Origin: Leeuwenhoekiella polynyae
GTDB taxonomy: Bacteria; Bacteroidota; Bacteroidia; Flavobacteriales; Flavobacteriaceae
Assembly: GCF_004104075.1 (NCBI RefSeq)
Contig: NZ_QOVK01000001.1
Location: 496,001-560,000, forward strand
DNA length: 64,000 bases
Direction: 5' to 3'
The notes beneath the pieces are model-generated. The model was not told where the DNA came from. It searched no databases and saw nothing but the letters and a program-made list of their open reading frames with translations. This document shows, piece by piece, positions 1-64,000 of the stretch. Positions within the stretch are counted from its first letter, which is position 1; each line of letters starts with the position of its first letter. Both the position numbers and the translations under genes were made by a program.

Positions 1-1876
1 TAGTAGCTAGATATTCCATATCGCTGCTGTGCTTACATTTTTCTTCGTATTCTTCTTCATTTGCAGATTTTCCCTGATCCAGATAATGCTGTAATAATCT
101 ATGAACCATTACATCTGGATAACGACGTATGGGAGAAGTAAAGTGAGAATAATAATCAAAAGCCAAACCATAATGGCCAATATTATCTGTGCTGTACACC
201 GCTTTACTCATCGTACGTATTGCAAGTGTATCTATTAAATTTTGTTCTTTTTTACCGGCAACATCAGTCAATAAATTATTTAAAGATGCTGTTGTGCTTT
301 TTCGGTCTTTAAGATTCATTTTATAACCAAAACGACCTGCAATGGTTTGTAAAGCTGCAAGCTTTTCATCATTGGGTTCGTCGTGTATTCTATATACAAA
401 TGTTTTCTTAGGACTTTGCTTTCCTATAAATTCTGCTACTTTCTTATTGGCCAAAAGCATAAACTCTTCAATCAGTTTATTGGCATCTTTAGAAGTTTTA
501 AAGAAAACTCCAACGGGATCATTTTCCTGATCCAATTCAAATTTAACTTCAACTTTATCAAAAGAAATAGCTCCATTTTTCATACGCTGTCTGCGCATAA
601 TTTTTGCTAATCTGTCTAATTCTAGAGTAGCATTAACAATAGCAGGATCTACGTTATATGATTTTCCGGTAAGGGAAATTTCTGCAGGAATGGTTGCTTC
701 TCGAGTTTCTATAATTTGTTGCGCTTCTTCATAAGCAAAACGCGCATCGCTATACGTTACTGTACGACCAAACCACTGTTCTTTTACTTTACCTGAAGAT
801 TTATCTAATTCAAAAACTGCTGAAAATGTGTATTTTTCTTCATGAGGTCTCAACGAACACGCATTATTAGACAAAATCTCCGGAAGCATTGGAACCACAC
901 GATCTACCAGGTAAACCGAAGTAGCACGTTCATAAGCCTCATCATCTAAAATCGTTCCGGGAATTACGTAATGCGATACATCTGCAATGTGAATACCTAC
1001 CTCATAATTTCCATTCTCTAAAACCTGAAAACTCAAAGCATCATCAAAATCTTTTGCATCCTTTGGGTCAATCGTAAAGGTGAGCACATCACGCATATCA
1101 CGGCGTTTTGCAATCTCATCTGCTTTAATACTGGTATCTATATTATTAGCATATTCTTCTACCTCATTTGGGAAATCATGCGGTAAACCATACTGAGCTA
1201 AAATAGAGTGAATCTCTGTATTGTGCTCACCAGGCATCCCTAAAACCTTAATGACTTTGCCAAAGGGTGAATCTGCTTTCTCTGGCCAGTCTTCAATCTT
1301 TACTAAAACTTTCTCACCATCTTCAGCGCCATTCAATTTATTCTTCGGAACAAAAACATCAGTACGCATTTTTCCTTCTGCAGAAGTATTTACAAAGGCA
1401 AAGTTTTTTTGCATTTGAACTACACCTACAAATTCATCAGTCTTGCGTTCTACTATTTCTACAATCTCTCCTTCATGTTTCTTGCTTCTGCGTTGTTTGT
1501 AAACGTAAACTTTTACAATGTCACCGTTTAAGGCTTTATTCATGTTATTTTTAGGAATGTAAATATCATTTTCCATTCCTTCAACAATTACATAACCATC
1601 ACCTTTACTGGTACAATCTAATTTACCAGTGTGATAATGAGATTCTGCGCTAAATACATATTTACCGCGTTCTTTCTCTTCGATATGTTTTTTTGCTGTA
1701 AGCTGTGCTAATTCTCTAACGATCTCATTGCGGCTGTTAGGATCGTCTACTTGAAGTTTTGCCGCAATCTGTTTATGGTTGAATAATTTACCGGGTTCCC
1801 GTTTTAAAATAGAGATAATTTTCTGAGTAAGGTTACCGATTTTTGTATTGGATCTTCGTCTTTTTTTATTTGGCAT
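1..1876 (-). CDS. rnr: Ribonuclease R, 3' end cut by window edge
   Basis: Processive 3'-5' exoribonuclease of the RNB family that degrades structured RNA and takes part in RNA quality control. The reading frame opens at the ATG whose complement is at 1874-1876 (MPNKKRRR...) and stays open to base 1, giving about 625 residues. The order is an N-terminal winged-helix and cold-shock/OB region, then the RNB catalytic domain with the metal-binding motif DPKDAKDFDDA near residue 270, then the downstream motif SHFTSPIRRYPD. The family is usually 700-750 residues, so only the C-terminal S1 domain and basic tail are missing. The basic first residues fit the usual RNase R start. No operon partner is visible upstream. 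Identification is from conserved motifs read directly. Confidence 0.95.
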   Translation of the reverse strand, partial: MPNKKRRRSNTKIGNLTQKIISILKREPGKLFNHKQIAAKLQVDDPNSRNEIVRELAQLTAKKHIEEKERGKYVFSAESHYHTGKLDCTSKGDGYVIVEGMENDIYIPKNNMNKALNGDIVKVYVYKQRRSKKHEGEIVEIVERKTDEFVGVVQMQKNFAFVNTSAEGKMRTDVFVPKNKLNGAEDGEKVLVKIEDWPEKADSPFGKVIKVLGMPGEHNTEIHSILAQYGLPHDFPNEVEEYANNIDTSIKADEIAKRRDMRDVLTFTIDPKDAKDFDDALSFQVLENGNYEVGIHIADVSHYVIPGTILDDEAYERATSVYLVDRVVPMLPEILSNNACSLRPHEEKYTFSAVFELDKSSGKVKEQWFGRTVTYSDARFAYEEAQQIIETREATIPAEISLTGKSYNVDPAIVNATLELDRLAKIMRRQRMKNGAISFDKVEVKFELDQENDPVGVFFKTSKDANKLIEEFMLLANKKVAEFIGKQSPKKTFVYRIHDEPNDEKLAALQTIAGRFGYKMNLKDRKSTTASLNNLLTDVAGKKEQNLIDTLAIRTMSKAVYSTDNIGHYGLAFDYYSHFTSPIRRYPDVMVHRLLQHYLDQGKSANEEEYEEKCKHSSDMEYLAT

Positions 1877-2045
1877 TCAATGCTTTGTATTAATTAGTGC
1901 AAAATTAGCTTTAAAAGCTGAAAAACTTAGATGTATTACGTGAACTTTAAGTTAATCTTAGTCCTTAAAAATCAAATAAATACAGATTTAACTGTTATAT
2001 AACCAATATTTAATTTAAAAAAGGTCTCACTTGTTAAATAAATAC

Positions 2046-2053
2046 TAAATTTG
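2046..2053 (+). promoter_or_regulatory. Candidate -7 box ahead of the small membrane peptide gene
   Basis: TAAATTTG matches the Bacteroidota -7 consensus TAnnTTTG and lies 28 bases before the ATG at 2082. No TTG at the expected distance was found, so only the -7 half is supported. Confidence 0.4.
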
Positions 2054-2081
2054 TTCTATTCATTAATCAAACTTTTTCGAT

Positions 2082-2186
2082 ATGAAAACGTTTTTGTTGA
2101 AGCGCTATACGGTCATCATCCTCTTTCTTAGTATTTTTATACTAGGATTCTTAGGAGTCTTATCGTACGTCAATTCAATTTTTTAA
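2082..2186 (+). CDS. Small single-pass membrane peptide, 34 residues
   Basis: Unrecognised short gene. The frame runs ATG to TAA without interruption and encodes MKTFLLKRY followed by a strongly hydrophobic stretch of about 20 residues (VIILFLSIFILGFLGVL) and a short polar end. This fits one transmembrane helix with a positively charged cytoplasmic N-terminus. A TAnnTTTG -7 box sits upstream and a hairpin with a T run follows 24 bases after the stop, so the gene looks like a self-contained transcription unit. No function can be assigned. The promoter and terminator around a hydrophobic frame argue for a real gene, but chance cannot be excluded at this length. Confidence 0.5.
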   Translation: MKTFLLKRYTVIILFLSIFILGFLGVLSYVNSIF

Positions 2187-2210
2187 AAGATACATCAATT
2201 TTAAAGTCAA

Positions 2211-2245
2211 AAAAAGGAACTCTCTAAAAAGGGTTCTTTTTTTTT
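2211..2245 (+). terminator. Rho-independent terminator after the 34-residue gene
   Basis: GAACTCT pairs with AGGGTTC (one G-T pair) around a six-base loop. The stem is extended by A/T pairs and followed by a run of nine T residues. Confidence 0.75.
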
Positions 2246-2982
2246 GAGTTCACTTTAAGTTTTCTAAAAAATTCAAATTTTCTTTCAATCTTATTTCAGT
2301 TGTTAACAGTATATATAATTATCATTTTTCTTTTTTAAAATTTAAATTAAAACTGATGCTTATTATTGTTTGTTAATAGCGGTATAAATTTACATATCTA
2401 AAGTTTGGATTTTTAATTATTGGTAGATATTAACGACTTATACAGATCTTTTCAGATTAGATAAGTCTTAATTATCAACGAATTTCAAAACGCTGTTAAC
2501 AATTGTTGATAACAGTAATCAATAGTATTTTTTGAATAAAATCTTACTAACATTTATTAAAAATGAACGTTTGAATTGCTCATAAACTGCCAACAAAATT
2601 TAGAAAGATTTTCTTGCATGGTATTACCCATGATCTGCTTTGTAATTTTTTTGATAGAAAGCAATTTTGATTTTACTTTTTTGATGACAACTTATAAACA
2701 TTTATGTTAACTAAGTGTTAACTCATTTGATTCGAGATCGTTAAGTTCAATAAAGAGCTGCAAGCCCTTTAGAACTAGTAATCAAAGTAAATACGGTTAT
2801 TCACACAGTGTTTTACTCGATATTCGAGATTTAAATATTCCTAGGCTTGCTTCTATATATAAACTAGTTCGCCTTAATTCCTCACAGTATTACCTAAAAC
2901 AGTTTTACCAGAGTTTAAAGCGTTGTTTTCTAAGGAATATTTTTAAAAGATGCAGATATTGCATCACCTCTAAAAGTAACTT
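2246..2982. other. AT-rich intergenic stretch without a recognisable gene
   Basis: About 740 bases, very AT-rich, with only short frames on either strand. It holds a palindromic repeat at 2812-2836 that recurs near 24851, and a small inverted repeat GATGCA/TGCATC at 2949-2965 just ahead of the acetyltransferase start. A hidden small RNA is possible, but nothing in the sequence identifies one. Confidence 0.5.
2812..2836. repeat. Palindromic repeat element, copy 1
   Basis: CTCGA-TAT-TCGAG palindrome preceded by TTTA and followed by ATTTAAAT. It differs at two positions from the 25-base copy at 24851-24875 and shares the GATTTAAAT tail with a related copy at 22087-22107. Confidence 0.65.
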
Positions 2983-3423
2983 ATGGAAATTAAAATACTA
3001 AGCTTTGAGCAATTAACAATTCATTCACTATATGAATTACTACAGCTACGTGCTGAAGTATTTGTTGTTGAACAAAACTGCCCGTATCAAGATGTAGACG
3101 GTAAAGATCAGAAAGCTTTACATGTTTTAGGATATAAAGAAGGTTCACTAGTTGCTTATACGCGATTGTTTGAACCCGGTGCATATTTTAACAATGCAAG
3201 TATAGGTAGAGTTCTGGTTAAAGAAAACCAGCGTCAATATGGTTATGGTAAAGTAATAATGCAAGCTTCTATAACTCATATAGAAACTGATTTAAATACA
3301 AAAACTATAGAGTTATCTGCGCAAACGTATCTTAAGAAATTTTATAACGAACTCGGTTTTCAAGAAGTTGGAGAAGGATATCTCGAAGATGATATACCAC
3401 ACATACGTATGATTAAAGTATAA
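2983..3423 (+). CDS. elaA: ElaA-family GNAT acetyltransferase
   Basis: Predicted cytoplasmic acyl-CoA-dependent N-acyltransferase of the GNAT superfamily, ElaA branch; the acceptor substrate is unknown. The 146 residues match the family length of about 150. The ElaA signature is visible near the N-terminus: LLQLRAEVFVVEQNCPYQDVDGKD (residues 20-43, quoted in part). The GNAT acetyl-CoA loop is represented by IGRVLVKENQRQYGYGK around residue 75. A C-terminal LSAQTYLKKFYNELGF segment corresponds to strand and helix 4 of the fold. The gene stands alone, 60 bases from a converging neighbour, and ends in a strong terminator. The ATG at 2983 gives the normal family start. Confidence 0.85.
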   Translation: MEIKILSFEQLTIHSLYELLQLRAEVFVVEQNCPYQDVDGKDQKALHVLGYKEGSLVAYTRLFEPGAYFNNASIGRVLVKENQRQYGYGKVIMQASITHIETDLNTKTIELSAQTYLKKFYNELGFQEVGEGYLEDDIPHIRMIKV

Positions 3424-3449
3424 AAAAACCGCCAACTGGCGGTTTTTTT
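3422..3449. terminator. Bidirectional terminator between converging genes
   Basis: CCGCC and GGCGG flank an AACT loop, with seven A residues before and seven T residues after. It can stop transcription in both directions. Confidence 0.9.
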
Positions 3450-3468
3450 ATGTTATGTAAGATGCCTT

Positions 3469-3846
3469 TTAAATCTTAACAGGGGTTTTATTTAAGTTGA
3501 TACTATTTAAAGTCTCATCGGTAAATTTATAATGTCCTCTTGTGGTAAAAATTTTAAATTTAAAATTCTTCATACCGCTCAAAGTGTCTAAAAATAACCA
3601 CTTAGACTTTAATAGTCTGGGTTTCTTAGATTTTAAACTCAATTCAAAAATGTGTTTCTCGCCATCGCGTTCAGCTACTATGTCTGGTGTTATAGACACT
3701 TCACTTCCGCGTCTGATATACGATTTAGGAGATTCAAATCCGTCTGTATCGGCTTTGATATTTTCAAATCCTCTATCTTCTAAATAGCTTATCGCGGTTC
3801 CTAAAATTTCTGTGTTCTTATCGGTATCCTTATCTATAGTTATCAT
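3469..3846 (-). CDS. Small hypothetical protein, possible nuclease-like fold
   Basis: Unrecognised protein of 125 residues with no signal peptide or membrane segment. It begins with an acidic helix-like stretch (MITIDKDTDKNTEILG), followed by VSITPDIVAERDGEKHIFELSLKSKK at about residues 50-75. The arrangement of an Asp on one strand and Glu plus Lys on the next (TPD...FELSLK) resembles the PD-(D/E)xK nuclease core, but the canonical ExK spacing is not exact, so this is only a suggestion. The C-terminal half is basic and aromatic. It lies alone between a terminator and an AT-rich spacer. Its 3' end is 20 bases from the acetyltransferase terminator. Confidence 0.65.
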   Translation of the reverse strand: MITIDKDTDKNTEILGTAISYLEDRGFENIKADTDGFESPKSYIRRGSEVSITPDIVAERDGEKHIFELSLKSKKPRLLKSKWLFLDTLSGMKNFKFKIFTTRGHYKFTDETLNSINLNKTPVKI

Positions 3847-3989
3847 AACTATAATGTAAGAGATAGGTATTAAATAACTCTTAAATTAAGGTTAAATACT
3901 TGATTTTCAATGTTAATTATTAAATTAATTATACTATATTCTAAAAAAATTCTAGTATATTTCACTTTTTTGGTTAATTAAGCATAGAA

Positions 3990-5615
3990 TTAGCGATTCA
4001 ATACTTTTAAGTATTTACTGCTATTATTTAAAATAGATTTAGCTTCGGCAATTTCTTCGTTGTGTGTAAGTTGATATTTATACAAACCTTCTCTGTAAAA
4101 ATATCTTTTGACCAATTCGTCAATGATTAATTTTGAAATTTCGCGTTCCTTTTTATCCAACTGCTGTTTTTTAGCAGCATCTATTGTCTTCATGATATTG
4201 GCATATTCGGTACTGATGTCACTTTGTAGATTGTCTTTTTCAGCAATGATATACGCTTTTTCCAGATCTCTTTCGGTTTGGGTTTGATAGGCAAATCCTT
4301 GTTTATCGAGAAAATTTTTAAAGGCAGCATAATCTGAAGCAGAAAAATCAAAATCTTCCAAATTACTGTAATTATGCTTGTATAAGTAATCTGTAGCGAA
4401 ATCAAAAATCGCCTGATCCCTTAATAAAGCTTCTGTAATGGCGCTCATTCCTGCAGATTCTATCTGAATATCCGGTAAGACTCCACCCCCATCGTAAACT
4501 TTTCTACCTGTACTGGTTTTAAACTCATTATAATCAGCCACATTTGTACGCACTGCGTTTCCGCTTTCATCACGATTCCAATAATCTAAGGCCTGTATGC
4601 AGCGTCCACTAGGTGTATAATATCTTGAGATAGTAATCTTCAATTGGGTGCCGTAAGTAAGCTCTTTAGGCCGTTGTACAAGACCTTTACCAAAACTACG
4701 AGCACCTACAATTACCGCACGGTCATAATCTTGCAGAGAACCCGAAACAATCTCACTTGCAGAGGCACTGCGACCATTTATTAACACAGCAACCGGTATT
4801 TGTGTATCTAAAGGCTCGTTGCGTGTATAATATTCCTGATTGTATTTCTCAATTACTGATTTTGTGGTGGTAATTAATTTTCCTTTTGGTAAAAATAAAT
4901 TACTCACATTTATGGCTTCGGTTAATAAACCACCGGGATTTCCTCTCAGATCTAAAATGATCGAAGTTGCTCCTTCACTTTTCAATTCTTTTACTGCAGC
5001 AGCAGTTTCTGAAGATGCTTTTTTATTGAACTTAGACAAAACAATATATCCTACTTTAGTGTCAATAAGTGTGTAAAAAGGTACAGCTTCAATATCAATT
5101 TCTTCACGCTTCAAAGAGGTGGTTTGCAATTTTCCCTGGCGTTTATAGGTGATAGGAATACTGGTACCGGGAGCACCTTGTAAAAGGTCACCTGCATCAT
5201 CTTCAAAATCTGCAATGTTGATATCTCCTATTTTTATCAACTCATCACCCGCTTGTAATCCGGCTTTATCAGCAGGATAATCTTTATAAGTTTCGAGAAT
5301 AGTAATGGTTTTATTACGCGTCAACACCGAAGCACCAATGCCGGTATATTCACCGGTGTTGCTGATGCGAGCATCTTCTACTTCTTGTTCTGTCCAGTAT
5401 TTAGTGTAGGGATCCAGATCTGCAAGCATACCTTCAATCGCGCTATCCATCAACTCAGCAGGGTTTACTTCATCAACATAATTCATGTTGAGTTCTTTAA
5501 ACAGCGTGGTAAAAATTTCGATTTGCTTAGCGATTTCAAAAAAATCACTTTTAAAACTAACGGTCGTAAACAAGATCACTACAGCAGTTGCTGATATGAG
5601 TATGCGCTTTTTCAT
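3990..5615 (-). CDS. ctpA: C-terminal processing serine protease (S41 family) with PDZ domain
   Basis: Periplasmic or inner-membrane-anchored tail-specific protease that trims or degrades envelope proteins. The 541 residues start with a signal/anchor helix (residues 4-20). A PDZ domain follows at roughly 85-150 (EYTGIGASV... and PADKAGLQAGDEL). The S41 catalytic core covers roughly 180-360. The Ser-Lys dyad is visible: Ser285 in GRSASASE and Lys310 in SFGKG, at the usual 25-residue distance. A C-terminal extension of about 150 residues is rich in charged helices, as in many Bacteroidota family members. The DUF4349 gene ends three bases upstream of this ATG, so the two are probably cotranscribed and translationally linked. 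Confidence 0.93.
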   Translation of the reverse strand: MKKRILISATAVVILFTTVSFKSDFFEIAKQIEIFTTLFKELNMNYVDEVNPAELMDSAIEGMLADLDPYTKYWTEQEVEDARISNTGEYTGIGASVLTRNKTITILETYKDYPADKAGLQAGDELIKIGDINIADFEDDAGDLLQGAPGTSIPITYKRQGKLQTTSLKREEIDIEAVPFYTLIDTKVGYIVLSKFNKKASSETAAAVKELKSEGATSIILDLRGNPGGLLTEAINVSNLFLPKGKLITTTKSVIEKYNQEYYTRNEPLDTQIPVAVLINGRSASASEIVSGSLQDYDRAVIVGARSFGKGLVQRPKELTYGTQLKITISRYYTPSGRCIQALDYWNRDESGNAVRTNVADYNEFKTSTGRKVYDGGGVLPDIQIESAGMSAITEALLRDQAIFDFATDYLYKHNYSNLEDFDFSASDYAAFKNFLDKQGFAYQTQTERDLEKAYIIAEKDNLQSDISTEYANIMKTIDAAKKQQLDKKEREISKLIIDELVKRYFYREGLYKYQLTHNEEIAEAKSILNNSSKYLKVLNR

Positions 5616-5618
5616 ATA

Positions 5619-6437
5619 TTATTTTTTTAATGCTTTTTTACGCTGCCAGCGTCGTATTAGAAAGATAGCAAGAATCAATAAGATTATAAAGGGCCATATA
5701 TAAAGTATGCCCAATAAAAAGGTTGAAATACCTTGCCAGCCCCCTTTTAAAGCCTGAATAATTTTAGAACCATAAGAATGTGTTATGCCACTTTCTACAG
5801 TAGTTTTATAAAAATAAACAGTGAGCGTACTGTATGAAACCTGCTTTTTTAGGTAATTGAGTCTTCCTTCTTTGGCTTCTATTTCTTCACGTATTGTGGA
5901 AAGTTCCCGTTCAATTTCAAGGATTTCTTTTACTGATCTGGCTTTTTCTAAAAGTTGAAGATACCTGTTTTCAAGTTCTCGTTTTGCTTTTAAGCGCGCT
6001 TCTAAATCAATAAATTCTTCGGTTACATCACGTTGACTGATTGATTTCTCATCATAAAATTCAACGCCTTTTGAGATGATCGTTAATGCCTGCTGAAAAT
6101 TTTTAGAAGGAATGCGTAACTGTAACTCCTGATAATTGCTTTGATAATCTTTACCCGAACGTTCATTCTGAATATATCCATCTGTAGCTTCAACTGCTTT
6201 TAAAATAGTTGATTTGGTTTCAGAAAGATTTTGAGTTTCAAAACGCAGATTACCGGTTTTGATAATTTGCTGCTCTAAATTTTTATCAGAATCTGTTGAT
6301 GAATCGTGTTCTTGATACGATACATCATCATATGCAGCTTCTTCCATTTCCAGAGATGCAAGTTCAGTATTACTTTCTGAACCACCACTTGAGCACATAT
6401 AAACCATACTCAACATTAAAAAACCAAGTATTTTCAT
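5619..6437 (-). CDS. DUF4349 envelope protein with coiled coil and C-terminal membrane helix
   Basis: Envelope protein of unknown function belonging to the DUF4349 family. The 272 residues begin with a hydrophobic leader ending in a cysteine (VYMCSSGG), so it may be a lipoprotein. An acidic linker leads to the conserved domain (IIKTGNLRFETQNL..., LRIPSKNFQQAL). A long heptad-like coiled coil spans about 150-205 (LEARLKAKRELENRY..., ELSTIREEIEAKEGRL). A transmembrane helix lies at about 240-262, followed by a basic RRWQRKK tail. It is immediately upstream of the ctp protease and 17 bases downstream of rnpA. Its role may be linked to envelope proteolysis, but that is an inference from neighbourhood only. 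Confidence 0.85.
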   Translation of the reverse strand: MKILGFLMLSMVYMCSSGGSESNTELASLEMEEAAYDDVSYQEHDSSTDSDKNLEQQIIKTGNLRFETQNLSETKSTILKAVEATDGYIQNERSGKDYQSNYQELQLRIPSKNFQQALTIISKGVEFYDEKSISQRDVTEEFIDLEARLKAKRELENRYLQLLEKARSVKEILEIERELSTIREEIEAKEGRLNYLKKQVSYSTLTVYFYKTTVESGITHSYGSKIIQALKGGWQGISTFLLGILYIWPFIILLILAIFLIRRWQRKKALKK

Positions 6438-6454
6438 AGGTGCTTCATTTTAAT

Positions 6455-6838
6455 TTAAAGATTTTCGGGCAGGTGTAGTTTATTAAATTTCTCAGCTAGT
6501 TTCAACATCGCTTTATCAAGTTCTTCAATAGCCATCACTTCTCTGCCGGTATAGATAAACATAAACGCAAAAGTCTTGTCATTTGTTTGAAACTGTGTCT
6601 TGTTTTTTCGGTAAACTTCGCGCATTAAGCGTTTTATGCGGTTGCGGGTAACGGCAAGTTTGTGATTGCGTTTTGCTACCGAAACCCCGGCTTGTATAGC
6701 AATATTTTCTTCTGGCAATGGAGTTTCTACATAAAAAAGCAGCAGCGGATAAGCACTCACTTTTTTACCGGTACTGAATAATTCATCCAGCAATTTCTTA
6801 CGCTTTAAATGCTCTTTTTTAGGAAAGGTTTGCTTCAT
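6455..6838 (-). CDS. rnpA: Ribonuclease P protein component
   Basis: Protein subunit of RNase P, which binds the catalytic RNA and helps remove 5' leaders from precursor tRNAs. The 127 residues are basic and carry the family signature in AVTRNRIKRLMREVYRKN near residues 62-79 (the RNR motif), with FPKKEHLKRKK at the start. Family length is 110-130 residues. The usual rpmH partner is not adjacent. Here the gene heads a short minus-strand run with the DUF4349 and ctp genes, 17 bases apart. Confidence 0.95.
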   Translation of the reverse strand: MKQTFPKKEHLKRKKLLDELFSTGKKVSAYPLLLFYVETPLPEENIAIQAGVSVAKRNHKLAVTRNRIKRLMREVYRKNKTQFQTNDKTFAFMFIYTGREVMAIEELDKAMLKLAEKFNKLHLPENL

Positions 6839-6915
6839 TTTTTTGCCGAAGGCGAAATTTTAAAGTGTAAAGATAACCAACTTCCCGGGCAATCCTTAGA
6901 AGCTTGTATTGCTCA

Positions 6916-9489
6916 TTAATCTTCAAGTTGTGAACGCATACGATGCAAACGGTCCAGATCATCAGTAGCTTGATACAATTTGTTTTTCAACACAGGATTT
7001 AAATCAGGATTATTCTCTAAAAACGCTTCTCGTATTTGATAGGCTTCTTCTGAAGAATAATTACCTATAGTTGCATTCAACCAGTTTTTAGGAAAGAAAA
7101 TATCACCCGTCAATTGTATTTCTTCTAGCAATTCTAAGCTTGTTTTAAGATGTTTTATGCTGCTTTCTTGACGCAAGGGATGATTGATATACCCCAGAGC
7201 AGAAAGTACCCAGGATTCTTTTTCTCTATTTTTAGAATCCTTCAGGCTTTCAAAAAATCCATCTCGTGTAGCTTCATCAGCAGACAAGGCAAGTTGTAAA
7301 AACTGAAACCTTTTTTTCTTATCTGGATTTGTGATTGAAGCTTCTGCTTTTTGTAGAATTTCAGTTGTATTCTCGTGACCGTAAAGCGCCAGAGTCATTG
7401 CCATACTGGTATAATCGTCTTCGTTGAGTTTGAGATTAGTTATTTTAGTTTCTTGATTCCAGATAGCATACAAACGCTCTTTTCCACTTTTTGAAGAGGC
7501 CACAGATTTAAACAGACCAAAAAGTGTTTTTTTACTATTTGCAGGCAGGTCTTTTTGAAGTTGGTTATAAACTAAATCTTCCAGTTCTTGTTGATGACTT
7601 TCCCGTTGCATTTCGGTAAAATAAGTCCAGAATAAATTTTGAGTCTGACTTGAAATTCGGTTGAGGATCAGCGCATTTTTTTCGGCAATTAATCCATTTT
7701 TATACAGATCAAAAACTGCTACCGGATCAAGGCGATCATTCAATAGATTTTCGTGCGTGTTGATGTAGCTGTAACCGCGGGCCACCTCATCGTTTAAAGA
7801 AGTAATTTTTAATAAATCTTCTTCTTGCAGCGGAAAAACACCATAACCCATCCCGTCATAATTGTAGATGATCTGCTGAGGTTTGGGTAAACCTTCAGCT
7901 TTTTTCAACTGTAGTTTTTGATCAACAAATGTAGCAGTAATAACTTGAGTAGAGTCTAGGTATACCAAGCCTATTTTAAATGTTTGAGGCCAGATTTTGT
8001 CACTCCCATCTTCGGCTTGTTGCGTTAAATGAAAAGACTGAATACTTCCATCTTCAGCATAGATCAATTCTTCAGAAATAACAGGTCTTCCACTTTGATT
8101 AACCCAGACTTCACTCCATTTCTTGAGATCAATATCGGTCTTTGTATCTAGAATCGTAACGAGATCATTCCATACTGCATTGTCATTTGCATAGGTTTTT
8201 ATATACGCTTGAATTCCTTCTTGAAATGCTTCTTTACCAGTTGCAAGTTCGAGCTGGCGCATCATAATTGGCGCTTTGTTGTAGATGATACTTCCGTATA
8301 AAGAACCGGCATTTTTTAGGTTATCCAGTTGCTGCCTTATGGGATTAGAACCTTGTGTGCGGTCTTCCCCATATGCACTGGGATAGTGGCTCAATACAAA
8401 AAGCAGCTCGTGATTCACATCAGGAAAAGCCGGATTCACAATTTTATCTGCCATAAAATTAGCAAAGACTTCTTTCATCCAGACGTCGTTAAACCAGTTC
8501 ATCGTTACCAAGTCGCCAAACCACATATGTGAGGTTTCGTGGGCGATGAGTTTCGCTCTACTGAGTTTTTGACTTTCAGTAGCAGTATTGTCTAAAAACA
8601 ACGAAGATTCGCGGTATTGAATAGCACCTACGTGTTCCATACCTCCGTATTGAAAAATAGGAATTGCAGCAAAATCTAATTTCTGAAATGGAAAATCATA
8701 AGCGGTATAATCTTCTAAAAAATCTACAGCACCGGCGTGAAGTTCAAAAATAGGATTGAGACTTGCTTGTATCTTGGCACTATCGGTCTCGCGGTAGAGC
8801 ATGTTCATATCCAGATCAGCTATTTTCTGATTAGCTACGCTGAATTTACCGGCGACAAATGAAAACAAATACGAGCTCATTTTATCTGAAGTGCCAAAGT
8901 TGTGCGTTATAAAATCCCCTTCTGAAATTTGATCAACCTCAGGAGCTCCTGCCAGTACTTCCCAGTCTTTTGGTGCGGTAATGCTTAAGTTATAAACCGC
9001 TTTTAAATTAGGCTGATCAAAAACCGGAAACAACGTGCTCGCACGATCTGGAACCAATAAGGTGTATAAGAAATCTTCGTTACGGTTTAGGGATTGTTCG
9101 CCTGCAATAAATTCAATAATAACGTTATTAACACCGTTTTTTAAATGTTCTGAAGGAATGATAATGTGCTCTTCTTTATGCTGAATAGTGATTTCTTCAG
9201 CATTTGCCACTACTCTATTTACGTGACCTTTTTCAACATTAAAATCAAGATAAAGCAGTTGTGAAGTATCGCTAATAGTAACTTCTAAATCTAGTCTTGC
9301 CGGGATTGAATCTTCAATTTTTTCAGGAATGGAAAAACTCAAATTGTAGATAATAGCACTCAGTTGTTCTTTTCTAAAATCTGCCAGTTCTTTAGAAATA
9401 CCGGGACTGAGAAGTGTTTTTACTTCTGAAGCATTCTGGCAAGAAAACAGGCTTAAAACTAAAATTGGAACTAAAATTCGGGTTATCAT
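6916..9489 (-). CDS. M1-family zinc aminopeptidase, lipoprotein
   Basis: Zinc metallopeptidase removing N-terminal residues from peptides, probably anchored in the periplasm. The 857 residues begin with a lipoprotein leader (LFSC, Cys17). The order is an N-terminal beta domain, a substrate-binding GGMEH at 282-286 (variant of GAMEN), the zinc site HETSH at 317-321 with third ligand Glu340, and a long alpha-helical C-terminal domain. This matches the full PepN-like M1 architecture. A second, shorter M1 enzyme lies directly upstream on the same strand, separated by a terminator hairpin, so the two are probably not one transcript. Amino-acid preference cannot be read from the sequence. Confidence 0.93.
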   Translation of the reverse strand: MITRILVPILVLSLFSCQNASEVKTLLSPGISKELADFRKEQLSAIIYNLSFSIPEKIEDSIPARLDLEVTISDTSQLLYLDFNVEKGHVNRVVANAEEITIQHKEEHIIIPSEHLKNGVNNVIIEFIAGEQSLNRNEDFLYTLLVPDRASTLFPVFDQPNLKAVYNLSITAPKDWEVLAGAPEVDQISEGDFITHNFGTSDKMSSYLFSFVAGKFSVANQKIADLDMNMLYRETDSAKIQASLNPIFELHAGAVDFLEDYTAYDFPFQKLDFAAIPIFQYGGMEHVGAIQYRESSLFLDNTATESQKLSRAKLIAHETSHMWFGDLVTMNWFNDVWMKEVFANFMADKIVNPAFPDVNHELLFVLSHYPSAYGEDRTQGSNPIRQQLDNLKNAGSLYGSIIYNKAPIMMRQLELATGKEAFQEGIQAYIKTYANDNAVWNDLVTILDTKTDIDLKKWSEVWVNQSGRPVISEELIYAEDGSIQSFHLTQQAEDGSDKIWPQTFKIGLVYLDSTQVITATFVDQKLQLKKAEGLPKPQQIIYNYDGMGYGVFPLQEEDLLKITSLNDEVARGYSYINTHENLLNDRLDPVAVFDLYKNGLIAEKNALILNRISSQTQNLFWTYFTEMQRESHQQELEDLVYNQLQKDLPANSKKTLFGLFKSVASSKSGKERLYAIWNQETKITNLKLNEDDYTSMAMTLALYGHENTTEILQKAEASITNPDKKKRFQFLQLALSADEATRDGFFESLKDSKNREKESWVLSALGYINHPLRQESSIKHLKTSLELLEEIQLTGDIFFPKNWLNATIGNYSSEEAYQIREAFLENNPDLNPVLKNKLYQATDDLDRLHRMRSQLED

Positions 9490-9549
9490 TAGGGAAGCAT
9501 AAAGTTTAATGAGCTAAATATCGGGAAAACTCGTGGTTCTAAGAATTAA

Positions 9550-9584
9550 AAAAGCCGCTTTCAATTTTGAAAGCGGCTTTTAAA
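9550..9584 (-). terminator. Terminator between the two M1 peptidase genes
   Basis: A perfect 13-bp inverted repeat (AAAAGCCGCTTTC / GAAAGCGGCTTTT) surrounds a six-base loop. It lies downstream of the minus-strand gene at 9617-11461. The A/T ends make it usable in both directions. Confidence 0.85.
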
Positions 9585-9616
9585 TTATTTGCTAAAATAA
9601 ATATCGATTACCGAGT

Positions 9617-11461
9617 TTACTCAGTTTCTTTTGACCAGCTGTTGTTAGTTCGGTCAATATCTGCCATCAATTGCTGTGCATCTATTGTCATTGCCTTGAT
9701 CTCAGCAAGAGGTTTGTCTATCGTAAATGTATAAGTAGGACTAGCCCAAGTCCAATCTTCTAATTGCATACGCTTCATTTCAGGAAATGGATTTGCCTTC
9801 TCAGCACGCATCATACGTAAGGGAATATAATAAGCTTCATTCTCATCGTTTGTAGTGTTGATGTAAAAATCTATAGGCATAGGCATAAGCCCTTTGCGCT
9901 CCAGGGTTACCTGGGTTTTACCATCTACTTCTTCAACGTTTTTAATAGCATAATCTATGGTGTTTGTAGTCTGTGTCCAGTCTACTAAATACCAGTCTAA
10001 CTGCATCCCGCTCACTTTTTCTGCTACACGCTTAAAATCGTTAGGCGTAGGATGTTTAAAATGCCATTTGTCAAAATATTGCTTGAGCGTTTCATCAAGG
10101 TTCTCTTTACCAATAATATAACCTAATTGTGCTAAAAAGACTGCACCTTTAGAATAAGCAGAAGCTCCATAAGCTGCATTTAAAGCATAACGATCTGCAT
10201 AGGTAGTTTGTGGTTGTTCAAAACCACTTTTAGCCAATCTGAAGTATGAATTGTAATTACCTGCTTGAGGATTAGGGTTGTTTTGTTCCATAACGGTATT
10301 CATCGCTTCATCAGAAATGTAAGAAGTAAAGCCTTCGTCCATCCACTCATGTTTTTGCTCATTGGTAGCCATTAAAAACTGAAACCACGTATGCGCAAAT
10401 TCGTGAGCAGTAACGCCTACTAAACTTCCAAAGCTTCTTTCACCGGTAATAAGTGTACACATTGCATACTCCATACCTCCATCACCACCTTGTATCACCG
10501 AATATTGATCGTAAGGATACTGACCAATATGCTCGTTGTAATAGGCTAAAAGTTCTGCAGTTTTAGGCTGTAATTTTTTCCAGTTATCAATAATCTCTTT
10601 ATTGTCTTTGTAGAAAAAGTGTAGAACGGTACCGTCTTCAGCAGTTAGTTTATCATGAATATACTCAGGATCTGCCGCCCAGGTAAAATCGTGTACATTA
10701 GGCGCAACAAAATGCCAGGTATATTTTCCTTTTGTAGGCTTCACCGCTTTTTGACCCGGCTCGCCGTAACCGTGACCTATTTCCGTATTTTGTAAATACC
10801 CGGTACCTCCTATTGTATAATCTGAATCAATTGTGATCTTCACATCAAAATCTCCCCAAACTCCATGAAATTCACGCGCGATATAAGGATCTGCATGCCA
10901 TCCTTCAAAATCATACTCCGCTAATTTAGGATACCATTGAGTCATAGACAGTGCTACACCTTCAGCGTTATTGCGACCACTTCTTCTGATTTGAACCGGC
11001 ACCTGACCGTTAAAATCCATTTTAAAAGTAGTGCTTTCGCCGGGTGCGATAGGTTTTGCAAGATTTACTTCAAGAACAGTTCCGGCAACATTATACGTTA
11101 GCGCAGAGCCATCCTGAGAAAGTGTATTTACTTTTAAAAACCCAATTTCATCCGGCTCTAATTTAGAGATGCGATCTACCACACGACGATCTGGATCTTT
11201 GATCGTTAATGATCGTACATCCATCTCACTACCTGGCTGAAATGCATTAAAATATAAATGGTAAAACACCTGATCTAAGGTATCTGGAGAATTGTTAGTA
11301 TAAACCAGTTCTTGTTTTCCGGTGTAATTATAGTCTTCAACATTCATATCAACTTCCATCTTATAGTCAACATGCTGTTGCCAGTAAGCGGTATTATTTT
11401 GTGCTTGCGTCAATGCGAAAACACTAAAGAACGAAAGACTTAATAACGTTTTTAGCTTCAT
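9617..11461 (-). CDS. Secreted M1-family metallopeptidase, short form
   Basis: Second zinc metallopeptidase of the M1 clan, 614 residues, with a cleavable Sec signal (residues 1-20, ending LTQAQ). The zinc site HEFAH is at 353-357 and the third ligand Glu376 lies in HEWMDEGFTSY. GGMEY at 328-332 replaces GAMEN. The long helical C-terminal domain of PepN-type enzymes is missing, which is normal for this Bacteroidota subgroup. It lies 8 bases downstream of the subtilase gene on the same strand, so both exported peptidases are probably cotranscribed and work on periplasmic or external peptides. Substrate is unknown. Confidence 0.92.
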   Translation of the reverse strand: MKLKTLLSLSFFSVFALTQAQNNTAYWQQHVDYKMEVDMNVEDYNYTGKQELVYTNNSPDTLDQVFYHLYFNAFQPGSEMDVRSLTIKDPDRRVVDRISKLEPDEIGFLKVNTLSQDGSALTYNVAGTVLEVNLAKPIAPGESTTFKMDFNGQVPVQIRRSGRNNAEGVALSMTQWYPKLAEYDFEGWHADPYIAREFHGVWGDFDVKITIDSDYTIGGTGYLQNTEIGHGYGEPGQKAVKPTKGKYTWHFVAPNVHDFTWAADPEYIHDKLTAEDGTVLHFFYKDNKEIIDNWKKLQPKTAELLAYYNEHIGQYPYDQYSVIQGGDGGMEYAMCTLITGERSFGSLVGVTAHEFAHTWFQFLMATNEQKHEWMDEGFTSYISDEAMNTVMEQNNPNPQAGNYNSYFRLAKSGFEQPQTTYADRYALNAAYGASAYSKGAVFLAQLGYIIGKENLDETLKQYFDKWHFKHPTPNDFKRVAEKVSGMQLDWYLVDWTQTTNTIDYAIKNVEEVDGKTQVTLERKGLMPMPIDFYINTTNDENEAYYIPLRMMRAEKANPFPEMKRMQLEDWTWASPTYTFTIDKPLAEIKAMTIDAQQLMADIDRTNNSWSKETE

Positions 11462-11469
11462 ATTACATT

Positions 11470-13128
11470 TTAGTTTTTACTTGATAATTCAGCCATTTTA
11501 AAGGCGTTATACATGTTAACCATTTTTCCTGATTTTGAAAGGCTAGAAAATGATTTTACATTTTCAGCATCGCCACCCGCAGCAACCTGAATGTTAGTAC
11601 TTACACCGGTTTGCATAATGATTTGTTTGATCTGAGCTGCAGAAAACTGTGGGTAGTATGAGCGCAACATAGCTGCTACACCTGCAACTTCTGGAGCTGC
11701 CATTGAAGTACCTTGTAAAAAGCGATATTCATTTCCCGGTACTGTTGACCAGATTTGAACCCCCGGTGCAAAAACATCAACGTTAGATTTACCGTAGTTT
11801 GAGAAACTAGCAACCAACTTACCACCATAAATATCATTTAATGCACCTACCGAAATTACATTGTCAGCAAACTCGGTAACATTGTCTAACTGATCGTTAG
11901 GGTAAACAGTATCACCATTATCCAGGTCAACACCCTCATTACCGGCAGCATTTACAATCAACACATCTTTTTTAGCTGCATATTTGATTGCGTCATAAAC
12001 CCACTCGGGATTGGTTGCAAAATACTTACCAAAACTGGTGTTGATCACTTTTGCCCCATTATCAACAGCATAACGTATTGCCAATGCGATGTCTTTATCA
12101 CGCTCATCACCGTCTGGCACTGCACGTACACTCATGATCTGTACATTGTTTGCAACACCGTTCATCCCTACACCATTATCACGCTCTGCCGCAATAATAC
12201 CGGCAACGTGCGTTCCGTGCATCGCAGATTCAGGATCTGGACCGATAACATTATTATTACCATAGTTGGTATCTTTTATATCATCAGGATTGTCTCCAAG
12301 AGCCGCACGGTAATTTCCGTTTAAATTGTAGTTGTTATTCAAACGATCTGCCATACTCTCTAATTGCTCACCTATCATAGTGATAAACTCAGGGATCGTA
12401 TCTTCATAATTAAGCATCTGTGTTAAGATAGCTTGGTTACGCTGCTCCATATCTGTTGCAGCTTCTAAAGCCTCCACTTCTTCTGCAGTATAATCTTCTT
12501 TACCTAATTTTTGAGAAACAGCGGTATGCGCACTCTTAACAGCAGCAAGTATTTGCTCATATTGTGTTTTTTGCTGAATTAGCTCCTCTTTTTCGGTTTC
12601 AACTTCTTTTTTCGCTTTGGTATAGGTCTTAAAAACTTCTTTTTGTGCCGAAGGAATCTGTTCTAAAGTTTTCCCTTTAAACTGCGCATCGTATTTCTGA
12701 ACGATTCTACTTTTTTCTAACTGCTCCTGAACGATATCTCCTAAGAAATTCCATCCATGTACGTCATCTATATATCCGTTTTTATCGTCATCGATTCCGT
12801 TTCCGGGAATTTCATCAGTATTGGTCCAGATTACTGCTTTAAGATCTTCATGCTCAATATCTACACCGCTATCAACAACTGCAACAATTACCGAAGCACC
12901 TTTTTCTTTTATAAGTTCGTCATAGGTTTTTTCAACACTCATTCCGGGGATGGTGTCTTCTTGAATGTCTTTTGCAGGCCAATCTTTAAGTTGATCTTCA
13001 GATAAATCTGAAACTTTTAAAGGAAGTTGATCTACGTTTTCTGCAGGGATGCTTATTAAAGGTGCTGTAGTATCACAGCTTGACATAAGCAAAGCAGCGC
13101 TAAAGGCTGCAAGAAATATTCTTTTCAT
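11470..13128 (-). CDS. S8 subtilisin-like serine protease, lipoprotein, with helical insertion
   Basis: Exported subtilase of 552 residues. It carries a lipoprotein leader (MSSC, Cys18) and a complete catalytic triad: Asp86 in VVDSG, His304 in HGTHVAG and Ser475 in GTSMAAPE. The oxyanion Asn397 lies in AAGNEG. The unusual part is the spacing: about 218 residues separate Asp and His, against roughly 30-40 in subtilisin. The extra segment (about 130-290) is rich in Lys, Glu and Gln and looks helical or coiled. A calcium-binding-like DDDKNGYIDD loop precedes it. The gene sits just upstream of the secreted M1 peptidase and is likely in one operon with it. Confidence 0.93.
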   Translation of the reverse strand: MKRIFLAAFSAALLMSSCDTTAPLISIPAENVDQLPLKVSDLSEDQLKDWPAKDIQEDTIPGMSVEKTYDELIKEKGASVIVAVVDSGVDIEHEDLKAVIWTNTDEIPGNGIDDDKNGYIDDVHGWNFLGDIVQEQLEKSRIVQKYDAQFKGKTLEQIPSAQKEVFKTYTKAKKEVETEKEELIQQKTQYEQILAAVKSAHTAVSQKLGKEDYTAEEVEALEAATDMEQRNQAILTQMLNYEDTIPEFITMIGEQLESMADRLNNNYNLNGNYRAALGDNPDDIKDTNYGNNNVIGPDPESAMHGTHVAGIIAAERDNGVGMNGVANNVQIMSVRAVPDGDERDKDIALAIRYAVDNGAKVINTSFGKYFATNPEWVYDAIKYAAKKDVLIVNAAGNEGVDLDNGDTVYPNDQLDNVTEFADNVISVGALNDIYGGKLVASFSNYGKSNVDVFAPGVQIWSTVPGNEYRFLQGTSMAAPEVAGVAAMLRSYYPQFSAAQIKQIIMQTGVSTNIQVAAGGDAENVKSFSSLSKSGKMVNMYNAFKMAELSSKN

Positions 13129-13213
13129 TTCTTAGGGTTATTTGTTTAAATTTTGATTCTTAAACCTGAAATAGGTTGAGGTATTTTTCTATAATTTCTT
13201 TAAAGCCTCACTT

Positions 13214-14071
13214 TTAAAGAACTTCTGCAATATTAAATTTTTCAGATAAGCGCACGCCTTTTTCAGTATGTTTTACCGTTATTATAGGATTATGTGCATC
13301 GTGCTGTAACCAGAGGTAATACTCTTGATCTGCTGCTTTATTCAGAAAGGATTCTTTTTCGCCCAAAGTCAACAAAGGTCTGGTATCAAAACCCATCACA
13401 TACGGTAAAGGTAAATGTCCTGCAGTAGGTAATAAATCTGCTGCAAAAACCAGAGTCATATCATTGTAGGTTATATGGGGAATCATTTGCTTATCAGTAT
13501 GACCATCTATAAATAAGATACCAAAATCTAATTCTGACGTTTCGGTGAAGCCCTTTTCAGGCTTATCTACAAAACGAAGCTGGCCGCTTGCTTCGATAGG
13601 TAAAATGTTTTCTTTTAAGAAGGAAGCTTTCTCACGGGCATTGGGTTTTGTAGCCCATTCCCAATGATCTTTATTACTCCAGTAGATAGCATTTTTAAAA
13701 ACAGGAACTAATGTTTTACCATCTTCTGCCCATTTTATACAACCGCCGGAGTGGTCAAAATGCAAATGTGTTAGAAAAACATCGGTAATATCATCTGGGT
13801 GAAACCCTTTTTCTTTCAGTGAATTTTCTAATGTAGCTCCACCCCAGGGATGATAATAACCAAAGAATTTTTCGCTTTGTTTATCACCCATTCCGGTATC
13901 TATTAAAATAAGTCTGTTGCTGTGTTCTATAAGCATACAACGTGCACCAATATCTATCATATTGTTGCTGTCTGCAGGATTTGTACGCGTCCACAACGTC
14001 TTAGGAACTACACCAAACATAGCACCGCCGTCTAATTTGAAGCTGCCGGCATCTATCTCGTGTATTGTCAT
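13214..14071 (-). CDS. MBL-fold metallo-hydrolase
   Basis: Metallo-beta-lactamase-fold hydrolase of 285 residues without signal peptide, so cytoplasmic. The metal-binding signature THLHFDH is at 101-107, followed by later His/Asp ligands in FIDGHTD and VFAADLLPTAGH. The overall pattern (LIDTGMGD, FLTHLHFDHSGG, ending with a conserved Asp-His region) resembles the lactonase/quorum-quenching-like and glyoxalase-II-like branches. The true substrate cannot be read off. It is 85 bases upstream of the subtilase gene on the same strand but may have its own promoter. Confidence 0.85.
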   Translation of the reverse strand: MTIHEIDAGSFKLDGGAMFGVVPKTLWTRTNPADSNNMIDIGARCMLIEHSNRLILIDTGMGDKQSEKFFGYYHPWGGATLENSLKEKGFHPDDITDVFLTHLHFDHSGGCIKWAEDGKTLVPVFKNAIYWSNKDHWEWATKPNAREKASFLKENILPIEASGQLRFVDKPEKGFTETSELDFGILFIDGHTDKQMIPHITYNDMTLVFAADLLPTAGHLPLPYVMGFDTRPLLTLGEKESFLNKAADQEYYLWLQHDAHNPIITVKHTEKGVRLSEKFNIAEVL

Positions 14072-14298
14072 AAAGTATTGATTCTAGAACTTATGATAAG
14101 TTCGTCTATTAGAAGTTTTATTTTTCTGAGGAAAACCTCAAATTATCCCTATTCACAAGGGTAAAGTCTTGCAAATTACTAAAACGGCGTTAAATCAAAT
14201 TTTCTGACCGGTGTAATTAAGCTATATTTAACAAAGAATGAATCGTATGAGCTTTAAAATCGAGTAATAAAGCCGTATCATAGCAAAAAATTGAATTC

Positions 14299-16176
14299 AT
14301 GTTAGAATTAGGAGGAATCATTATTTTGGGCATACTGGCTCAATGGGTTGCCTGGAAATTTAAAATACCGGCAATTTTACCCCTTATATTAATCGGACTT
14401 TTTGTGGGTCCTATATCCACACTTTTTACCTACGATGGGTCTAAGTGGATAGAACCGATCTGGGATGGTGAAGTAGGTATTTTTCCCGGGGAGCGGCTGT
14501 TTAACTTTGTATCACTCGCTATTGGAATAATACTTTTTGAAGGCGGACTTACCTTACGCTTTAGCGAGATTAAAAATGTAGGGCCGGTTATTACCAAACT
14601 TATTATCATAGGTTCGCTGGTTACCTTTTTTGGAGCCGGCGCTGCTGCGTATTATATTTTTGACCTAAGCTTAAGAATTTCTTTTCTTTTTGCAGCCTTG
14701 ATCATTGTAACGGGACCTACCGTTATTACCCCCATTCTGCGTAACATTCCACTTAAAAAAGATATATCTACCATTTTAAAATGGGAAGGAATTCTCATAG
14801 ATCCAATTGGTGCACTCGTTGCCGTATTGGTTTTTGAATTTATCAGCGTAGGTGCCGGTAGCGAGTTTACGTTGACGGCATTAGAAGAGTTTGGTAAGAT
14901 TGTTCTTTTTGGTTTCACCTTCGGTTTTACGTTTGCACATGCTTTAGCGCTGTGTATCAAACGCAATGTGATTCCACATTATTTATTAAATGTATTTACG
15001 CTGGCTTGTGTGCTGGGCGTTTTTGTACTTTCAGATATGTTTGCCCATGAGAGTGGATTACTTTCTGTAGTAGTTATGGGGATGGTTATGGGAAATATGA
15101 AATTGCCCAACATCAAAGAACTGCTTTACTTTAAAGAATCATTGAGTGTTCTACTAATATCACTTTTATTCATCCTGCTTTCTGCTAATATTGAAATGCA
15201 AGACCTGTATCTGGTTTATACCTGGAAGGCAGCCTTGCTCTTTGCAGTTGTAGTTTTTGTACTTCGACCAATAGGAGTTTTCCTGAGTGCAAAAGGTTCT
15301 GGTTTAAAGTTTAATGAGAAACTTTTTGTGAGTTGGGTAGGACCACGTGGTATTGTTGCTGCGGGTATTGCTTCTCTCTTTGGTTTGCAACTGGTGAGCG
15401 AAGGTGTAGAAGGAGCAGAATACATCACACCATTAGTATTTATGATCGTGCTGGGAACCGTTTTATTAAATGCGACCACTGCCCGACTTTTTGCAAAAAT
15501 AGTAGGTGTTTTCCTTACAGAATCTAAAGGTATTGTGATCATAGGTGCTTCTAAAGCTTCTCGTATTATAGGTGAATATCTAATGCAAAACGGGCGTCAC
15601 GTTGTACTTGTAGACAGCAACAGTTATAATATCGAAAAAGCAAAAGAACGCGGTCTGGAAGCTATTGAAGAAAGTATTTATTCTGATAGTTTGATGAATA
15701 ATATTGAGCTGAATGATGTGGGGTATTTAATGGCCTTGACCGGAAACGGAGATATTAACGATTATGCGATAAACCGCTTTAAAGATGTCTTTGGAGAAAA
15801 CGGATCGTTTAGACTGATCACACCAGAAGAAATGAGAAGTTCTGATGCTTCCCCACAAGAAGGACTCTTCTCTCCTACTGACGATTTTATACGTCTTACT
15901 GAAGTTGCCCGTGCACATCCTACAATCCAGGAAATTGAAATCGAATCTAAAGAAGCCTTTGAAAGACTGGTCAAAAGCACGCGAGCTGACAAAAATAGTA
16001 TTCCGATTTTCTTGAAGAAAGAATCTGGTGAACTCGAAATTCTTAAGTCTAATCTGGATGAGGTAGATGTAGATAGTTTTACGGATACGAAGTTGGTTTA
16101 TTTGGGTAAACCTTTTGATCCTGAAAAAGTAGCCGTGGCTAAAAAAGAAGTTGAAGAGTCAGATATTGATTTGTAA
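14299..16176 (+). CDS. CPA1-type cation/proton antiporter with C-terminal TrkA-N domain
   Basis: Inner-membrane monovalent cation/proton antiporter, 625 residues. About twelve hydrophobic segments fill residues 1-400. Ion-site features of the NhaP-like group are visible: GPTVITP, EGILIDPIGAL and GPRGIVAAGIASLFG near 350. A Rossmann-type TrkA-N domain follows from about 412 (IVIIGASKASRIIGEYL). It probably binds a nucleotide and gates transport, and is followed by a charged C-terminal tail. Whether the cation is Na+ or K+ cannot be decided by eye. The gene is alone on the plus strand, divergent from the MBL gene, and ends in a terminator. Confidence 0.88.
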   Translation: MLELGGIIILGILAQWVAWKFKIPAILPLILIGLFVGPISTLFTYDGSKWIEPIWDGEVGIFPGERLFNFVSLAIGIILFEGGLTLRFSEIKNVGPVITKLIIIGSLVTFFGAGAAAYYIFDLSLRISFLFAALIIVTGPTVITPILRNIPLKKDISTILKWEGILIDPIGALVAVLVFEFISVGAGSEFTLTALEEFGKIVLFGFTFGFTFAHALALCIKRNVIPHYLLNVFTLACVLGVFVLSDMFAHESGLLSVVVMGMVMGNMKLPNIKELLYFKESLSVLLISLLFILLSANIEMQDLYLVYTWKAALLFAVVVFVLRPIGVFLSAKGSGLKFNEKLFVSWVGPRGIVAAGIASLFGLQLVSEGVEGAEYITPLVFMIVLGTVLLNATTARLFAKIVGVFLTESKGIVIIGASKASRIIGEYLMQNGRHVVLVDSNSYNIEKAKERGLEAIEESIYSDSLMNNIELNDVGYLMALTGNGDINDYAINRFKDVFGENGSFRLITPEEMRSSDASPQEGLFSPTDDFIRLTEVARAHPTIQEIEIESKEAFERLVKSTRADKNSIPIFLKKESGELEILKSNLDEVDVDSFTDTKLVYLGKPFDPEKVAVAKKEVEESDIDL

Positions 16177-16200
16177 GAAATAGATTGGCTTTGAAGTTTT

Positions 16201-16228
16201 AAAGGGTGCTCACGAGCATCCTTTTTTT
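16201..16228 (+). terminator. Terminator after the antiporter gene
   Basis: AAAGG-GTGCT / AGCAT-CCTTT stem (one G-T pair) with a CACG loop and a run of seven T residues. Confidence 0.85.
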
Positions 16229-16324
16229 GATATATCAGATTTTCAGTCTATTAAAATTTTATTAACGCTTGGTTTTTAAGTATTTGATTAAAAATAGTTG
16301 AGTAACTTTCTACAAAACATTGTC

Positions 16325-17419
16325 ATGAAAAACAGACGTACTTTTCTTAAAAACACCACACTTGCGTTAGCCGCAACCACCTTGCCACTACCTTACTTTG
16401 CCTGTTCAAAACCTCAGAAAAAGCTTGGTATTGCGCTTTTAGGTTTAGGGGGTTATGCAACTAATAATCTCGCTCCTGCCTTGATGCAAACAGAGTATAT
16501 AGAATTGCGCGGTATCGTAACCGGAAGCCCTGAAAAGATTCCGGTTTGGCAAGATAAATATGATATTAAAGATGAGAATATTTATAACTATGATACCTTA
16601 CCTGAGATTGCAAACAATCCCGAAATAGATGTTGTGTATATTGTAACACCTACTTTTCTTCATAAAAAATACGCTGTGATGGCTGCTAACGCGGTTAAAC
16701 ATGTTTTTTGCGAAAAACCGATGGCAATGACGGTAGAAGAATGTGAGGAAATTATCGCAGCTTGTGATCAAAACAAAGTTAAGCTCGCTATCGGGTATCG
16801 TATGCAACATGAAGAGAATACCCAAACCATTATAAAATGGGCAGACACAAAACCTTATGGAACTTTAGAAAATGTACATACCGAAGCTGGATTTAGAATT
16901 GGTTCAAGCGGTGGCTGGCGTTTAGATGGTGCTAAAGGTGGTGGTGCGATTTATGATATGGGCGTATACCCTATAAATGCGATGCGTTACGCAACGGGAT
17001 TAGAGCCTGTCTCCCTTACTGCCACACATGAAACAGAGCGACCCGATTTGTTCTTAAATGGTGCTCCTGAGATTACGTACTTTGATCTGGAATTTCCTAA
17101 CGGAATAACAGCTAAAGGTCGGGTTACCTATGCAGATAACGTCAATTTTCTAAAAGTGAATTGTGCTGATGGAAACTATGAGTTATCACCTTTTCAGAGT
17201 TATAACGGCGTTCAGGGAAGTACAAGCGATGGTAAAACGCTGGCTCCGTGTAACTGCAATCAACAAGCGATACAAATGGATGACGATGCGCTGTCAATAC
17301 TGAATGGTAAACCTGTGATAGCTCCCGGTATTGAAGGATTACGCGATATTCAAATTGTAGAAGCTGCTTTAGAATCCGGTCGTAATGGTGGTAAAAAAAT
17401 AGAACTGAAACAGTACTAA
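16325..17419 (+). CDS. Gfo/Idh/MocA-family oxidoreductase with Tat signal
   Basis: NAD(P)-dependent sugar or cyclitol oxidoreductase of the glucose-fructose oxidoreductase type. The ATG at 16325 is chosen over an upstream TTG at 16298 because the protein then begins MKNRRTFLKN plus a hydrophobic stretch. This is a twin-arginine signal, as in the family's periplasmic members. The Rossmann fold follows (GIALLGLGGYATN), then the EKPMA motif near residue 145 and the C-terminal substrate domain with GGGAIYDMGVYPINA. The periplasmic location with bound cofactor fits Tat export. It is flanked by terminators, so it is monocistronic. Substrate is unknown. Confidence 0.88.
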   Translation: MKNRRTFLKNTTLALAATTLPLPYFACSKPQKKLGIALLGLGGYATNNLAPALMQTEYIELRGIVTGSPEKIPVWQDKYDIKDENIYNYDTLPEIANNPEIDVVYIVTPTFLHKKYAVMAANAVKHVFCEKPMAMTVEECEEIIAACDQNKVKLAIGYRMQHEENTQTIIKWADTKPYGTLENVHTEAGFRIGSSGGWRLDGAKGGGAIYDMGVYPINAMRYATGLEPVSLTATHETERPDLFLNGAPEITYFDLEFPNGITAKGRVTYADNVNFLKVNCADGNYELSPFQSYNGVQGSTSDGKTLAPCNCNQQAIQMDDDALSILNGKPVIAPGIEGLRDIQIVEAALESGRNGGKKIELKQY

Positions 17420-17423
17420 ATAG

Positions 17424-17460
17424 AAACACCCTTACAGAACTACCGTAAGGGTGTTTTTTT
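17424..17460. terminator. Bidirectional terminator
   Basis: A perfect 12-bp stem (AAACACCCTTAC / GTAAGGGTGTTT) with a nine-base loop and a T run. It lies between the oxidoreductase and the converging lepA unit. Confidence 0.9.
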
Positions 17461-17482
17461 AGATTGTATTATTTCAAAAAGA

Positions 17483-17650
17483 TTATTCTTTCTTAGCGGA
17501 AAAATATTCTGAGATTACCATTAAAATCCCCACTACTGCACCAATGGCTAATAACCAAACCGCAAGCTGATTTTGATTTGCAGCCGTCCATTGACTGATA
17601 GCTCCGCAAATAATGATCAGGCCAAGCCCTATGAGTTGAATACGCTTCAT
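17483..17650 (-). CDS. Small two-helix membrane protein directly downstream of lepA
   Basis: Unrecognised 55-residue protein. It starts MKRIQLIGLGLIIICGAISQW, has a short polar turn (TAANQNQ), then a second hydrophobic segment (AVWLLAIGAVVGILMVI) and ends SEYFSAKKE. This predicts a hairpin of two transmembrane helices with charged ends in the cytoplasm. Its ATG begins on the base immediately after the lepA stop codon, so translation is probably coupled, and the shared terminator lies about 20 bases after its stop. No function can be assigned. The tight linkage and consistent membrane topology support a real gene. Confidence 0.65.
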   Translation of the reverse strand: MKRIQLIGLGLIIICGAISQWTAANQNQLAVWLLAIGAVVGILMVISEYFSAKKE

Positions 17651-19447
17651 TTAATCGTTCAGTTTCAATACCGCCATAAATGCTTCCTGAGGAATTTCAA
17701 CATTACCTACCTGACGCATACGTTTCTTACCTTTTTTCTGCTTTTCTAAGAGCTTTCGCTTACGCGAAATATCACCACCATAACATTTTGCGGTAACATC
17801 TTTACGAAGTGCTTTTACGGTCTCTCTTGCAATAATTTTTGCTCCGATAGCCGCCTGAATAGGAATATCAAATTGTTGACGTGGAATGAGTTCTTTCAAT
17901 TTTTCACACATCTTTTTACCAATGTCGTATGCATTGTCTTTATGCAGTAAAGCCGAAAGAGCATCCACAACATTTGCATTCAACAGGACGTCAACTTTTA
18001 CAAGGTGTGAAGCACGCATTCCTATTGGGGCGTAATCAAATGATGCATAGCCTTTAGACACCGTTTTAAGACGATCGTAGAAGTCAAAAACGATTTCTGC
18101 CAGAGGCATATCAAAGTTCAATTCAACACGCTCTGGAGTCAGATATGTTTGGTTTGTGATCTGGCCACGTTTTTCAATACAAAGTGACATAACGGGTCCT
18201 ACAAAATCTGCTTTGGTAATGATCGAAGCTTTAATAAAAGGCTCCTCTACACGATCCATTCCAGAAGGGTCTGGTAGATCTGAAGGGTTATTAACCAGTA
18301 TCGGTGTTTCTTTATCTTTTATAGTATAGGCTTGATACGATACGTTAGGTACCGTAGTGATCACGGTCATATCAAACTCACGTTCCAGACGTTCCTGAAT
18401 GATTTCTAAGTGCAACATTCCTAAGAATCCACAACGGAAACCAAAACCTAAAGCAGCAGAACTTTCGGGTTGAAAAACCAGAGAAGCATCGTTTAGCTGT
18501 AGTTTTTCCATAGAAGAGCGTAAATCTTCATAATCTTCAGTATCTACAGGATAAATACCGGCAAATACCATAGGTTTTACGTCTTCAAAACCTTCAATCA
18601 TATTGGTAGTAGGATTTTTAGCATCGGTGATGGTGTCCCCTACTTTTACTTCTTTTGCTTCTTTTATACCGGTAATGAGGTACCCCACATCACCTGTTTT
18701 AATCACTTTTTTAGGAGTTTGTTTCAGGTTTAACGTTCCTACTTCATCTGCATAATACGTTTTTCCGGTAGCCATAAACTTGATATGCTGCCCTTTTGTG
18801 ATCTCCCCATTAAGCACTCTAAAATAAGTTTCTACTCCTCTAAACGGGTTGTAAACCGAATCAAAGATAAGCGCCTGCAAGGGTTCATCAACAACACCTT
18901 TAGGAGCCGGAATACGCTCGATAATAGCATTTAATATTTCCTGAATTCCCAAACCGGTTTTTGCACTGGCAGGTATCACATCTGAAGCATTACAACCTAG
19001 AAGATCTACAATATCATCGGTAACTTCTTCAGGATTTGCACTAGGTAAATCTACCTTGTTCAACACCGGAATAATTTCTAGATCATTCTCTAAAGCCAGG
19101 TATAAATTAGAAATAGTCTGCGCCTGTATACTTTGTGCAGCATCTACGATAAGCAACGCTCCTTCACAAGCAGCGATACTTCTAGAAACCTCATACGAGA
19201 AATCTACGTGACCCGGAGTGTCAATAAGATTTAAAATATAAGGCTCACCGTTGTGCATATAATTCATCTGAATGGCGTGCGATTTAATGGTAATACCGCG
19301 CTCACGCTCCAGATCCATACTATCTAATAATTGCTCTTGTTTTTCACGTACAGTTACAGAGCCGGTAGCATCGAGTAAGCGATCTGCCAGAGTACTTTTA
19401 CCGTGATCAATGTGAGCGATAATGCAAAAATTGCGAATGTTCTTCAT
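17651..19447 (-). CDS. lepA: Elongation factor 4 (LepA), ribosome-associated GTPase
   Basis: Translational GTPase that acts on stalled or misassembled ribosomes. The 598 residues match the family length. G-domain motifs are present: AHIDHGKST at 11-19, DTPGHVD and NKVD. They are followed by the EF-G-like domains and the LepA-specific C-terminal domain ([21 protein letters not shown]). All expected parts are intact. The gene faces away from the TonB receptor gene upstream and is followed without spacing by a tiny membrane gene. Confidence 0.97.
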
Positions 19448-19616
19448 AGACGTTCTTCATCAATGTTCGCACTAAGCGAACTTTAGCCTGCAAATATACA
19501 GTTTAGGTTATGCATTTTCTAATAAATATATTTTCAAACGAAATAGGGGCTTTATTGCTAAAAATCTGTTGTTTAATTTTACTTTAACACTGATTTTACA
19601 TTAGTTTTGAAAATAT

Positions 19617-22028
19617 ATGAAGTATCCCATATTATTCTCCATTTTCATTACGCCTTTTGCTCTTTTTGCTCAGTCAAATGATGTAGAAAGCAAGGTCTTA
19701 GATGATAAAAAAAAGGCCATTGGTTATGCAAACGTACTGCTCCTCAAGGCAGCAGATTCCAGTTTTGTTAAGGGTACTATTAGTGAAGAAAATGGAAGCT
19801 TTATTTTTAATGATATTGCTCAGGGTAGTTACATTATTAAAGCCAGTTTTATTGGCTACACAGATGTATATAGTGACATTTTTGAAGTTCAAAATACAGT
19901 TGAGCATCCTCCCTTAATTTTAGCAGAGAATCCAGAGTTTTTAGACGCTGTGACCGTTACAGCAAAACGCCCTGTGATACAGCGTAAAATTGACCGCTAT
20001 ATTTATAATGTTGAGAATACTGTTGTATCATCGGGTACTACTTTCGATATTTTAAAACGCACTCCCGGAGTTATCGTCAATCAGGGACAACTTTTAGTAA
20101 AAAACAGCCCAGCCCAGGTATATATAAATGATAGAAAGGTTTATTTAACCAGTGATGAATTGCAACAACTGTTAGAAGGTTTTGCAGGAGTTAATGTAAA
20201 ATCTGTTGAGGTAATAACCACGCCTCCGGCAAAATACGATGCAGAAGGAGGAGCGATCCTAAATATTGTTACCTCAAAAAATCTTTCAATAGGCTATAAG
20301 GGAAGCATTAACGCTTCTAATACAGTTGGAATCAAACCAAAATATAATGCAGGAACCAGCCAGTACTACAAAACCGACTGGTTGAATGCGTATGCCAGTT
20401 ATAATTTTAATTCGCGTTTTGACGTAAAAACAGACGAAGGATTTGTTCAGTTTTACAATGCTAACGGAAGTGAAAAAGCAACTTGGGTAGATCTTTTTAG
20501 ACGGGATACCCGCACCATCTCGCACAGTTTAAATACGATTTTAGATTTCACATTGAGTAAGACCGAATTGTTGAGTTTTAGTGCCAATGTGTTACACACA
20601 CCAAAGGCAAATTCAGACATTACCGGAAAAACCGAAACGTATAATCCGCAAGGACAATTAGATTCATTATACACTACGAAGAGCAGATTAGAGAATCAAA
20701 ACGATAATTTGCTATTGAATCTGAGTTATGAAAAACAGTTGGGTGAAAACGGTGCGAGTTTATCTGCAATTGCCAATTATATAGATTATACTAACGACCA
20801 GACCCAAACTGTTGCTACGCGCTATCTTTCGCCGCAAGGCAATCTCTTAAATGCGAATGCATTCAATACCATACCTACTCAAAATTCTAAGATTTATACC
20901 GGTCAGTTAGATTATACCGGTAATTTAGGCAGCTGGGCATTTGAAGCCGGCGGAAAGTTTTCCGGGATTAATTCTGAAAGCAGACAAGAGTTTTTTAATA
21001 CTGCAGGAAACGTAAGGGATACTGATGCGATACTCAATGATAATTTTGACTATACCGAAGCTATTTACGCATCCTATTTCAGCTTTGCTAAAGATTGGGA
21101 AAAATGGAGTATTAAAGCCGGTCTGCGCGGAGAATACACCGATGCAAACGGAAACTCCAGGACTCTGGGTATTGTAAATACTCAGGAATATTTTGAGCTT
21201 TTCCCAACTATTTACCTGATAAATACTCCTTCTGATAATCATTCTTTTGGAGTTGAATACAGCCGTAGAATTGACCGACCGCGTTTTCAGAGTTTAAACC
21301 CGTACCGGTATTTCTTAAATGAAAATAATTTTCAAGAAGGAAACCCTAATATTCAACCGGCAATCGCAAACAAAGTTAAACTATCGTATTCTTATAAAAA
21401 CAAGTTGAGTTTTGAATTGTATTGGGATCGTATTGATAATGCAATGAGTGTATTGCCTTTTCAGGATAATGAGAATTTGGCACTAAGAAGTGTAAACACC
21501 AATCTTAATTATGAACAGCAATTTAGTTTTGATGTAAGGTATTCAGAATTTGTAAATAATTGGATGTGGATGAGCGTTTACGCATCATTTTTTAATATGG
21601 AAAATGAATTTGCTGCACTTGAGAGTAATGGTACAAATGTAAAGCAAGACATTAACGGAGCTTATTTACAGACTTTAAATTATTTTATACTTGAAGAGGG
21701 TTTGACAGCAACAATTACAAATGTTCTAACCTCAAACTTATTGGTAGGTTCTTATCAATACGATCGTCCGCAATATGCTTTAAATATTGATATTCAGAAG
21801 ACTTTTATGAATGGTCGTTTAATAGTTAATTTAGGTTCTGAGGATGTTTTCAATACCAACAATATTCCGCTTACTTCAAGATATTTAAATCAGAATAATT
21901 CTTTTTTTGCAATGCCTGAATCTCAAAAGATACGCGTAGGATTGCGGTATAAATTCGGAAATTTTAAGTTGAACGATAACAGCAGAGAAACTTCTGTAGA
22001 AGAAGAAACGCGCCTTCAAACAAATTAG
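19617..22028 (+). CDS. TonB-dependent outer-membrane receptor (OMP_b-brl_3 type)
   Basis: Outer-membrane beta-barrel of 803 residues with a Sec signal (ending LFAQS). A carboxypeptidase-regulatory-like domain lies at about 22-105 (GSFIFNDIAQGSYIIKASF), then a plug domain (ILKRTPGVIVNQGQLLVKN...PPAKYDAEGG), then a barrel with repeated aromatic strands. It has no SusD partner and lacks the extended SusC N-terminal features, so it belongs to the stand-alone group of TonB-linked receptors. Ligand is unknown. A TAnnTTTG-type box (TAGTTTTG) ends only eight bases before the ATG. If it is used, the mRNA leader would be extremely short. Confidence 0.88.
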   Translation: MKYPILFSIFITPFALFAQSNDVESKVLDDKKKAIGYANVLLLKAADSSFVKGTISEENGSFIFNDIAQGSYIIKASFIGYTDVYSDIFEVQNTVEHPPLILAENPEFLDAVTVTAKRPVIQRKIDRYIYNVENTVVSSGTTFDILKRTPGVIVNQGQLLVKNSPAQVYINDRKVYLTSDELQQLLEGFAGVNVKSVEVITTPPAKYDAEGGAILNIVTSKNLSIGYKGSINASNTVGIKPKYNAGTSQYYKTDWLNAYASYNFNSRFDVKTDEGFVQFYNANGSEKATWVDLFRRDTRTISHSLNTILDFTLSKTELLSFSANVLHTPKANSDITGKTETYNPQGQLDSLYTTKSRLENQNDNLLLNLSYEKQLGENGASLSAIANYIDYTNDQTQTVATRYLSPQGNLLNANAFNTIPTQNSKIYTGQLDYTGNLGSWAFEAGGKFSGINSESRQEFFNTAGNVRDTDAILNDNFDYTEAIYASYFSFAKDWEKWSIKAGLRGEYTDANGNSRTLGIVNTQEYFELFPTIYLINTPSDNHSFGVEYSRRIDRPRFQSLNPYRYFLNENNFQEGNPNIQPAIANKVKLSYSYKNKLSFELYWDRIDNAMSVLPFQDNENLALRSVNTNLNYEQQFSFDVRYSEFVNNWMWMSVYASFFNMENEFAALESNGTNVKQDINGAYLQTLNYFILEEGLTATITNVLTSNLLVGSYQYDRPQYALNIDIQKTFMNGRLIVNLGSEDVFNTNNIPLTSRYLNQNNSFFAMPESQKIRVGLRYKFGNFKLNDNSRETSVEEETRLQTN

Positions 22029-22086
22029 AAGGCTTCCTTATAATTTTTCAACTGCTATACTTACCGAAACATTGCTTAATTTTGCC

Positions 22087-22107
22087 CCCGATAATCGGGA
22101 TTTAAAT
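22087..22107. repeat. Palindromic repeat element, related copy 2
   Basis: CCCGATAATCGGG palindrome followed by ATTTAAAT, the same layout as the copies at 2812 and 24851. It lies between the TonB receptor and dusB genes. Confidence 0.55.
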
Positions 22108-22193
22108 AGTTTAAGGTTGGTCTTGAACTAAAAACTTCACGGTATTAACAGCTTCGGCTCTGCGTCGAGGCATTTCATTTAAAAAGTATTGCT

Positions 22194-23198
22194 TTGGCTA
22201 AAATAGGAGATATAGATGTAGGAGACTTCCCGTTGCTTTTAGCACCGATGGAAGATGTGAGTGATCCACCTTTTCGTGCACTTTGTAAAGAACAGGGAGC
22301 AGATGTGGTGTATACAGAGTTTATTTCTAGTGAAGGTTTGATACGTGACGCGGCAAAAAGCGTTATGAAGCTAGATATCTATGAGAAAGAGCGCCCTGTG
22401 GGCATTCAGATTTTTGGAGCTAATCTGGAATCCATGCTTCAAAGCGTGGAGATTGTTGAAGCGTCAAAGCCAGATATTATTGATATCAACTTCGGTTGCC
22501 CGGTAAAGAAAGTAGTTTCTAAAGGTGCCGGCGCCGGAATTTTAAAAGACATCGATTTGATGGTTTCTCTAACGGAAGCTATGGTGAAACACACCAACTT
22601 ACCCATAACCGTTAAAACCCGTTTAGGTTGGGATCACGACTCGATCAAAATCGTTGAGGTTGCTGAACGTTTACAAGACGTAGGTTGTAAAGCGATCGCT
22701 ATTCACGGTCGTACGCGAGCCCAGATGTATAAAGGTGATGCCGACTGGAGACCAATTGCTGAAGTTAAAAACAATCAACGTATGCATATTCCGGTATTTG
22801 GTAACGGAGATGTTGATACTCCAGAACGTGCTGTAGCAATGCGCGATGAATATGGTTTAGATGGCGCAATGATAGGTCGTGCAAGTATTGGCTACCCTTG
22901 GTTTTTTAGAGAGGTTAAGCATTATTTTAATACCGGTGAGCATCTTGCTCCACCCACAATGCAAGAACGTGTAGACGCTGCCCGAAGACATTTACAAATG
23001 TCTATAGATTGGAAAGGAGAGAAGCTAGGTGTTTTTGAAACCCGTCGCCATTATACCAATTACTTTAAAGGCATTCCCGATTTTAAACCGTATCGTATGA
23101 AAATGGTGACCAGCGATGCTCCTGAAGATGTTTTTGCAGCTTTTGATGAAGTTGAAACGCTTTTTGCTGATTACGATTTTGCTCAACAAACTATTTAA
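22194..23198 (+). CDS. dusB: tRNA-dihydrouridine synthase
   Basis: FMN-dependent enzyme that reduces specific uridines in tRNA to dihydrouridine. The 334 residues carry the family hallmarks: APMEDVSDPPFRALC at 17-31, the catalytic Cys102 in NFGCPVKK, a phosphate-binding region with HGRTRAQMYKG, and GNGDV. The start is a TTG at 22194 giving MAKIGDIDVGDF, which matches the family N-terminus; no ATG in frame fits. The stop codon overlaps that of the converging permease gene, the two sharing the bases TTAA. The gene is preceded by a palindromic repeat. Confidence 0.95.
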   Translation: MAKIGDIDVGDFPLLLAPMEDVSDPPFRALCKEQGADVVYTEFISSEGLIRDAAKSVMKLDIYEKERPVGIQIFGANLESMLQSVEIVEASKPDIIDINFGCPVKKVVSKGAGAGILKDIDLMVSLTEAMVKHTNLPITVKTRLGWDHDSIKIVEVAERLQDVGCKAIAIHGRTRAQMYKGDADWRPIAEVKNNQRMHIPVFGNGDVDTPERAVAMRDEYGLDGAMIGRASIGYPWFFREVKHYFNTGEHLAPPTMQERVDAARRHLQMSIDWKGEKLGVFETRRHYTNYFKGIPDFKPYRMKMVTSDAPEDVFAAFDEVETLFADYDFAQQTI

Positions 23199-24397
23199 TC
23201 TACGAGCAATTTAGGTCGTATTGTAGACGAAGCCAAATACGAGGCTAGAATTCCTAAAATTGAAATGGTAAAGAAGACTGCTAAGAAGTTCATCAGTGTA
23301 AATTCCATAGGATAGGGAAGTGTAGGTGTGATCATTTTAAGCTGAAATTGTAATTGAGCCCCCACGATCAATGCCCCTAAAAAGATGCCTATAAGTCCAC
23401 CAAAAACTGTCATCATAGCTCCTTGTAAAAAATAGATTTTCTTGATCTCTTTTAATGAGGCACCCAGACTGTGCAAGGTTTTGATATTCGCTTTCTTATC
23501 AATGATGATCATAATAATACTTCCCACAAGATTGAAGAGCGCAATAATCAATACCAGTGTAAAAATCAGATAAACCGCGAGGTTTTCAGCATTCAACATC
23601 TTATAAAGCTTGTCATTTAGCTGAAAGCGGGTTTTTACTTCAACTTGATCTCCAAAGAGTTTTTGAACGGAATCTTTAACCGCCAGTGGATCTGCATTTG
23701 GCTTGATTTTGAGTTCTAGTGCACTAAGTGTAGAATCATTATACCGCAACAATTGACGCACATATTCCAAATTGGTAAAGATGTATTTCTGGTCAATTTC
23801 TTCATTCACCTGAAAGATATCTGAAACTACTAATTGCGAACTGTTAAATGCCTGACTAGGGTCTGTAAACTGGCCGGTTCCCGGTTTAGGAACCATAATG
23901 CGTAGTAAGTCTGTATAATTATTAACGCCAAGTGAAAGTATACGAGAAATACCAAAACCTATAGCAGCTACAGGTTCTTCAGGCGTGATCCAGTTTCCGT
24001 AAAGTAAGGTACTGTCTATGTTATTGACACGCATATAATTTTCGTCAACACCTTTTACATAAGCGATGTGATTTTTTCCTCTAAATTCAAGAAAAGCCCG
24101 TTCTTCAATGATTTGCGTATAGTAAGCTACACCTTCAATATTCTTAAGATCTTCAGCTTGTTTTTTAGAAAAAGAAATGGTTTTTCCGCTTGCGGGAATC
24201 ACTTTTAAATCCGGGTCAAAAATTGATGAAAAAGATAGGCTGAAATCTTTCAACCCTGAAAACCCAGATAACACGATAAATAGTGCAGCAGAGCCGGCAA
24301 TAATACTTATAGCCGAAATCAGGGTAATGATATTTATAGCATTGTTACTGCTTTTTGTAAACAGGTAACGTTTTGCGATAAATACTGAAAACTTCAA
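23195..24397 (-). CDS. FtsX/LolC-like ABC transporter permease
   Basis: Inner-membrane permease subunit of 400 residues. It has one N-terminal transmembrane helix (about 20-45), a large periplasmic MacB-like domain (about 50-265), and three C-terminal helices (about 270-300, 320-350 and 370-395) of the FtsX fold. This layout matches LolC/LolE-type lipoprotein release permeases, but no ATPase gene is adjacent, so the partner must be elsewhere. It lies 10 bases downstream of rbfA on the same strand and is probably cotranscribed with it. Lipoprotein trafficking is the likely role by family, not by direct evidence. Confidence 0.85.
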   Translation of the reverse strand: MKFSVFIAKRYLFTKSSNNAINIITLISAISIIAGSAALFIVLSGFSGLKDFSLSFSSIFDPDLKVIPASGKTISFSKKQAEDLKNIEGVAYYTQIIEERAFLEFRGKNHIAYVKGVDENYMRVNNIDSTLLYGNWITPEEPVAAIGFGISRILSLGVNNYTDLLRIMVPKPGTGQFTDPSQAFNSSQLVVSDIFQVNEEIDQKYIFTNLEYVRQLLRYNDSTLSALELKIKPNADPLAVKDSVQKLFGDQVEVKTRFQLNDKLYKMLNAENLAVYLIFTLVLIIALFNLVGSIIMIIIDKKANIKTLHSLGASLKEIKKIYFLQGAMMTVFGGLIGIFLGALIVGAQLQFQLKMITPTLPYPMEFTLMNFLAVFFTISILGILASYLASSTIRPKLLVD

Positions 24398-24407
24398 AAA
24401 TGTGGTC

Positions 24408-24800
24408 TTATGATTTTTTACGACGCGGAAGCAAATCGGGATTTTCTATAGGATCTTCAGTTCCTTTTAAAGACTTGTCAATACCGTCTATATACTCCAA
24501 AGAGTCATCTATAAAAAACTGAAGTTCAGGCATACGACGCAACTGATGTCTGGTACGGTTTGCAATTTCGTGTTTGATAAAAGGCTTTACAGCTTTAACC
24601 TCTTTGAGCATAGCTTCGGCCTGAGTATGCGGAAAAACACTCATATACACTTTAGCCTGAGATAAATCTGTAGTTACATTTACTTTACTAACAGAAACAA
24701 TGATGCTTTTAGCGCCGGCTTGCATCAATGCTTTTTGAATCACATCTACCAAGTCACGTTGCAGAACACCTGCTACCTTTTTTTGTCTGTTTGTTTCCAT
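24408..24800 (-). CDS. rbfA: 30S ribosome-binding factor A
   Basis: Late-stage 30S subunit maturation factor that binds near the 5' region of 16S rRNA. The 130 residues match the family length and show its pattern: METNRQKKVAGVLQRDLVDVI at the start, VSVSKVNVTTDLSQAKVYMSVFP in the KH-like core, and RHQLRRMPELQFFIDDSLEY near the end. The gene precedes the permease by 10 bases. It faces the epimerase gene across a 178-base spacer containing a repeat element. Confidence 0.95.
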   Translation of the reverse strand: METNRQKKVAGVLQRDLVDVIQKALMQAGAKSIIVSVSKVNVTTDLSQAKVYMSVFPHTQAEAMLKEVKAVKPFIKHEIANRTRHQLRRMPELQFFIDDSLEYIDGIDKSLKGTEDPIENPDLLPRRKKS

Positions 24801-24850
24801 ACTGCAAAAGTACGTTTTTTCTTATTGCATTTACTTTTGCACTTGTGTCA

Positions 24851-24899
24851 TTTACTCGATGATCGAGATTTAAATGCTCCGATTCCCAATAGCTACCGG
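24851..24899. repeat. Palindromic repeat element, copy 3, with adjoining decayed palindrome
   Basis: TTTA-CTCGATGATCGAG-ATTTAAAT at 24851-24875 differs at two positions from the copy at 2812-2836. It is followed at 24885-24899 by CCCAATAGCTACCGG, which looks like a worn form of the palindrome CCCGATAGCTATCGGG. Confidence 0.6.
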
Positions 24900-24978
24900 T
24901 ATGTTTCGTTCAATTTGATGTTTGGTGGGCTTGCTCTAATGTAGTTTACTATCTTTCTACAGTTTTAATACCGTCAAG

Positions 24979-25401
24979 ATGAAAAAAATAGAACATATAG
25001 GGATTGCAGTAAAAAGTCTTAAGGACTCTAATTTGATGTATGAGAAGTTACTGGGGGTAAAGCCCTATAAAGTTGAAGAAGTTCCTTCTGAAGGCGTAAA
25101 TACTTCGTTTTTTAAAATGGGAGAAAGCAAGATAGAATTGCTTGAAGCGACTGCAGATACTAGTGCAATAGCAAAATTTTTAGAAAAGCGTGGGCCTGGA
25201 GTACACCATATTGCCTATGCGGTAGAAGACATCAAGCGGGAGTTGAAACGCCTGAAATCTGAAGGTTTTGAATTGATTAACGATGAGCCTAAGAAAGGAG
25301 CAGATGATAAATGGGTAGCTTTTTTGCATCCCAAAAGTACAGATGGTGTTTTAATAGAATTATGCCAAGAAAGAACACCTGAAAAAGATAAGGACGAATA
25401 A
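24979..25401 (+). CDS. mce: Methylmalonyl-CoA epimerase
   Basis: Vicinal-oxygen-chelate fold metalloenzyme interconverting (R)- and (S)-methylmalonyl-CoA in propionate metabolism. The 140 residues match the family. Metal ligands appear in the pattern KKIEHIGIAVKSL (His), GPGVHHIAYAVEDI (His) and GVLIELCQ (Glu). The gene stands alone between the rbfA unit and the tRNA gene. The mutase subunits are not in the window. Confidence 0.93.
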   Translation: MKKIEHIGIAVKSLKDSNLMYEKLLGVKPYKVEEVPSEGVNTSFFKMGESKIELLEATADTSAIAKFLEKRGPGVHHIAYAVEDIKRELKRLKSEGFELINDEPKKGADDKWVAFLHPKSTDGVLIELCQERTPEKDKDE

Positions 25402-25405
25402 ATGC

Positions 25406-25436
25406 TTGTAGTAAATAAAAAATAATGTTATTTTTG
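25406..25436 (+). promoter_or_regulatory. Promoter of the tRNA gene
   Basis: TTG at 25406-25408 and TATTTTTG at 25429-25436 are separated by 20 bases. This matches the Bacteroidota -33/-7 consensus (TTG...TAnnTTTG) in sequence and spacing, 36 bases before the tRNA. Confidence 0.75.
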
Positions 25437-25471
25437 CGCCCGCTTTGATGCTGAAATATGCATTGCAAGCT

Positions 25472-25545
25472 GGTCCTATAGCTCAGTTGGTTAGAGCACC
25501 TGACTCATAATCAGGTGGTCCCTGGTTCGAGCCCAGGTGGGACCA
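25472..25545 (+). tRNA. tRNA with CAT anticodon (Met or lysidine-modified Ile)
   Basis: A full cloverleaf can be folded. The acceptor stem GGTCCTA/TGGGACC carries one G-T pair. The D arm is GCTC...GAGC, the anticodon stem CCTGA/TCAGG holds the loop CTCATAA, and the T arm is CCTGG-TTCGAGC-CCAGG. The discriminator is A and CCA is not encoded. Elongator Met and Ile2 tRNAs both carry CAT and cannot be separated by eye here. Confidence 0.93.
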
Positions 25546-25557
25546 CTAGTAAATACT

Positions 25558-25592
25558 AAGCCTCAGAAGATTTTGTCTTCTGAGGCTTTTTT
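25558..25592 (+). terminator. Terminator after the tRNA
   Basis: A perfect 13-bp stem (AAGCCTCAGAAGA / TCTTCTGAGGCTT) with a TTTTG loop and T run, starting 13 bases after the tRNA. Confidence 0.92.
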
Positions 25593-26097
25593 CATGTGCA
25601 AGTGATTTGCAAACAACTTCATTTTTAATAAAAATCCAACTTATTTAGGGTCAATTGATTATTAATTCAATCAACTCTACTGAAAAGTTGATTTCACTTC
25701 TGTGGAATTACTACATTAGACTGGACATAGCGTTGAATGAATATTATTGCAAGTTGTTAATTTATTAATTAGGAGACGTAAAGCCAAACAGTACACCTTA
25801 GAGTTTAAGCAAAAAGCAGTAGAATTAAGTTATGCCTCATTAGTACCCCAGGCCTCAGACAGCCAAATGTCATTTCCAGTATCATTACCTTCCTCAAAAC
25901 CCGGAATACTGCTGTGGAACCCGACACCAATGCTAAGCTTTAATTGGCTTTGTATTAACACCCAAAACGTTAGTAAGGATTATTTTTGATGCGCTCAGAA
26001 ACCAAAAATTAAGGGATAGGGTAGTTTTAGAGCGGTCGTGCAAAAGGCTGTAGCTGTTTGCCGGGATCCCATCGAATAGAACGCTTAAAATACGGTT
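25593..26097. other. Decayed spacer behind the tRNA
   Basis: About 500 bases with no intact gene apart from a transposase remnant at 25747-25851. An inverted repeat AATCAACT/AGTTGATT lies at 25669-25693. Base composition becomes more GC-rich towards 26050, where the DUF2254 gene begins. Confidence 0.5.
25747..25851 (+). pseudogene. IS3-family transposase OrfA N-terminal remnant
   Basis: About 30 codons read RRRKAKQYTLEFKQKAVELSY, the typical start of the helix-turn-helix OrfA of IS3-type elements (RRKYTxEFKxxAVxL). The similarity ends after about residue 31 and the frame then runs into unrelated sequence. No OrfB and no clear terminal inverted repeats are visible, so this is a fragment left by an insertion sequence. 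Confidence 0.7.
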
Positions 26098-27216
26098 ATG
26101 CTCTCGACGCTTAAGAAAATTTTAAACAGTATCGCTTTAATACCTTCGGTATTGGCACTGTGTTTTATGCTTATCGCGATTCTTCAAATTGGGATCGCTA
26201 TTCCCGTCCCCGAGGATTCCATGTTGAGCGGTTTGGTTATTACCGAAAAGGCTGATGTACAGTTTATACTCGCGTTTATCATTGGAGGGATTTTTACCCT
26301 TACCATTTTTAGCTATACTATGGTGATGAATGTATTAAACCGAAACATCAGTAATTATTCGCCACGCCTTATTCCCCTGCTACTTGCTGAAAAACACCAT
26401 CAGTTGGTTCTGGGTTTCAGTTCGGGTACCATCATTTACGCCTTGATCCTGGCAATCCCCATCGCCAGTTCCCATACCGACAGCTTTCCCAAACTGGCAG
26501 CGAGTCTGGGTGTATTTTTTGCCATTATCTGTGTGTTTTTGTTTATCTACTTTATACATACGGTTTCCCAGAGTATTCACATCAATTATGTTTTAAGTCA
26601 GGTATTTATACGTACCGAAAAAAACATGTTGAAGCAGCACAAGACCCACGAGGATTTTCGCATTCCCGCAGGAGACGCTCCCTATAAAAACAGGTTTTCT
26701 TTAGGGAAGGCAGGCTATCTGCATCAGCCGGAATTTGATAAACTCCTCACTTTTTGTCAAAAGGAAACTATTGAACTCTGCTTGCTCCCCTTCCCGGGTC
26801 AGTTTATAAATCGGGAGAAGGTGCTGTTTACCTATAAGGGCGATCTTTCCAGAGAAATATTGCAGCAGCTTTCTGAGTATTTTGCGGTAGATCACGAGGT
26901 GCCTTTAAGTGTTCCCGAAACCGGATTTAAACATCTGGTGGAAGTGGCGGTAAAAGCCATGTCCCCGGCCATTAACGATCCGGGAACTGCTAAATCGGCT
27001 CTGGATTACTTTGCGCAGCTGCTGGAGTTACGCAATGCCTATCCCTATTATGCTTACGATACCCTAAAAATATCTCAGGAGGTCACCCGTAGCCTGGTAT
27101 CTCAACAGAAATTGTTGAAGTACTGCTTTACAGAACTGGAACCGTATTTAAAAGACGATCCTCTTCTGATGGATTATTTACAGCATATAAAACACCGCAA
27201 CGACTTAGCGGAATAA
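26098..27216 (+). CDS. DUF2254 integral membrane protein
   Basis: Membrane protein of unknown function in the DUF2254 family, 372 residues. Four hydrophobic segments lie at about 10-35, 55-80, 100-123 and 133-155, with a motif-like VMNVLNRNISNYSPRLIP between the second and third. The C-terminal half is soluble and includes VEVAVKAMSPAINDPGTAKSALD, a characteristic family stretch. Codon choice is noticeably richer in C and G at third positions than in neighbouring genes. Together with the IS and integrase remnants on either side, this suggests the gene arrived by transfer. Function cannot be given. Confidence 0.82.
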   Translation: MLSTLKKILNSIALIPSVLALCFMLIAILQIGIAIPVPEDSMLSGLVITEKADVQFILAFIIGGIFTLTIFSYTMVMNVLNRNISNYSPRLIPLLLAEKHHQLVLGFSSGTIIYALILAIPIASSHTDSFPKLAASLGVFFAIICVFLFIYFIHTVSQSIHINYVLSQVFIRTEKNMLKQHKTHEDFRIPAGDAPYKNRFSLGKAGYLHQPEFDKLLTFCQKETIELCLLPFPGQFINREKVLFTYKGDLSREILQQLSEYFAVDHEVPLSVPETGFKHLVEVAVKAMSPAINDPGTAKSALDYFAQLLELRNAYPYYAYDTLKISQEVTRSLVSQQKLLKYCFTELEPYLKDDPLLMDYLQHIKHRNDLAE

Positions 27217-27638
27217 AAACGGAAGGCCGATTAAAGTGATCTCCCCCTGAAGTTCGGTGTACATGCATCGCTTTATATCCATCCAATTGCGGGAACAGAA
27301 ACTATGTTAATGAATTCTTAAATTCAGGCGTTTAAAATGCCGTTTTCATACACTCTTCATACACTATCCTAGGCTTTGCTATGCCTTTGCCTGGGAGTTG
27401 CCTTGCTTCAGCCTTGATTTTGACCTGTCTTTTACGCTAACCTGTTCTCTCATACACCAGCTCTGCAACAACCATCTCGAAGCCAGAAAACCACTATATG
27501 CTTCAACATTTTTACCATTATGAACCCACATTCACCCACAAAAAGTGTGGTAAGCTGTGGTTGGAGTGTGGTTGCACTGTGGTAGCAGTGTGGTTGCACT
27601 CGACCTTATCTAAGAAGTCAGATATCTCTAATCAGCTA
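27217..27638. other. Intergenic region with iteron-like repeats
   Basis: About 420 bases without a credible gene. CCACA/TGTGG inverted ends at 27536-27550 lead directly into a block of five 11-bp tandem repeats (27544-27597). The rest is moderately GC-rich decayed sequence. Confidence 0.5.
27544..27597. repeat. Five tandem 11-bp GTGTGG repeats
   Basis: Consecutive units AGTGTGGTAAG, CTGTGGTTGG (10 bp), AGTGTGGTTGC, ACTGTGGTAGC and AGTGTGGTTGC. The strand is almost all G and T apart from single A or C positions. The units resemble iterons in length and phasing (about one helical turn). They sit 42 bases beyond the stop codon of the integrase remnant. Confidence 0.8.
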
Positions 27639-27808
27639 TCAAATCATCACGATGCGTTCATTATAACCGTCTAAAACCGTACTGGGTATGGGTTAAACAA
27701 ATTTGGTAGTCATTAAACTAGTATGCCCTAGCATCTCCGATATTGCTTGCAACGGCACATCTTGAAGCATAGCCTCTGTGGCAAAGCTGTGTGGGGCTAC
27801 GTATGCTG
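27639..27808 (-). pseudogene. Tyrosine recombinase C-terminal remnant, copy A
   Basis: Reverse-strand codons read PHSFATEAMLQDVPLQAI then SEMLGHTSLMTT, the typical box of tyrosine recombinases (R-H-S-F-A-T ... LGH). A stop interrupts the frame, and after a shift it ends in PSTVL...YNERIVMI and TGA. No catalytic domain upstream of it remains. It is nearly identical to copy B at 28728-28887. Confidence 0.8.
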
Positions 27809-27971
27809 TTAATGTCTGTTGAATCTGGCTTTTTTTACCGATTTCTTGTGATCCTAATCTATAGATTCTCACTCACTGATGTAAAACAAATTCTTTTAGG
27901 TGATTTGGAAACTCCTGTAACAAAGAGCGGAGTGACTCGTCATAAGGATAGTACGAATAAAAAAAGAGTTT

Positions 27972-28706
27972 ATGTCATTATGGACGCCAGTAATCTGGTT
28001 AAGCATTATCATTCCTTTATTACTTGTAGCACAACTTACCACAAAGCAAACCCAACCTAAATACATAATATTCTTTTGCGGGTACTTTCTTATCGATTCG
28101 TATACCCGAATATTGGGGTATAAATGGATAAAACTCGACGCAATGGGCTTAACCGGAAATTGGAGCGGAATGTTGTTAAGTCTTGCTATTGCTCTGGTTT
28201 TTATCTTATATCATTCGAAAGCTATTAGAAAAGATATAGGTTTTACCACCGTATTCAACAAAAGGACGATTAAGCTTGGGATTCTGATTTTTCTGGGGTT
28301 TCTCGTTTTTGATTTTGTCTTTAAAATGATATTGTTCCCAAAGGGAGGGGCGTTTGATCTGGAGCAGTTTGTATTTCAAGCTACCTTACCGGGGTTGACG
28401 GAGGAAATCGTTTACAGAGGGATTCTTTTATGGTTGTTGAGTAAAGCCTTTGTTCCCACGAAACAAGTGAAAGGTATATTTTTTGGCTGGGGATTTATAA
28501 TCGTAACCTTTCTGTTCGCAATGATTCATGGTGTCGTATTAACGGAAGCTATGGAGTTTAAAGTAGATTCTATTACGATTGTCTACATTACCCTAATTAC
28601 ATCCCTGAGTTTGGGGATTCTGAGAAAATTCACGGGAAACTTGATTTTACCAACTGTAGGACATAATATGGTTAATTTGATGAATTTTTGTATTCGGTTA
28701 CTCTAG
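27972..28706 (+). CDS. CPBP-family intramembrane metalloprotease
   Basis: Membrane protease or protease-like protein of the CAAX prenyl protease/bacteriocin-processing (CPBP, ABI) family. The 244 residues form about seven hydrophobic segments. All three family motifs are intact: EExxxR as E144-E145...R149 (TEEIVYRG), FxxxH with His186 (FAMIHG), and HxxxN with His231 (GHNMVN). It is the only intact gene between two copies of the same integrase remnant, so it is probably cargo of a lost or decayed element. Such proteins can act in bacteriocin processing or immunity, phage defence or prenyl-protein-like cleavage; which applies here is unknown. Confidence 0.87.
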   Translation: MSLWTPVIWLSIIIPLLLVAQLTTKQTQPKYIIFFCGYFLIDSYTRILGYKWIKLDAMGLTGNWSGMLLSLAIALVFILYHSKAIRKDIGFTTVFNKRTIKLGILIFLGFLVFDFVFKMILFPKGGAFDLEQFVFQATLPGLTEEIVYRGILLWLLSKAFVPTKQVKGIFFGWGFIIVTFLFAMIHGVVLTEAMEFKVDSITIVYITLITSLSLGILRKFTGNLILPTVGHNMVNLMNFCIRLL

Positions 28707-28727
28707 TCCTAATTTTTAAAATGCCTG

Positions 28728-28887
28728 CTAAATCATCACAATCCGTTCATTATAGTCAACCAATACGGTACTTGGAAGCGATTTTAAATTAACCTGAGTG
28801 GTATTCAAGCTGGTATGCCCTAGTATCTCCGATATTGCTTGCAACGGCACATCCTGAAGCATAGCCTGTGTGGGGCTAGGTATGCTG
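28728..28887 (-). pseudogene. Tyrosine recombinase C-terminal remnant, copy B
   Basis: Reverse-strand frame reads QAMLQDVPLQAISEILGHTSL, then NTTQVNLKSLPSTVLVDY and NERIVMI, then TAG. Compared with copy A it lacks 13 bases that encode the HSFAT segment; the deletion lies between short ACAG repeats. Where an active enzyme has the nucleophilic Tyr soon after LGHTSLNTTQ, this copy has VNLKS, so it could not act even if whole. Confidence 0.8.
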
Positions 28888-28980
28888 ATGAGCAAAGGTC
28901 TTTGGGGGTATACTTTATCAGATTAAACCCTGTCAAGATATAAATTCAAATTTTTGATTTAGCGTCTGGTGGTACTTTTC

Positions 28981-29035
28981 TTTTGCCAAAAGTGTTTTCA
29001 ACCAAAATTATCCACAAGAGGTTAAGTTTGGCAAA
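28981..29035 (+). promoter_or_regulatory. Candidate operator of the GH2 operon
   Basis: TTTTGCCAAAAGTG at 28981-28994 and inverted TTTGGCAAA at 29027-29035. The GCCAAA and TTTGGC cores start 42 bases apart. The same pair with the same 42-base spacing lies ahead of the hybrid regulator gene. Confidence 0.55.
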
Positions 29036-29066
29036 TACGAGAACAATTCTTAGCTGCGTGACTGTA

Positions 29067-29074
29067 TATATTTG
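29067..29074 (+). promoter_or_regulatory. Candidate -7 box of the GH2 operon
   Basis: TATATTTG fits TAnnTTTG, 18 bases before the chosen ATG. A matching TTG is not clear, as expected of an activated promoter. Confidence 0.45.
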
Positions 29075-29092
29075 GCTGTATTAACTACAACT

Positions 29093-31840
29093 ATGCCGAA
29101 TAAGATTAAAAAAGTACTATTACTAATTGTATGTTCTGTTATAACGATTTCTTCTTTTTCACAAGAAGAGATTCAAGAACGTACGTATAATTATACGTTA
29201 AGTTCAGTGGAAGGTCATAACGGAATGTATGACTGGAAAATGAAAAAAGCCGATGAATTGCCTACGCGTTCTGAAGCTATTTCAACACTTGAAGTAAGCA
29301 CAAAAGATTGGATGCCGGCTATAGTTCCGGGAACCGTTTTAAATTCTCTTGTCTACAACGATGTATATCCTGAACCTTACTATGGGTTGAATAATAAACT
29401 GGAGTCTCAACGCATTCCGGATTTATACCATGCCGGCAGGGATTTTTACACCTATTGGTTTCGAACCGAATTTAATGCTGATGAAAGCTTGTTTAAAAAC
29501 CAAAAGGTTTGGATGCAGGTTGATGGTATTAACTATCGAGCTGAAATATGGTTAAACGGAAAGATGGTAGGCAATCTCTCGGGCATGTTTTTGCAAAAGC
29601 AACTTGAGATTACTGATTATTTGGTTTATGATCAGCAAAATGTACTTGCTGTAAAGGTTTATCCCGTGGATTCTCCGGGAACCATCAAGCCTAAAGGCGG
29701 AAAATCTTTCGGAGCTGAAGGAGAATTCCAAAACGGAGGGAATGGTGAGATAGGTAGAAATGTAACACAGTTAATGACTGTAGGTTGGGATTTTACCTTT
29801 CTGGATGGCATCAGGGATAGAAATACCGGTGTATGGAAAGACATCAAGATTTTCACAACCGGTAAAACCATTTTAAATCATCCTTTTGTAAAATCAGAAC
29901 TGGCAAAACCTAATTACGATAGCTCCAAGCAGACGATTTCAGTAGAGGTGGCTTACCCTAATTATCTTCCCCAAAACAAGCGACAAAAAGTTAAAATTAT
30001 CGGAGCGATCAAAGGGGAGAATATCCATTTTGAAAAAGAGGTAGCTCTCTATAGGGAAGAAGTAAAGGAGGTAGTATTTACCCCGGAAGAGTTTCCGCAA
30101 CTAATCATAGCTAATCCCCGCTTGTGGTGGCCCGTAAATAAAGGAAAACAAGAATTATATGATTTGGTCTTAAAGACCGAAATCGATGGAGTAGTGACCG
30201 ATTCTATTTTTACACGCTTTGGCATACGGGAAATTACCTCAACTACAGACACTCCAGACCAATCCAGGACTTTCCATGTTAACGGCAAACCTATGTTTAT
30301 TAGAGGAACGAATTGGTTGCCTGAAAATATGCTGCGTACCTCAAAGGAGCGGACTTATGCTCAATTAAGATACTCCGCACAGTCTGGGATAAACCTCATT
30401 CGCTTTTGGGGAGGTGGCATTACTGAATCTGATTATTTTTTCCAGTTGTGTGATGAACTGGGTATACTGGTTTGGCAGGAGTTCTGGATGACAGGTGATA
30501 CCCAACATCCGCAAGATGTGGGATTATACCTGTCTAATGTTACGTCAACGGTAAAAAGGATACGCAACCATCCCAGCCTTGCTTATTATGTGTCGTCTAA
30601 TGAAAGCACACAAATGCCCCATATCGAATCGCTGCTGAATTATTTAGATGGTAGCAGAGGGTATCAAATGCAATCTGAAACTGATGGAATTCATGATGGA
30701 AGCCCTTATAAGCAGGTAAATATTATGAATCATTATGAAAATACCGCCTCAGAACGAGGAAGCCGTATTGATGGGTTCAATCCGGAATATGGAGCGCCTT
30801 GCCTTCCAACAGTAGAGTGTCTTCGAGAGATGATGGATGAAGAAGACCTTTGGCCCATTAACAAAGAAGTTTGGGATTATTTAGATGGTAATGGGTTTCA
30901 CTTAATGACCTCCATGTATACAGATATGACCAATGAATACGGTGTATCTGGCAGCATTGATGAATTTGCCATGAAGGCTCAGTTTGTAGGAGCTATGAAT
31001 TATAAGAGCATTTGGGAGGTCTGGAACTATAATAAATTGAATTATGGTGATCGATATGCTTCAGGTTTTCTGTACTGGTATCATAATTCTCCTATTCGGC
31101 AGGTATGTGGGCGTATGTGGGATTGGTCCTTAGAACCTACAGCGGCATTATACACCGCGCAAAATGCTTGTGAGCCGTTGCACCCCCAGTTTGATTATTT
31201 AAAAAACACCGTGTCAGTAGTTAATGACTACTACCAGTCTTTTGAAAATTATAGGGTGACAGCAGATGTGTATGATTTAAATATGAATAAACTATTTACC
31301 AAATCTGTAACAATAGATTTACCGGAGGCTGCTGTGGCAAATGATATTTTTAAAATTGAATTTCCGGCTAAAACAACTTCCATTCAATTTATTAAACTCA
31401 GGTTGTTTGATGCTCATAATAATCAGGTAGGAAGTAATTTTTATTGGCGATCAAGCAATACTTATAAAGGTCGAAATACACTTACCGGGCCCGCTACAGC
31501 TGGATTTCAGGATATCAATAAACTGGATCAAACCACAATAGATGTGAACTATACCACTTCGGTAGAATCCGGCAAACATTTCATCACTCTCGATTTAAAA
31601 AACACGGGAAAGACCCTTTCCTTTTTCACACAAATACAATGGTTGGATGACAAAGGGAGACCCGTAAGACCCTCTTTTTATTCCGATAATTTTATGAGTT
31701 TACTGCCAGGAGAGTCCCAATCTGTAACTATAGAAACAGCTGTTGCTAATCTTTCTGAAGCATCATACTCCCTGGTTGTAAAGGGAATTAATATCAGCAC
31801 CAAAAAATTTAAGATAAAACCCTGTGCAGATTGCTTTTGA
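29093..31840 (+). CDS. GH2-family exo-glycosidase, secreted
   Basis: Retaining beta-glycosidase of GH2, nearest by eye to the beta-mannosidase/exo-beta-glucosaminidase branch. The ATG at 29093 gives a Sec signal (PNKIKKVLLLIVCSVITISS); a TTG seven codons earlier is less likely. The 915 residues show an N-terminal jelly-roll sugar-binding domain, Ig-like domains, the TIM barrel entry FHVNGKPMFIRGTNWLPENM, and INLIRFWGGGI. Probable acid/base Glu504 lies in SSNES and probable nucleophile Glu565 in PEYGAP. It is the first gene of the plus-strand operon and is followed 26 bases later by GH130. Exact sugar specificity cannot be read from the sequence. Confidence 0.85.
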   Translation: MPNKIKKVLLLIVCSVITISSFSQEEIQERTYNYTLSSVEGHNGMYDWKMKKADELPTRSEAISTLEVSTKDWMPAIVPGTVLNSLVYNDVYPEPYYGLNNKLESQRIPDLYHAGRDFYTYWFRTEFNADESLFKNQKVWMQVDGINYRAEIWLNGKMVGNLSGMFLQKQLEITDYLVYDQQNVLAVKVYPVDSPGTIKPKGGKSFGAEGEFQNGGNGEIGRNVTQLMTVGWDFTFLDGIRDRNTGVWKDIKIFTTGKTILNHPFVKSELAKPNYDSSKQTISVEVAYPNYLPQNKRQKVKIIGAIKGENIHFEKEVALYREEVKEVVFTPEEFPQLIIANPRLWWPVNKGKQELYDLVLKTEIDGVVTDSIFTRFGIREITSTTDTPDQSRTFHVNGKPMFIRGTNWLPENMLRTSKERTYAQLRYSAQSGINLIRFWGGGITESDYFFQLCDELGILVWQEFWMTGDTQHPQDVGLYLSNVTSTVKRIRNHPSLAYYVSSNESTQMPHIESLLNYLDGSRGYQMQSETDGIHDGSPYKQVNIMNHYENTASERGSRIDGFNPEYGAPCLPTVECLREMMDEEDLWPINKEVWDYLDGNGFHLMTSMYTDMTNEYGVSGSIDEFAMKAQFVGAMNYKSIWEVWNYNKLNYGDRYASGFLYWYHNSPIRQVCGRMWDWSLEPTAALYTAQNACEPLHPQFDYLKNTVSVVNDYYQSFENYRVTADVYDLNMNKLFTKSVTIDLPEAAVANDIFKIEFPAKTTSIQFIKLRLFDAHNNQVGSNFYWRSSNTYKGRNTLTGPATAGFQDINKLDQTTIDVNYTTSVESGKHFITLDLKNTGKTLSFFTQIQWLDDKGRPVRPSFYSDNFMSLLPGESQSVTIETAVANLSEASYSLVVKGINISTKKFKIKPCADCF

Positions 31841-31866
31841 TAAAATCAAACTAAGAATACAAGTAC

Positions 31867-33015
31867 ATGAAAAAGCAGATCATTTCTATTAGTGTTTCAA
31901 TACTATTCTTACTCAGTGTTTCATGTACCACAATGAAACCAACTAAAGAGGAGAAAAGTGATCGTATACCCGCTTGGGCACTGGGTGAATTTGTTCGGCC
32001 TGATATAGATCATCCGGTCATTTCACCGGATCCTGCCAGTGCGTTTTATTGCCCTATGAATCAGGCTGAAGTTAAATGGGAAGAAAGTGAGACCTTCAAT
32101 CCAGGGGCCATCACACATAATGGTAAAATAGTCGTTCTCTATCGGGCAGAAGATAATTCAGGGCAAGGGATCGGTAAACGTACTTCGCGTATAGGATATG
32201 CCGAAAGCAGTGATGGCATCAGTATGGAAAGAAGGGGAGAGCCGGTGCTTTTTCCTGCTAATGATGCTTATGCAGATTTAGAGTGGCGCGGAGGCTGTGA
32301 AGACCCCAGGGTTACCATGACTGAAGACGGTTTGTACGTGATGCTCTACACCGCCTGGAACCGTAAATTGGCCCGTTTAGCAGTGGCTACTTCAAGGGAT
32401 CTCATTCATTGGGAAAAGCATGGTCTAGCATTTGAAAAGGCTTACAACGGGCGGTTTAAAAATCTGTTCTGTAAATCAGCCTCTATGTTAACAGCCATTA
32501 AGGATGACAAAATACGTATTCAAAAACTCAACGGCCAATACTTCATGTACTGGGGAGAACATGCAATCTACGCGGCTACATCGAAGGATCTGATCAACTG
32601 GGAGCCTGTATTAGATGATAATGAGGAGCTCAAGGTAATAGCGAAACCCCGTAAAGGCTTTTTTGACAGCATCTTTACAGAATGCGGCCCCCCTGCCTTG
32701 ATGACTGATAACGGAATTGTTTTACTGTATAATGGTAAGAATGCACGAACTGATGGTAACGGGGATCCTAACTATCCTTCGGGCGCTTATTGCTCCGGTC
32801 AACTATTGATGGATGCCCGTGATCCCCTCAAAGTATTGGACCGTTTAGATAAACCGTTTTTCTATCCGGAAGCACCTTACGAAAAAAGCGGACAATATGC
32901 CCAGGGTACCGTATTCATTCAGGGCTTGGCTTATTTAAATAATACCCTGTATCTCTATTACGGTTGTGCCGATTCTAAAGTTGGGGTCGCTATGTGCAGC
33001 TATAGGAATAAGTAA
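31867..33015 (+). CDS. GH130-family glycosidase/phosphorylase, lipoprotein
   Basis: Five-bladed propeller enzyme of the GH130 type, which covers beta-mannoside phosphorylases and beta-1,2-mannosidases. The 382 residues begin with a lipoprotein leader (LLSVSC, Cys20), so it sits on an envelope membrane. Family motifs are ETFNPGAI (about 75-82), LYRAED (91-96) and GCEDPRV with the catalytic Asp146. A surface or periplasmic place is more compatible with hydrolysis than with phosphorolysis, but the phosphate-binding residues could not be checked by eye. Homologues are sometimes mislabelled as pesticidal proteins. It lies between GH2 and the FAD oxidoreductase in one operon. Confidence 0.8.
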   Translation: MKKQIISISVSILFLLSVSCTTMKPTKEEKSDRIPAWALGEFVRPDIDHPVISPDPASAFYCPMNQAEVKWEESETFNPGAITHNGKIVVLYRAEDNSGQGIGKRTSRIGYAESSDGISMERRGEPVLFPANDAYADLEWRGGCEDPRVTMTEDGLYVMLYTAWNRKLARLAVATSRDLIHWEKHGLAFEKAYNGRFKNLFCKSASMLTAIKDDKIRIQKLNGQYFMYWGEHAIYAATSKDLINWEPVLDDNEELKVIAKPRKGFFDSIFTECGPPALMTDNGIVLLYNGKNARTDGNGDPNYPSGAYCSGQLLMDARDPLKVLDRLDKPFFYPEAPYEKSGQYAQGTVFIQGLAYLNNTLYLYYGCADSKVGVAMCSYRNK

Positions 33016-33027
33016 AAACTAATTGAA

Positions 33028-34899
33028 TTGAAACAGATAATCAACCTTATAATCATCTTAATCGTTTGCACGCACACTATGTTTGCATACGAGTATGATG
33101 TTGTTATTGTAGGCGGAACACCTGCTGGAATAACCGCAGCCATTGCAGCAGCCCGGGAAGGCAAACACTGTCTTATTTTAGAACGAACGGGACATATAGG
33201 AGGGCTTCCGGTAAATGGTCTGGGGGCAACTGATATCGCAACAAGAGATGCCACTACCGGTTTGTTTAAGCAATTTGTTAGCTTGAATAAAGAGTACTAT
33301 AAAGCTCAATTTGGTATGGACTCCCCACAGGTAAAACAAAGTAGTGATGGCTACCATTTTGAGCCGCATGTGGCCGCTGCATCATTTGATAAAATGATAG
33401 GGATGGCCGGGCCGGGAAAGATAGAGGTTTTAGTATTCAGACAATTTGATTCTGCACCTAAATATGTAAACAAAGAAGGGAATACCATTCAATCCATTCG
33501 AATACTCAACAGGCAAACCGGACACGAGGAGTATTATAGTGCTCAAGTATTTATTGATGCAACTTATGAAGGGGATCTTGGAGCTGCTGCTGGTGTCCCG
33601 TATCGGTTAGGGAGAGAAGGAATAGATGAATTTGACGAACCTTGTGCGGGTAAAATTTACCGTTGGTGGAAACATGGACCTGATGAAGAGGGAACTACCT
33701 ATCAAGGTGATAATGCCATACAGGCATATAATTACCGTTTATGCCTGACCAACAATCCTAATAATCGTTTGCCAGTGGTTAAACCAGAAGCTTATGACCG
33801 GGAAGAATTCGTGTCATTAATTGAAGATGTGCTTACCGGGCAAAACACCGATATCCGTTTCAGTCCGGTAGATAGTGCCCAAATACAGGCAAATAGAAGA
33901 AAAATTCTTGCAGGAGAGAAAACTGCCATTCCCGGAGACCCCTGGGGTATTTGGAAACTTTGCAGCATGACCTCCTTACCAAACAGAAAGGTAGATGCCA
34001 ATAATCAGCACCTTGCCTTGCTATCTACAGATCTTCCCGAAGAAAATTGGCCTTGGCCCACATCGGGATGGGCATGGCGTGATCAATATGCTAAGCGACT
34101 TAAGTCATATACGTTAGGGTTATTGTGGTTTGCTCAAAATGATAAAGTCCTTCCTGAACATTTTCGGGAGGCATGTAAATCGTGGGGCTTTGCTAAAGAT
34201 GAGTATCAGGATAATCATGGATTTCCACGTCAGGTTTATGTGCGCGAAGGCAGGCGCCTTGAAGGAATGCACCTCTTTACCGCCCATGATGCGCTACCTT
34301 TAGAGAAAGGAGGTCGACCACCTGTTTACAGTACCTCTGTCACTGCCAGTCATTATGCGCTCGATTCGCACGGGGTACGTAAGCGAGAGCCAGAGCGTGT
34401 GCATCTGGATGGGTTTTTTAGTCATCCATCAGCTCCTTATACCGTTCCTTATGGGGTGATGGTACCCAAGTTGATAAACAACTTGCTTTTTCCTGTTGCG
34501 GTATCTGGGAGTCACGTGGGTTTTTCAACCTTACGTATGGAACCCTGTTGGATGGCTCTGGGTGAAGCAGCAGGTATTGCAGCAGCTTTGACCATAAATA
34601 ATGAGGTGAGCGTAAGGGAAATCCCCATTAATCTGCTCCAGGAAACGCTCCTCAATAACGGGGCTACATTAATTTATTTTAATGATCTCAAGGCTACAGA
34701 TGTTGAGTTTAAAGAGATCCAGAAATTAGCTCTTCTTGGATTTTTTCCAGAATGGGAGGCCTCACTTGATGAAGATCTCGATATCAATACAGGGCATTTG
34801 TGGAATAAGCTAACACACAAAAACATACCGTATAACGGAAAAGCTAAAAGGGAATTAATTAAAACACTTCTAACAGAGTGGAGCCAAATTGAAAACTAA
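33028..34899 (+). CDS. Exported FAD-dependent oxidoreductase (FAD_oxidored family)
   Basis: Flavoprotein of 623 residues. An N-terminal Sec-like signal (KQIINLIIILIVCTHTMFA) is followed at once by the Rossmann dinucleotide site VVIVGGTPAGITAA and LILERTGHIGG. The C-terminal part has the family stretch RMEPCWMALGEAAGIAAAL, which closes the FAD site. The start is a TTG at 33028, since no ATG precedes the signal. Its stop is two bases before the SusC start region, so it is firmly in the operon. This family is frequent in Bacteroidota glycan loci, but the reaction is mostly unknown; oxidation of a sugar hydroxyl is possible. FAD export without a twin-arginine signal is notable. Confidence 0.82.
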   Translation: MKQIINLIIILIVCTHTMFAYEYDVVIVGGTPAGITAAIAAAREGKHCLILERTGHIGGLPVNGLGATDIATRDATTGLFKQFVSLNKEYYKAQFGMDSPQVKQSSDGYHFEPHVAAASFDKMIGMAGPGKIEVLVFRQFDSAPKYVNKEGNTIQSIRILNRQTGHEEYYSAQVFIDATYEGDLGAAAGVPYRLGREGIDEFDEPCAGKIYRWWKHGPDEEGTTYQGDNAIQAYNYRLCLTNNPNNRLPVVKPEAYDREEFVSLIEDVLTGQNTDIRFSPVDSAQIQANRRKILAGEKTAIPGDPWGIWKLCSMTSLPNRKVDANNQHLALLSTDLPEENWPWPTSGWAWRDQYAKRLKSYTLGLLWFAQNDKVLPEHFREACKSWGFAKDEYQDNHGFPRQVYVREGRRLEGMHLFTAHDALPLEKGGRPPVYSTSVTASHYALDSHGVRKREPERVHLDGFFSHPSAPYTVPYGVMVPKLINNLLFPVAVSGSHVGFSTLRMEPCWMALGEAAGIAAALTINNEVSVREIPINLLQETLLNNGATLIYFNDLKATDVEFKEIQKLALLGFFPEWEASLDEDLDINTGHLWNKLTHKNIPYNGKAKRELIKTLLTEWSQIEN

Positions 34900-34901
34900 A
34901 T

Positions 34902-37900
34902 ATGATTACTAAACTTAAATTCAAATGTATGATTTCAAAAACAAAGTATTGTTTGCTTATGTTTCTCTGTATGTTTATGTGCGTTTCTGTAAAGGCGCAA
35001 ACGGGAGATAAAGATATATCGGGTGTTGTTGTTGACGCAAACAACATGCCTTTGATGGGAGTAACTATTGCAATAAAGAACACTAATAAAGGTACCGTAA
35101 CTGATTTTGACGGAGCCTTTAGTTTATCGGTTCCCGAAGATGCAACTCTTCTAGTTTCTTATGTGGGCTTCGCTACAAAGGAGGTTGAGGTAACTGAAAA
35201 TGCTACCTATACGATAACGTTGGAGGAAGATTCATTTGATTTAAATGAAGTTGTCGTGGTAGGATATGGATCTATGAGAAAAAAAGATCTTACAGGAGCT
35301 ATCACGCAGATTCGTCCTGATGATATAGCCAATGAAAATCCAAATACGGTTCAGGATATTTTAAGAGGAACTCCCGGTGTCCAGGTGGGTTTTAGCAATT
35401 CAGCAAAAGGAGGAGGAAGTATACAGATTCGAGGTCAACGCTCTGTTTATACTGCAGGAAATCATAACAGTCCATTACTGGTTCTTGATGGGATGATTTT
35501 TTATGGAGAGTTATCTGAAATTAATCCAGATGATATAGGGCAAATTGATATTCTAAAAGATGCTTCTGCGGCAGCTGTTTATGGAGCTAAAGCAGCTAAC
35601 GGAGTTATTATTATCACCACTAAGAAAGGGAAAAAGGGCAAGCCCAAAATCAATTTGAGTATGAATACCGGAGTTTCACAGGTAGCAGCCCTACGGGATA
35701 GATGGGGGCCTGATGATTATTTGCGTCATCGTCAGGACTGGTTTGAAACGGCCACCTATGGGGTTAATTACCTGACTGAAGGTTATGAGAGGTATCAAGT
35801 AGGTCAGATGGCTTCTAAACCGGCATATTATACAAATCCAAATAACCTTCCGGGCGATGTTGCTGTAGAAGACTGGCGGGCCTATACTCAAAATGCTGGG
35901 GATGAGTCCGATTTAAGTATCTGGGCTCAAAGACTGGGCATCACCGGGAACGCCCTCGAGAATTTATTAGCAGGAAAAACAGTTGACTGGAAAGATCATG
36001 CTTTTAGAGCAGGCTTCAATCAGGATTATAATGTAAGTGTAAGTGGAGCCGGGGATAATGCAGATTACTATTTCTCTATGGGTTATTTAAGTAATGAAGG
36101 CGTTGTAAGAACCGATAATTACAGTGCGATACGAAGTAATTTAAAAGTGAACTTAGATGTTACAGACTGGTTACAGATTGGGGCTAATGTGAATTTTCAG
36201 GACAGATCTGATGATAATATTGGTTTGAATGTAGGGTCTACCTTAAACAATAGTCCATTTGCTGATTATGCTGATGAAAATGGTAACCCGGTTCAATATC
36301 CTTTTGATGATAGCTACAGCAGAAGAGGGTATAACTTTGATTTTGAAAGAAAATATGCCCAACAGGAAAGTGGTTATACTACGCTTAATAGCATTTTCAA
36401 TGTTAAGGTCAAATTACCTCTCGATATTACGTATACATTTAATGCTTCACCTCGATATCAGTTCTATTATAATCGAAAGTTTACTTCAGCAGACTTACCT
36501 TTTTCAAACCCCAAAGACCGTGGTGTAGACAGGAACCAGGCAAAGCGTTTCAACTGGTCGTTGAACAATACAATAGAATGGAATCATATTTTTAACAAAA
36601 AACACCATTTCATTTTAACACTCGTGCAAGAAGCAGAAGAGCTTCAGTATTGGAGTGATGATATCTATGCACGCAATATACAGCCTTCTGATGCTTTGGG
36701 CTTTCATAATACACAAAACGGTACCAAAGAAGATAGTTCGTTCTCTTCTTCCGATAGTTACCAGACAGCAGACGCACTATTGGCACGCTTATTTTATTCT
36801 TTTGATAATCGTTATTTGATTACCGGATCTATACGTAGAGATGGTTATTCTGCTTTTGGATCATCTAATCCACACGCCATTTTTCCTTCTGTGTCTCTGG
36901 CATGGACATTTACCAATGAAAAGTTTTATAACTGGAATCGTATTATGGATTATGGGAAATTACGCCTTTCGTATGGTAAAAACGGAAACCGTTCATTAAG
37001 CAGTCCGTATTTGGCATTAGCAAATTTATCTTCCGGTGCTGGTAAAATGCAAGGATATCTAAACGGTAGCGGGGACGAAGAGCTTTATCGTTATTTAATT
37101 GTTGACCGTATGGCAAATCCTGGCTTGCAATGGGAAAAGACAGCTTCATGGAATGTTGGTCTCGATTTTGGCTTTTTGGATGGCCGCATAGGAGGTAGCC
37201 TGGATTTGTATTATGCAGAAACTCAAGATATGATTATGGCACAGCGCCTACCTGAGTTTACCGGATTCTCTGATATTACAACAAACTTAGGACAGGTTAA
37301 TAACTCTGGTATTGAATTCACACTGAATACAAGAAATATTGATAAAGAAAACTTTCAATGGAATACTACTGTAGGCTTTTTCTATAATAAAAATGAAATC
37401 AAGCACCTGTATTACGAATATGAAAATGGGGTAGAAGTAGATGACGTGAGTAACGGTTGGTTTATTGGAGAACCTATTAGCGCAATCTGGGATTATAAAG
37501 TAACCGGTATCTGGCAAAAAGATGAAGTGGAAGCAGCAGCGGAGTTCGGACAAAAACCGGGAGATCCTAAAGTTGCCAATATTTATACTGAAGATGATAT
37601 CATAAACAGCGACGGTTCTGTAACACCGGTATATAACGATAACGATAAAGTAATCCTGGGTCAGTCTGCGCCACCTATTAACTGGTCGTTACGCAATGAT
37701 TTTACATTCTGGAAAAATCTGACAGTCTCCTTTAATATGTATTCCTATATGGGACATAAAAGTTTAAATAACGAATATTTAAATGATGATGATCACGGTT
37801 CTAATATGTCTTTAGGTTTTATAAATCTTCCTGAAAAAGAATATTGGACAGTCGATAACCCTTCAAACACTTACGGACGGATTGGAGCAGTAGGTCCCAC

Positions 37901-38135
37901 TGGTGCTCAAGCACCTGGAAGACTTATTGATCGTTCGTTTATTCGTCTCGAAAATATCACTGTAGGATATTCATTCCCAAAAAAGATGATATCAAAATAT
38001 AGTTTAGATCGGCTTAAAGTTTACGCCGCTGTACGTAATGTGGCAACCTGGGAGAAAGAATGGGAATATGGAGACCCCGAAACCGGATCATTTGCACCCC
38101 GCATTGGAACTTTAGGATTGAATATTACTTTTTAA
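34902..38135 (+). CDS. susC: SusC/RagA-type TonB-linked outer-membrane transporter
   Basis: Outer-membrane glycan importer working with the SusD lipoprotein encoded next. The 1077 residues start with a signal peptide ending SVKAQ. ATG 34902 or 34929 are both possible starts; the later one gives a more compact signal. A carboxypeptidase-like regulatory domain (ISGVVVDANNMPLMGVTI ... LLVSYVGF) follows, then the SusC-specific motif LNEVVVVGYGSMRKKDLTGAI. The plug holds LLVLDGMIFYGELSEINPDDI and DILKDASAAAVYGAKAANGV. The remainder is a 22-strand-type barrel with WEKTASWNVGLDFGFLDGRI. Only two bases separate it from the FAD oxidoreductase stop. Substrate is presumably an oligosaccharide released by the locus enzymes. 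Confidence 0.95.
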   Translation: MITKLKFKCMISKTKYCLLMFLCMFMCVSVKAQTGDKDISGVVVDANNMPLMGVTIAIKNTNKGTVTDFDGAFSLSVPEDATLLVSYVGFATKEVEVTENATYTITLEEDSFDLNEVVVVGYGSMRKKDLTGAITQIRPDDIANENPNTVQDILRGTPGVQVGFSNSAKGGGSIQIRGQRSVYTAGNHNSPLLVLDGMIFYGELSEINPDDIGQIDILKDASAAAVYGAKAANGVIIITTKKGKKGKPKINLSMNTGVSQVAALRDRWGPDDYLRHRQDWFETATYGVNYLTEGYERYQVGQMASKPAYYTNPNNLPGDVAVEDWRAYTQNAGDESDLSIWAQRLGITGNALENLLAGKTVDWKDHAFRAGFNQDYNVSVSGAGDNADYYFSMGYLSNEGVVRTDNYSAIRSNLKVNLDVTDWLQIGANVNFQDRSDDNIGLNVGSTLNNSPFADYADENGNPVQYPFDDSYSRRGYNFDFERKYAQQESGYTTLNSIFNVKVKLPLDITYTFNASPRYQFYYNRKFTSADLPFSNPKDRGVDRNQAKRFNWSLNNTIEWNHIFNKKHHFILTLVQEAEELQYWSDDIYARNIQPSDALGFHNTQNGTKEDSSFSSSDSYQTADALLARLFYSFDNRYLITGSIRRDGYSAFGSSNPHAIFPSVSLAWTFTNEKFYNWNRIMDYGKLRLSYGKNGNRSLSSPYLALANLSSGAGKMQGYLNGSGDEELYRYLIVDRMANPGLQWEKTASWNVGLDFGFLDGRIGGSLDLYYAETQDMIMAQRLPEFTGFSDITTNLGQVNNSGIEFTLNTRNIDKENFQWNTTVGFFYNKNEIKHLYYEYENGVEVDDVSNGWFIGEPISAIWDYKVTGIWQKDEVEAAAEFGQKPGDPKVANIYTEDDIINSDGSVTPVYNDNDKVILGQSAPPINWSLRNDFTFWKNLTVSFNMYSYMGHKSLNNEYLNDDDHGSNMSLGFINLPEKEYWTVDNPSNTYGRIGAVGPTGAQAPGRLIDRSFIRLENITVGYSFPKKMISKYSLDRLKVYAAVRNVATWEKEWEYGDPETGSFAPRIGTLGLNITF

Positions 38136-38161
38136 AACTTAATTAAAATAAGATATAGAGT

Positions 38162-40198
38162 ATGAAAAATAGAATAAAAAAAACAAAATATGCAGTAGTG
38201 CTGTTGGCCTTAGTGGGCTTTCTGGTAGTGCTTAACGGGTGTTCTGATGATTTCCTGGAACCCGATCCCGTATCTATCTATGAACCGGGCCAAACCTTTT
38301 CGACAGAGTCAGGATTAAGATCCCTATTAGCTTTTTGTGATCGCCATTTAAAACTGTTCTACACTTCAGGAGATAATAATGCAATAAACCCAATTGGAAC
38401 GGAGTATATTTTCTCTGATTTGATGGTTCCTGGAGCACATAATTATGAAACGATGCTACACAATATGGCAGAGGGTCTTACACCTACTAGTGTTGGCATT
38501 GGTAGCGGAAGATTATTTACATCTTTACAACAAAACCATAGTATATGGCATTTTTGGCATGAGAGTTATTATACCATAATGCAGGCCAATACCATCATTC
38601 AATATGTAGATGATATAGAGTCTCTGGATGAGGAAACCCGAAATGCTTACAAAGGAAGGGCCTATTTTCATCGTGCTTTCCGTTACTATAATTTGGTATT
38701 TCAGTTTGGAGATGTACCCTTGTTAACTAAGGTTACCGAAGTTCCTAAGCAGAATTACAGGAGTACTGAGCGGGAAGAGATATTGGAGATGTTGATTCAG
38801 GATATGGAAAAGGCTGTTGAATGGGTTCCAAACCAGTCTGAAATGGCCTTGGTGGGTATGGTTAATAAAGGAGCTTGCCGCATGTTGCTGTCTAAATTAT
38901 ATTTGGCGATGGGTGAGTATGGCTTAGCTGAAGATCAACTCGACGTGTTGATTGATGGCTCCCAATATGCATTGATTAGAGGGGATAGTTTTGGTTCGTT
39001 TAATGATGGAGGTGAGCCAGAGGCCTGGCCAATTGAGCGTAATGTAATTTGGGACATGCACCGGGCAGAAAACAAATTAATTCCTTCAAATAGTGAGGTA
39101 ATATTGGGAATTGTAAATCGGGGATCAGATACCGAAGGTTTTGTTCCTATGCATACTATGCGTATCTATTACCCATTTTATTTTGAAAATACCACAAGCG
39201 CCCCCAAAACCAAAGATGGTAAGCAGGCGTTGTTAAATCTATCCAGAACTAATGGAGACTATGTTGAGGAGTATGATTATTTACGGGCTTTAGGTCGTGG
39301 TATAGGGACATTTCGCCCTACGTATTATCAAACCCATACACTGTGGAAAGTTAATGGCATAATGGATGCTACTGACTTACGTCACAGCTCTGAAACTGGA
39401 AACTGGGTGCGTATGGAAAATCTTAAGGTTAATAACAAAGCATCCGCTCAGTATGGGCAACCGCTAACCTTACGTGATGATTCTGGAAATCTACTATGTA
39501 CAGATACCATTAGACGCTGGTATGATGTGCCGCATTACAAATTTTTTCTTAATGATCCCATAAATGAAGCTCAATTGAACAGCACGAGTTATAATGGTGC
39601 GACCAACGGAGGTAATGCCGATTGGTATTTGTACCGTTTGGCAGAGGCCTATCTGTTACGTGCAGAGGCTAAATTTTATCAGGGTAATCTGGGTGGCGCA
39701 GCATCAGATGTGAATGAAATTCGTATGCGGGCACAATGTACCGAGCTTTATCAAGGTTCGGTTACCATAGGCGATATTATGGATGAACGCGCTCGTGAAT
39801 TATACATGGAAGAATGGCGTAATGTTGAATTAACCCGGGTATCATTGTGTCTTGCCCGTAGCGGTATGCCAGACGAGTGGGGCAATACCTATAGTCTGGA
39901 TAATTTTGATAAACAACAGGGAACAGATCCTAATGGGGGTAGCTATTGGTATCAGCGGGTTACTAGATGTGGTAAAATTTATAATGGAGAACCCATTAGT
40001 GTAGAAGGTGGAAAAATAAACCCGATAAATTATACTATGGATAAGAAAAATATTTACTGGCCTATTTTTAATCAATCTATTACCGCTAACAGAAAGGGTA
40101 ATCTGGCACAAAATTATGGCTATGACGGTTATAACCCTGCTACTCCTAAATGGAATACGTGGGAGGAAGCCATTGCAGATGAAGATAAAATAGAGTAG
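38162..40198 (+). CDS. susD: SusD/RagB-type surface glycan-binding lipoprotein
   Basis: Outer-leaflet lipoprotein forming the lid of the SusC channel and binding glycan. The 678 residues have a lipobox VLNGC (Cys27), then tetratricopeptide-like helices. Typical SusD stretches are GRAYFHRAFRYYNLVFQFGDVPLLT near 160 and YRLAEAYLLRAEAKFYQGNLGGAASDVNEIRMRA near 490 (quoted in part by key residues), then DERARELYMEEWRNVELTR. Length is at the upper end for the family. It follows SusC by 26 bases. A strong hairpin after the stop may lower expression of the next gene relative to SusCD. Confidence 0.95.
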   Translation: MKNRIKKTKYAVVLLALVGFLVVLNGCSDDFLEPDPVSIYEPGQTFSTESGLRSLLAFCDRHLKLFYTSGDNNAINPIGTEYIFSDLMVPGAHNYETMLHNMAEGLTPTSVGIGSGRLFTSLQQNHSIWHFWHESYYTIMQANTIIQYVDDIESLDEETRNAYKGRAYFHRAFRYYNLVFQFGDVPLLTKVTEVPKQNYRSTEREEILEMLIQDMEKAVEWVPNQSEMALVGMVNKGACRMLLSKLYLAMGEYGLAEDQLDVLIDGSQYALIRGDSFGSFNDGGEPEAWPIERNVIWDMHRAENKLIPSNSEVILGIVNRGSDTEGFVPMHTMRIYYPFYFENTTSAPKTKDGKQALLNLSRTNGDYVEEYDYLRALGRGIGTFRPTYYQTHTLWKVNGIMDATDLRHSSETGNWVRMENLKVNNKASAQYGQPLTLRDDSGNLLCTDTIRRWYDVPHYKFFLNDPINEAQLNSTSYNGATNGGNADWYLYRLAEAYLLRAEAKFYQGNLGGAASDVNEIRMRAQCTELYQGSVTIGDIMDERARELYMEEWRNVELTRVSLCLARSGMPDEWGNTYSLDNFDKQQGTDPNGGSYWYQRVTRCGKIYNGEPISVEGGKINPINYTMDKKNIYWPIFNQSITANRKGNLAQNYGYDGYNPATPKWNTWEEAIADEDKIE

Positions 40199-40220
40199 AT
40201 AGAAAATTATAATACTATAT

Positions 40221-40260
40221 AAAATAGACTGGCCATTCAGAGATGTGGCCAGTCTATTTT
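40221..40260 (+). terminator. Hairpin between SusD and GH43 genes
   Basis: A perfect 15-bp inverted repeat (AAAATAGACTGGCCA / TGGCCAGTCTATTTT) with a ten-base loop, but only four T residues at its end. It may act as a partial terminator or mRNA-stabilising stem inside the operon. Confidence 0.7.
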
Positions 40261-40279
40261 GTAACTAATCTAAAAATAA

Positions 40280-41410
40280 ATGAATAAATTAAAGAACTCA
40301 CTGAGATTACTTGTTCTAATAACTATATCTACATTCGTCATATCTTGTGGAAATAGGAAGAATAATAAGAACGATAGCGGAGTAACCTACTCAAATCCAT
40401 TAGATGTCAAATATGGCGACCCTTTTATACTTAAAGCCTCTGATGGTAAATACTATATGTACGGAACCGATGGCAGCGCTCCGGGCTTTAAGGTTTATGA
40501 GTCTCAGGACTTGGCAGCGTGGAAATATGTAAAAATGGCTTATGAGGGTGGTAAAGAAGACTCTTGGACTAAAGATAGTTATTGGGCACCTGAAGTTTAT
40601 GAACGCAAGGGTAAATATTATATGTTTTTTAGTGCTAATTGGAAATACAATCCCAATAATGAAGAAGAAGTATTTAGGATAGGTGTTGCAGTATCTAATA
40701 CTCCTACCGGCCCTTTTAAAGATTTGGGAGATCGCCCCATATTTGATCCCGGCTACCCCATTATAGATGCAAATGTTTTATTTGACGACGTTCATAATAA
40801 AACCTATTTGTATTATTCCAGATGTTGTTACAAACACCCTGTTGAGAGCGAGATTGCCGATTGGGCAAAAGACAAAGGCTGGTATGATGAAATTGAAGAA
40901 AGTTGGGTTTATGGTGTTGAAATGGCTTCTGATTTTTCGGGTGTTATTGGCGAACCCGAACTACTGTTACGTCCTCCGCTTAAAATGAATAATGTTCAGG
41001 CAGAATGGGAAAGTCGTTCCGTAACGGCCAGAGAGACCAACCGCAGATGGACCGAAGGCTCCTATATTTTTGAACATCAGGATACCTATTATATGCTTTA
41101 CTCTGCAAACTATTTTGGGGGGCAGTATTATGCCATGGGTTACGCGACATCCAAAAATCCATTGGGTCCATTTAAAAAGGCTGAGAATAACCCGATACTA
41201 CAGAAAAACAATGACCAAGGAGGTGGCGTTACCGGTACCGGACATGGTATGGTACTCGATGTAGCAGATTCAAAAAAGTTGTGTGTATATCACGCTCGTA
41301 CAGCAGAAACCGGAAATGATCGGGTTGTATTTATGGATGAGTTGGAGATTTTAGAAGATGGTACATTAGTGGTTCACGGTCCAAAAAGTGGTAATGTAGC
41401 TGTAAAATAA
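40280..41410 (+). CDS. GH43-family glycosidase, lipoprotein
   Basis: Five-bladed propeller glycosidase, inverting, of the arabinofuranosidase/xylosidase family. The 376 residues begin with a lipobox (FVISC, Cys23). The three catalytic acids are in place: Asp47 (KYGDPFI, base), Asp163 (IIDANVLFDD, pKa modulator) and Glu259 (RRWTEGSYIF, acid). A linker of about 20 polar residues separates the lipid anchor from the domain. It is the last gene of the plus-strand operon, after a hairpin that follows SusD. It ends at a bidirectional terminator facing the GH105 genes. Arabinose or xylose side-chain removal is likely; which one is not decidable. Confidence 0.88.
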   Translation: MNKLKNSLRLLVLITISTFVISCGNRKNNKNDSGVTYSNPLDVKYGDPFILKASDGKYYMYGTDGSAPGFKVYESQDLAAWKYVKMAYEGGKEDSWTKDSYWAPEVYERKGKYYMFFSANWKYNPNNEEEVFRIGVAVSNTPTGPFKDLGDRPIFDPGYPIIDANVLFDDVHNKTYLYYSRCCYKHPVESEIADWAKDKGWYDEIEESWVYGVEMASDFSGVIGEPELLLRPPLKMNNVQAEWESRSVTARETNRRWTEGSYIFEHQDTYYMLYSANYFGGQYYAMGYATSKNPLGPFKKAENNPILQKNNDQGGGVTGTGHGMVLDVADSKKLCVYHARTAETGNDRVVFMDELEILEDGTLVVHGPKSGNVAVK

Positions 41411-41433
41411 ATAGAAAAATGAAATCAAAGAAA

Positions 41434-41474
41434 TTCAAAAAGCCATTCTTAATTCTAAAGAATGGCTTTTTGAA
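41434..41474. terminator. Bidirectional terminator between converging glycan operons
   Basis: A 17-bp inverted repeat (TTCAAAAAGCCATTCTT / AAGAATGGCTTTTTGAA) around a seven-base loop, with T and A runs on both sides. Confidence 0.92.
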
Positions 41475-41493
41475 TTAAGCGTAAAACCAAAAA

Positions 41494-42726
41494 TCAAGGT
41501 TTATCTAATAAAGCATAGGCACACCATATCAAGGCTGCCTGTCCATGAAGATCGCCCACCCATCTGCGACGGTCTCTATAGTATTCATAAGAGTAGCCTA
41601 TACCTGTTCCTTCACATACTTCGGTTATATCATTTTTGCTATCAAGATACGTAAGTAATGCTAACCAACCCTTACGTGCAACCGTTCCATATTTTTCTTC
41701 TTCAAGCCAACCTTTTTTCACTCCCGTAATCATTGCATATGTAAACATAGCGCTTCCGGAGCTCTCGGCCCACATGTCACTGGTATTGGGGTGATCTACC
41801 AGCTGTGACCACATCCCATCAGGACGTTGATATTTTGCCAATTCGCTCATCATTTTGAGGTAGGCATTCATAATTCTTGAACGGTCAGGATGATTTTCGG
41901 GGAGTAATTTAAGCACTTCTACCATACCTACAGCCATCCAGCCATTCCCTCTTGCCCAATAATACGGAGCAGAAGGAGCGTGATAAAACAAGCCATTATC
42001 CCGTTGTATTCGGTCAAGATAGAGTACCATTTCATCGGCTGTTCGCTCCCTGTATTTCTCATCTTTAGTAACCTGATAGGCCTGAGCTTGTAGTGCGGTA
42101 ATCATAAACATATCATCAATCCATAGACGTGTTTGCCACGAGAACCCCTGGTCATGCCATTCTTTTTCTGTTGAGCTGGCGTTGTTGGGTAAAGTCCACT
42201 GCCGGTCTGCATACGTCATCCCCAAATCAAAATAGTTGGCTTCTTTCTTTCGCTGATATATCTGTAAAGGAATAGCTCCAAAAACATAGTAATCTACTTT
42301 GTTACTAGCCGTAGGTGTTAGCGTGGGTTGTAGATCTTTATCTGTTGTAAAAAGAGGGGCAAATTTGTTAACCACATCATTATACAACAAATCATCGTCT
42401 ACAGCATCTGCAAACCACAATGCGCCGAGCCAGGCGCAGGCATCTGGGTAAGTGACGTGGTCTGCAGTATAATTAGAGTATATGTTTCCCCAAAAAGAAT
42501 AGTCAACATTTATAAATCTTTGGGTCAACTTTTTGCCTACTTCTACAGGTCCCTGACCTTTACGGAAATCAATTAGATTGTAACTGGTAGTATCTTTCTC
42601 TTCTACGATGGGGGTGTCATCATCAGTAGCTATGGGTTCATCTGTTGAATCACTGCCGCAAGCACCCAATAGCAATAATAAGTGCAAAACGATAATTATC
42701 GAGGCTAATAATTTTATAGTTTTCAT
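41494..42726 (-). CDS. GH105 unsaturated uronyl hydrolase, lipoprotein, copy 1
   Basis: Hydrolase that removes a 4,5-unsaturated uronic acid from the non-reducing end of lyase-made oligosaccharides. The 410 residues start with a lipobox (LLGAC, Cys23) and an acidic linker (about 25-45), then an (alpha/alpha)6 barrel. Family motifs are TYPDACAWLG near 92, RLWIDDMFMI with the likely catalytic Asp204/Asp205, and ARGNGWMAVGM. The C-terminal end has GDLHGQAALIWCAYAL. It lies 15 bases behind a second GH105 gene and is clearly a duplicated copy of it, though the two have diverged. Unlike that paralogue it is lipid-anchored. Confidence 0.9.
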   Translation of the reverse strand: MKTIKLLASIIIVLHLLLLLGACGSDSTDEPIATDDDTPIVEEKDTTSYNLIDFRKGQGPVEVGKKLTQRFINVDYSFWGNIYSNYTADHVTYPDACAWLGALWFADAVDDDLLYNDVVNKFAPLFTTDKDLQPTLTPTASNKVDYYVFGAIPLQIYQRKKEANYFDLGMTYADRQWTLPNNASSTEKEWHDQGFSWQTRLWIDDMFMITALQAQAYQVTKDEKYRERTADEMVLYLDRIQRDNGLFYHAPSAPYYWARGNGWMAVGMVEVLKLLPENHPDRSRIMNAYLKMMSELAKYQRPDGMWSQLVDHPNTSDMWAESSGSAMFTYAMITGVKKGWLEEEKYGTVARKGWLALLTYLDSKNDITEVCEGTGIGYSYEYYRDRRRWVGDLHGQAALIWCAYALLDKP

Positions 42727-42741
42727 GGGGTCAGCTTATCG

Positions 42742-43887
42742 TTACTTGCTTAACGCGTATGAACACCAGATCAGGGCTGCCTGACCGTGAAGGTCTCCGG
42801 TTAATTTTTTACGGTTGAGGTAATAATCATAATCATTCTTAGTTCCTGTACCTTCACAAACATTCCGCAGATTATAATCCTCGTCCAGGTAGGTCAACAA
42901 TGCAGACCATCCTTTACGTGCTGCCGCCCCATACACTTTTTTGTCAAGCCACCCGTTTTTAACACCGGTAATCATGGCATAAGTAAACATCCCCGTACAT
43001 GATGTTTCTTTCCAAGAATTAGGATCGTCTATTAACTGGTGCCACATCCCGTCATAACTTTGATAGCGCAGCAACGTCTGCATCATGCTTTTATATGCTG
43101 TTTCTATTTTTTCTCGGTTAGGATTGTCTTTAGGCATTAGACGTAGCATCTCGGTCATTCCAACCGCCATCCAGCCATTACCCCGCCCCCAAAAAAACGG
43201 AGCATCTGGTGCGTGATAGAAAAGACCATTGGGGCGTTGTATATTATCTAAGTACAGCACCATTTCATCGACAGCCCGATTTATGTATTTCTCATCACCT
43301 GTAACCAGATAAGCTTGGGCTTGTACGGCAGTAATCATGAACATATCGTCAATCCAAAGACGTGTTTGCCAGGAATGCCCCTGGTCATGCCATTTTTTTT
43401 CATCTCCCCTGGGAGTGTCAGGAAGTATCCATTGTTTATCTGCATAAGCTAACCCCAGATCCAAATATTTCTTATCTTTTTCTTTCTTATATATCTCTAA
43501 AGGAACAGCGCCAAAAACATACCAATCCACTACATTATGAGGTTTAGGACGAAATTCGGGTAGCATATCCTTTTGTGTGTTAAAGAGGGGATCAAACCGA
43601 TCTACTAATTGGTCATATAAAACTTCATTATCAGTAGCTTTTGTGAACCATAGACCTCCCAACCAGGCACATACATCTGGATAGGTGACAAATGGGGCTT
43701 CGTTTTTTGAGTTGATGCGTCCCCAGTCAGAGAAAGGTGTCTCAAGTAAATGCTCAACAAGTTTAGCACCTATTTCTTCCGGCTGACTACCTTTAGGAAA
43801 TTTATTCAAATCTGAACTTTGAGAGTGAGCACTGAAAACAACCGTGACGAAAAATAAAATGTTTAGAATAAGAGGACGAATTTTCAT
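42742..43887 (-). CDS. GH105 unsaturated uronyl hydrolase, secreted, copy 2
   Basis: Paralogue of the downstream gene, 381 residues. It has a cleavable Sec signal (residues 1-22, ending AHSQS) instead of a lipid anchor. The barrel motifs repeat: TYPDVCAWLG, RLWIDDMFMI with Asp180/Asp181, GRGNGWMAVGM and GDLHGQAALIWCSYAL. The two proteins differ in leader and linker and across the barrel surface, so they may act on different oligosaccharides or in different compartments. The gene lies 43 bases after the BACON-GH43 gene and 15 before copy 1, one minus-strand operon. Confidence 0.9.
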   Translation of the reverse strand: MKIRPLILNILFFVTVVFSAHSQSSDLNKFPKGSQPEEIGAKLVEHLLETPFSDWGRINSKNEAPFVTYPDVCAWLGGLWFTKATDNEVLYDQLVDRFDPLFNTQKDMLPEFRPKPHNVVDWYVFGAVPLEIYKKEKDKKYLDLGLAYADKQWILPDTPRGDEKKWHDQGHSWQTRLWIDDMFMITAVQAQAYLVTGDEKYINRAVDEMVLYLDNIQRPNGLFYHAPDAPFFWGRGNGWMAVGMTEMLRLMPKDNPNREKIETAYKSMMQTLLRYQSYDGMWHQLIDDPNSWKETSCTGMFTYAMITGVKNGWLDKKVYGAAARKGWSALLTYLDEDYNLRNVCEGTGTKNDYDYYLNRKKLTGDLHGQAALIWCSYALSK

Positions 43888-43930
43888 TTTTAGGAATATA
43901 ATGTGTTTAATAGTATTGATTAATAGGTTT

Positions 43931-45301
43931 CTAGCGACTTTCTCCAGAGGGTAAGGCTATGGGCTCTTCCCATCCTACGGGTCTGCCAAAATAGGGAGTA
44001 CCGTCTTGCTCATCCCATGTAAATCTCTGAAGAAAGGTATACCGGTTAGACCATCCACTTTCATTGAAAGCTTTAACGTGGTAAGCAATCCAATCTTCAG
44101 TACCGTCGGGTGACTTGGTAAAACTGCAATGTCCTACTCCATTTACTCCGCTGGTAGGGTTTACGGTTTCATCATTACGGAAGAAGACTTCGTTGGCCGA
44201 TTTTGTCCAGTTGGAAGCAACAAGAGGATCAGATAGAGTATCACTAAGTTGTAAATAACCTAGTCTGTATTGTTTTGTCCAGGACCCGTTAGTGGAGTAC
44301 ACGACAAAGAATTTTCCTTTCTCCTTATTTTTAAGAAATGCAGGTCCTTCATTTACTTTCCCGGAAAAAAGTTCCCAGGGTTTATCTGGTTTTGATATGG
44401 CAACTCGAGAAGATGATATCGTATAGGGGTTGTCCATTTTTGCTATATAGAGCCATTGGTCCCCGCTATCTTCCGGGTTTCCAGACCATACAGCATATAA
44501 CTGGTTGTTTAATTTAAAAACACCTAAATCAATAGCATAATTGGTGTTTTCGGTGGTAGCTATAATTCCTGGCTCATAATTATCTCCTGTATAAAGCATT
44601 CCTAAATCTTCCCATTCACCCTGCGGGTCATTAGTTTTAGACCTTAGAACCCCACTGCGTTGCTTGGTATAGGAACCGTTAGATTCACTGGTAGGCCTGC
44701 CAGCGGCATAGTAAATGTACCATTGCCCTTCAATGAAATGCAGCTCGGGTGCCCAAATATTGGTAGGGTTCCATACTTTATTGTCATTAGAATCAGTAGG
44801 GGCATCCCACACCTTACTGGTTAATGGGAAGCTGGTAAGTTTATCCGATTTAGCAATGTTGATACCATTACCCTGAGCTTTGCATATATAGTAACTGGTG
44901 CCATTTTTAATAATCCACGGGTCTGGGATGCCTGCAATAGGATTTGTGAAAGTAAGTTCAGTCTGAATAATTTCAAGTTCAACAGCAGGTAATCCGTTCG
45001 TAGTAAATTTTACTATGCCCGAACGCTCGTTCGTAGTATTATCACTATAACTAATCTTAACAGCCATTTCACCTTCTCCTTTGTTCTTATCAGGCGTCAA
45101 CCAGTTGGCCTCTGATTCAACCGTCCAAGAAGTATTAGAAACCACATAGACGGTTATGTTTCCTGAAGAGTTGGTTATAGTTAGATTAGTATCGCTTAAT
45201 CGCAGGCTGGGATCTGGGATGTTTTCTGATAGTTCGTCACCACCACACGATCCTACTGCTAGAGCTATCAAAAAAATAAAAAGGGAATGGACATTTTTCA
45301 T
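43931..45301 (-). CDS. BACON-GH43 glycosidase, lipoprotein
   Basis: Surface-exposed glycosidase of 456 residues. Lipobox AVGSC (Cys19) is followed by a BACON domain (about 30-115, with SNTSWTVESEANWLTP and RSGIVKFTTNG), typically a spacer or carbohydrate/mucin-adhesion domain. The GH43 propeller comes next, with catalytic Asp127 (GIPDPWI), Asp258 (NYAIDLGVF) and Glu318 (KVNEGPAFL). It is the first gene of the minus-strand operon and is divergent from the hybrid regulator gene. The GH43 domain is quite different from that of the plus-strand operon enzyme, so it probably serves another linkage. Confidence 0.87.
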   Translation of the reverse strand: MKNVHSLFIFLIALAVGSCGGDELSENIPDPSLRLSDTNLTITNSSGNITVYVVSNTSWTVESEANWLTPDKNKGEGEMAVKISYSDNTTNERSGIVKFTTNGLPAVELEIIQTELTFTNPIAGIPDPWIIKNGTSYYICKAQGNGINIAKSDKLTSFPLTSKVWDAPTDSNDNKVWNPTNIWAPELHFIEGQWYIYYAAGRPTSESNGSYTKQRSGVLRSKTNDPQGEWEDLGMLYTGDNYEPGIIATTENTNYAIDLGVFKLNNQLYAVWSGNPEDSGDQWLYIAKMDNPYTISSSRVAISKPDKPWELFSGKVNEGPAFLKNKEKGKFFVVYSTNGSWTKQYRLGYLQLSDTLSDPLVASNWTKSANEVFFRNDETVNPTSGVNGVGHCSFTKSPDGTEDWIAYHVKAFNESGWSNRYTFLQRFTWDEQDGTPYFGRPVGWEEPIALPSGESR

Positions 45302-45400
45302 AAGTACCTATTTAGTTTACGGGTATTAATTACCGTGATTTGTGCATGCTCATTTTATTCTCTAACGATTTCGAGTATAGTGTAAAGCACGAAAGACGAA

Positions 45401-45535
45401 TATAGGTTGAACTCCTAAAAACCTATAATCTCGTTTTTGCCAAATGTGCTCTATCTAGTATAATTGTATTCAAGGACACTTTTGGCTATAAACGGTACGT
45501 TTTAGGGCTTTGAAAACATCCTATTAACCTATAAT
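45401..45535. promoter_or_regulatory. Divergent regulatory region with two repeated motifs
   Basis: Motif 1 is TATAGGTT (45401-45408) and its inverse AACCTATA (45420-45427) with an 11-base spacer, repeated as AACCTATAAT at 45526-45535. Motif 2 is TTTTGCCAAATGTG (45435-45448) and its inverse CACTTTTGGC (45477-45486), with GCCAAA and TTTGGC cores 42 bases apart, exactly as ahead of the GH2 operon. The region separates the GH43 operon and the regulator gene. Confidence 0.6.
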
Positions 45536-45552
45536 TCTTTATTTATTTGCGT

Positions 45553-48500
45553 ATGGCTCAGTATAGACCTAAAATATCTATTGCTTTTGTGAAAGGCTTT
45601 AAGTTGATATTAGTAGTTATTATTTCCATAGGTCAGTCATATGGAAATAACATACGAAATATCAACAGTAGGCATGGTTTGTCTAATAGTGCGGTGACCT
45701 GTCTGTTTCAAGATAGTGAGCGGTACTTATGGATGGGGACTTATGACGGTCTCAATAAGTATAATGGTATTGATATAAAAGTATATAAACCAAGTATTAA
45801 TAATACTCATAGTCTTTCTGGCAATATTGTGAAATCTATAATAGAGTCAAAAGATGGGTATTTATGGGTATTAACCAAATCTGGCTTAGATCGATATTCA
45901 AAGAAAAGCGACCGGGTGGAAGCTCATTTTTCAGACTTTGGCGTAAACAGCTTGATGGCCATCGACGGCGATGGAACATTTTATGTAATGACTCAAGAGG
46001 GTAAGCTGTATTGGTTTGATTTAGAAGAGGAGGTATTTAATGAAATAAGGCTTCCAGATACGAAACAATATAAAAATTGCGAAAATTTTATTATTGATTC
46101 ACATAATAACATCTGGATTTCTAATAATGGGATTATCAAAAAATTTGCTATTGGCTATTCTCAAAATTCAAAACCTCTTTTGACCCCAATGGATGATTTT
46201 AGACATGACCAAGCCATTTCTGACACATTCTATGATGCCGCTGAAGAGCGTGTCATTTTCATTGATGAAAAAAGAGATCTATATGTTGTTAGGCCAGGTG
46301 GTGTGGAGTATATCAAGAATATTTCATCTTTAATTGCTCAATATGGAGGTATAACATCTATTCTATATGATGGTAACGATATATTAATAGCATTTAGGGT
46401 AAGCGGATTAATCAAGCTGATCCATAAAAATGGTTATCAGGTAGAAAAAATGCTTATGAACTGCGGTGTTTTTTCATTATTGATAGATAAAACACAAGAT
46501 ATAATATGGGTGGGGACAGATGGACATGGGGTCTACGCTTATATAAATGAGGAGTTTGTATTTAATGGGATTAATTTTAATGAGTTACCCATAAATATAC
46601 AGAGACCCGTACGTGCTATTTATACCGATAGTAATGATGACTTATGGCTGGGTACTAAAGGAAATGGTATTGTAAGGATAGAAGATTATGAGAAAGGTAT
46701 AGGAGCAGACAATAGATCAAATACTGAACACATTACAACTGCTGAGGGTTTAAGCGGCAATGCTGTTTACGCGTTTGAAATGAGTACAAAAAACAATTTG
46801 CTATGGATCGGCTCAAATGGCCCCCAACTTGACTATTATTCTTATAAAGACCGAAAAATCCACCGCCTTATAAACAAGACTTCCACTCGGTTTGTTGACG
46901 TACACAGTTTACTTGAAACATCTGATTCTACACTGTGGGTAGCCTCATATTATGATTTGCTAAGGGTTAAAATTCAAAAAAGAGGTAATGAATTAGAAGT
47001 TAGTGAAGTTAAGAAATATGAATTTGACAGGGCTAAAGGACATCAATACAATCAGGTATTTTCAATTAAACAGGAAAACGATTCTATTTTGTGGCTTGGA
47101 ATGCGCGGTAGTGGAGCTTTACGGCTAAACTATAATACCGGTAATTATCGACTCGTGACTTTTGAAAAAAATGGAATTGCACCTATGAATGATATTTTGA
47201 GTGTATGTGTGGGCAGGGATGGCAGTAAATGGTTTGGGTCTAGTTATGGTCTCGTTGAAATAGAAAAAAATCATGAGAGTGTTTTTCAATATAACAATTA
47301 CAATGAAAGCGATGGATTGCCAAACAATACTATACATGGAATACTTGAAAACACTGATGGTAAGCTATGGTTAAGTACAAATTCAGGTATTGTACTTTAT
47401 AATCCAGAAGAACACGCTTTTAGAAATTTTGACCAAAGAACAGGCTTAAAAGTCATTGAGTTTAGTGATAATGCCTACTATGAAGATAAAGCGGCATCAA
47501 CTTATTTCTTTGGAGGCATTGATGGTGTAGTTTGGGTAAAACACGGACAAAAACCTGAAAACGATTATGTGCCGCCTGTATATTTCACGAATCTTCGATT
47601 TTTTAATGAAGACCATAATATAAATGATTTTATGGTCGATGAAGATAATCAAGAACAGCTTCGGTTGAACTATAGTCAAAACTTCTTTACCGTTTCATTT
47701 GTAGTAAATGACTTTATCAATGGGAAGAATGGGAAATACTCTTATAAATTAGAAAATTTCAGTGAGACCTGGATGGATGCAAAGAACAGAGAAGCTCAAT
47801 TTACAAATATACCTCCAGGAGACTATGTTTTAAAAGTTAAATATCAGGGCGGTGTTACCGGTCAAACCCAGAAAGCCAGTTTGCATATTTCTATATTACC
47901 GCCGTGGTATTTAAGTATCTATGCAAAAATTGCGTATGGCTTAGTGTTAATAAGCTTGTTATTTTTATTTGATTACTATAAAAGAAGTAAATACGAAGAA
48001 AAGCAGCGTAAGATAGCGCAGGTTTTAGATCAAAAGTACAAGGAAAAGGCCTATGAAAGTAAGCTTCGCTTTTTTACAAACATAACTCACGAGTTTTGTA
48101 CTCCTCTAACTCTTATTAATACTCCTAGTGAACGAATCATAAGTTATGAAGGAAGTGATTCTTTCATAAAAAAACATGCTTTAACTATAAAAGCTAATGC
48201 AGCAAGGCTCAATAATTTAGTTCAGGAAATTATTGATTTTCGGCGTATTGAAACAGGCAATAGAGTTTATATAATAAAGAGTTGCAATATCAATACGATC
48301 TGCAATGAAATAGTAGAATCTTTTGCTGATTTGGCAGAGGAAAATAATGTAACACTAAGTTTGAACTTGGAGTCCGATATTATATGGAATCTGGATCAAA
48401 ACAGTTTGACCAAAACCCTTACCAACCTCATTTCGAATGCTTTCAAATATACTCCTAAAAATGGTTTGATACGTGTAGAGGGGTTTACCGAGAAAAATCA

Positions 48501-49671
48501 GCTCATTTTGAAAGTCTATAATACAGGGAAGGGTATTGATTCTAAAGATATACCTTATATTTTTAATAGATACTCTGTCTTGGACAATGTTGATTCTAAC
48601 TCAATTCAAGGCATTTCTTCTAGAAACGGTTTAGGACTTGCGATTTGTAAAAGTCTAGTAACTAAGCTTGGTGGTTCTATAGATGTAAAAAGTCAGATTG
48701 GGCAGTATGCTGAGTTTATAGTAAAGCTACCTGTAGCAAAACCATCTATAGTGACGGGAAAAGATACCTCAGTACAAGTGAGGGAACAAGTTGAAGTAAA
48801 TGATTTGAAACACCAAGTTCCGCAATCGTTTGAGCAATCTGTTGATAGCACCCCTCTCAGAAAGCCTTCAGAACATATTAAGAACTCCTCCACTATACTC
48901 ATCGTAGACGATAATAAAGAGGTTGTTGAAATATTACACGAGATCTTATCTGAGGGCTATAATATAGAGGTGGCTGAAAGTGGAAATGTAGCGTTTGAAA
49001 AATTAAAAAAAGAGACTCCTGATCTTGTTATTACAGATGTGATGATGCCAGATATGGATGGAATATCGTTCACAAAAAAAATAAAAGGTAATCCCCATAT
49101 TAATCACATCCCTGTTATTATGCTCTCAGCAAAAACTGCACTTAATGATAAAATTGTCGGTATAGAATCTGGGGCTGATGCATACATAGCAAAGCCTTTT
49201 GATACACACTATTTAAAAAGTGTAGTGCAGCAATTGTTAGATAAAAATTTAAACCTCAAAAAGTATTATAACAGTGCAGTAAGCGGGTATGACTATCTCA
49301 ATGGGCAGCTATTGGCTAGAGAAGATAAGGATTTTATTAGTTCAGCTGTGGAAATAATAGAGGACAATATCAGTAATGGTGATTTTAACCAAGATGACCT
49401 GGCTGCGAGTTTAAGAGTGAGTTTGAGAAGCCTGTATAGGAAATTTAAGGAGCTTGACCTTCCTTCCCCTAAAGATTTTATAAAAGAGCAACGTATAACC
49501 TATGCGGCTAAAATCATCTTAAAAACAAACCTCACCATTCAGGAAATCATGTACAATACAGGATTTACCACACGCTCCCATTTTTATAACGAATTCAAAA
49601 AAAGATATAAACAATCCCCCACAAAATATAGAAAAAGCGGAGGTGTCAAAACCCCCGAAAAAAAAGTGTAA
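45553..49671 (+). CDS. Hybrid two-component system regulator (sensor, kinase, receiver, AraC domain)
   Basis: One-protein glycan sensor and transcription activator, 1372 residues from the ATG at 45553; a TTG two codons earlier is possible. The order is a signal sequence (about 8-30), a periplasmic two-bladed propeller sensor with repeats like YLWMGTYDGLNKYN (about 35-690), and a Y_Y_Y domain. A transmembrane helix near 791-812 leads to HisKA with His in THEFCTPLTLI near 846, a HATPase with NLISNAFKYTP and GLGLAICKSL, and a receiver with phospho-acceptor Asp near 1162 in ITDVMMPDMDG. An AraC-type HTH closes the protein (about 1275-1370). All parts look functional. It most likely binds an oligosaccharide made by the locus and activates both glycan operons. 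Confidence 0.95.
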   Translation: MAQYRPKISIAFVKGFKLILVVIISIGQSYGNNIRNINSRHGLSNSAVTCLFQDSERYLWMGTYDGLNKYNGIDIKVYKPSINNTHSLSGNIVKSIIESKDGYLWVLTKSGLDRYSKKSDRVEAHFSDFGVNSLMAIDGDGTFYVMTQEGKLYWFDLEEEVFNEIRLPDTKQYKNCENFIIDSHNNIWISNNGIIKKFAIGYSQNSKPLLTPMDDFRHDQAISDTFYDAAEERVIFIDEKRDLYVVRPGGVEYIKNISSLIAQYGGITSILYDGNDILIAFRVSGLIKLIHKNGYQVEKMLMNCGVFSLLIDKTQDIIWVGTDGHGVYAYINEEFVFNGINFNELPINIQRPVRAIYTDSNDDLWLGTKGNGIVRIEDYEKGIGADNRSNTEHITTAEGLSGNAVYAFEMSTKNNLLWIGSNGPQLDYYSYKDRKIHRLINKTSTRFVDVHSLLETSDSTLWVASYYDLLRVKIQKRGNELEVSEVKKYEFDRAKGHQYNQVFSIKQENDSILWLGMRGSGALRLNYNTGNYRLVTFEKNGIAPMNDILSVCVGRDGSKWFGSSYGLVEIEKNHESVFQYNNYNESDGLPNNTIHGILENTDGKLWLSTNSGIVLYNPEEHAFRNFDQRTGLKVIEFSDNAYYEDKAASTYFFGGIDGVVWVKHGQKPENDYVPPVYFTNLRFFNEDHNINDFMVDEDNQEQLRLNYSQNFFTVSFVVNDFINGKNGKYSYKLENFSETWMDAKNREAQFTNIPPGDYVLKVKYQGGVTGQTQKASLHISILPPWYLSIYAKIAYGLVLISLLFLFDYYKRSKYEEKQRKIAQVLDQKYKEKAYESKLRFFTNITHEFCTPLTLINTPSERIISYEGSDSFIKKHALTIKANAARLNNLVQEIIDFRRIETGNRVYIIKSCNINTICNEIVESFADLAEENNVTLSLNLESDIIWNLDQNSLTKTLTNLISNAFKYTPKNGLIRVEGFTEKNQLILKVYNTGKGIDSKDIPYIFNRYSVLDNVDSNSIQGISSRNGLGLAICKSLVTKLGGSIDVKSQIGQYAEFIVKLPVAKPSIVTGKDTSVQVREQVEVNDLKHQVPQSFEQSVDSTPLRKPSEHIKNSSTILIVDDNKEVVEILHEILSEGYNIEVAESGNVAFEKLKKETPDLVITDVMMPDMDGISFTKKIKGNPHINHIPVIMLSAKTALNDKIVGIESGADAYIAKPFDTHYLKSVVQQLLDKNLNLKKYYNSAVSGYDYLNGQLLAREDKDFISSAVEIIEDNISNGDFNQDDLAASLRVSLRSLYRKFKELDLPSPKDFIKEQRITYAAKIILKTNLTIQEIMYNTGFTTRSHFYNEFKKRYKQSPTKYRKSGGVKTPEKKV

Positions 49672-49710
49672 TCTAAAAACAATCAATTAAACTAAACTTT
49701 TAAGAATATT

Positions 49711-50874
49711 ATGAAAACAATTAGACTCGAAAGAAAAAGGAATTTTCCAACATTTTTTTTATTCACGCTTATGTTTTGTGTATTAGCCTTTATGAGTTGT
49801 GATACAGAGGATGAGGGAAATTTTACAGAAGAAAATGAAGAGAATATCAGGGTTGATAATGTAGAATGGAAAAGTGACCTAAAAAGCGGATATGAGATCG
49901 CTATTGATGATAAATCATTGAATATCGCTAACAGAGTTACTATTTCTCCGGAAGATGCATCAAATCAGGAGCAAGCATTTTCGTCTTCCAATCAAAGTAT
50001 TGCTACTGTTTCAGAGCAAGGACAGGTAACACCCTTGTCTTTGGGCACCACAACAATCACAGTGACTGTTGATGAAATGACCGATGAATTTACTTTAAAA
50101 GTGATGGCTCAAAAAGTAATAAATGTTTCTTCCATAACCGTGGAGGAAGCCAATATAGAATTGGAATTAAACGCTACTGTTAATTTAGCTTCTAAGTACA
50201 ACATATTACCTGTTGATGCAACCAACAAAGAGGTTACCTACAGCTCTTCAGAGCCATCCATAGTATCTATTGATGATCAAGGGGTTATTGAAGGTCTTGA
50301 AAAAGGATCGACAACTATTACCGTAACCTCAGTAGATAACCCTGCTGCTAAAGGAGAATTTAATGTAACCGTAATTGAAGTTTCTTTTAAAGGGGATTAT
50401 TCAAGAGAAGGATGGACATTAAAGTCTTCGCAGGATGTTTTTGACGAAGGAAGCAATTCACTAACTAGTCCATTAGACGATGATATTGATACCTGGTTTG
50501 GCTTAGTAAAACCCGGAAAGTCTTGGAAAGAAGTTTCTATCCCAGATAGCGAGGGCGTCTATTTTATTGTAGATATGAAAGAGGAAAAGACTGTTAATTA
50601 CTTCAAAATACGCCATAGAAATGATAGTCAAATCTTCTTACGATACAGACTTATTGAAGAGGTTTACGGAAGCAATGATGGAGAGAATTTTACTCTTATA
50701 GCAAGTGATGTTTCTGTTACAGACTATGAGCTGCCGGAGCCTATGTCTCCTAATCTGTCAATACCAGAATCTACATACAGATATTTTAAATTCTATTGTA
50801 AAAAAGAGGCTTGTTTTGATCCTTCACGTGGATCTACTGCTCAAATGTCTGAGTTCTATTTGGGAGTTGAATAA
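49711..50874 (+). CDS. Ig-like and discoidin-like surface lipoprotein
   Basis: Lipoprotein of 387 residues without catalytic motifs. Lipobox AFMSC (Cys30) follows an unusually long basic leader. Two BIG2-like Ig domains are seen (about 48-133 and 136-225), each with the strand pattern SSxxSIxxVxxxGxVxxLxxGxTTITVT. A C-terminal discoidin/F5-8 type C-like beta-sandwich follows (about 225-387, with DDDIDTWFG and VNYFKIRHRN). Such a string is typical of surface glycan-binding proteins. It starts 39 bases after the regulator stop and is probably cotranscribed with it. A role as an extra glycan-binding protein of the locus is inferred. Confidence 0.75.
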   Translation: MKTIRLERKRNFPTFFLFTLMFCVLAFMSCDTEDEGNFTEENEENIRVDNVEWKSDLKSGYEIAIDDKSLNIANRVTISPEDASNQEQAFSSSNQSIATVSEQGQVTPLSLGTTTITVTVDEMTDEFTLKVMAQKVINVSSITVEEANIELELNATVNLASKYNILPVDATNKEVTYSSSEPSIVSIDDQGVIEGLEKGSTTITVTSVDNPAAKGEFNVTVIEVSFKGDYSREGWTLKSSQDVFDEGSNSLTSPLDDDIDTWFGLVKPGKSWKEVSIPDSEGVYFIVDMKEEKTVNYFKIRHRNDSQIFLRYRLIEEVYGSNDGENFTLIASDVSVTDYELPEPMSPNLSIPESTYRYFKFYCKKEACFDPSRGSTAQMSEFYLGVE

Positions 50875-51186
50875 GACTATTTAAAAACAGCTTAATGGGT
50901 CAATAAGATTCATTTATTACCTATGGATTCACAAAATGATGAATCTATAAATCTGTCTTTAATAAAATGGTCAGAACAAATGGGAGAATCTATTAAGTAT
51001 CGTAATGCCTGTAATTACCGGATTGACGTTGAAGATGCTGATTACGTTTACGATTTGGTGTTATAGGCATTTCTTTACCTAATAGTGATACTTGGGTTCA
51101 ACCTATTTCAACTCGGCAGCAGAATGTGCAGATGTTCTTATTAACGATTACAATTAGATCGCTAACCACAACAAAAAAAAACAGAA
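50875..51186. other. Spacer with a 47-codon frame, probably a decayed gene
   Basis: Contains an open frame at 50923-51066 (MDSQNDESINLSLIKW..., ending YVYDLVL) with no recognisable similarity. After its stop, the next frame still reads protein-like (ISLPNSDTWVQPISTRQQ), as if a longer gene had been broken. No promoter box was found before the DUF4861 gene. Confidence 0.4.
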
Positions 51187-52191
51187 ATGAATTCCAGAAT
51201 TGTTTTAGGAGCATTGGCTCTAACTGCACTAGTAGCTTGTAAAGAGAAAGAAAATAAAAATGTAGTTGAAGAAATTATTGAAATAGAAGAAGTACAACCC
51301 GCTACTTACGCAGAGATATCTGTTAAAGAAGGAGGAAGCTGGAAGGAAGGTACCCGTGAATACATTGACGGAAGTTTTGTAAATGTTGAGGAGATGGAAG
51401 TTCCAGAGCAACACACAGATCACTCTTGGTATATTCGCTACGAAGGGCCGGGTTGGGAAAATAAGCAAACCGCATATCGCCTGTATTTAGACTGGAGAAA
51501 CGCTATAGATATTTTTGGTAAAAAGGTAGATACTCTTGTTTTACCCTATGTAGGTACAGATGGTTTTGATTCTTATCATAATGATGCGCCTTGGGGACAA
51601 GATATTTTAAAGGCAGGTCAATCTATGGGTATAGGCGGCTATGGTCGCTTTACGGGAGATACCATCGCGCATTTTAATGAAGTCGAAAAAACACAGGTTA
51701 AGGTTGATAATTCTAACTCCAGTTCTAGTATAACAATAGATTATAAAGGTTGGAAGACCGGCGATGTAACAACAGATTTAGAATCTGTGATTCGTATTTT
51801 TCCTGAAGATCGGTTCTTAAAAGCCGAATTGACACCGAGTGTTTCTTTTGACGGTCTGGCTACAGGGATTGTGAAATTTGATGATGTTCCATTAATGCAA
51901 GAGACCAGTGAGACTGGAGAGTGGGCATATATCGCGACGTATGGAGTGCAAACTTTAGCAGGTGAAAATGATAAGCTGGGTATGGCTATTTTTTATAAAA
52001 CAGATGAGGCAAAGGCTGTTGAAGGGCCACACGATCATTTGGTGGTATTTAACCCTTCAACAGAAAAACAGACTTATTACATTCATAGCGCCTGGGACCA
52101 AGAAAAAGATGGTATTAAATCTGAAGAAGCTTTTAAGCAAGATTTACAGGCTAAGTTGTCAGAGTTAGATAACAACGGCAAATTAGAATAA
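51187..52191 (+). CDS. DUF4861 lipoprotein at the head of the hexuronate genes
   Basis: Lipoprotein of 334 residues with lipobox ALVAC (Cys18) and an acidic linker (about 22-40). The remainder is a beta-rich domain of the DUF4861 family, with HSWYIRYEGPGWENKQTAYRLYLDWRNAIDIFGKK near 78-112 (key residues RYEGPGWE, YRLYLDWRNA) and GFDSYHNDAPWGQDILKAG. The family is often found with pectin or uronate genes, but its activity is not established. Placement before kduI suggests a step on uronate-containing sugars in the periplasm, such as binding, mutarotation or final trimming. It is separated from kduI by 176 bases with possible promoter boxes, so it may be a separate transcript. Confidence 0.8.
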   Translation: MNSRIVLGALALTALVACKEKENKNVVEEIIEIEEVQPATYAEISVKEGGSWKEGTREYIDGSFVNVEEMEVPEQHTDHSWYIRYEGPGWENKQTAYRLYLDWRNAIDIFGKKVDTLVLPYVGTDGFDSYHNDAPWGQDILKAGQSMGIGGYGRFTGDTIAHFNEVEKTQVKVDNSNSSSSITIDYKGWKTGDVTTDLESVIRIFPEDRFLKAELTPSVSFDGLATGIVKFDDVPLMQETSETGEWAYIATYGVQTLAGENDKLGMAIFYKTDEAKAVEGPHDHLVVFNPSTEKQTYYIHSAWDQEKDGIKSEEAFKQDLQAKLSELDNNGKLE

Positions 52192-52212
52192 ACTCTACCA
52201 TATAGTACAGGA

Positions 52213-52325
52213 TAAGTTTGAGAAAGGAGCTCTTTAATTTTGAGTACGATCCCTATTTGATATAAAATCTTTTCAGAAATTTTAAAATGTAAGTTTTACG
52301 TTTAAAAATAGGAATCGTAAGTTTG
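52213..52325 (+). promoter_or_regulatory. Possible internal promoter region before kduI
   Basis: Three TAnnTTTG matches: TAAGTTTG at 52213-52220, TAATTTTG at 52235-52242 and TAAGTTTG at 52318-52325. The last lies 43 bases before the kduI ATG. None has a clear TTG at the proper distance. Confidence 0.4.
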
Positions 52326-52367
52326 AGAAGTAACATTTTTAATTTTTATCCAAAAAACATATCAAAA

Positions 52368-53201
52368 ATGACAAAGTCAGAATTTAGATACGCACATCAT
52401 CCAGAAGATGTAAAAAGATATACAACCAGTGAATTACGAGAACATTTCTTGATTCCTGAGTTATTTGTTAAGAATGAGATCAACCTTACCTATACAATGT
52501 ACGATCGCTATATCGCAGGTGGTGCATTTCCAGTAGATAAAGCGTTAAAGCTAGAAGCTATTGATGAGCTCAAAGCCGAAAACTTCTTAGATCGTCGTGA
52601 ATTAGGTGTGATCAATGTGGGAGGAAAAGGTAAAGTGACCGTTGATGGAGAGACTTACGAACTAGGTCACCGTGAAGCAATCTATGTAGGTAGAGGAGCT
52701 AAAGATGTTACTTTTGAAGCAACTGAAGAGCAACCGTATTTTTATATAAATTCTGCTCCGGCTCACAAATCTTACCCTACTAAAAAGGTTACTAAAGCTG
52801 ATGCAGAAGTAGTAGAGTTAGGAGATACAAAAACTTCTAACAAACGTGTGATCAATAAATTGCTCGTGAACAGTGTTGTTGAAACTTGCCAACTTCAAAT
52901 GGGAATGACTGAGCTTCAGGAAGGTAATGTTTGGAATACAATGCCTCCACATACACACGAGCGCCGTATGGAAGTTTACTTCTATTTCGATCTGGAAGAA
53001 GGTCAGTCTATCAGTCACTTTATGGGGCAGCCACACGAGACCCGTCATATTTTTATGAAAAATCATCAAGCTGTAATTTCTCCGGAATGGTCTATTCACG
53101 CAGGAGCAGGGACTTCAAATTACACATTTATTTGGGGTATGGCCGGTGAGAATTTAGATTATGGTGATATGGATAAAGTAACTCCAGACGAATTAAAATA
53201 A
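52368..53201 (+). CDS. kduI: 5-keto-4-deoxyuronate isomerase
   Basis: Cytoplasmic zinc cupin that converts 5-keto-4-deoxyuronate (formed spontaneously from unsaturated uronate) to 2,5-diketo-3-deoxygluconate. The ATG at 52368 gives 277 residues and a family-like start (FRYAHHPEDVKRYTT); a TTG 15 codons upstream is rejected. Metal ligands His195, His197, Glu202 and His244 are seen in PPHTHERRMEVYFYF and WSIHAGAG, in the same spacing as the E. coli enzyme. The KduD gene follows six bases later. It links the GH105 products to central metabolism. Confidence 0.96.
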   Translation: MTKSEFRYAHHPEDVKRYTTSELREHFLIPELFVKNEINLTYTMYDRYIAGGAFPVDKALKLEAIDELKAENFLDRRELGVINVGGKGKVTVDGETYELGHREAIYVGRGAKDVTFEATEEQPYFYINSAPAHKSYPTKKVTKADAEVVELGDTKTSNKRVINKLLVNSVVETCQLQMGMTELQEGNVWNTMPPHTHERRMEVYFYFDLEEGQSISHFMGQPHETRHIFMKNHQAVISPEWSIHAGAGTSNYTFIWGMAGENLDYGDMDKVTPDELK

Positions 53202-53207
53202 GAATAT

Positions 53208-53969
53208 ATGAGTCTATTTAATTTAGAAGGAAAAACAGCATTAGTTACCGGTTGTAAGCGTGGTATTGGTTTCGCAATGGCAGAAGCTTTAGCAGAAGCC
53301 GGAGCTGATATTCTTGGGGTTTCAGCATCATTAGAAACCTCAGGGTCAGCTATACAAAAAGCAGTTGAAGCAACTGGTAAATCTTTTAAAGGGTATCAGT
53401 GTGATTTTTCAGATCGTAAATCACTTTATGCTTTTATTGAAAAAGTAAAGTCAGAAAATCCAACCATAGATATTCTAGTGAATAATGCAGGTACAATTTT
53501 ACGTGCACCAGCAGCAGAGCACAGCGATGAATATTGGGATAAAGTGATTGAAGTTAACCAAAACGCTCAGTTTATTCTGAGTCGTGAGCTGGGGAAAGAG
53601 ATGATTAAAAGAGGTAGTGGTAAAGTGATATTTACAGCATCTCTTTTAACATTCCAAGGAGGTATTACTGTTCCGGGATATGCAGCTTCTAAAGGAGCAA
53701 TTGGGCAGTTGACTATGGCATTGTCTAACGAATGGGCCGGAAAAGGTGTGCAGGTAAATGCTATCGCTCCGGGTTATATAGCTACAGACAATACTGAAGC
53801 ATTACGTGATGATCCTGATCGCAGTTCTTCTATTCTTGCCAGAATTCCGGCAGGTAGATGGGGGAAGCCAGAGGATTTTAAAGGACCAATTACTTTTTTA
53901 GCTTCTAAAGCTAGTGATTATATGAGTGGGACTGTTATGACCGTAGATGGCGGTTGGATGGGTAGATAA
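53208..53969 (+). CDS. kduD: 2-dehydro-3-deoxy-D-gluconate 5-dehydrogenase (SDR)
   Basis: Short-chain dehydrogenase that reduces 2,5-diketo-3-deoxygluconate to 2-keto-3-deoxygluconate. The 253 residues show the cofactor motif TGCKRGIG at 14-21, NNAG at 92-95, and the catalytic Ser145, Tyr158 and Lys162 (GYAASKGA). The end carries the MTVDGGWMGR tail usual in KduD. It follows kduI by six bases and precedes uxaC, all on the plus strand. Confidence 0.94.
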   Translation: MSLFNLEGKTALVTGCKRGIGFAMAEALAEAGADILGVSASLETSGSAIQKAVEATGKSFKGYQCDFSDRKSLYAFIEKVKSENPTIDILVNNAGTILRAPAAEHSDEYWDKVIEVNQNAQFILSRELGKEMIKRGSGKVIFTASLLTFQGGITVPGYAASKGAIGQLTMALSNEWAGKGVQVNAIAPGYIATDNTEALRDDPDRSSSILARIPAGRWGKPEDFKGPITFLASKASDYMSGTVMTVDGGWMGR

Positions 53970-54021
53970 TTTAAATCTACAAAGCATAAAAATAGAAAAT
54001 AGTATTAGTACAGCAGATACA

Positions 54022-55431
54022 ATGGCACAGGAAAATAACACATTCATAAAAGACAGCTTTCTTTTATCAAACAAATATGCAGAAGAGCTTTATCATAAGT
54101 ATGCTGCTCCCCAGCCTATAATAGATTACCACAATCATCTGTTACCTGCAGAGATTGTGGCCGATCGTCAGTTTGAGAATATTTCTAAAGTATGGCTAAG
54201 TGGCGATCATTATAAATGGCGGGCTATGCGTGCGTTGGGTGTGAATGAGCTTTTTATTACCGGTGAGGCCTCTGATGAAGAGAAATTTTTAGCTTGGGCT
54301 AAAACTGTTCCGCACACATTACGCAATCCATTGTTTCACTGGACACACTTAGAATTGAAGCGTTATTTCGGTATTGATGAATTGCTCAATGAAAAGTCGG
54401 GTCCTGAAATTTATAAAGAAGTAAACCGCCAATTGCAACTTAAAGAGAACAGCTGCCGCGGACTTCTAAAGCAAATGAATGTAGAGGCGGTGTGTACTAC
54501 CGAAGATCCATTGGATACACTAGATCAGCACAGAGCTTATGATAGTAAAGTTGGTGGTGTTAAAATGAGTACTGCTTTTCGTCCTGATAAAGCAATTTTA
54601 ATTGATGCCGAAGGGTTCAACGACTATCTCAATCAGCTCGAAGAAGTTTCCGGGATTACTATAGCCACGTATGATGATCTAAAGGAAGCACTGCGTCAAC
54701 GTATAGATTTCTTTAATGAAAACGGTTGCAGATTGTGTGATCACGGCTTAAATCAAATCTCGTGGGTTACAGCTACTGAAACCGAGATCAAAGAATTCTT
54801 TAAAAAACGAAGAGGCGGAGCAAGCCTTTCAGCAAAAGAAGCAGAGCAATTTAAAACAGCTATTCTGTTGTTTTTAGGAGAAACGTATCATGAGCTTGGG
54901 TGGGTGCAACAGTTTCATTTAGGCGCGCTGCGTAACAATAATAAGCGTATGCTGGCTCAGTTAGGCCCAGATACAGGTTGGGATTCTATTGGTGATTATA
55001 CACAAGCTGAATCCTTATCAAATTTCTTAAATGCATTAGACAGCAAAGATAAACTCACTAAAACCATTATTTATAACTTGAATCCTTCAGATAACGAAGT
55101 GATGGCTACGATGATTGGTAATTTTAATGATGGTAGTGTAAAAGGTAAAGTACAGTTGGGTTCCGGCTGGTGGTTTTTAGACCAGAAAGACGGTATGGAA
55201 AAGCAAATGAATGCGCTTTCTAACATGGGGCTTATCAGTTGTTTTGTAGGTATGCTTACAGACAGCCGAAGCTTTTTATCATTTCCACGTCATGAATATT
55301 TCAGACGCGTGCTGTGTAATCTTTTTGGTAAAGAGATGGCTTCTGGTGAATTGCCTAACGATATGGATCTTGTAGGTAAAACCATTGCAGATGTCAGTTA
55401 TAATAATGCTAAAGAATACTTCAATTTTTAA
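54022..55431 (+). CDS. uxaC: Glucuronate (uronate) isomerase
   Basis: Amidohydrolase-fold isomerase converting D-galacturonate to D-tagaturonate and D-glucuronate to D-fructuronate. The ATG at 54022 is chosen because an earlier frame start would overlap kduD. The 470 residues begin near the family motif PIIDYHNHLLP, whose two histidines are metal ligands. LGALRNNNKRMLAQLGPDTGWDSIGD and HEYFRRVLCNL are other conserved stretches. Length is normal for UxaC. It lies 52 bases after kduD and seven before kdgK. This is the entry step of the galacturonate branch. Confidence 0.96.
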   Translation: MAQENNTFIKDSFLLSNKYAEELYHKYAAPQPIIDYHNHLLPAEIVADRQFENISKVWLSGDHYKWRAMRALGVNELFITGEASDEEKFLAWAKTVPHTLRNPLFHWTHLELKRYFGIDELLNEKSGPEIYKEVNRQLQLKENSCRGLLKQMNVEAVCTTEDPLDTLDQHRAYDSKVGGVKMSTAFRPDKAILIDAEGFNDYLNQLEEVSGITIATYDDLKEALRQRIDFFNENGCRLCDHGLNQISWVTATETEIKEFFKKRRGGASLSAKEAEQFKTAILLFLGETYHELGWVQQFHLGALRNNNKRMLAQLGPDTGWDSIGDYTQAESLSNFLNALDSKDKLTKTIIYNLNPSDNEVMATMIGNFNDGSVKGKVQLGSGWWFLDQKDGMEKQMNALSNMGLISCFVGMLTDSRSFLSFPRHEYFRRVLCNLFGKEMASGELPNDMDLVGKTIADVSYNNAKEYFNF

Positions 55432-55437
55432 GGTTCT

Positions 55438-56451
55438 ATGGCTAAAGCTCAAAAAATAATAACATTTGGAGAAGTATTACTGCGCCTCTCTCCTGCTGAG
55501 AATCGTAAATTATCTCAGGCCAAATCCTTAGACTTTTTCTTTGGAGGTACCGAAATGAACGTAGGTGCTTCCCTTGCAGTTATGGGAGAATCAGTAAAAC
55601 ACATCACTGCGGTATCTAATGATATTGTGGGAGATGCAGCACTGAGCAGTATGCTTCAATACGGCCTTGATGTTTCTTCAGTGCAACAGGTTGATCATCC
55701 TATTGGTCAGTATTTGCTAGAAGTAGGTTCTGGTATGCGTAGTAGTCAGATTGCTTACAATCGGTTAAACGGCTCGTTTGCTAATATCCAGCCAGATCAA
55801 ATAAACTGGAATTTTGAATTTGAAGATGCAAGTCTTTTTCATTGGACGGGTATTACCCCTGCTATTTCAGAGAATGCATATCAAGCATTAAAAGCAGCTT
55901 TGATTTCTGCGAATGCAAAAGGATTAGATATTACAGCAGACCCGGCCTATCGAAGCAATCTTTGGCAATACGGTCGTAATGGTCAAGAGGTTTTAAAAGA
56001 ACTGGTAAGTTTGTCAACCATATTCATTGGAGGGGTTAACGAGATCAATGAAATCTTAGGAACCAGCTTTGGTTTAGATAGGGATGGATTTATTGAGGCG
56101 AGTAAATATCTAATGACAGAATGTCCCAATATCAAACAGGTTTTTGACAAGATCAGAACAGGTTTGAGTGCTTCCTGGCAAAAGATTTACGGGAGAGCAT
56201 TTGTAGATAATACCTACCTGGAAACAGACGAACTGGAAATCACACAAGTGATTGATCGTATAGGAACAGGAGATGCCTATGCAGCCGGTTTGATTTATGG
56301 TTTGCATCATCTTAATGCAGAAAAAGCCCTGAATTTCGCTAATGCAGCCTGCGCTTTAAAACATACGATTCTGGGAGATGTAAATCTGGTTTCTGTAGCA
56401 GAAATAACTGAAGTTATGCAAGGAAATATCGGAGGACGAATTAAAAGATAA
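55438..56451 (+). CDS. kdgK: 2-keto-3-deoxygluconate kinase
   Basis: PfkB-family sugar kinase phosphorylating 2-keto-3-deoxygluconate to KDPG. The 337 residues contain the family N-terminal FFGGTEMNVGASLA, DITADPAYRSNLW, and the C-terminal signature DRIGTGDAYAAGLIYGL with the catalytic Asp (GTGD instead of the more common GAGD). It is between uxaC (seven bases) and eda (12 bases). The enzyme is the point at which the KduI/KduD and UxaA branches merge. Confidence 0.94.
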   Translation: MAKAQKIITFGEVLLRLSPAENRKLSQAKSLDFFFGGTEMNVGASLAVMGESVKHITAVSNDIVGDAALSSMLQYGLDVSSVQQVDHPIGQYLLEVGSGMRSSQIAYNRLNGSFANIQPDQINWNFEFEDASLFHWTGITPAISENAYQALKAALISANAKGLDITADPAYRSNLWQYGRNGQEVLKELVSLSTIFIGGVNEINEILGTSFGLDRDGFIEASKYLMTECPNIKQVFDKIRTGLSASWQKIYGRAFVDNTYLETDELEITQVIDRIGTGDAYAAGLIYGLHHLNAEKALNFANAACALKHTILGDVNLVSVAEITEVMQGNIGGRIKR

Positions 56452-56462
56452 AACACAAATTA

Positions 56463-57134
56463 ATGGCAAAATATACCCGAATAGAGGTGGTGCTTCAGAT
56501 GAAAGAAAACGGAATCGTTCCGGTTTTTTACAATCCTGATGTTGAAGTTTGTAAACAGGTTTTAAAAGCTTGTTATGATGGCGGCTTGCGCACCTTTGAG
56601 TTTACCAACCGTGGCGATTATGCGCACGAGGTTTTTAGTGAGCTCAACAAATATGCTAAAGCAGAATTAAACGGAATGATGATGGGGGTAGGCTCTGTTC
56701 TGGACGCCGGCACATCATCGTTATACCTTCAGTTGGGAGCAGATTTTATCGTGTCTCCTGTTGTAAATGCAGAAATGGCAAAGGCATGTAATCGTCGTAA
56801 GGTAGCCTGGATGCCGGGTTGTGGTTCAGTTACGGAAATTTCATTTGCTGAAGAACTAGGAGCCGAAGTAGTTAAGATATTTCCTGGAGCACAAGTAGGA
56901 GGCCCTGCCTTTGTAAAAGGTGTAAAAGGTCCGTTGCCGTGGGCAAGTATAATGCCTACTGGTGGAGTAAGTCCTACGGAAGAAAATCTAAAAACTTGGT
57001 TTGATGCAGGAGTACATTGCGTAGGTATTGGCTCTAAACTTTTTGTAAAAGACGCTTCAGGTAAATATGATCTGGACGCTGTGACTTCGACTATAAAAAA
57101 TGCGCTGGATATTGTTAAAAAACTACGCGCATGA
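56463..57134 (+). CDS. eda: KDPG/KHG aldolase
   Basis: Schiff-base aldolase splitting KDPG to pyruvate and glyceraldehyde 3-phosphate. The 223 residues show the catalytic Glu46 region (FEFTNRGD), GVGSVLDAG, SPVVNAEMAKAC, the Schiff-base Lys138 in EVVKIFPG, and PTGGVSPTEEN near the end. The start of the TRAP binding-protein gene overlaps its stop (ATGA), so translation is coupled. It completes the uronate pathway to central carbon metabolism. Confidence 0.94.
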   Translation: MAKYTRIEVVLQMKENGIVPVFYNPDVEVCKQVLKACYDGGLRTFEFTNRGDYAHEVFSELNKYAKAELNGMMMGVGSVLDAGTSSLYLQLGADFIVSPVVNAEMAKACNRRKVAWMPGCGSVTEISFAEELGAEVVKIFPGAQVGGPAFVKGVKGPLPWASIMPTGGVSPTEENLKTWFDAGVHCVGIGSKLFVKDASGKYDLDAVTSTIKNALDIVKKLRA

Positions 57135-58123
57135 GAAGTATTCAAAACTATTATTTGATTGCTTTAAGCTTTGTTCTATTACTAGCAGTAACGAGTTGCG
57201 GCGAAGTATCTGATAAACGAGTTATAAAATTAGCACATGGTTTAGATGTGACGCATCCGGTTCATAAAGCGATGGTTTTTATGGGCGAGCGCCTTGAGGA
57301 AAAGTCAGGCGGTAAAATGAGTTTAGATATCTATCCCAGTCAGCAATTGGGATCAGAGCGTGAATGTCTGGAGCTTTTACAAATAGGAAGTCTTGGAATG
57401 ACTAAAGTTTCAACAGGAGTATTAGAGAATTTTGCACCACAGCTTAAAGTTTTTGGTCTTCCGTTCTTATTTAGAGATGCAGAACATCGTTTTGAAGTTT
57501 TAGAGGGACAAATAGGAGAAGAATTACTCAACTCGAGCGTCAAGCAACGTCTTAAAGGGCTAACCTTTTACGATGCAGGAAGCCGTAGTTTTTATACTAA
57601 AGAGCCCGTACAAACACCTGAAGATCTTAAAGGTCTTAAACTTCGTGTTATGGAGAGCCAAACAGCTATAAATATGGTTAAAAATCTGGGAGGCTCACCC
57701 ACACCCATTGCTTGGGGAGAATTATACACAGCCCTGCAACAAGGTGTTGTGGATGGCGCAGAAAACAATTTACCCAGTTTTTACCTATCTCATCATTATG
57801 AAGTGTGTAAGTACTATATCGTTGATGAACATACGGCTTTACCAGATGAGTTATTGATCAGCACATTGATCTGGGATGATCTTTCTGACCAAGAACAAAA
57901 GTGGGTTAAAGAAGCAGCGATGGAGTCTCTGGAGTTTGAAAAGAAAATTTGGCATGAGGCAGAAATGGAAGCACTCGCGGAAATTAAGAAAGCTGGAGTA
58001 GAGGTCATTTACCCGGACAAAGAGCCTTTTCGCAATCGTGTGAAATCTATGTATGAAGAGTTTTCTGAGAATGAAGAGATGAAGAATTTGATTGAAAAAA
58101 TACAAGCGGTTAAATCCAATTAA
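57131..58123 (+). CDS. dctP: TRAP transporter substrate-binding lipoprotein (DctP type)
   Basis: Periplasmic solute receptor of a tripartite ATP-independent transporter, 330 residues. Unlike most soluble DctP proteins it carries a lipobox (AVTSC, Cys23), so it is membrane-anchored. The family core is visible: KLAHGLDVTHPVHKAM, GLKLRVMESQTAINMV with the carboxylate-binding Arg, LGGSPTPIAWGELYTALQQGVVDGAEN, and a helical C-terminus. The start overlaps the eda stop by four bases, so it is translationally coupled to the uronate pathway. This implies a hexuronate (galacturonate or glucuronate) as ligand. Confidence 0.92.
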   Translation: MRSIQNYYLIALSFVLLLAVTSCGEVSDKRVIKLAHGLDVTHPVHKAMVFMGERLEEKSGGKMSLDIYPSQQLGSERECLELLQIGSLGMTKVSTGVLENFAPQLKVFGLPFLFRDAEHRFEVLEGQIGEELLNSSVKQRLKGLTFYDAGSRSFYTKEPVQTPEDLKGLKLRVMESQTAINMVKNLGGSPTPIAWGELYTALQQGVVDGAENNLPSFYLSHHYEVCKYYIVDEHTALPDELLISTLIWDDLSDQEQKWVKEAAMESLEFEKKIWHEAEMEALAEIKKAGVEVIYPDKEPFRNRVKSMYEEFSENEEMKNLIEKIQAVKSN

Positions 58124-58124
58124 T

Positions 58125-58595
58125 ATGAAAAAAAGACTCGATAAAATATTAGGGGCTATTTTGGTTTTCCTAATGGCTTCAATCGTTATAGCTGTTTTGT
58201 GGCAAGTTTTTTCACGATACGTATTACAATCTGCAAGTTCGTTTACCGAAGAAATAGCTCGGTTTTTATTGATTTGGATAGGAATTTTAGGAGCTGCGTA
58301 TGCTGCAGGTCAGCAAGATCATTTAGCTATTAATGTGCTGCCTCCAAAACTTAATGAGTCAAACCGAATCAAACTGAGAATAGGTATCAATATTCTTATT
58401 ATGCTTTTTTCATTTTTCGCTTTAATAATAGGCGGTGGAAATCTGGTGTATGTCAATTTTGAACTGGGACAAAACTCAGCGGCTTTAGGCATTCCGTTAG
58501 GTTATGTTTATGTAGTACTTCCCTTAAGTGGAGCCTTAATAATCTGGTATAAAGCAATCGAACTGGCAAACCCTAAAAAATATTTAGCATCATGA
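58125..58595 (+). CDS. dctQ: TRAP transporter small membrane subunit (DctQ type)
   Basis: Four-helix membrane subunit of the TRAP transporter, 156 residues. The ATG at 58125 sits next to the dctP stop; an in-frame TTG upstream would overlap it. DctQ hallmarks are WQVFSRYVLQSASSFTEEIARFLLIWIGILGAAYAAGQQDHLAI (key parts FSRYVL, TEEIARFLLIW, AAYA...DHLAI). Its last bases overlap the dctM start. Confidence 0.9.
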   Translation: MKKRLDKILGAILVFLMASIVIAVLWQVFSRYVLQSASSFTEEIARFLLIWIGILGAAYAAGQQDHLAINVLPPKLNESNRIKLRIGINILIMLFSFFALIIGGGNLVYVNFELGQNSAALGIPLGYVYVVLPLSGALIIWYKAIELANPKKYLAS

Positions 58596-59878
58596 TAGAA
58601 GTTTTAATTCTCGTACTGGTATTTTTTGTGTTGCTGGGAATAGGTGTACCGGTAGCCTGGTCTATAGGTATTTCTTGTTTGCTAACCATAATGGTATCGA
58701 TAGATTCACTGGCCAGTTTTACAACAATCGCTCAGCGAATGGCGACCGGTCTAGATAGTTTTTCTCTCTTGGCAATACCGTTATTTGTGCTTGCAGGTCA
58801 AATTATGAATCAAGGGGGAATCGCCCTGCGGCTCATTAATTTTGCAAAAGCTTTAATCGGTTCACTTCCTGGTGGACTCATTTATGTAAATGTAATTGCA
58901 GCGATGCTTTTTGGAGCGATTTCTGGTTCGGCAGTAGCGGCTACTTCGGCGATAGGAGGTATTTTAGGTCCATTTATGGAAAAAGAAAACTATTCTAAGG
59001 AGTTTGGAGCTGCAATCAATATAACAGCATCTACCACCGGACTTATTATTCCACCATCTAATGTTTTAATTGTGTATTCATTAGCCAGTGGTGGTGTTTC
59101 AATCGCGTCTTTGTTTTTAGCGGGATATGTTCCCGGTATTTTAATGGGGCTTGCATTGATGCTGGTAGCAGCTTTTTGGATCAAGAAAAAAGGATATCCT
59201 GCTGGTGAACGCAGCAGTATGAAAACTGTAATTAAAACCTTTTTAGATGCCTTTCCTAGTTTATTGCTTTTAGTTGTTGTGATCGGCGGTATTGTTACGG
59301 GTATTTTTACAGCAACAGAAGCTTCTGGGATTGCTGTTTTATATTGCTTGGCGTTATCATTTTTGTATCGTGAACTTAAAGTTTCAAGCTTAAAAAGTAT
59401 TTTCCTGAGTTCTGTAGGAACCACAGCAATTGTGATGTTACTTATTGCAACATCAATGAGTATGTCTTGGGTAATGTCTTTTGAAAACATCCCTCAAAAT
59501 GTAAGTTCGGCTTTGCTTTCACTTAGCGAGAACAAATTTGTGATTCTTATCATCATCAACATTCTACTCTTATTTGTAGGGACGTTTATGGATATGACCC
59601 CTGCAGTACTGATTTTTACACCTATATTTTTACCGGTGGTAACCAGTATGGGGGTAGAGCCGGTTCAGTTTGGGATTATGATGGTAATGAATCTTTGTGT
59701 AGGCTTGTGTACGCCTCCTGTAGGAGCTGTATTATTTATTGGGGTTGGTGTGGCAAAAACATCAATTCAAAAAATTATGAAGCCACTTTTGCCACTTTAC
59801 GCCGTGATGGCACTTGTTTTACTTATGGTAACTTTTATACCGGCAATCAGCCTGTGGTTACCTTCACTTTTTGAATAA
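58592..59878 (+). CDS. dctM: TRAP transporter large permease (DctM type)
   Basis: Main permease subunit with about 12 hydrophobic helices, 428 residues. It uses the sodium gradient to import the ligand delivered by the binding protein. Conserved DctM stretches are FGAISGSAVAATSAIGGILGPFM, TASTTGLIIPPSNVLIVYSL, and MDMTPAVLIFTPIFLPVV followed by LCVGLCTPPVGAVLFIG (key motifs only). The start overlaps dctQ by four bases. Together with dctP and dctQ it forms a complete transporter inside the uronate operon. Confidence 0.93.
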   Translation: MIEVLILVLVFFVLLGIGVPVAWSIGISCLLTIMVSIDSLASFTTIAQRMATGLDSFSLLAIPLFVLAGQIMNQGGIALRLINFAKALIGSLPGGLIYVNVIAAMLFGAISGSAVAATSAIGGILGPFMEKENYSKEFGAAINITASTTGLIIPPSNVLIVYSLASGGVSIASLFLAGYVPGILMGLALMLVAAFWIKKKGYPAGERSSMKTVIKTFLDAFPSLLLLVVVIGGIVTGIFTATEASGIAVLYCLALSFLYRELKVSSLKSIFLSSVGTTAIVMLLIATSMSMSWVMSFENIPQNVSSALLSLSENKFVILIIINILLLFVGTFMDMTPAVLIFTPIFLPVVTSMGVEPVQFGIMMVMNLCVGLCTPPVGAVLFIGVGVAKTSIQKIMKPLLPLYAVMALVLLMVTFIPAISLWLPSLFE

Positions 59879-59895
59879 TTTATCAATTACAACCT

Positions 59896-61335
59896 ATGAA
59901 AAACCTTAACAGAGCAAATGCTGGTTATAAAGAGAGTTTACCCTTAAAAGTCATTCAATACGGCGAGGGAAATTTTTTACGAGCCTTTGTAGATTATATT
60001 ATAGATAAGCTGAATAAAGAAGCTGATTTTAATGCTGGTGTAGCAGTTGTTCAACCCTTAGCCAATGGTTTAATTAATGTGCTTAATGAACAGGATGGTT
60101 TATACAATCTGTTTTTACGTGGAATAAAAAACGGGGAAGAAACTGAAGAGATTCATACTATTTCTTGTGTTCAGAAAGGAATCAATCCTTATGAGGATTA
60201 TGATAAATATTTAGCTCTTGCTACAGAAGAAGAACTGCAGTTTTTGATCTCTAATACAACTGAAGCAGGTATTAGTTTTGACGAGAAAGATACGCTTGAC
60301 GGGAAACCTCATAATAGTTTTCCTGCAAAAGTTACCGCTTTATTATACAAGCGTTTCAATCATTTTGAGGGTGCTTCAGATATGGGATTAACGATTATTC
60401 CATGCGAATTGATCAATCATAATGCAGATACGCTTAAGAATATAATTTTGCAATATGCAGATTTGTGGGAGCTGGGTGATGTATTTAAATCCTGGGTCGA
60501 GACAAGTAATAGTTTCCACAATACATTGGTAGATCGCATCGTGCCAGGCTACCCTAAAGATGATATCGAGACTTATCAAAGTCAGTTAAAATTTAAAGAT
60601 AACCTTATTGTTTCCGCAGAAACCTTTTTATTGTGGGTGATTGAAGGTGATGATAAATTAAAAGCAAAGATTCCTTTTGATAAGATAGATGAGAATGTGC
60701 TTGTTGTCAAAGATATGCAACCATATCGTACGCGTAAAGTGCGTATTTTAAATGGTGCTCATACTACAATGGTTCCGTTTTCTATTCTCTACGGAAATGA
60801 AACTGTAAAGGAAACGGTAGATAATGATTTCACCGGGAAATTTGTAAGAGATGCAGTTTTTAAAGAAATCAATCCTACACTAGACCTCTCTGAAGAAGAA
60901 TTGAATGTTTTTGCTGAAGCAGTATTTGATCGGTTTAGAAATCCGTTTATCAAGCATCAATTATCAAGTATAGCACTCAATACGGTGTCTAAATTTAAAG
61001 TTCGTGTTCTTCCTAGTTTATTAGCTTTTGAGAAAGAATACAATCGATTACCTGAAAGGCTTACTTTTGCATTGGCTTGCTTGATACGATTCTATAAAGG
61101 AACCTGGAATGGAAAGGACTTACCGGTACAGGATGATGCAGCGGTAGTTGCAGAGTTTAAAGTCGCCTGGGATCAAGGAGATTATAATGCTATTGCAAAA
61201 AGAATTTTGAGTAATACAACGTATTGGGATCAGGATCTCACTCAAATTTCAGATTTAGAATCCTGTATCGCTCAGGCATTAGAATTGATAGAAGAGCACG
61301 GTGTAGAAGCCGCTTATAAAAAGTTTACGGCCTAA
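59896..61335 (+). CDS. uxaB: Tagaturonate reductase (altronate oxidoreductase)
   Basis: NADH-dependent polyol dehydrogenase-type enzyme reducing tagaturonate to altronate. The 479 residues carry the N-terminal QYGEGNFLRAFVDYIIDKLN cofactor motif (key residues GEGNFLRAF), CELINHNAD, and the Lys-containing KVRILNGAHTTM typical of UxaB. It follows dctM by 17 bases and precedes uxaA. Fructuronate reductase (UxuB) is a close relative, but the pairing with uxaA points to the tagaturonate route. Confidence 0.93.
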   Translation: MKNLNRANAGYKESLPLKVIQYGEGNFLRAFVDYIIDKLNKEADFNAGVAVVQPLANGLINVLNEQDGLYNLFLRGIKNGEETEEIHTISCVQKGINPYEDYDKYLALATEEELQFLISNTTEAGISFDEKDTLDGKPHNSFPAKVTALLYKRFNHFEGASDMGLTIIPCELINHNADTLKNIILQYADLWELGDVFKSWVETSNSFHNTLVDRIVPGYPKDDIETYQSQLKFKDNLIVSAETFLLWVIEGDDKLKAKIPFDKIDENVLVVKDMQPYRTRKVRILNGAHTTMVPFSILYGNETVKETVDNDFTGKFVRDAVFKEINPTLDLSEEELNVFAEAVFDRFRNPFIKHQLSSIALNTVSKFKVRVLPSLLAFEKEYNRLPERLTFALACLIRFYKGTWNGKDLPVQDDAAVVAEFKVAWDQGDYNAIAKRILSNTTYWDQDLTQISDLESCIAQALELIEEHGVEAAYKKFTA

Positions 61336-61378
61336 GTAAATAACTAGATTATTGAATAGACCTTTTAAAGTAAGAACT

Positions 61379-62995
61379 ATGAAAAGCAAACTGATTAAAG
61401 TACATCCCGAAGATAATGTTGCGGTAGCGCTGGTAGATTTGTATGTGGGGGATACTGTAGAATTTGAAGGGCAAAAGCTTAATATTTTAACTGATTCTAA
61501 AGCAAAGCATAAGATCGCTTTGGTTGATTTAGCTGTAGAAGATGCGATTTGTATGTATGGGGTTTTAGTGGGTAAAGCCTTGAATCCAATTAAAGCAGGT
61601 GGTTTGCTAACTACAGAAAATGTAAAACATCAAGCAAGTTCAGTTTCTCAAAAGACAGAAACAACTTCGTGGACTGCTCCAGATATCACAAAGTGGAAAG
61701 ACCGAACATTTATGGGATACCACCGTGAAGATGGACAAGTAGGAACGCAAAATGTATGGTTGTTTTTTCCACTTGTATTTTGTGAAAACCGAAATATCGA
61801 ATTGTTGAAAGATGTTTTTGAAAAAGAATTGTCTTTCCATAAAGCAAGTAAACAAAGGCAGTTGTTACGTAATTTAATTACAGGAGCCCCCGAGGATACT
61901 GAAGTTGCAGAAATTGAAGAAGAACAAGCCATTTTTGACAATATAGAGGTTAAATTTATTACTCATCAAGGTGGTTGTGGTGGTATTCGTCAGGATTCAG
62001 TTTCTTTGTCAAAACTTTTAGCAGGTTATGTAAATAACCCCAATGTAGCAGGCGCGACGGTTTTGAGTTTAGGATGCCAAAATTTGCAAATAGATATCTT
62101 CAAAAATGCGTTAGCTGAAAAAAGTTCTGAAATTAAAAAGCCTGTCTTGATTTATGAACAACAACAGGAAGGAACTGTTGACGATATGCTTTCAAAAATC
62201 ATAAAAGATTCCTTTGAAGGAATTAAAAAAGCCAATCAAATTAAGCGTCAACCCGCGTCCATTTCAAAATTAAAAATGGGATTAGAGTGTGGCGGTTCTG
62301 ATGGTTTTTCAGGTATTTCTGCTAACCCGGCATTGGGTTATGCATCAGATATTCTGGCAGCAGTAGGAGGTTCACCCATTCTTTCAGAATTCCCTGAACT
62401 TTGTGGTGTAGAGCAGGAGTTGGTAAATCGTTGTGTTAACGACTACGATGCCCAACGCTTTATGAAGTTGATGAAAGCTTATGAAAAATCTGCTATTGAC
62501 GCCGGTTCTGGTTTTGATATGAATCCGTCACCGGGTAACATAAAAGATGGTTTAATTACAGACGCGATGAAGTCAGCAGGAGCTGCTAAAAAAGGCGGAA
62601 CCTCACCTATACAGGCAATTTTAGACTATGGGGAATACGTTACAAAACCCGGTTTAAATTTACTCTGTACACCTGGTAATGATGTGGAGAGCACCACAGC
62701 AATGGTAGGAGCTGGGGCAAACGTAGTTGTTTTTACTACCGGTCTGGGAACACCAACAGGAAATCCTATAGCTCCGGTTTTAAAAGTAGCTTCAAATAGC
62801 ACATTGGCTCGCAGGATGCCAGATATTATAGATATTGATAGCGGTGGTGTTATCCGCGGAGAAAAAAACATTAAAGAAATGGGAGAAGAAATTCTAGAAC
62901 ATGTTATACAGGTTGCCAGTGGTGAAATAGAATCTAAAGCAGATGCCTTAGGACAGGATGACTTCATCCCCTGGAAACGCGGAGTGTCACTTTAA
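61379..62995 (+). CDS. uxaA: Altronate dehydratase
   Basis: Iron-dependent lyase converting altronate to 2-keto-3-deoxygluconate. The ATG at 61379 gives 538 residues with an N-terminal SAF domain (KLIKVHPEDNVAVAL) and a catalytic domain: FMGYHREDGQVGTQN, GGCGGIRQD, LGCQNLQ, LECGGSDGFSGISANPALG. The cysteines in GCGG and ECGGSDG are probable metal ligands. A TTG nine codons upstream is a less likely start. It is the last gene of the plus-strand uronate operon and ends at a terminator that overlaps the lacI-type gene's tail. Confidence 0.95.
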   Translation: MKSKLIKVHPEDNVAVALVDLYVGDTVEFEGQKLNILTDSKAKHKIALVDLAVEDAICMYGVLVGKALNPIKAGGLLTTENVKHQASSVSQKTETTSWTAPDITKWKDRTFMGYHREDGQVGTQNVWLFFPLVFCENRNIELLKDVFEKELSFHKASKQRQLLRNLITGAPEDTEVAEIEEEQAIFDNIEVKFITHQGGCGGIRQDSVSLSKLLAGYVNNPNVAGATVLSLGCQNLQIDIFKNALAEKSSEIKKPVLIYEQQQEGTVDDMLSKIIKDSFEGIKKANQIKRQPASISKLKMGLECGGSDGFSGISANPALGYASDILAAVGGSPILSEFPELCGVEQELVNRCVNDYDAQRFMKLMKAYEKSAIDAGSGFDMNPSPGNIKDGLITDAMKSAGAAKKGGTSPIQAILDYGEYVTKPGLNLLCTPGNDVESTTAMVGAGANVVVFTTGLGTPTGNPIAPVLKVASNSTLARRMPDIIDIDSGGVIRGEKNIKEMGEEILEHVIQVASGEIESKADALGQDDFIPWKRGVSL

Positions 62996-63018
62996 AGATT
63001 TTCAAAATAAAGAATATT

Positions 63019-63053
63019 AAAAAGGAAGTATTTAGTGGGTACTTCCTTTTTTT
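63019..63053. terminator. Terminator shared with the tail of the regulator gene
   Basis: AAAAAGGAAGTA and TACTTCCTTTTT form a 12-bp stem with a nine-base loop and a T run. Because the regulator stop codon is at 63032-63034, half of the hairpin lies inside its coding sequence. Confidence 0.85.
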
Positions 63054-64000
63054 AAGGAGGTTTCGCGCTCGTAAAGTTCTGGCATAAGCACTACTCTTTT
63101 TTCAACCTGAACGCTTTTATTTTTTTCCTTTATTTGTTCTAAAAATACCTGAGCTGCAATTTGTCCCATAAGAACGGGAGTCTGACCAACAGTAGTAAGT
63201 GGTCGCTCCAGATATTTAGTGAAGGGTTCGTTACTAAAGCCTACAATACCTACATCTTGTGGTATTTTAAAATCTCTGCTTCTCAATTCTCGCATTGCGC
63301 CTAGCGCTACATAATCACTGGCAGAGAATATTGCGTCAAATTCTGTTTTCTTATTCAGAAGATCTTGTACAGCTGCAATGCCAGCTTCAACAGTACTGCT
63401 CACTTCAAGAATTCGGCTTTCATCAATAGCAATGTTATTTACTTTAAGAGCTGCAATATACCCATCGTAGCGGTGTTTATAGATCTGAAGTTTAGGGTCG
63501 CCACCTATATGTGCAATTTTAGTATAGCCTTGTTTGATAAGGTGTTCTGTTGCTGCAAAAGCTCCTTCGTAGTCATTAATAGTAACCGAACTTACGCCCG
63601 AAATGTCCATTTTACGGTCAAAAAAGATAAGCGGAACGCCTTCGTCCCGAACTGCTTCAATATGCTTTATATCTTCAGTAGTTTTAGAAACTGAAATAAA
63701 AATGCCATCAATATGAGTATTGAGCAAGGCTTTGATTTGTTTAGCTTCATTTTCCACATTTTCGTGCGATTGACATATTATCACATGATACCCTTTAGGC
63801 TCAAGTTCTTCCTCAATACCACGTATAACCGAAGCAAAAAACGTGTGATTAATATAGGGAACAACAACACCTACATTAAAGGTTCTCCCGCTTTTTAAAG
63901 CCAAAGCCAGGGTGTTTTGTTGATAGTTAAGATCCTTAGCTGTTTTTAAAACCAGCTCTTTAGTCTTAAGACTAACTCGGTTGCTGTTATTTAAAGCTCT
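63032..64000 (-). CDS. LacI/GalR-family transcription regulator, 5' end cut by window edge
   Basis: DNA-binding regulator with a periplasmic-binding-protein-like effector domain. The frame is open through base 64000, so the N-terminal part of the helix-turn-helix is missing. What remains begins with RALNNSNRVSLKTKELVLKT and the hinge DLNYQQNTLALALKSGRT, clearly a LacI-type DNA-binding domain. The effector domain follows (FNVGVVVPYINHTFFASVIRGIE, ..., GIVGFSNEPFTKYLERPLTTV). Of about 340 residues some 322 are seen. It faces the uronate operon and is the natural candidate for its regulator, with a uronate or KDG-like effector. A start at the TTG near 63904 would remove the DNA-binding domain and is rejected. 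Confidence 0.93.
   Translation of the reverse strand, partial: RALNNSNRVSLKTKELVLKTAKDLNYQQNTLALALKSGRTFNVGVVVPYINHTFFASVIRGIEEELEPKGYHVIICQSHENVENEAKQIKALLNTHIDGIFISVSKTTEDIKHIEAVRDEGVPLIFFDRKMDISGVSSVTINDYEGAFAATEHLIKQGYTKIAHIGGDPKLQIYKHRYDGYIAALKVNNIAIDESRILEVSSTVEAGIAAVQDLLNKKTEFDAIFSASDYVALGAMRELRSRDFKIPQDVGIVGFSNEPFTKYLERPLTTVGQTPVLMGQIAAQVFLEQIKEKNKSVQVEKRVVLMPELYERETSLKKGSTH

Follow-up and report, generated by a model that had tools for sequence, protein, structure and literature searches.

We present evidence for a shared regulatory site in Leeuwenhoekiella polynyae, occurring in two copies that we interpret, with a probability of about 60%, as one activator operator placed before both catabolic operons of a single polysaccharide utilization locus (PUL) and bound by the hybrid two-component regulator (HTCS) encoded there. 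At the level of sequence, a bipartite, inverted and promoter-phased site precedes two catabolic gene sets of this PUL. The cluster has the defining SusC/SusD pair together with glycoside hydrolases, and the sites lie where HTCS operators are expected, namely upstream of operons in the PUL that holds the HTCS gene. All coordinates (Table 1) are positions in the window, i.e. the entire 64,000-nucleotide stretch of DNA that was analysed; searches of the organism's own genome cover 4.79 Mb.

Table 1. Features of the two sites, their promoters and the associated genes, in window coordinates
Feature	Position	Strand	Basis or remark
Operator 1, block A GCCAAAAGTGT	28985-28995	+	sequence comparison
Operator 1, block B AATTAT	29006-29011	+	sequence comparison
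Operator 1, block C TTTGGCAAATACGAGA	29027-29042	+	sequence comparison; whole operator 28985..29042
Operator 2, block A GCCAAAAGTGT	45486-45476	-	sequence comparison
Operator 2, block B AATTAT	45465-45460	-	sequence comparison
Operator 2, block C TTTGGCAAAAACGAGA	45444-45429	-	sequence comparison; whole operator 45429..45486
Probable -7 box TATATTTG, GH2 operon	29067..29074	+	consensus TAnnTTTG
Probable -7 box TATATTCG, divergent operon	45397..45404	-	operator distance same as at 29067
GH2, GH130, FAD oxidoreductase, SusC, SusD, GH43 (presumed operon)	29093..41410	+	
BACON-GH43, GH88 family, GH88 family (presumed operon), probably served by operator 2	41494..45301	-	
Weak candidate promoter of regulator gene: TTTG, 19 nt, TAATTCTT	45509..45539	+	by eye only
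HTCS: Reg_prop propeller, Y_Y_Y, HisKA, HATPase_c, receiver, AraC-type HTH_18	45553..49671	+	Pfam
LacI-type regulator gene	63032-64072 (L176:33-1073)	-	Pfam

Site 1 (28985-29032) consists of GCCAAA at 28985-28990 and TTTGGC at 29027-29032, and site 2 (45439-45486) of the same arms at 45439 and 45481. The initial annotation had reported both pairs with equal spacing, and its reading is exact: each has a 36-nt spacer, the forward GCCAAA copies continue into (A/T)GTG (AGTG at site 1, TGTG at site 2), and the sites end 61 nt before the ATG at 29093 and 67 nt before the ATG at 45553, in agreement with the 60-70 bases given there. It had named the finding of this spaced pair at many unrelated genes as a refutation; a genome-wide search returned GCCAAA-N36-TTTGGC from this cluster only, at sites 1 and 2. 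When spacers of 30 to 46 nt are allowed, the window holds 2 pairs against 0.19 expected (2 of 100 shuffles reach 2), and the genome 5 against 17 for the reversed-pattern control. The half-arm GCCAAAWGTG alone shows no genome-wide enrichment (19 versus 21 in the control); hence, the signal resides in the arm pair. Searching the genome for CCAAAAGTGT-N31-TTTGGCAAA with up to 3 mismatches recovered both sites exactly together with four 3-mismatch places (control 9), while the proximal arm combined with the -7 box recovered both sites exactly and two 3-mismatch places (control 1), which fall inside reading frames. Neither set of near-matches was accepted as further regulon members. Scored on the 52 positions shared by the two sites, the window yields 52, 52 and then 28, i.e. 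no third site.

The sequence flanking the pairs, initially described as unrelated, proved to be related once site 2 is reversed. An ungapped comparison of a 90-nt stretch of the GH2 promoter (28985-29074) with both strands of the window gave the minus strand at 45486 as the best non-self place, with 52 of 90 letters identical and a runner-up of 42 (mean 24.05, sd 4.24). In this gap-free alignment the minus strand of site 2 shares three blocks with site 1, GCCAAAAGTGT, AATTAT and TTTGGCAAA-W-ACGAGA, at 0, 21 and 42 bp. Because the arms are self-complementary and preselected, and match in either orientation, their 12 letters were excluded from a test on the remaining 78 positions. Here the minus-strand placement retains 40 matches, a value that no other of 127,818 window placements reaches (best other 39; mean 21.05, sd 3.97), whereas the plus-strand placement of site 2 has an ordinary 26 of 78, reached by 16,819 of 127,820 placements. 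Likewise, a composition-weighted local match with the arms included scores 18.7 on the minus strand (0 of 1500 dinucleotide shuffles; p ~5e-5 by an extreme-value fit) and 11.7 on the plus strand (reached by 158 of 1500). Identities in the 58-bp core fall into runs of 11, 6, 9 and 6 letters, themselves defined by identity, with 8 matches in the 26 positions between them; the 24 nt separating ACGAGA from the -7 boxes contain 5 matches and represent an unconserved spacer. Two further comparisons tell against the pair. When upstream regions are compared without correction, it scores 47 of 80, and 0.24% of 5376 between-locus pairs do as well. After AT correction its place among the 928 within-locus comparisons is only 7th, and 12 of the 9578 between-locus ones score as high, the five listed being stronger repeats of at least 42 nt.

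The orientation of this extended match bears on which genes site 2 serves. The probable -7 boxes TATATTTG (29067) and TATATTCG (45404, minus strand) stand in register in the alignment, and by eye neither promoter has a TTTG, the promoter element found at -33, at the usual distance. This combination has the look of an activator-dependent promoter, with site 2 facing the divergent operon. TAnnTTTG at -12 to -5 is described as the sigma-A -7 box of Flavobacterium psychrophilum, of the Flavobacteriaceae (PMC9723704). From the positions of the boxes we infer that transcription of the GH2 operon would start at about 29079, with a 14-nt leader, and that of the divergent operon at about 45392 on the minus strand, with a 91-nt leader. 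The 251-nt gap at 45302-45552 also contains the start of the divergent BACON-GH43/GH88/GH88 genes, and site 2 appears to face these rather than the regulator gene to which it had been assigned, an assignment that we consider wrong.

Over the 120 columns of the two-site alignment, the best inverted pairing, GCCAAAAGTG with GCCAAACTTA in site 1 and GCCAAAAGTG with GCCAAATGTG in site 2, coincides with the arms first noted. It is reached by 2 of 2000 column permutations, or 9 of 2000 with 3-column blocks; this lends support to the inverted symmetry at 42 bp beyond chance, in a test that is neither blind nor independent of the pair's selection, as the pair was first noticed as inverted. Three of the four arms read TTTGSCAAA, which is nearly self-complementary. 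The best direct repeat in the alignment, at 45 bp, is reached by 131 of 2000 permutations; for direct repeats at 20-22 bp the figure is 874 of 2000. No 21-bp direct repeat was detected in the window promoters (p 0.51 in the GH2 gap, 0.14 in its last 150 nt and 0.31 in the GH43/HTCS gap). The periodicity of conservation (p 0.04 at 21 bp, 0.11 at 10.5 bp) is too weak to serve as evidence.

HTCSs control many glycan-degradation clusters in Bacteroidota. The window protein belongs to this class by its Pfam architecture, uniting a periplasmic propeller sensor, Y_Y_Y, kinase, receiver and AraC-type HTH in one chain, and it contains what we take, from the consensus, to be the HisKA H-box and the receiver aspartate motif. 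An S/C-HIP motif is described for the alpha3-beta4 loop of HTCS receivers (PMC11253607); the window HTCS has N-HIP at residue 1184, keeping HIP with N in the first position. The motifs reported for 16 of 36 Bacteroides thetaiotaomicron HTCSs invariably take the form of direct repeats with a spacing of about 21 bp (PMC3878776). As in the operators described there, the window site stands before more than one operon of its PUL and adjoins the HTCS gene, and it has two parts, an unconserved spacer and phasing in multiples of 21 bp; in contrast to them, no direct repeat of about 21 bp is detected in it, and the symmetry supported is inverted at 42 bp. We found no precedent for an inverted 42-bp HTCS operator in the open-licence papers searched. 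Within the AraC family, operators of the RhaS/RhaR type have inverted half-sites with a long spacer, the proximal one near the -35 region, and serve activation. The window site shares the inversion, the long spacer, the placement of the proximal half-site and the presumed role in activation, but the RhaS/RhaR-type spacing is shorter than 42 bp, and these single-component regulators, unlike the window HTCS, have no receiver or kinase. AraC itself is described as binding tandem or inverted half-sites (PMC6018408).

To place the site among related promoters, we surveyed 37 loci or stretches for SusC-like genes lying no more than 4 kb from an HTCS and tested the resulting 25 gaps; loci were excluded if they had no SusC-like gene in range, lacked a full-length HTCS frame or offered a gap that was too short, and the tandem set includes G511 and leaves out L065, where the downstream gene is not SusC-like. 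In the relatives' tandem HTCS-SusC gaps, the best 20-22 bp repeat falls at 21 bp in 12 of 15 cases and has p<=0.05 in 13 of 15, the exceptions being L036 (0.06) and L061 (none). The relatives' SusC genes in other arrangements reach p<0.01 in two of five cases (L034 and L036), on nearly the same pyrimidine-rich stretch. Three genomes from three genera of the same family (G251, G137 and G073; gaps L156, L158/L159 and L160/L161) display a ATAGTGTACACTAT-like palindrome every 21 bp, exact in two of them and diverged in the third, and the Pedobacter loci have a ATAGTGAACT-like unit with a related ATAGTG(A/T)AC repeat. The ATAGTGTACACTAT tandem is a candidate HTCS motif outside Bacteroides. By eye, the 21-bp units lie just upstream of a TAnnTTTG-like box in these three genomes and in L031, L033 and L042.

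Among the near HTCS relatives, G511 has AGTGTC exactly repeated at 21 bp, 200 nt upstream of the SusC gene that lies downstream of its HTCS (L166/L167; p 1/500). In L030 the pair AGTGTT/AGTGTC, also spaced at 21 bp, occupies the gap ahead of the HTCS gene (L030:9661), but the SusC gene there has no repeat within 400 nt. G757 has a single AGTGT(C/T) word pair, at 24270 after the HTCS gene, and G718 has none. In the window site, AGTGT closes block A, and the next letter is T in site 1 and C in site 2. That AGTGT(T/C) is common to block A and to G511 and L030 supports the HTCS as the binder, with the reservation that this is a short word. The promoters of the window resemble those of the HTCS relatives in belonging with an AraC-type HTCS and in the AGTG found in most repeat units, and differ from them in that the units of G511, L030, G251, G137, G073, Pedobacter and others repeat directly every 21 bp. 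Within the organism's own genome, just one of five SusC promoters near another HTCS has such a repeat: on contig C9 (G000), the SusC gene beside an HTCS paralog (L142/L143) is preceded by a TTCACCC direct repeat at 21 bp (p 4/500). As the other four also lack one, a missing 21-bp repeat is not strong evidence against HTCS control. The suspicion that an HTCS paralog was interrupted by stops was dismissed, as the frame is intact and the match runs past its end. On contig C4, a large gene is preceded by a comparable repeat, TTACCC, spaced at 22 bp (p 116/500, non-significant alone), and a divergent intergenic region at ~30504-30927 (L152) contains a long inverted repeat that is nearly perfect, TTATTACTGAATATTTGATAAATGTCA.

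Pfam searches on 37 of the 38 window reading frames of at least 150 aa identified the HTCS and the LacI-type gene as the only transcription regulators. The gap between the LacI-type gene and a pectinase-like gene contains TGTAATCGTTTACA and a copy with one mismatch, TGCAATCGATTGTA (L176:1090-1103 and 1274-1287), both CG-centred, and motifs of this type have 5 strand matches in L176 against 0.46 expected; on this sequence evidence they are likely LacI operators. TTTGSCAAA is absent from that locus and the window site differs from the TGTAATCGTTTACA candidates, and on operator sequence the LacI-type regulator was therefore rejected as an unlikely binder of sites 1 and 2. By eye, the pectinase-like gene beside the LacI-type gene is followed by SusC- and SusD-like genes.

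The cluster has a narrow distribution. At E<=1e-200 the HTCS is absent from 12 other genomes of the genus; its best identity is 33% in 299 family genomes, 35-37% in 395 class genomes and 37% among the matches listed in a pattern-limited scan of GTDB contigs. The GH43 protein was found at E<=1e-80 in its own genome only, 1 of 397. No orthologous cluster was found, the HTCS loci compared being without the gene set of this PUL, nor any ortholog close enough to permit footprinting. A search for the operator with up to 2 mismatches in 397 family genomes gave 17 outside matches against 20 for reversed-pattern controls, i.e. the chance level. In 35 loci of HTCS relatives, GCCAAA-N-TTTGGC occurs at the own locus and as one differently spaced pair in L048; longer stretches of G511, G757, G718, L030, G251, G137 and G073 have no such pair, that of G251 containing one shorter CCAAA-N38-TTTGG pair. 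Just left of the GH2 promoter, 27641-27781 and 28730-28873 are two diverged remnant copies about 1.09 kb apart, which by eye read on the minus strand like the C-terminus of a tyrosine recombinase, MLQDVPLQAISEILGHTSL. Such remnants at the left end of the cluster would fit its arrival by transfer.

The initial annotation took site 2 for the operator of the regulator gene, which would thereby control itself. The site does stand close before the regulator ATG, and an inverted site is neutral as to direction; nevertheless, both the -7 box and the longer match are found on the minus strand, and on the plus strand site 2 aligns with the GH2 promoter no better than expected by chance. We accordingly regard this explanation as quite improbable, and on the orientation of the match we reject autoregulation as the principal function of site 2; that the HTCS gene regulates itself is as such possible, though unsupported. 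A bidirectional site 2, serving the divergent catabolic operon and the regulator gene alike while site 1 controls the GH2 operon, would suit a single site with inverted arms in a 251-nt divergent gap. It is nonetheless unlikely, as the matching promoter spacing is found on the divergent side only. That the resemblance of the two sites reflects chance, or a recent functionless duplication of a promoter segment, might be entertained since there are but two sites. However, the concentration of identity in runs and the want of any equal placement outside the arms make this highly improbable.

The identity of the binder is a separate matter. Part of what was initially proposed stands: the site is specific and unique to the cluster, and the HTCS is the most economical candidate for binding it. 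The case for the HTCS is weakened by the 21-bp direct repeats that prevail at the relatives' tandem promoters and are not detectable here. This leaves three options: an HTCS with inverted geometry, a degenerate direct repeat that escapes detection, or another regulator. In the last case the sites would be bound by a regulator encoded elsewhere, the HTCS acting through unseen degenerate sites, and the near self-complementary TTTGSCAAA arms are indeed as expected for a dimeric regulator. Yet a site unique to one cluster in the genome points to a local regulator, the only other one in the window has candidate operators of its own, and an invisible 21-bp repeat is common at HTCS-linked SusC promoters of this genome; we therefore consider a foreign binder rather unlikely. 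The specific proposal that the HTCS, instead of using the relatives' 21-bp direct repeat, binds half-sites that are inverted and separated by four helical turns, along with a weaker, phased contact between them, is possible though less likely than not, and we advance it tentatively.

Under the preferred reading of one HTCS-bound activator operator, the HTCS would sense an oligosaccharide in the periplasm and phosphorylate its own receiver. Based on the GH88-family, KduI, UxaC, KDPG aldolase and TRAP genes, we infer that the inducer is a uronate-containing oligosaccharide. Dimeric AraC-type domains would then bind both arms on one face of the DNA, four turns apart, and the proximal arm (~-52 to -37) may substitute for the missing -33 element and recruit RNA polymerase, both at the GH2-SusCD operon and at the divergent GH43-GH88-GH88 operon. 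Transcription of the regulator gene probably starts from a separate promoter of its own.

The occurrence of the same genome-unique site at the same promoter distance before two operons suggests that a single switch probably turns both on. The wiring of the cluster would accordingly be revised to one signal for two catabolic operons, in place of an autoregulatory loop. If the HTCS does bind the inverted arms, they would represent a second operator geometry for hybrid two-component regulators and imply that the AraC domains of a tethered kinase dimer are free to meet the DNA in tandem or inverted orientation. An operator that keeps the 21-bp phasing with inverted arms would also indicate that the direct-repeat rule, as reported for B. 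thetaiotaomicron (PMC3878776), is not general, and regulons with such arms would be missed by motif finders confined to tandem repeats.
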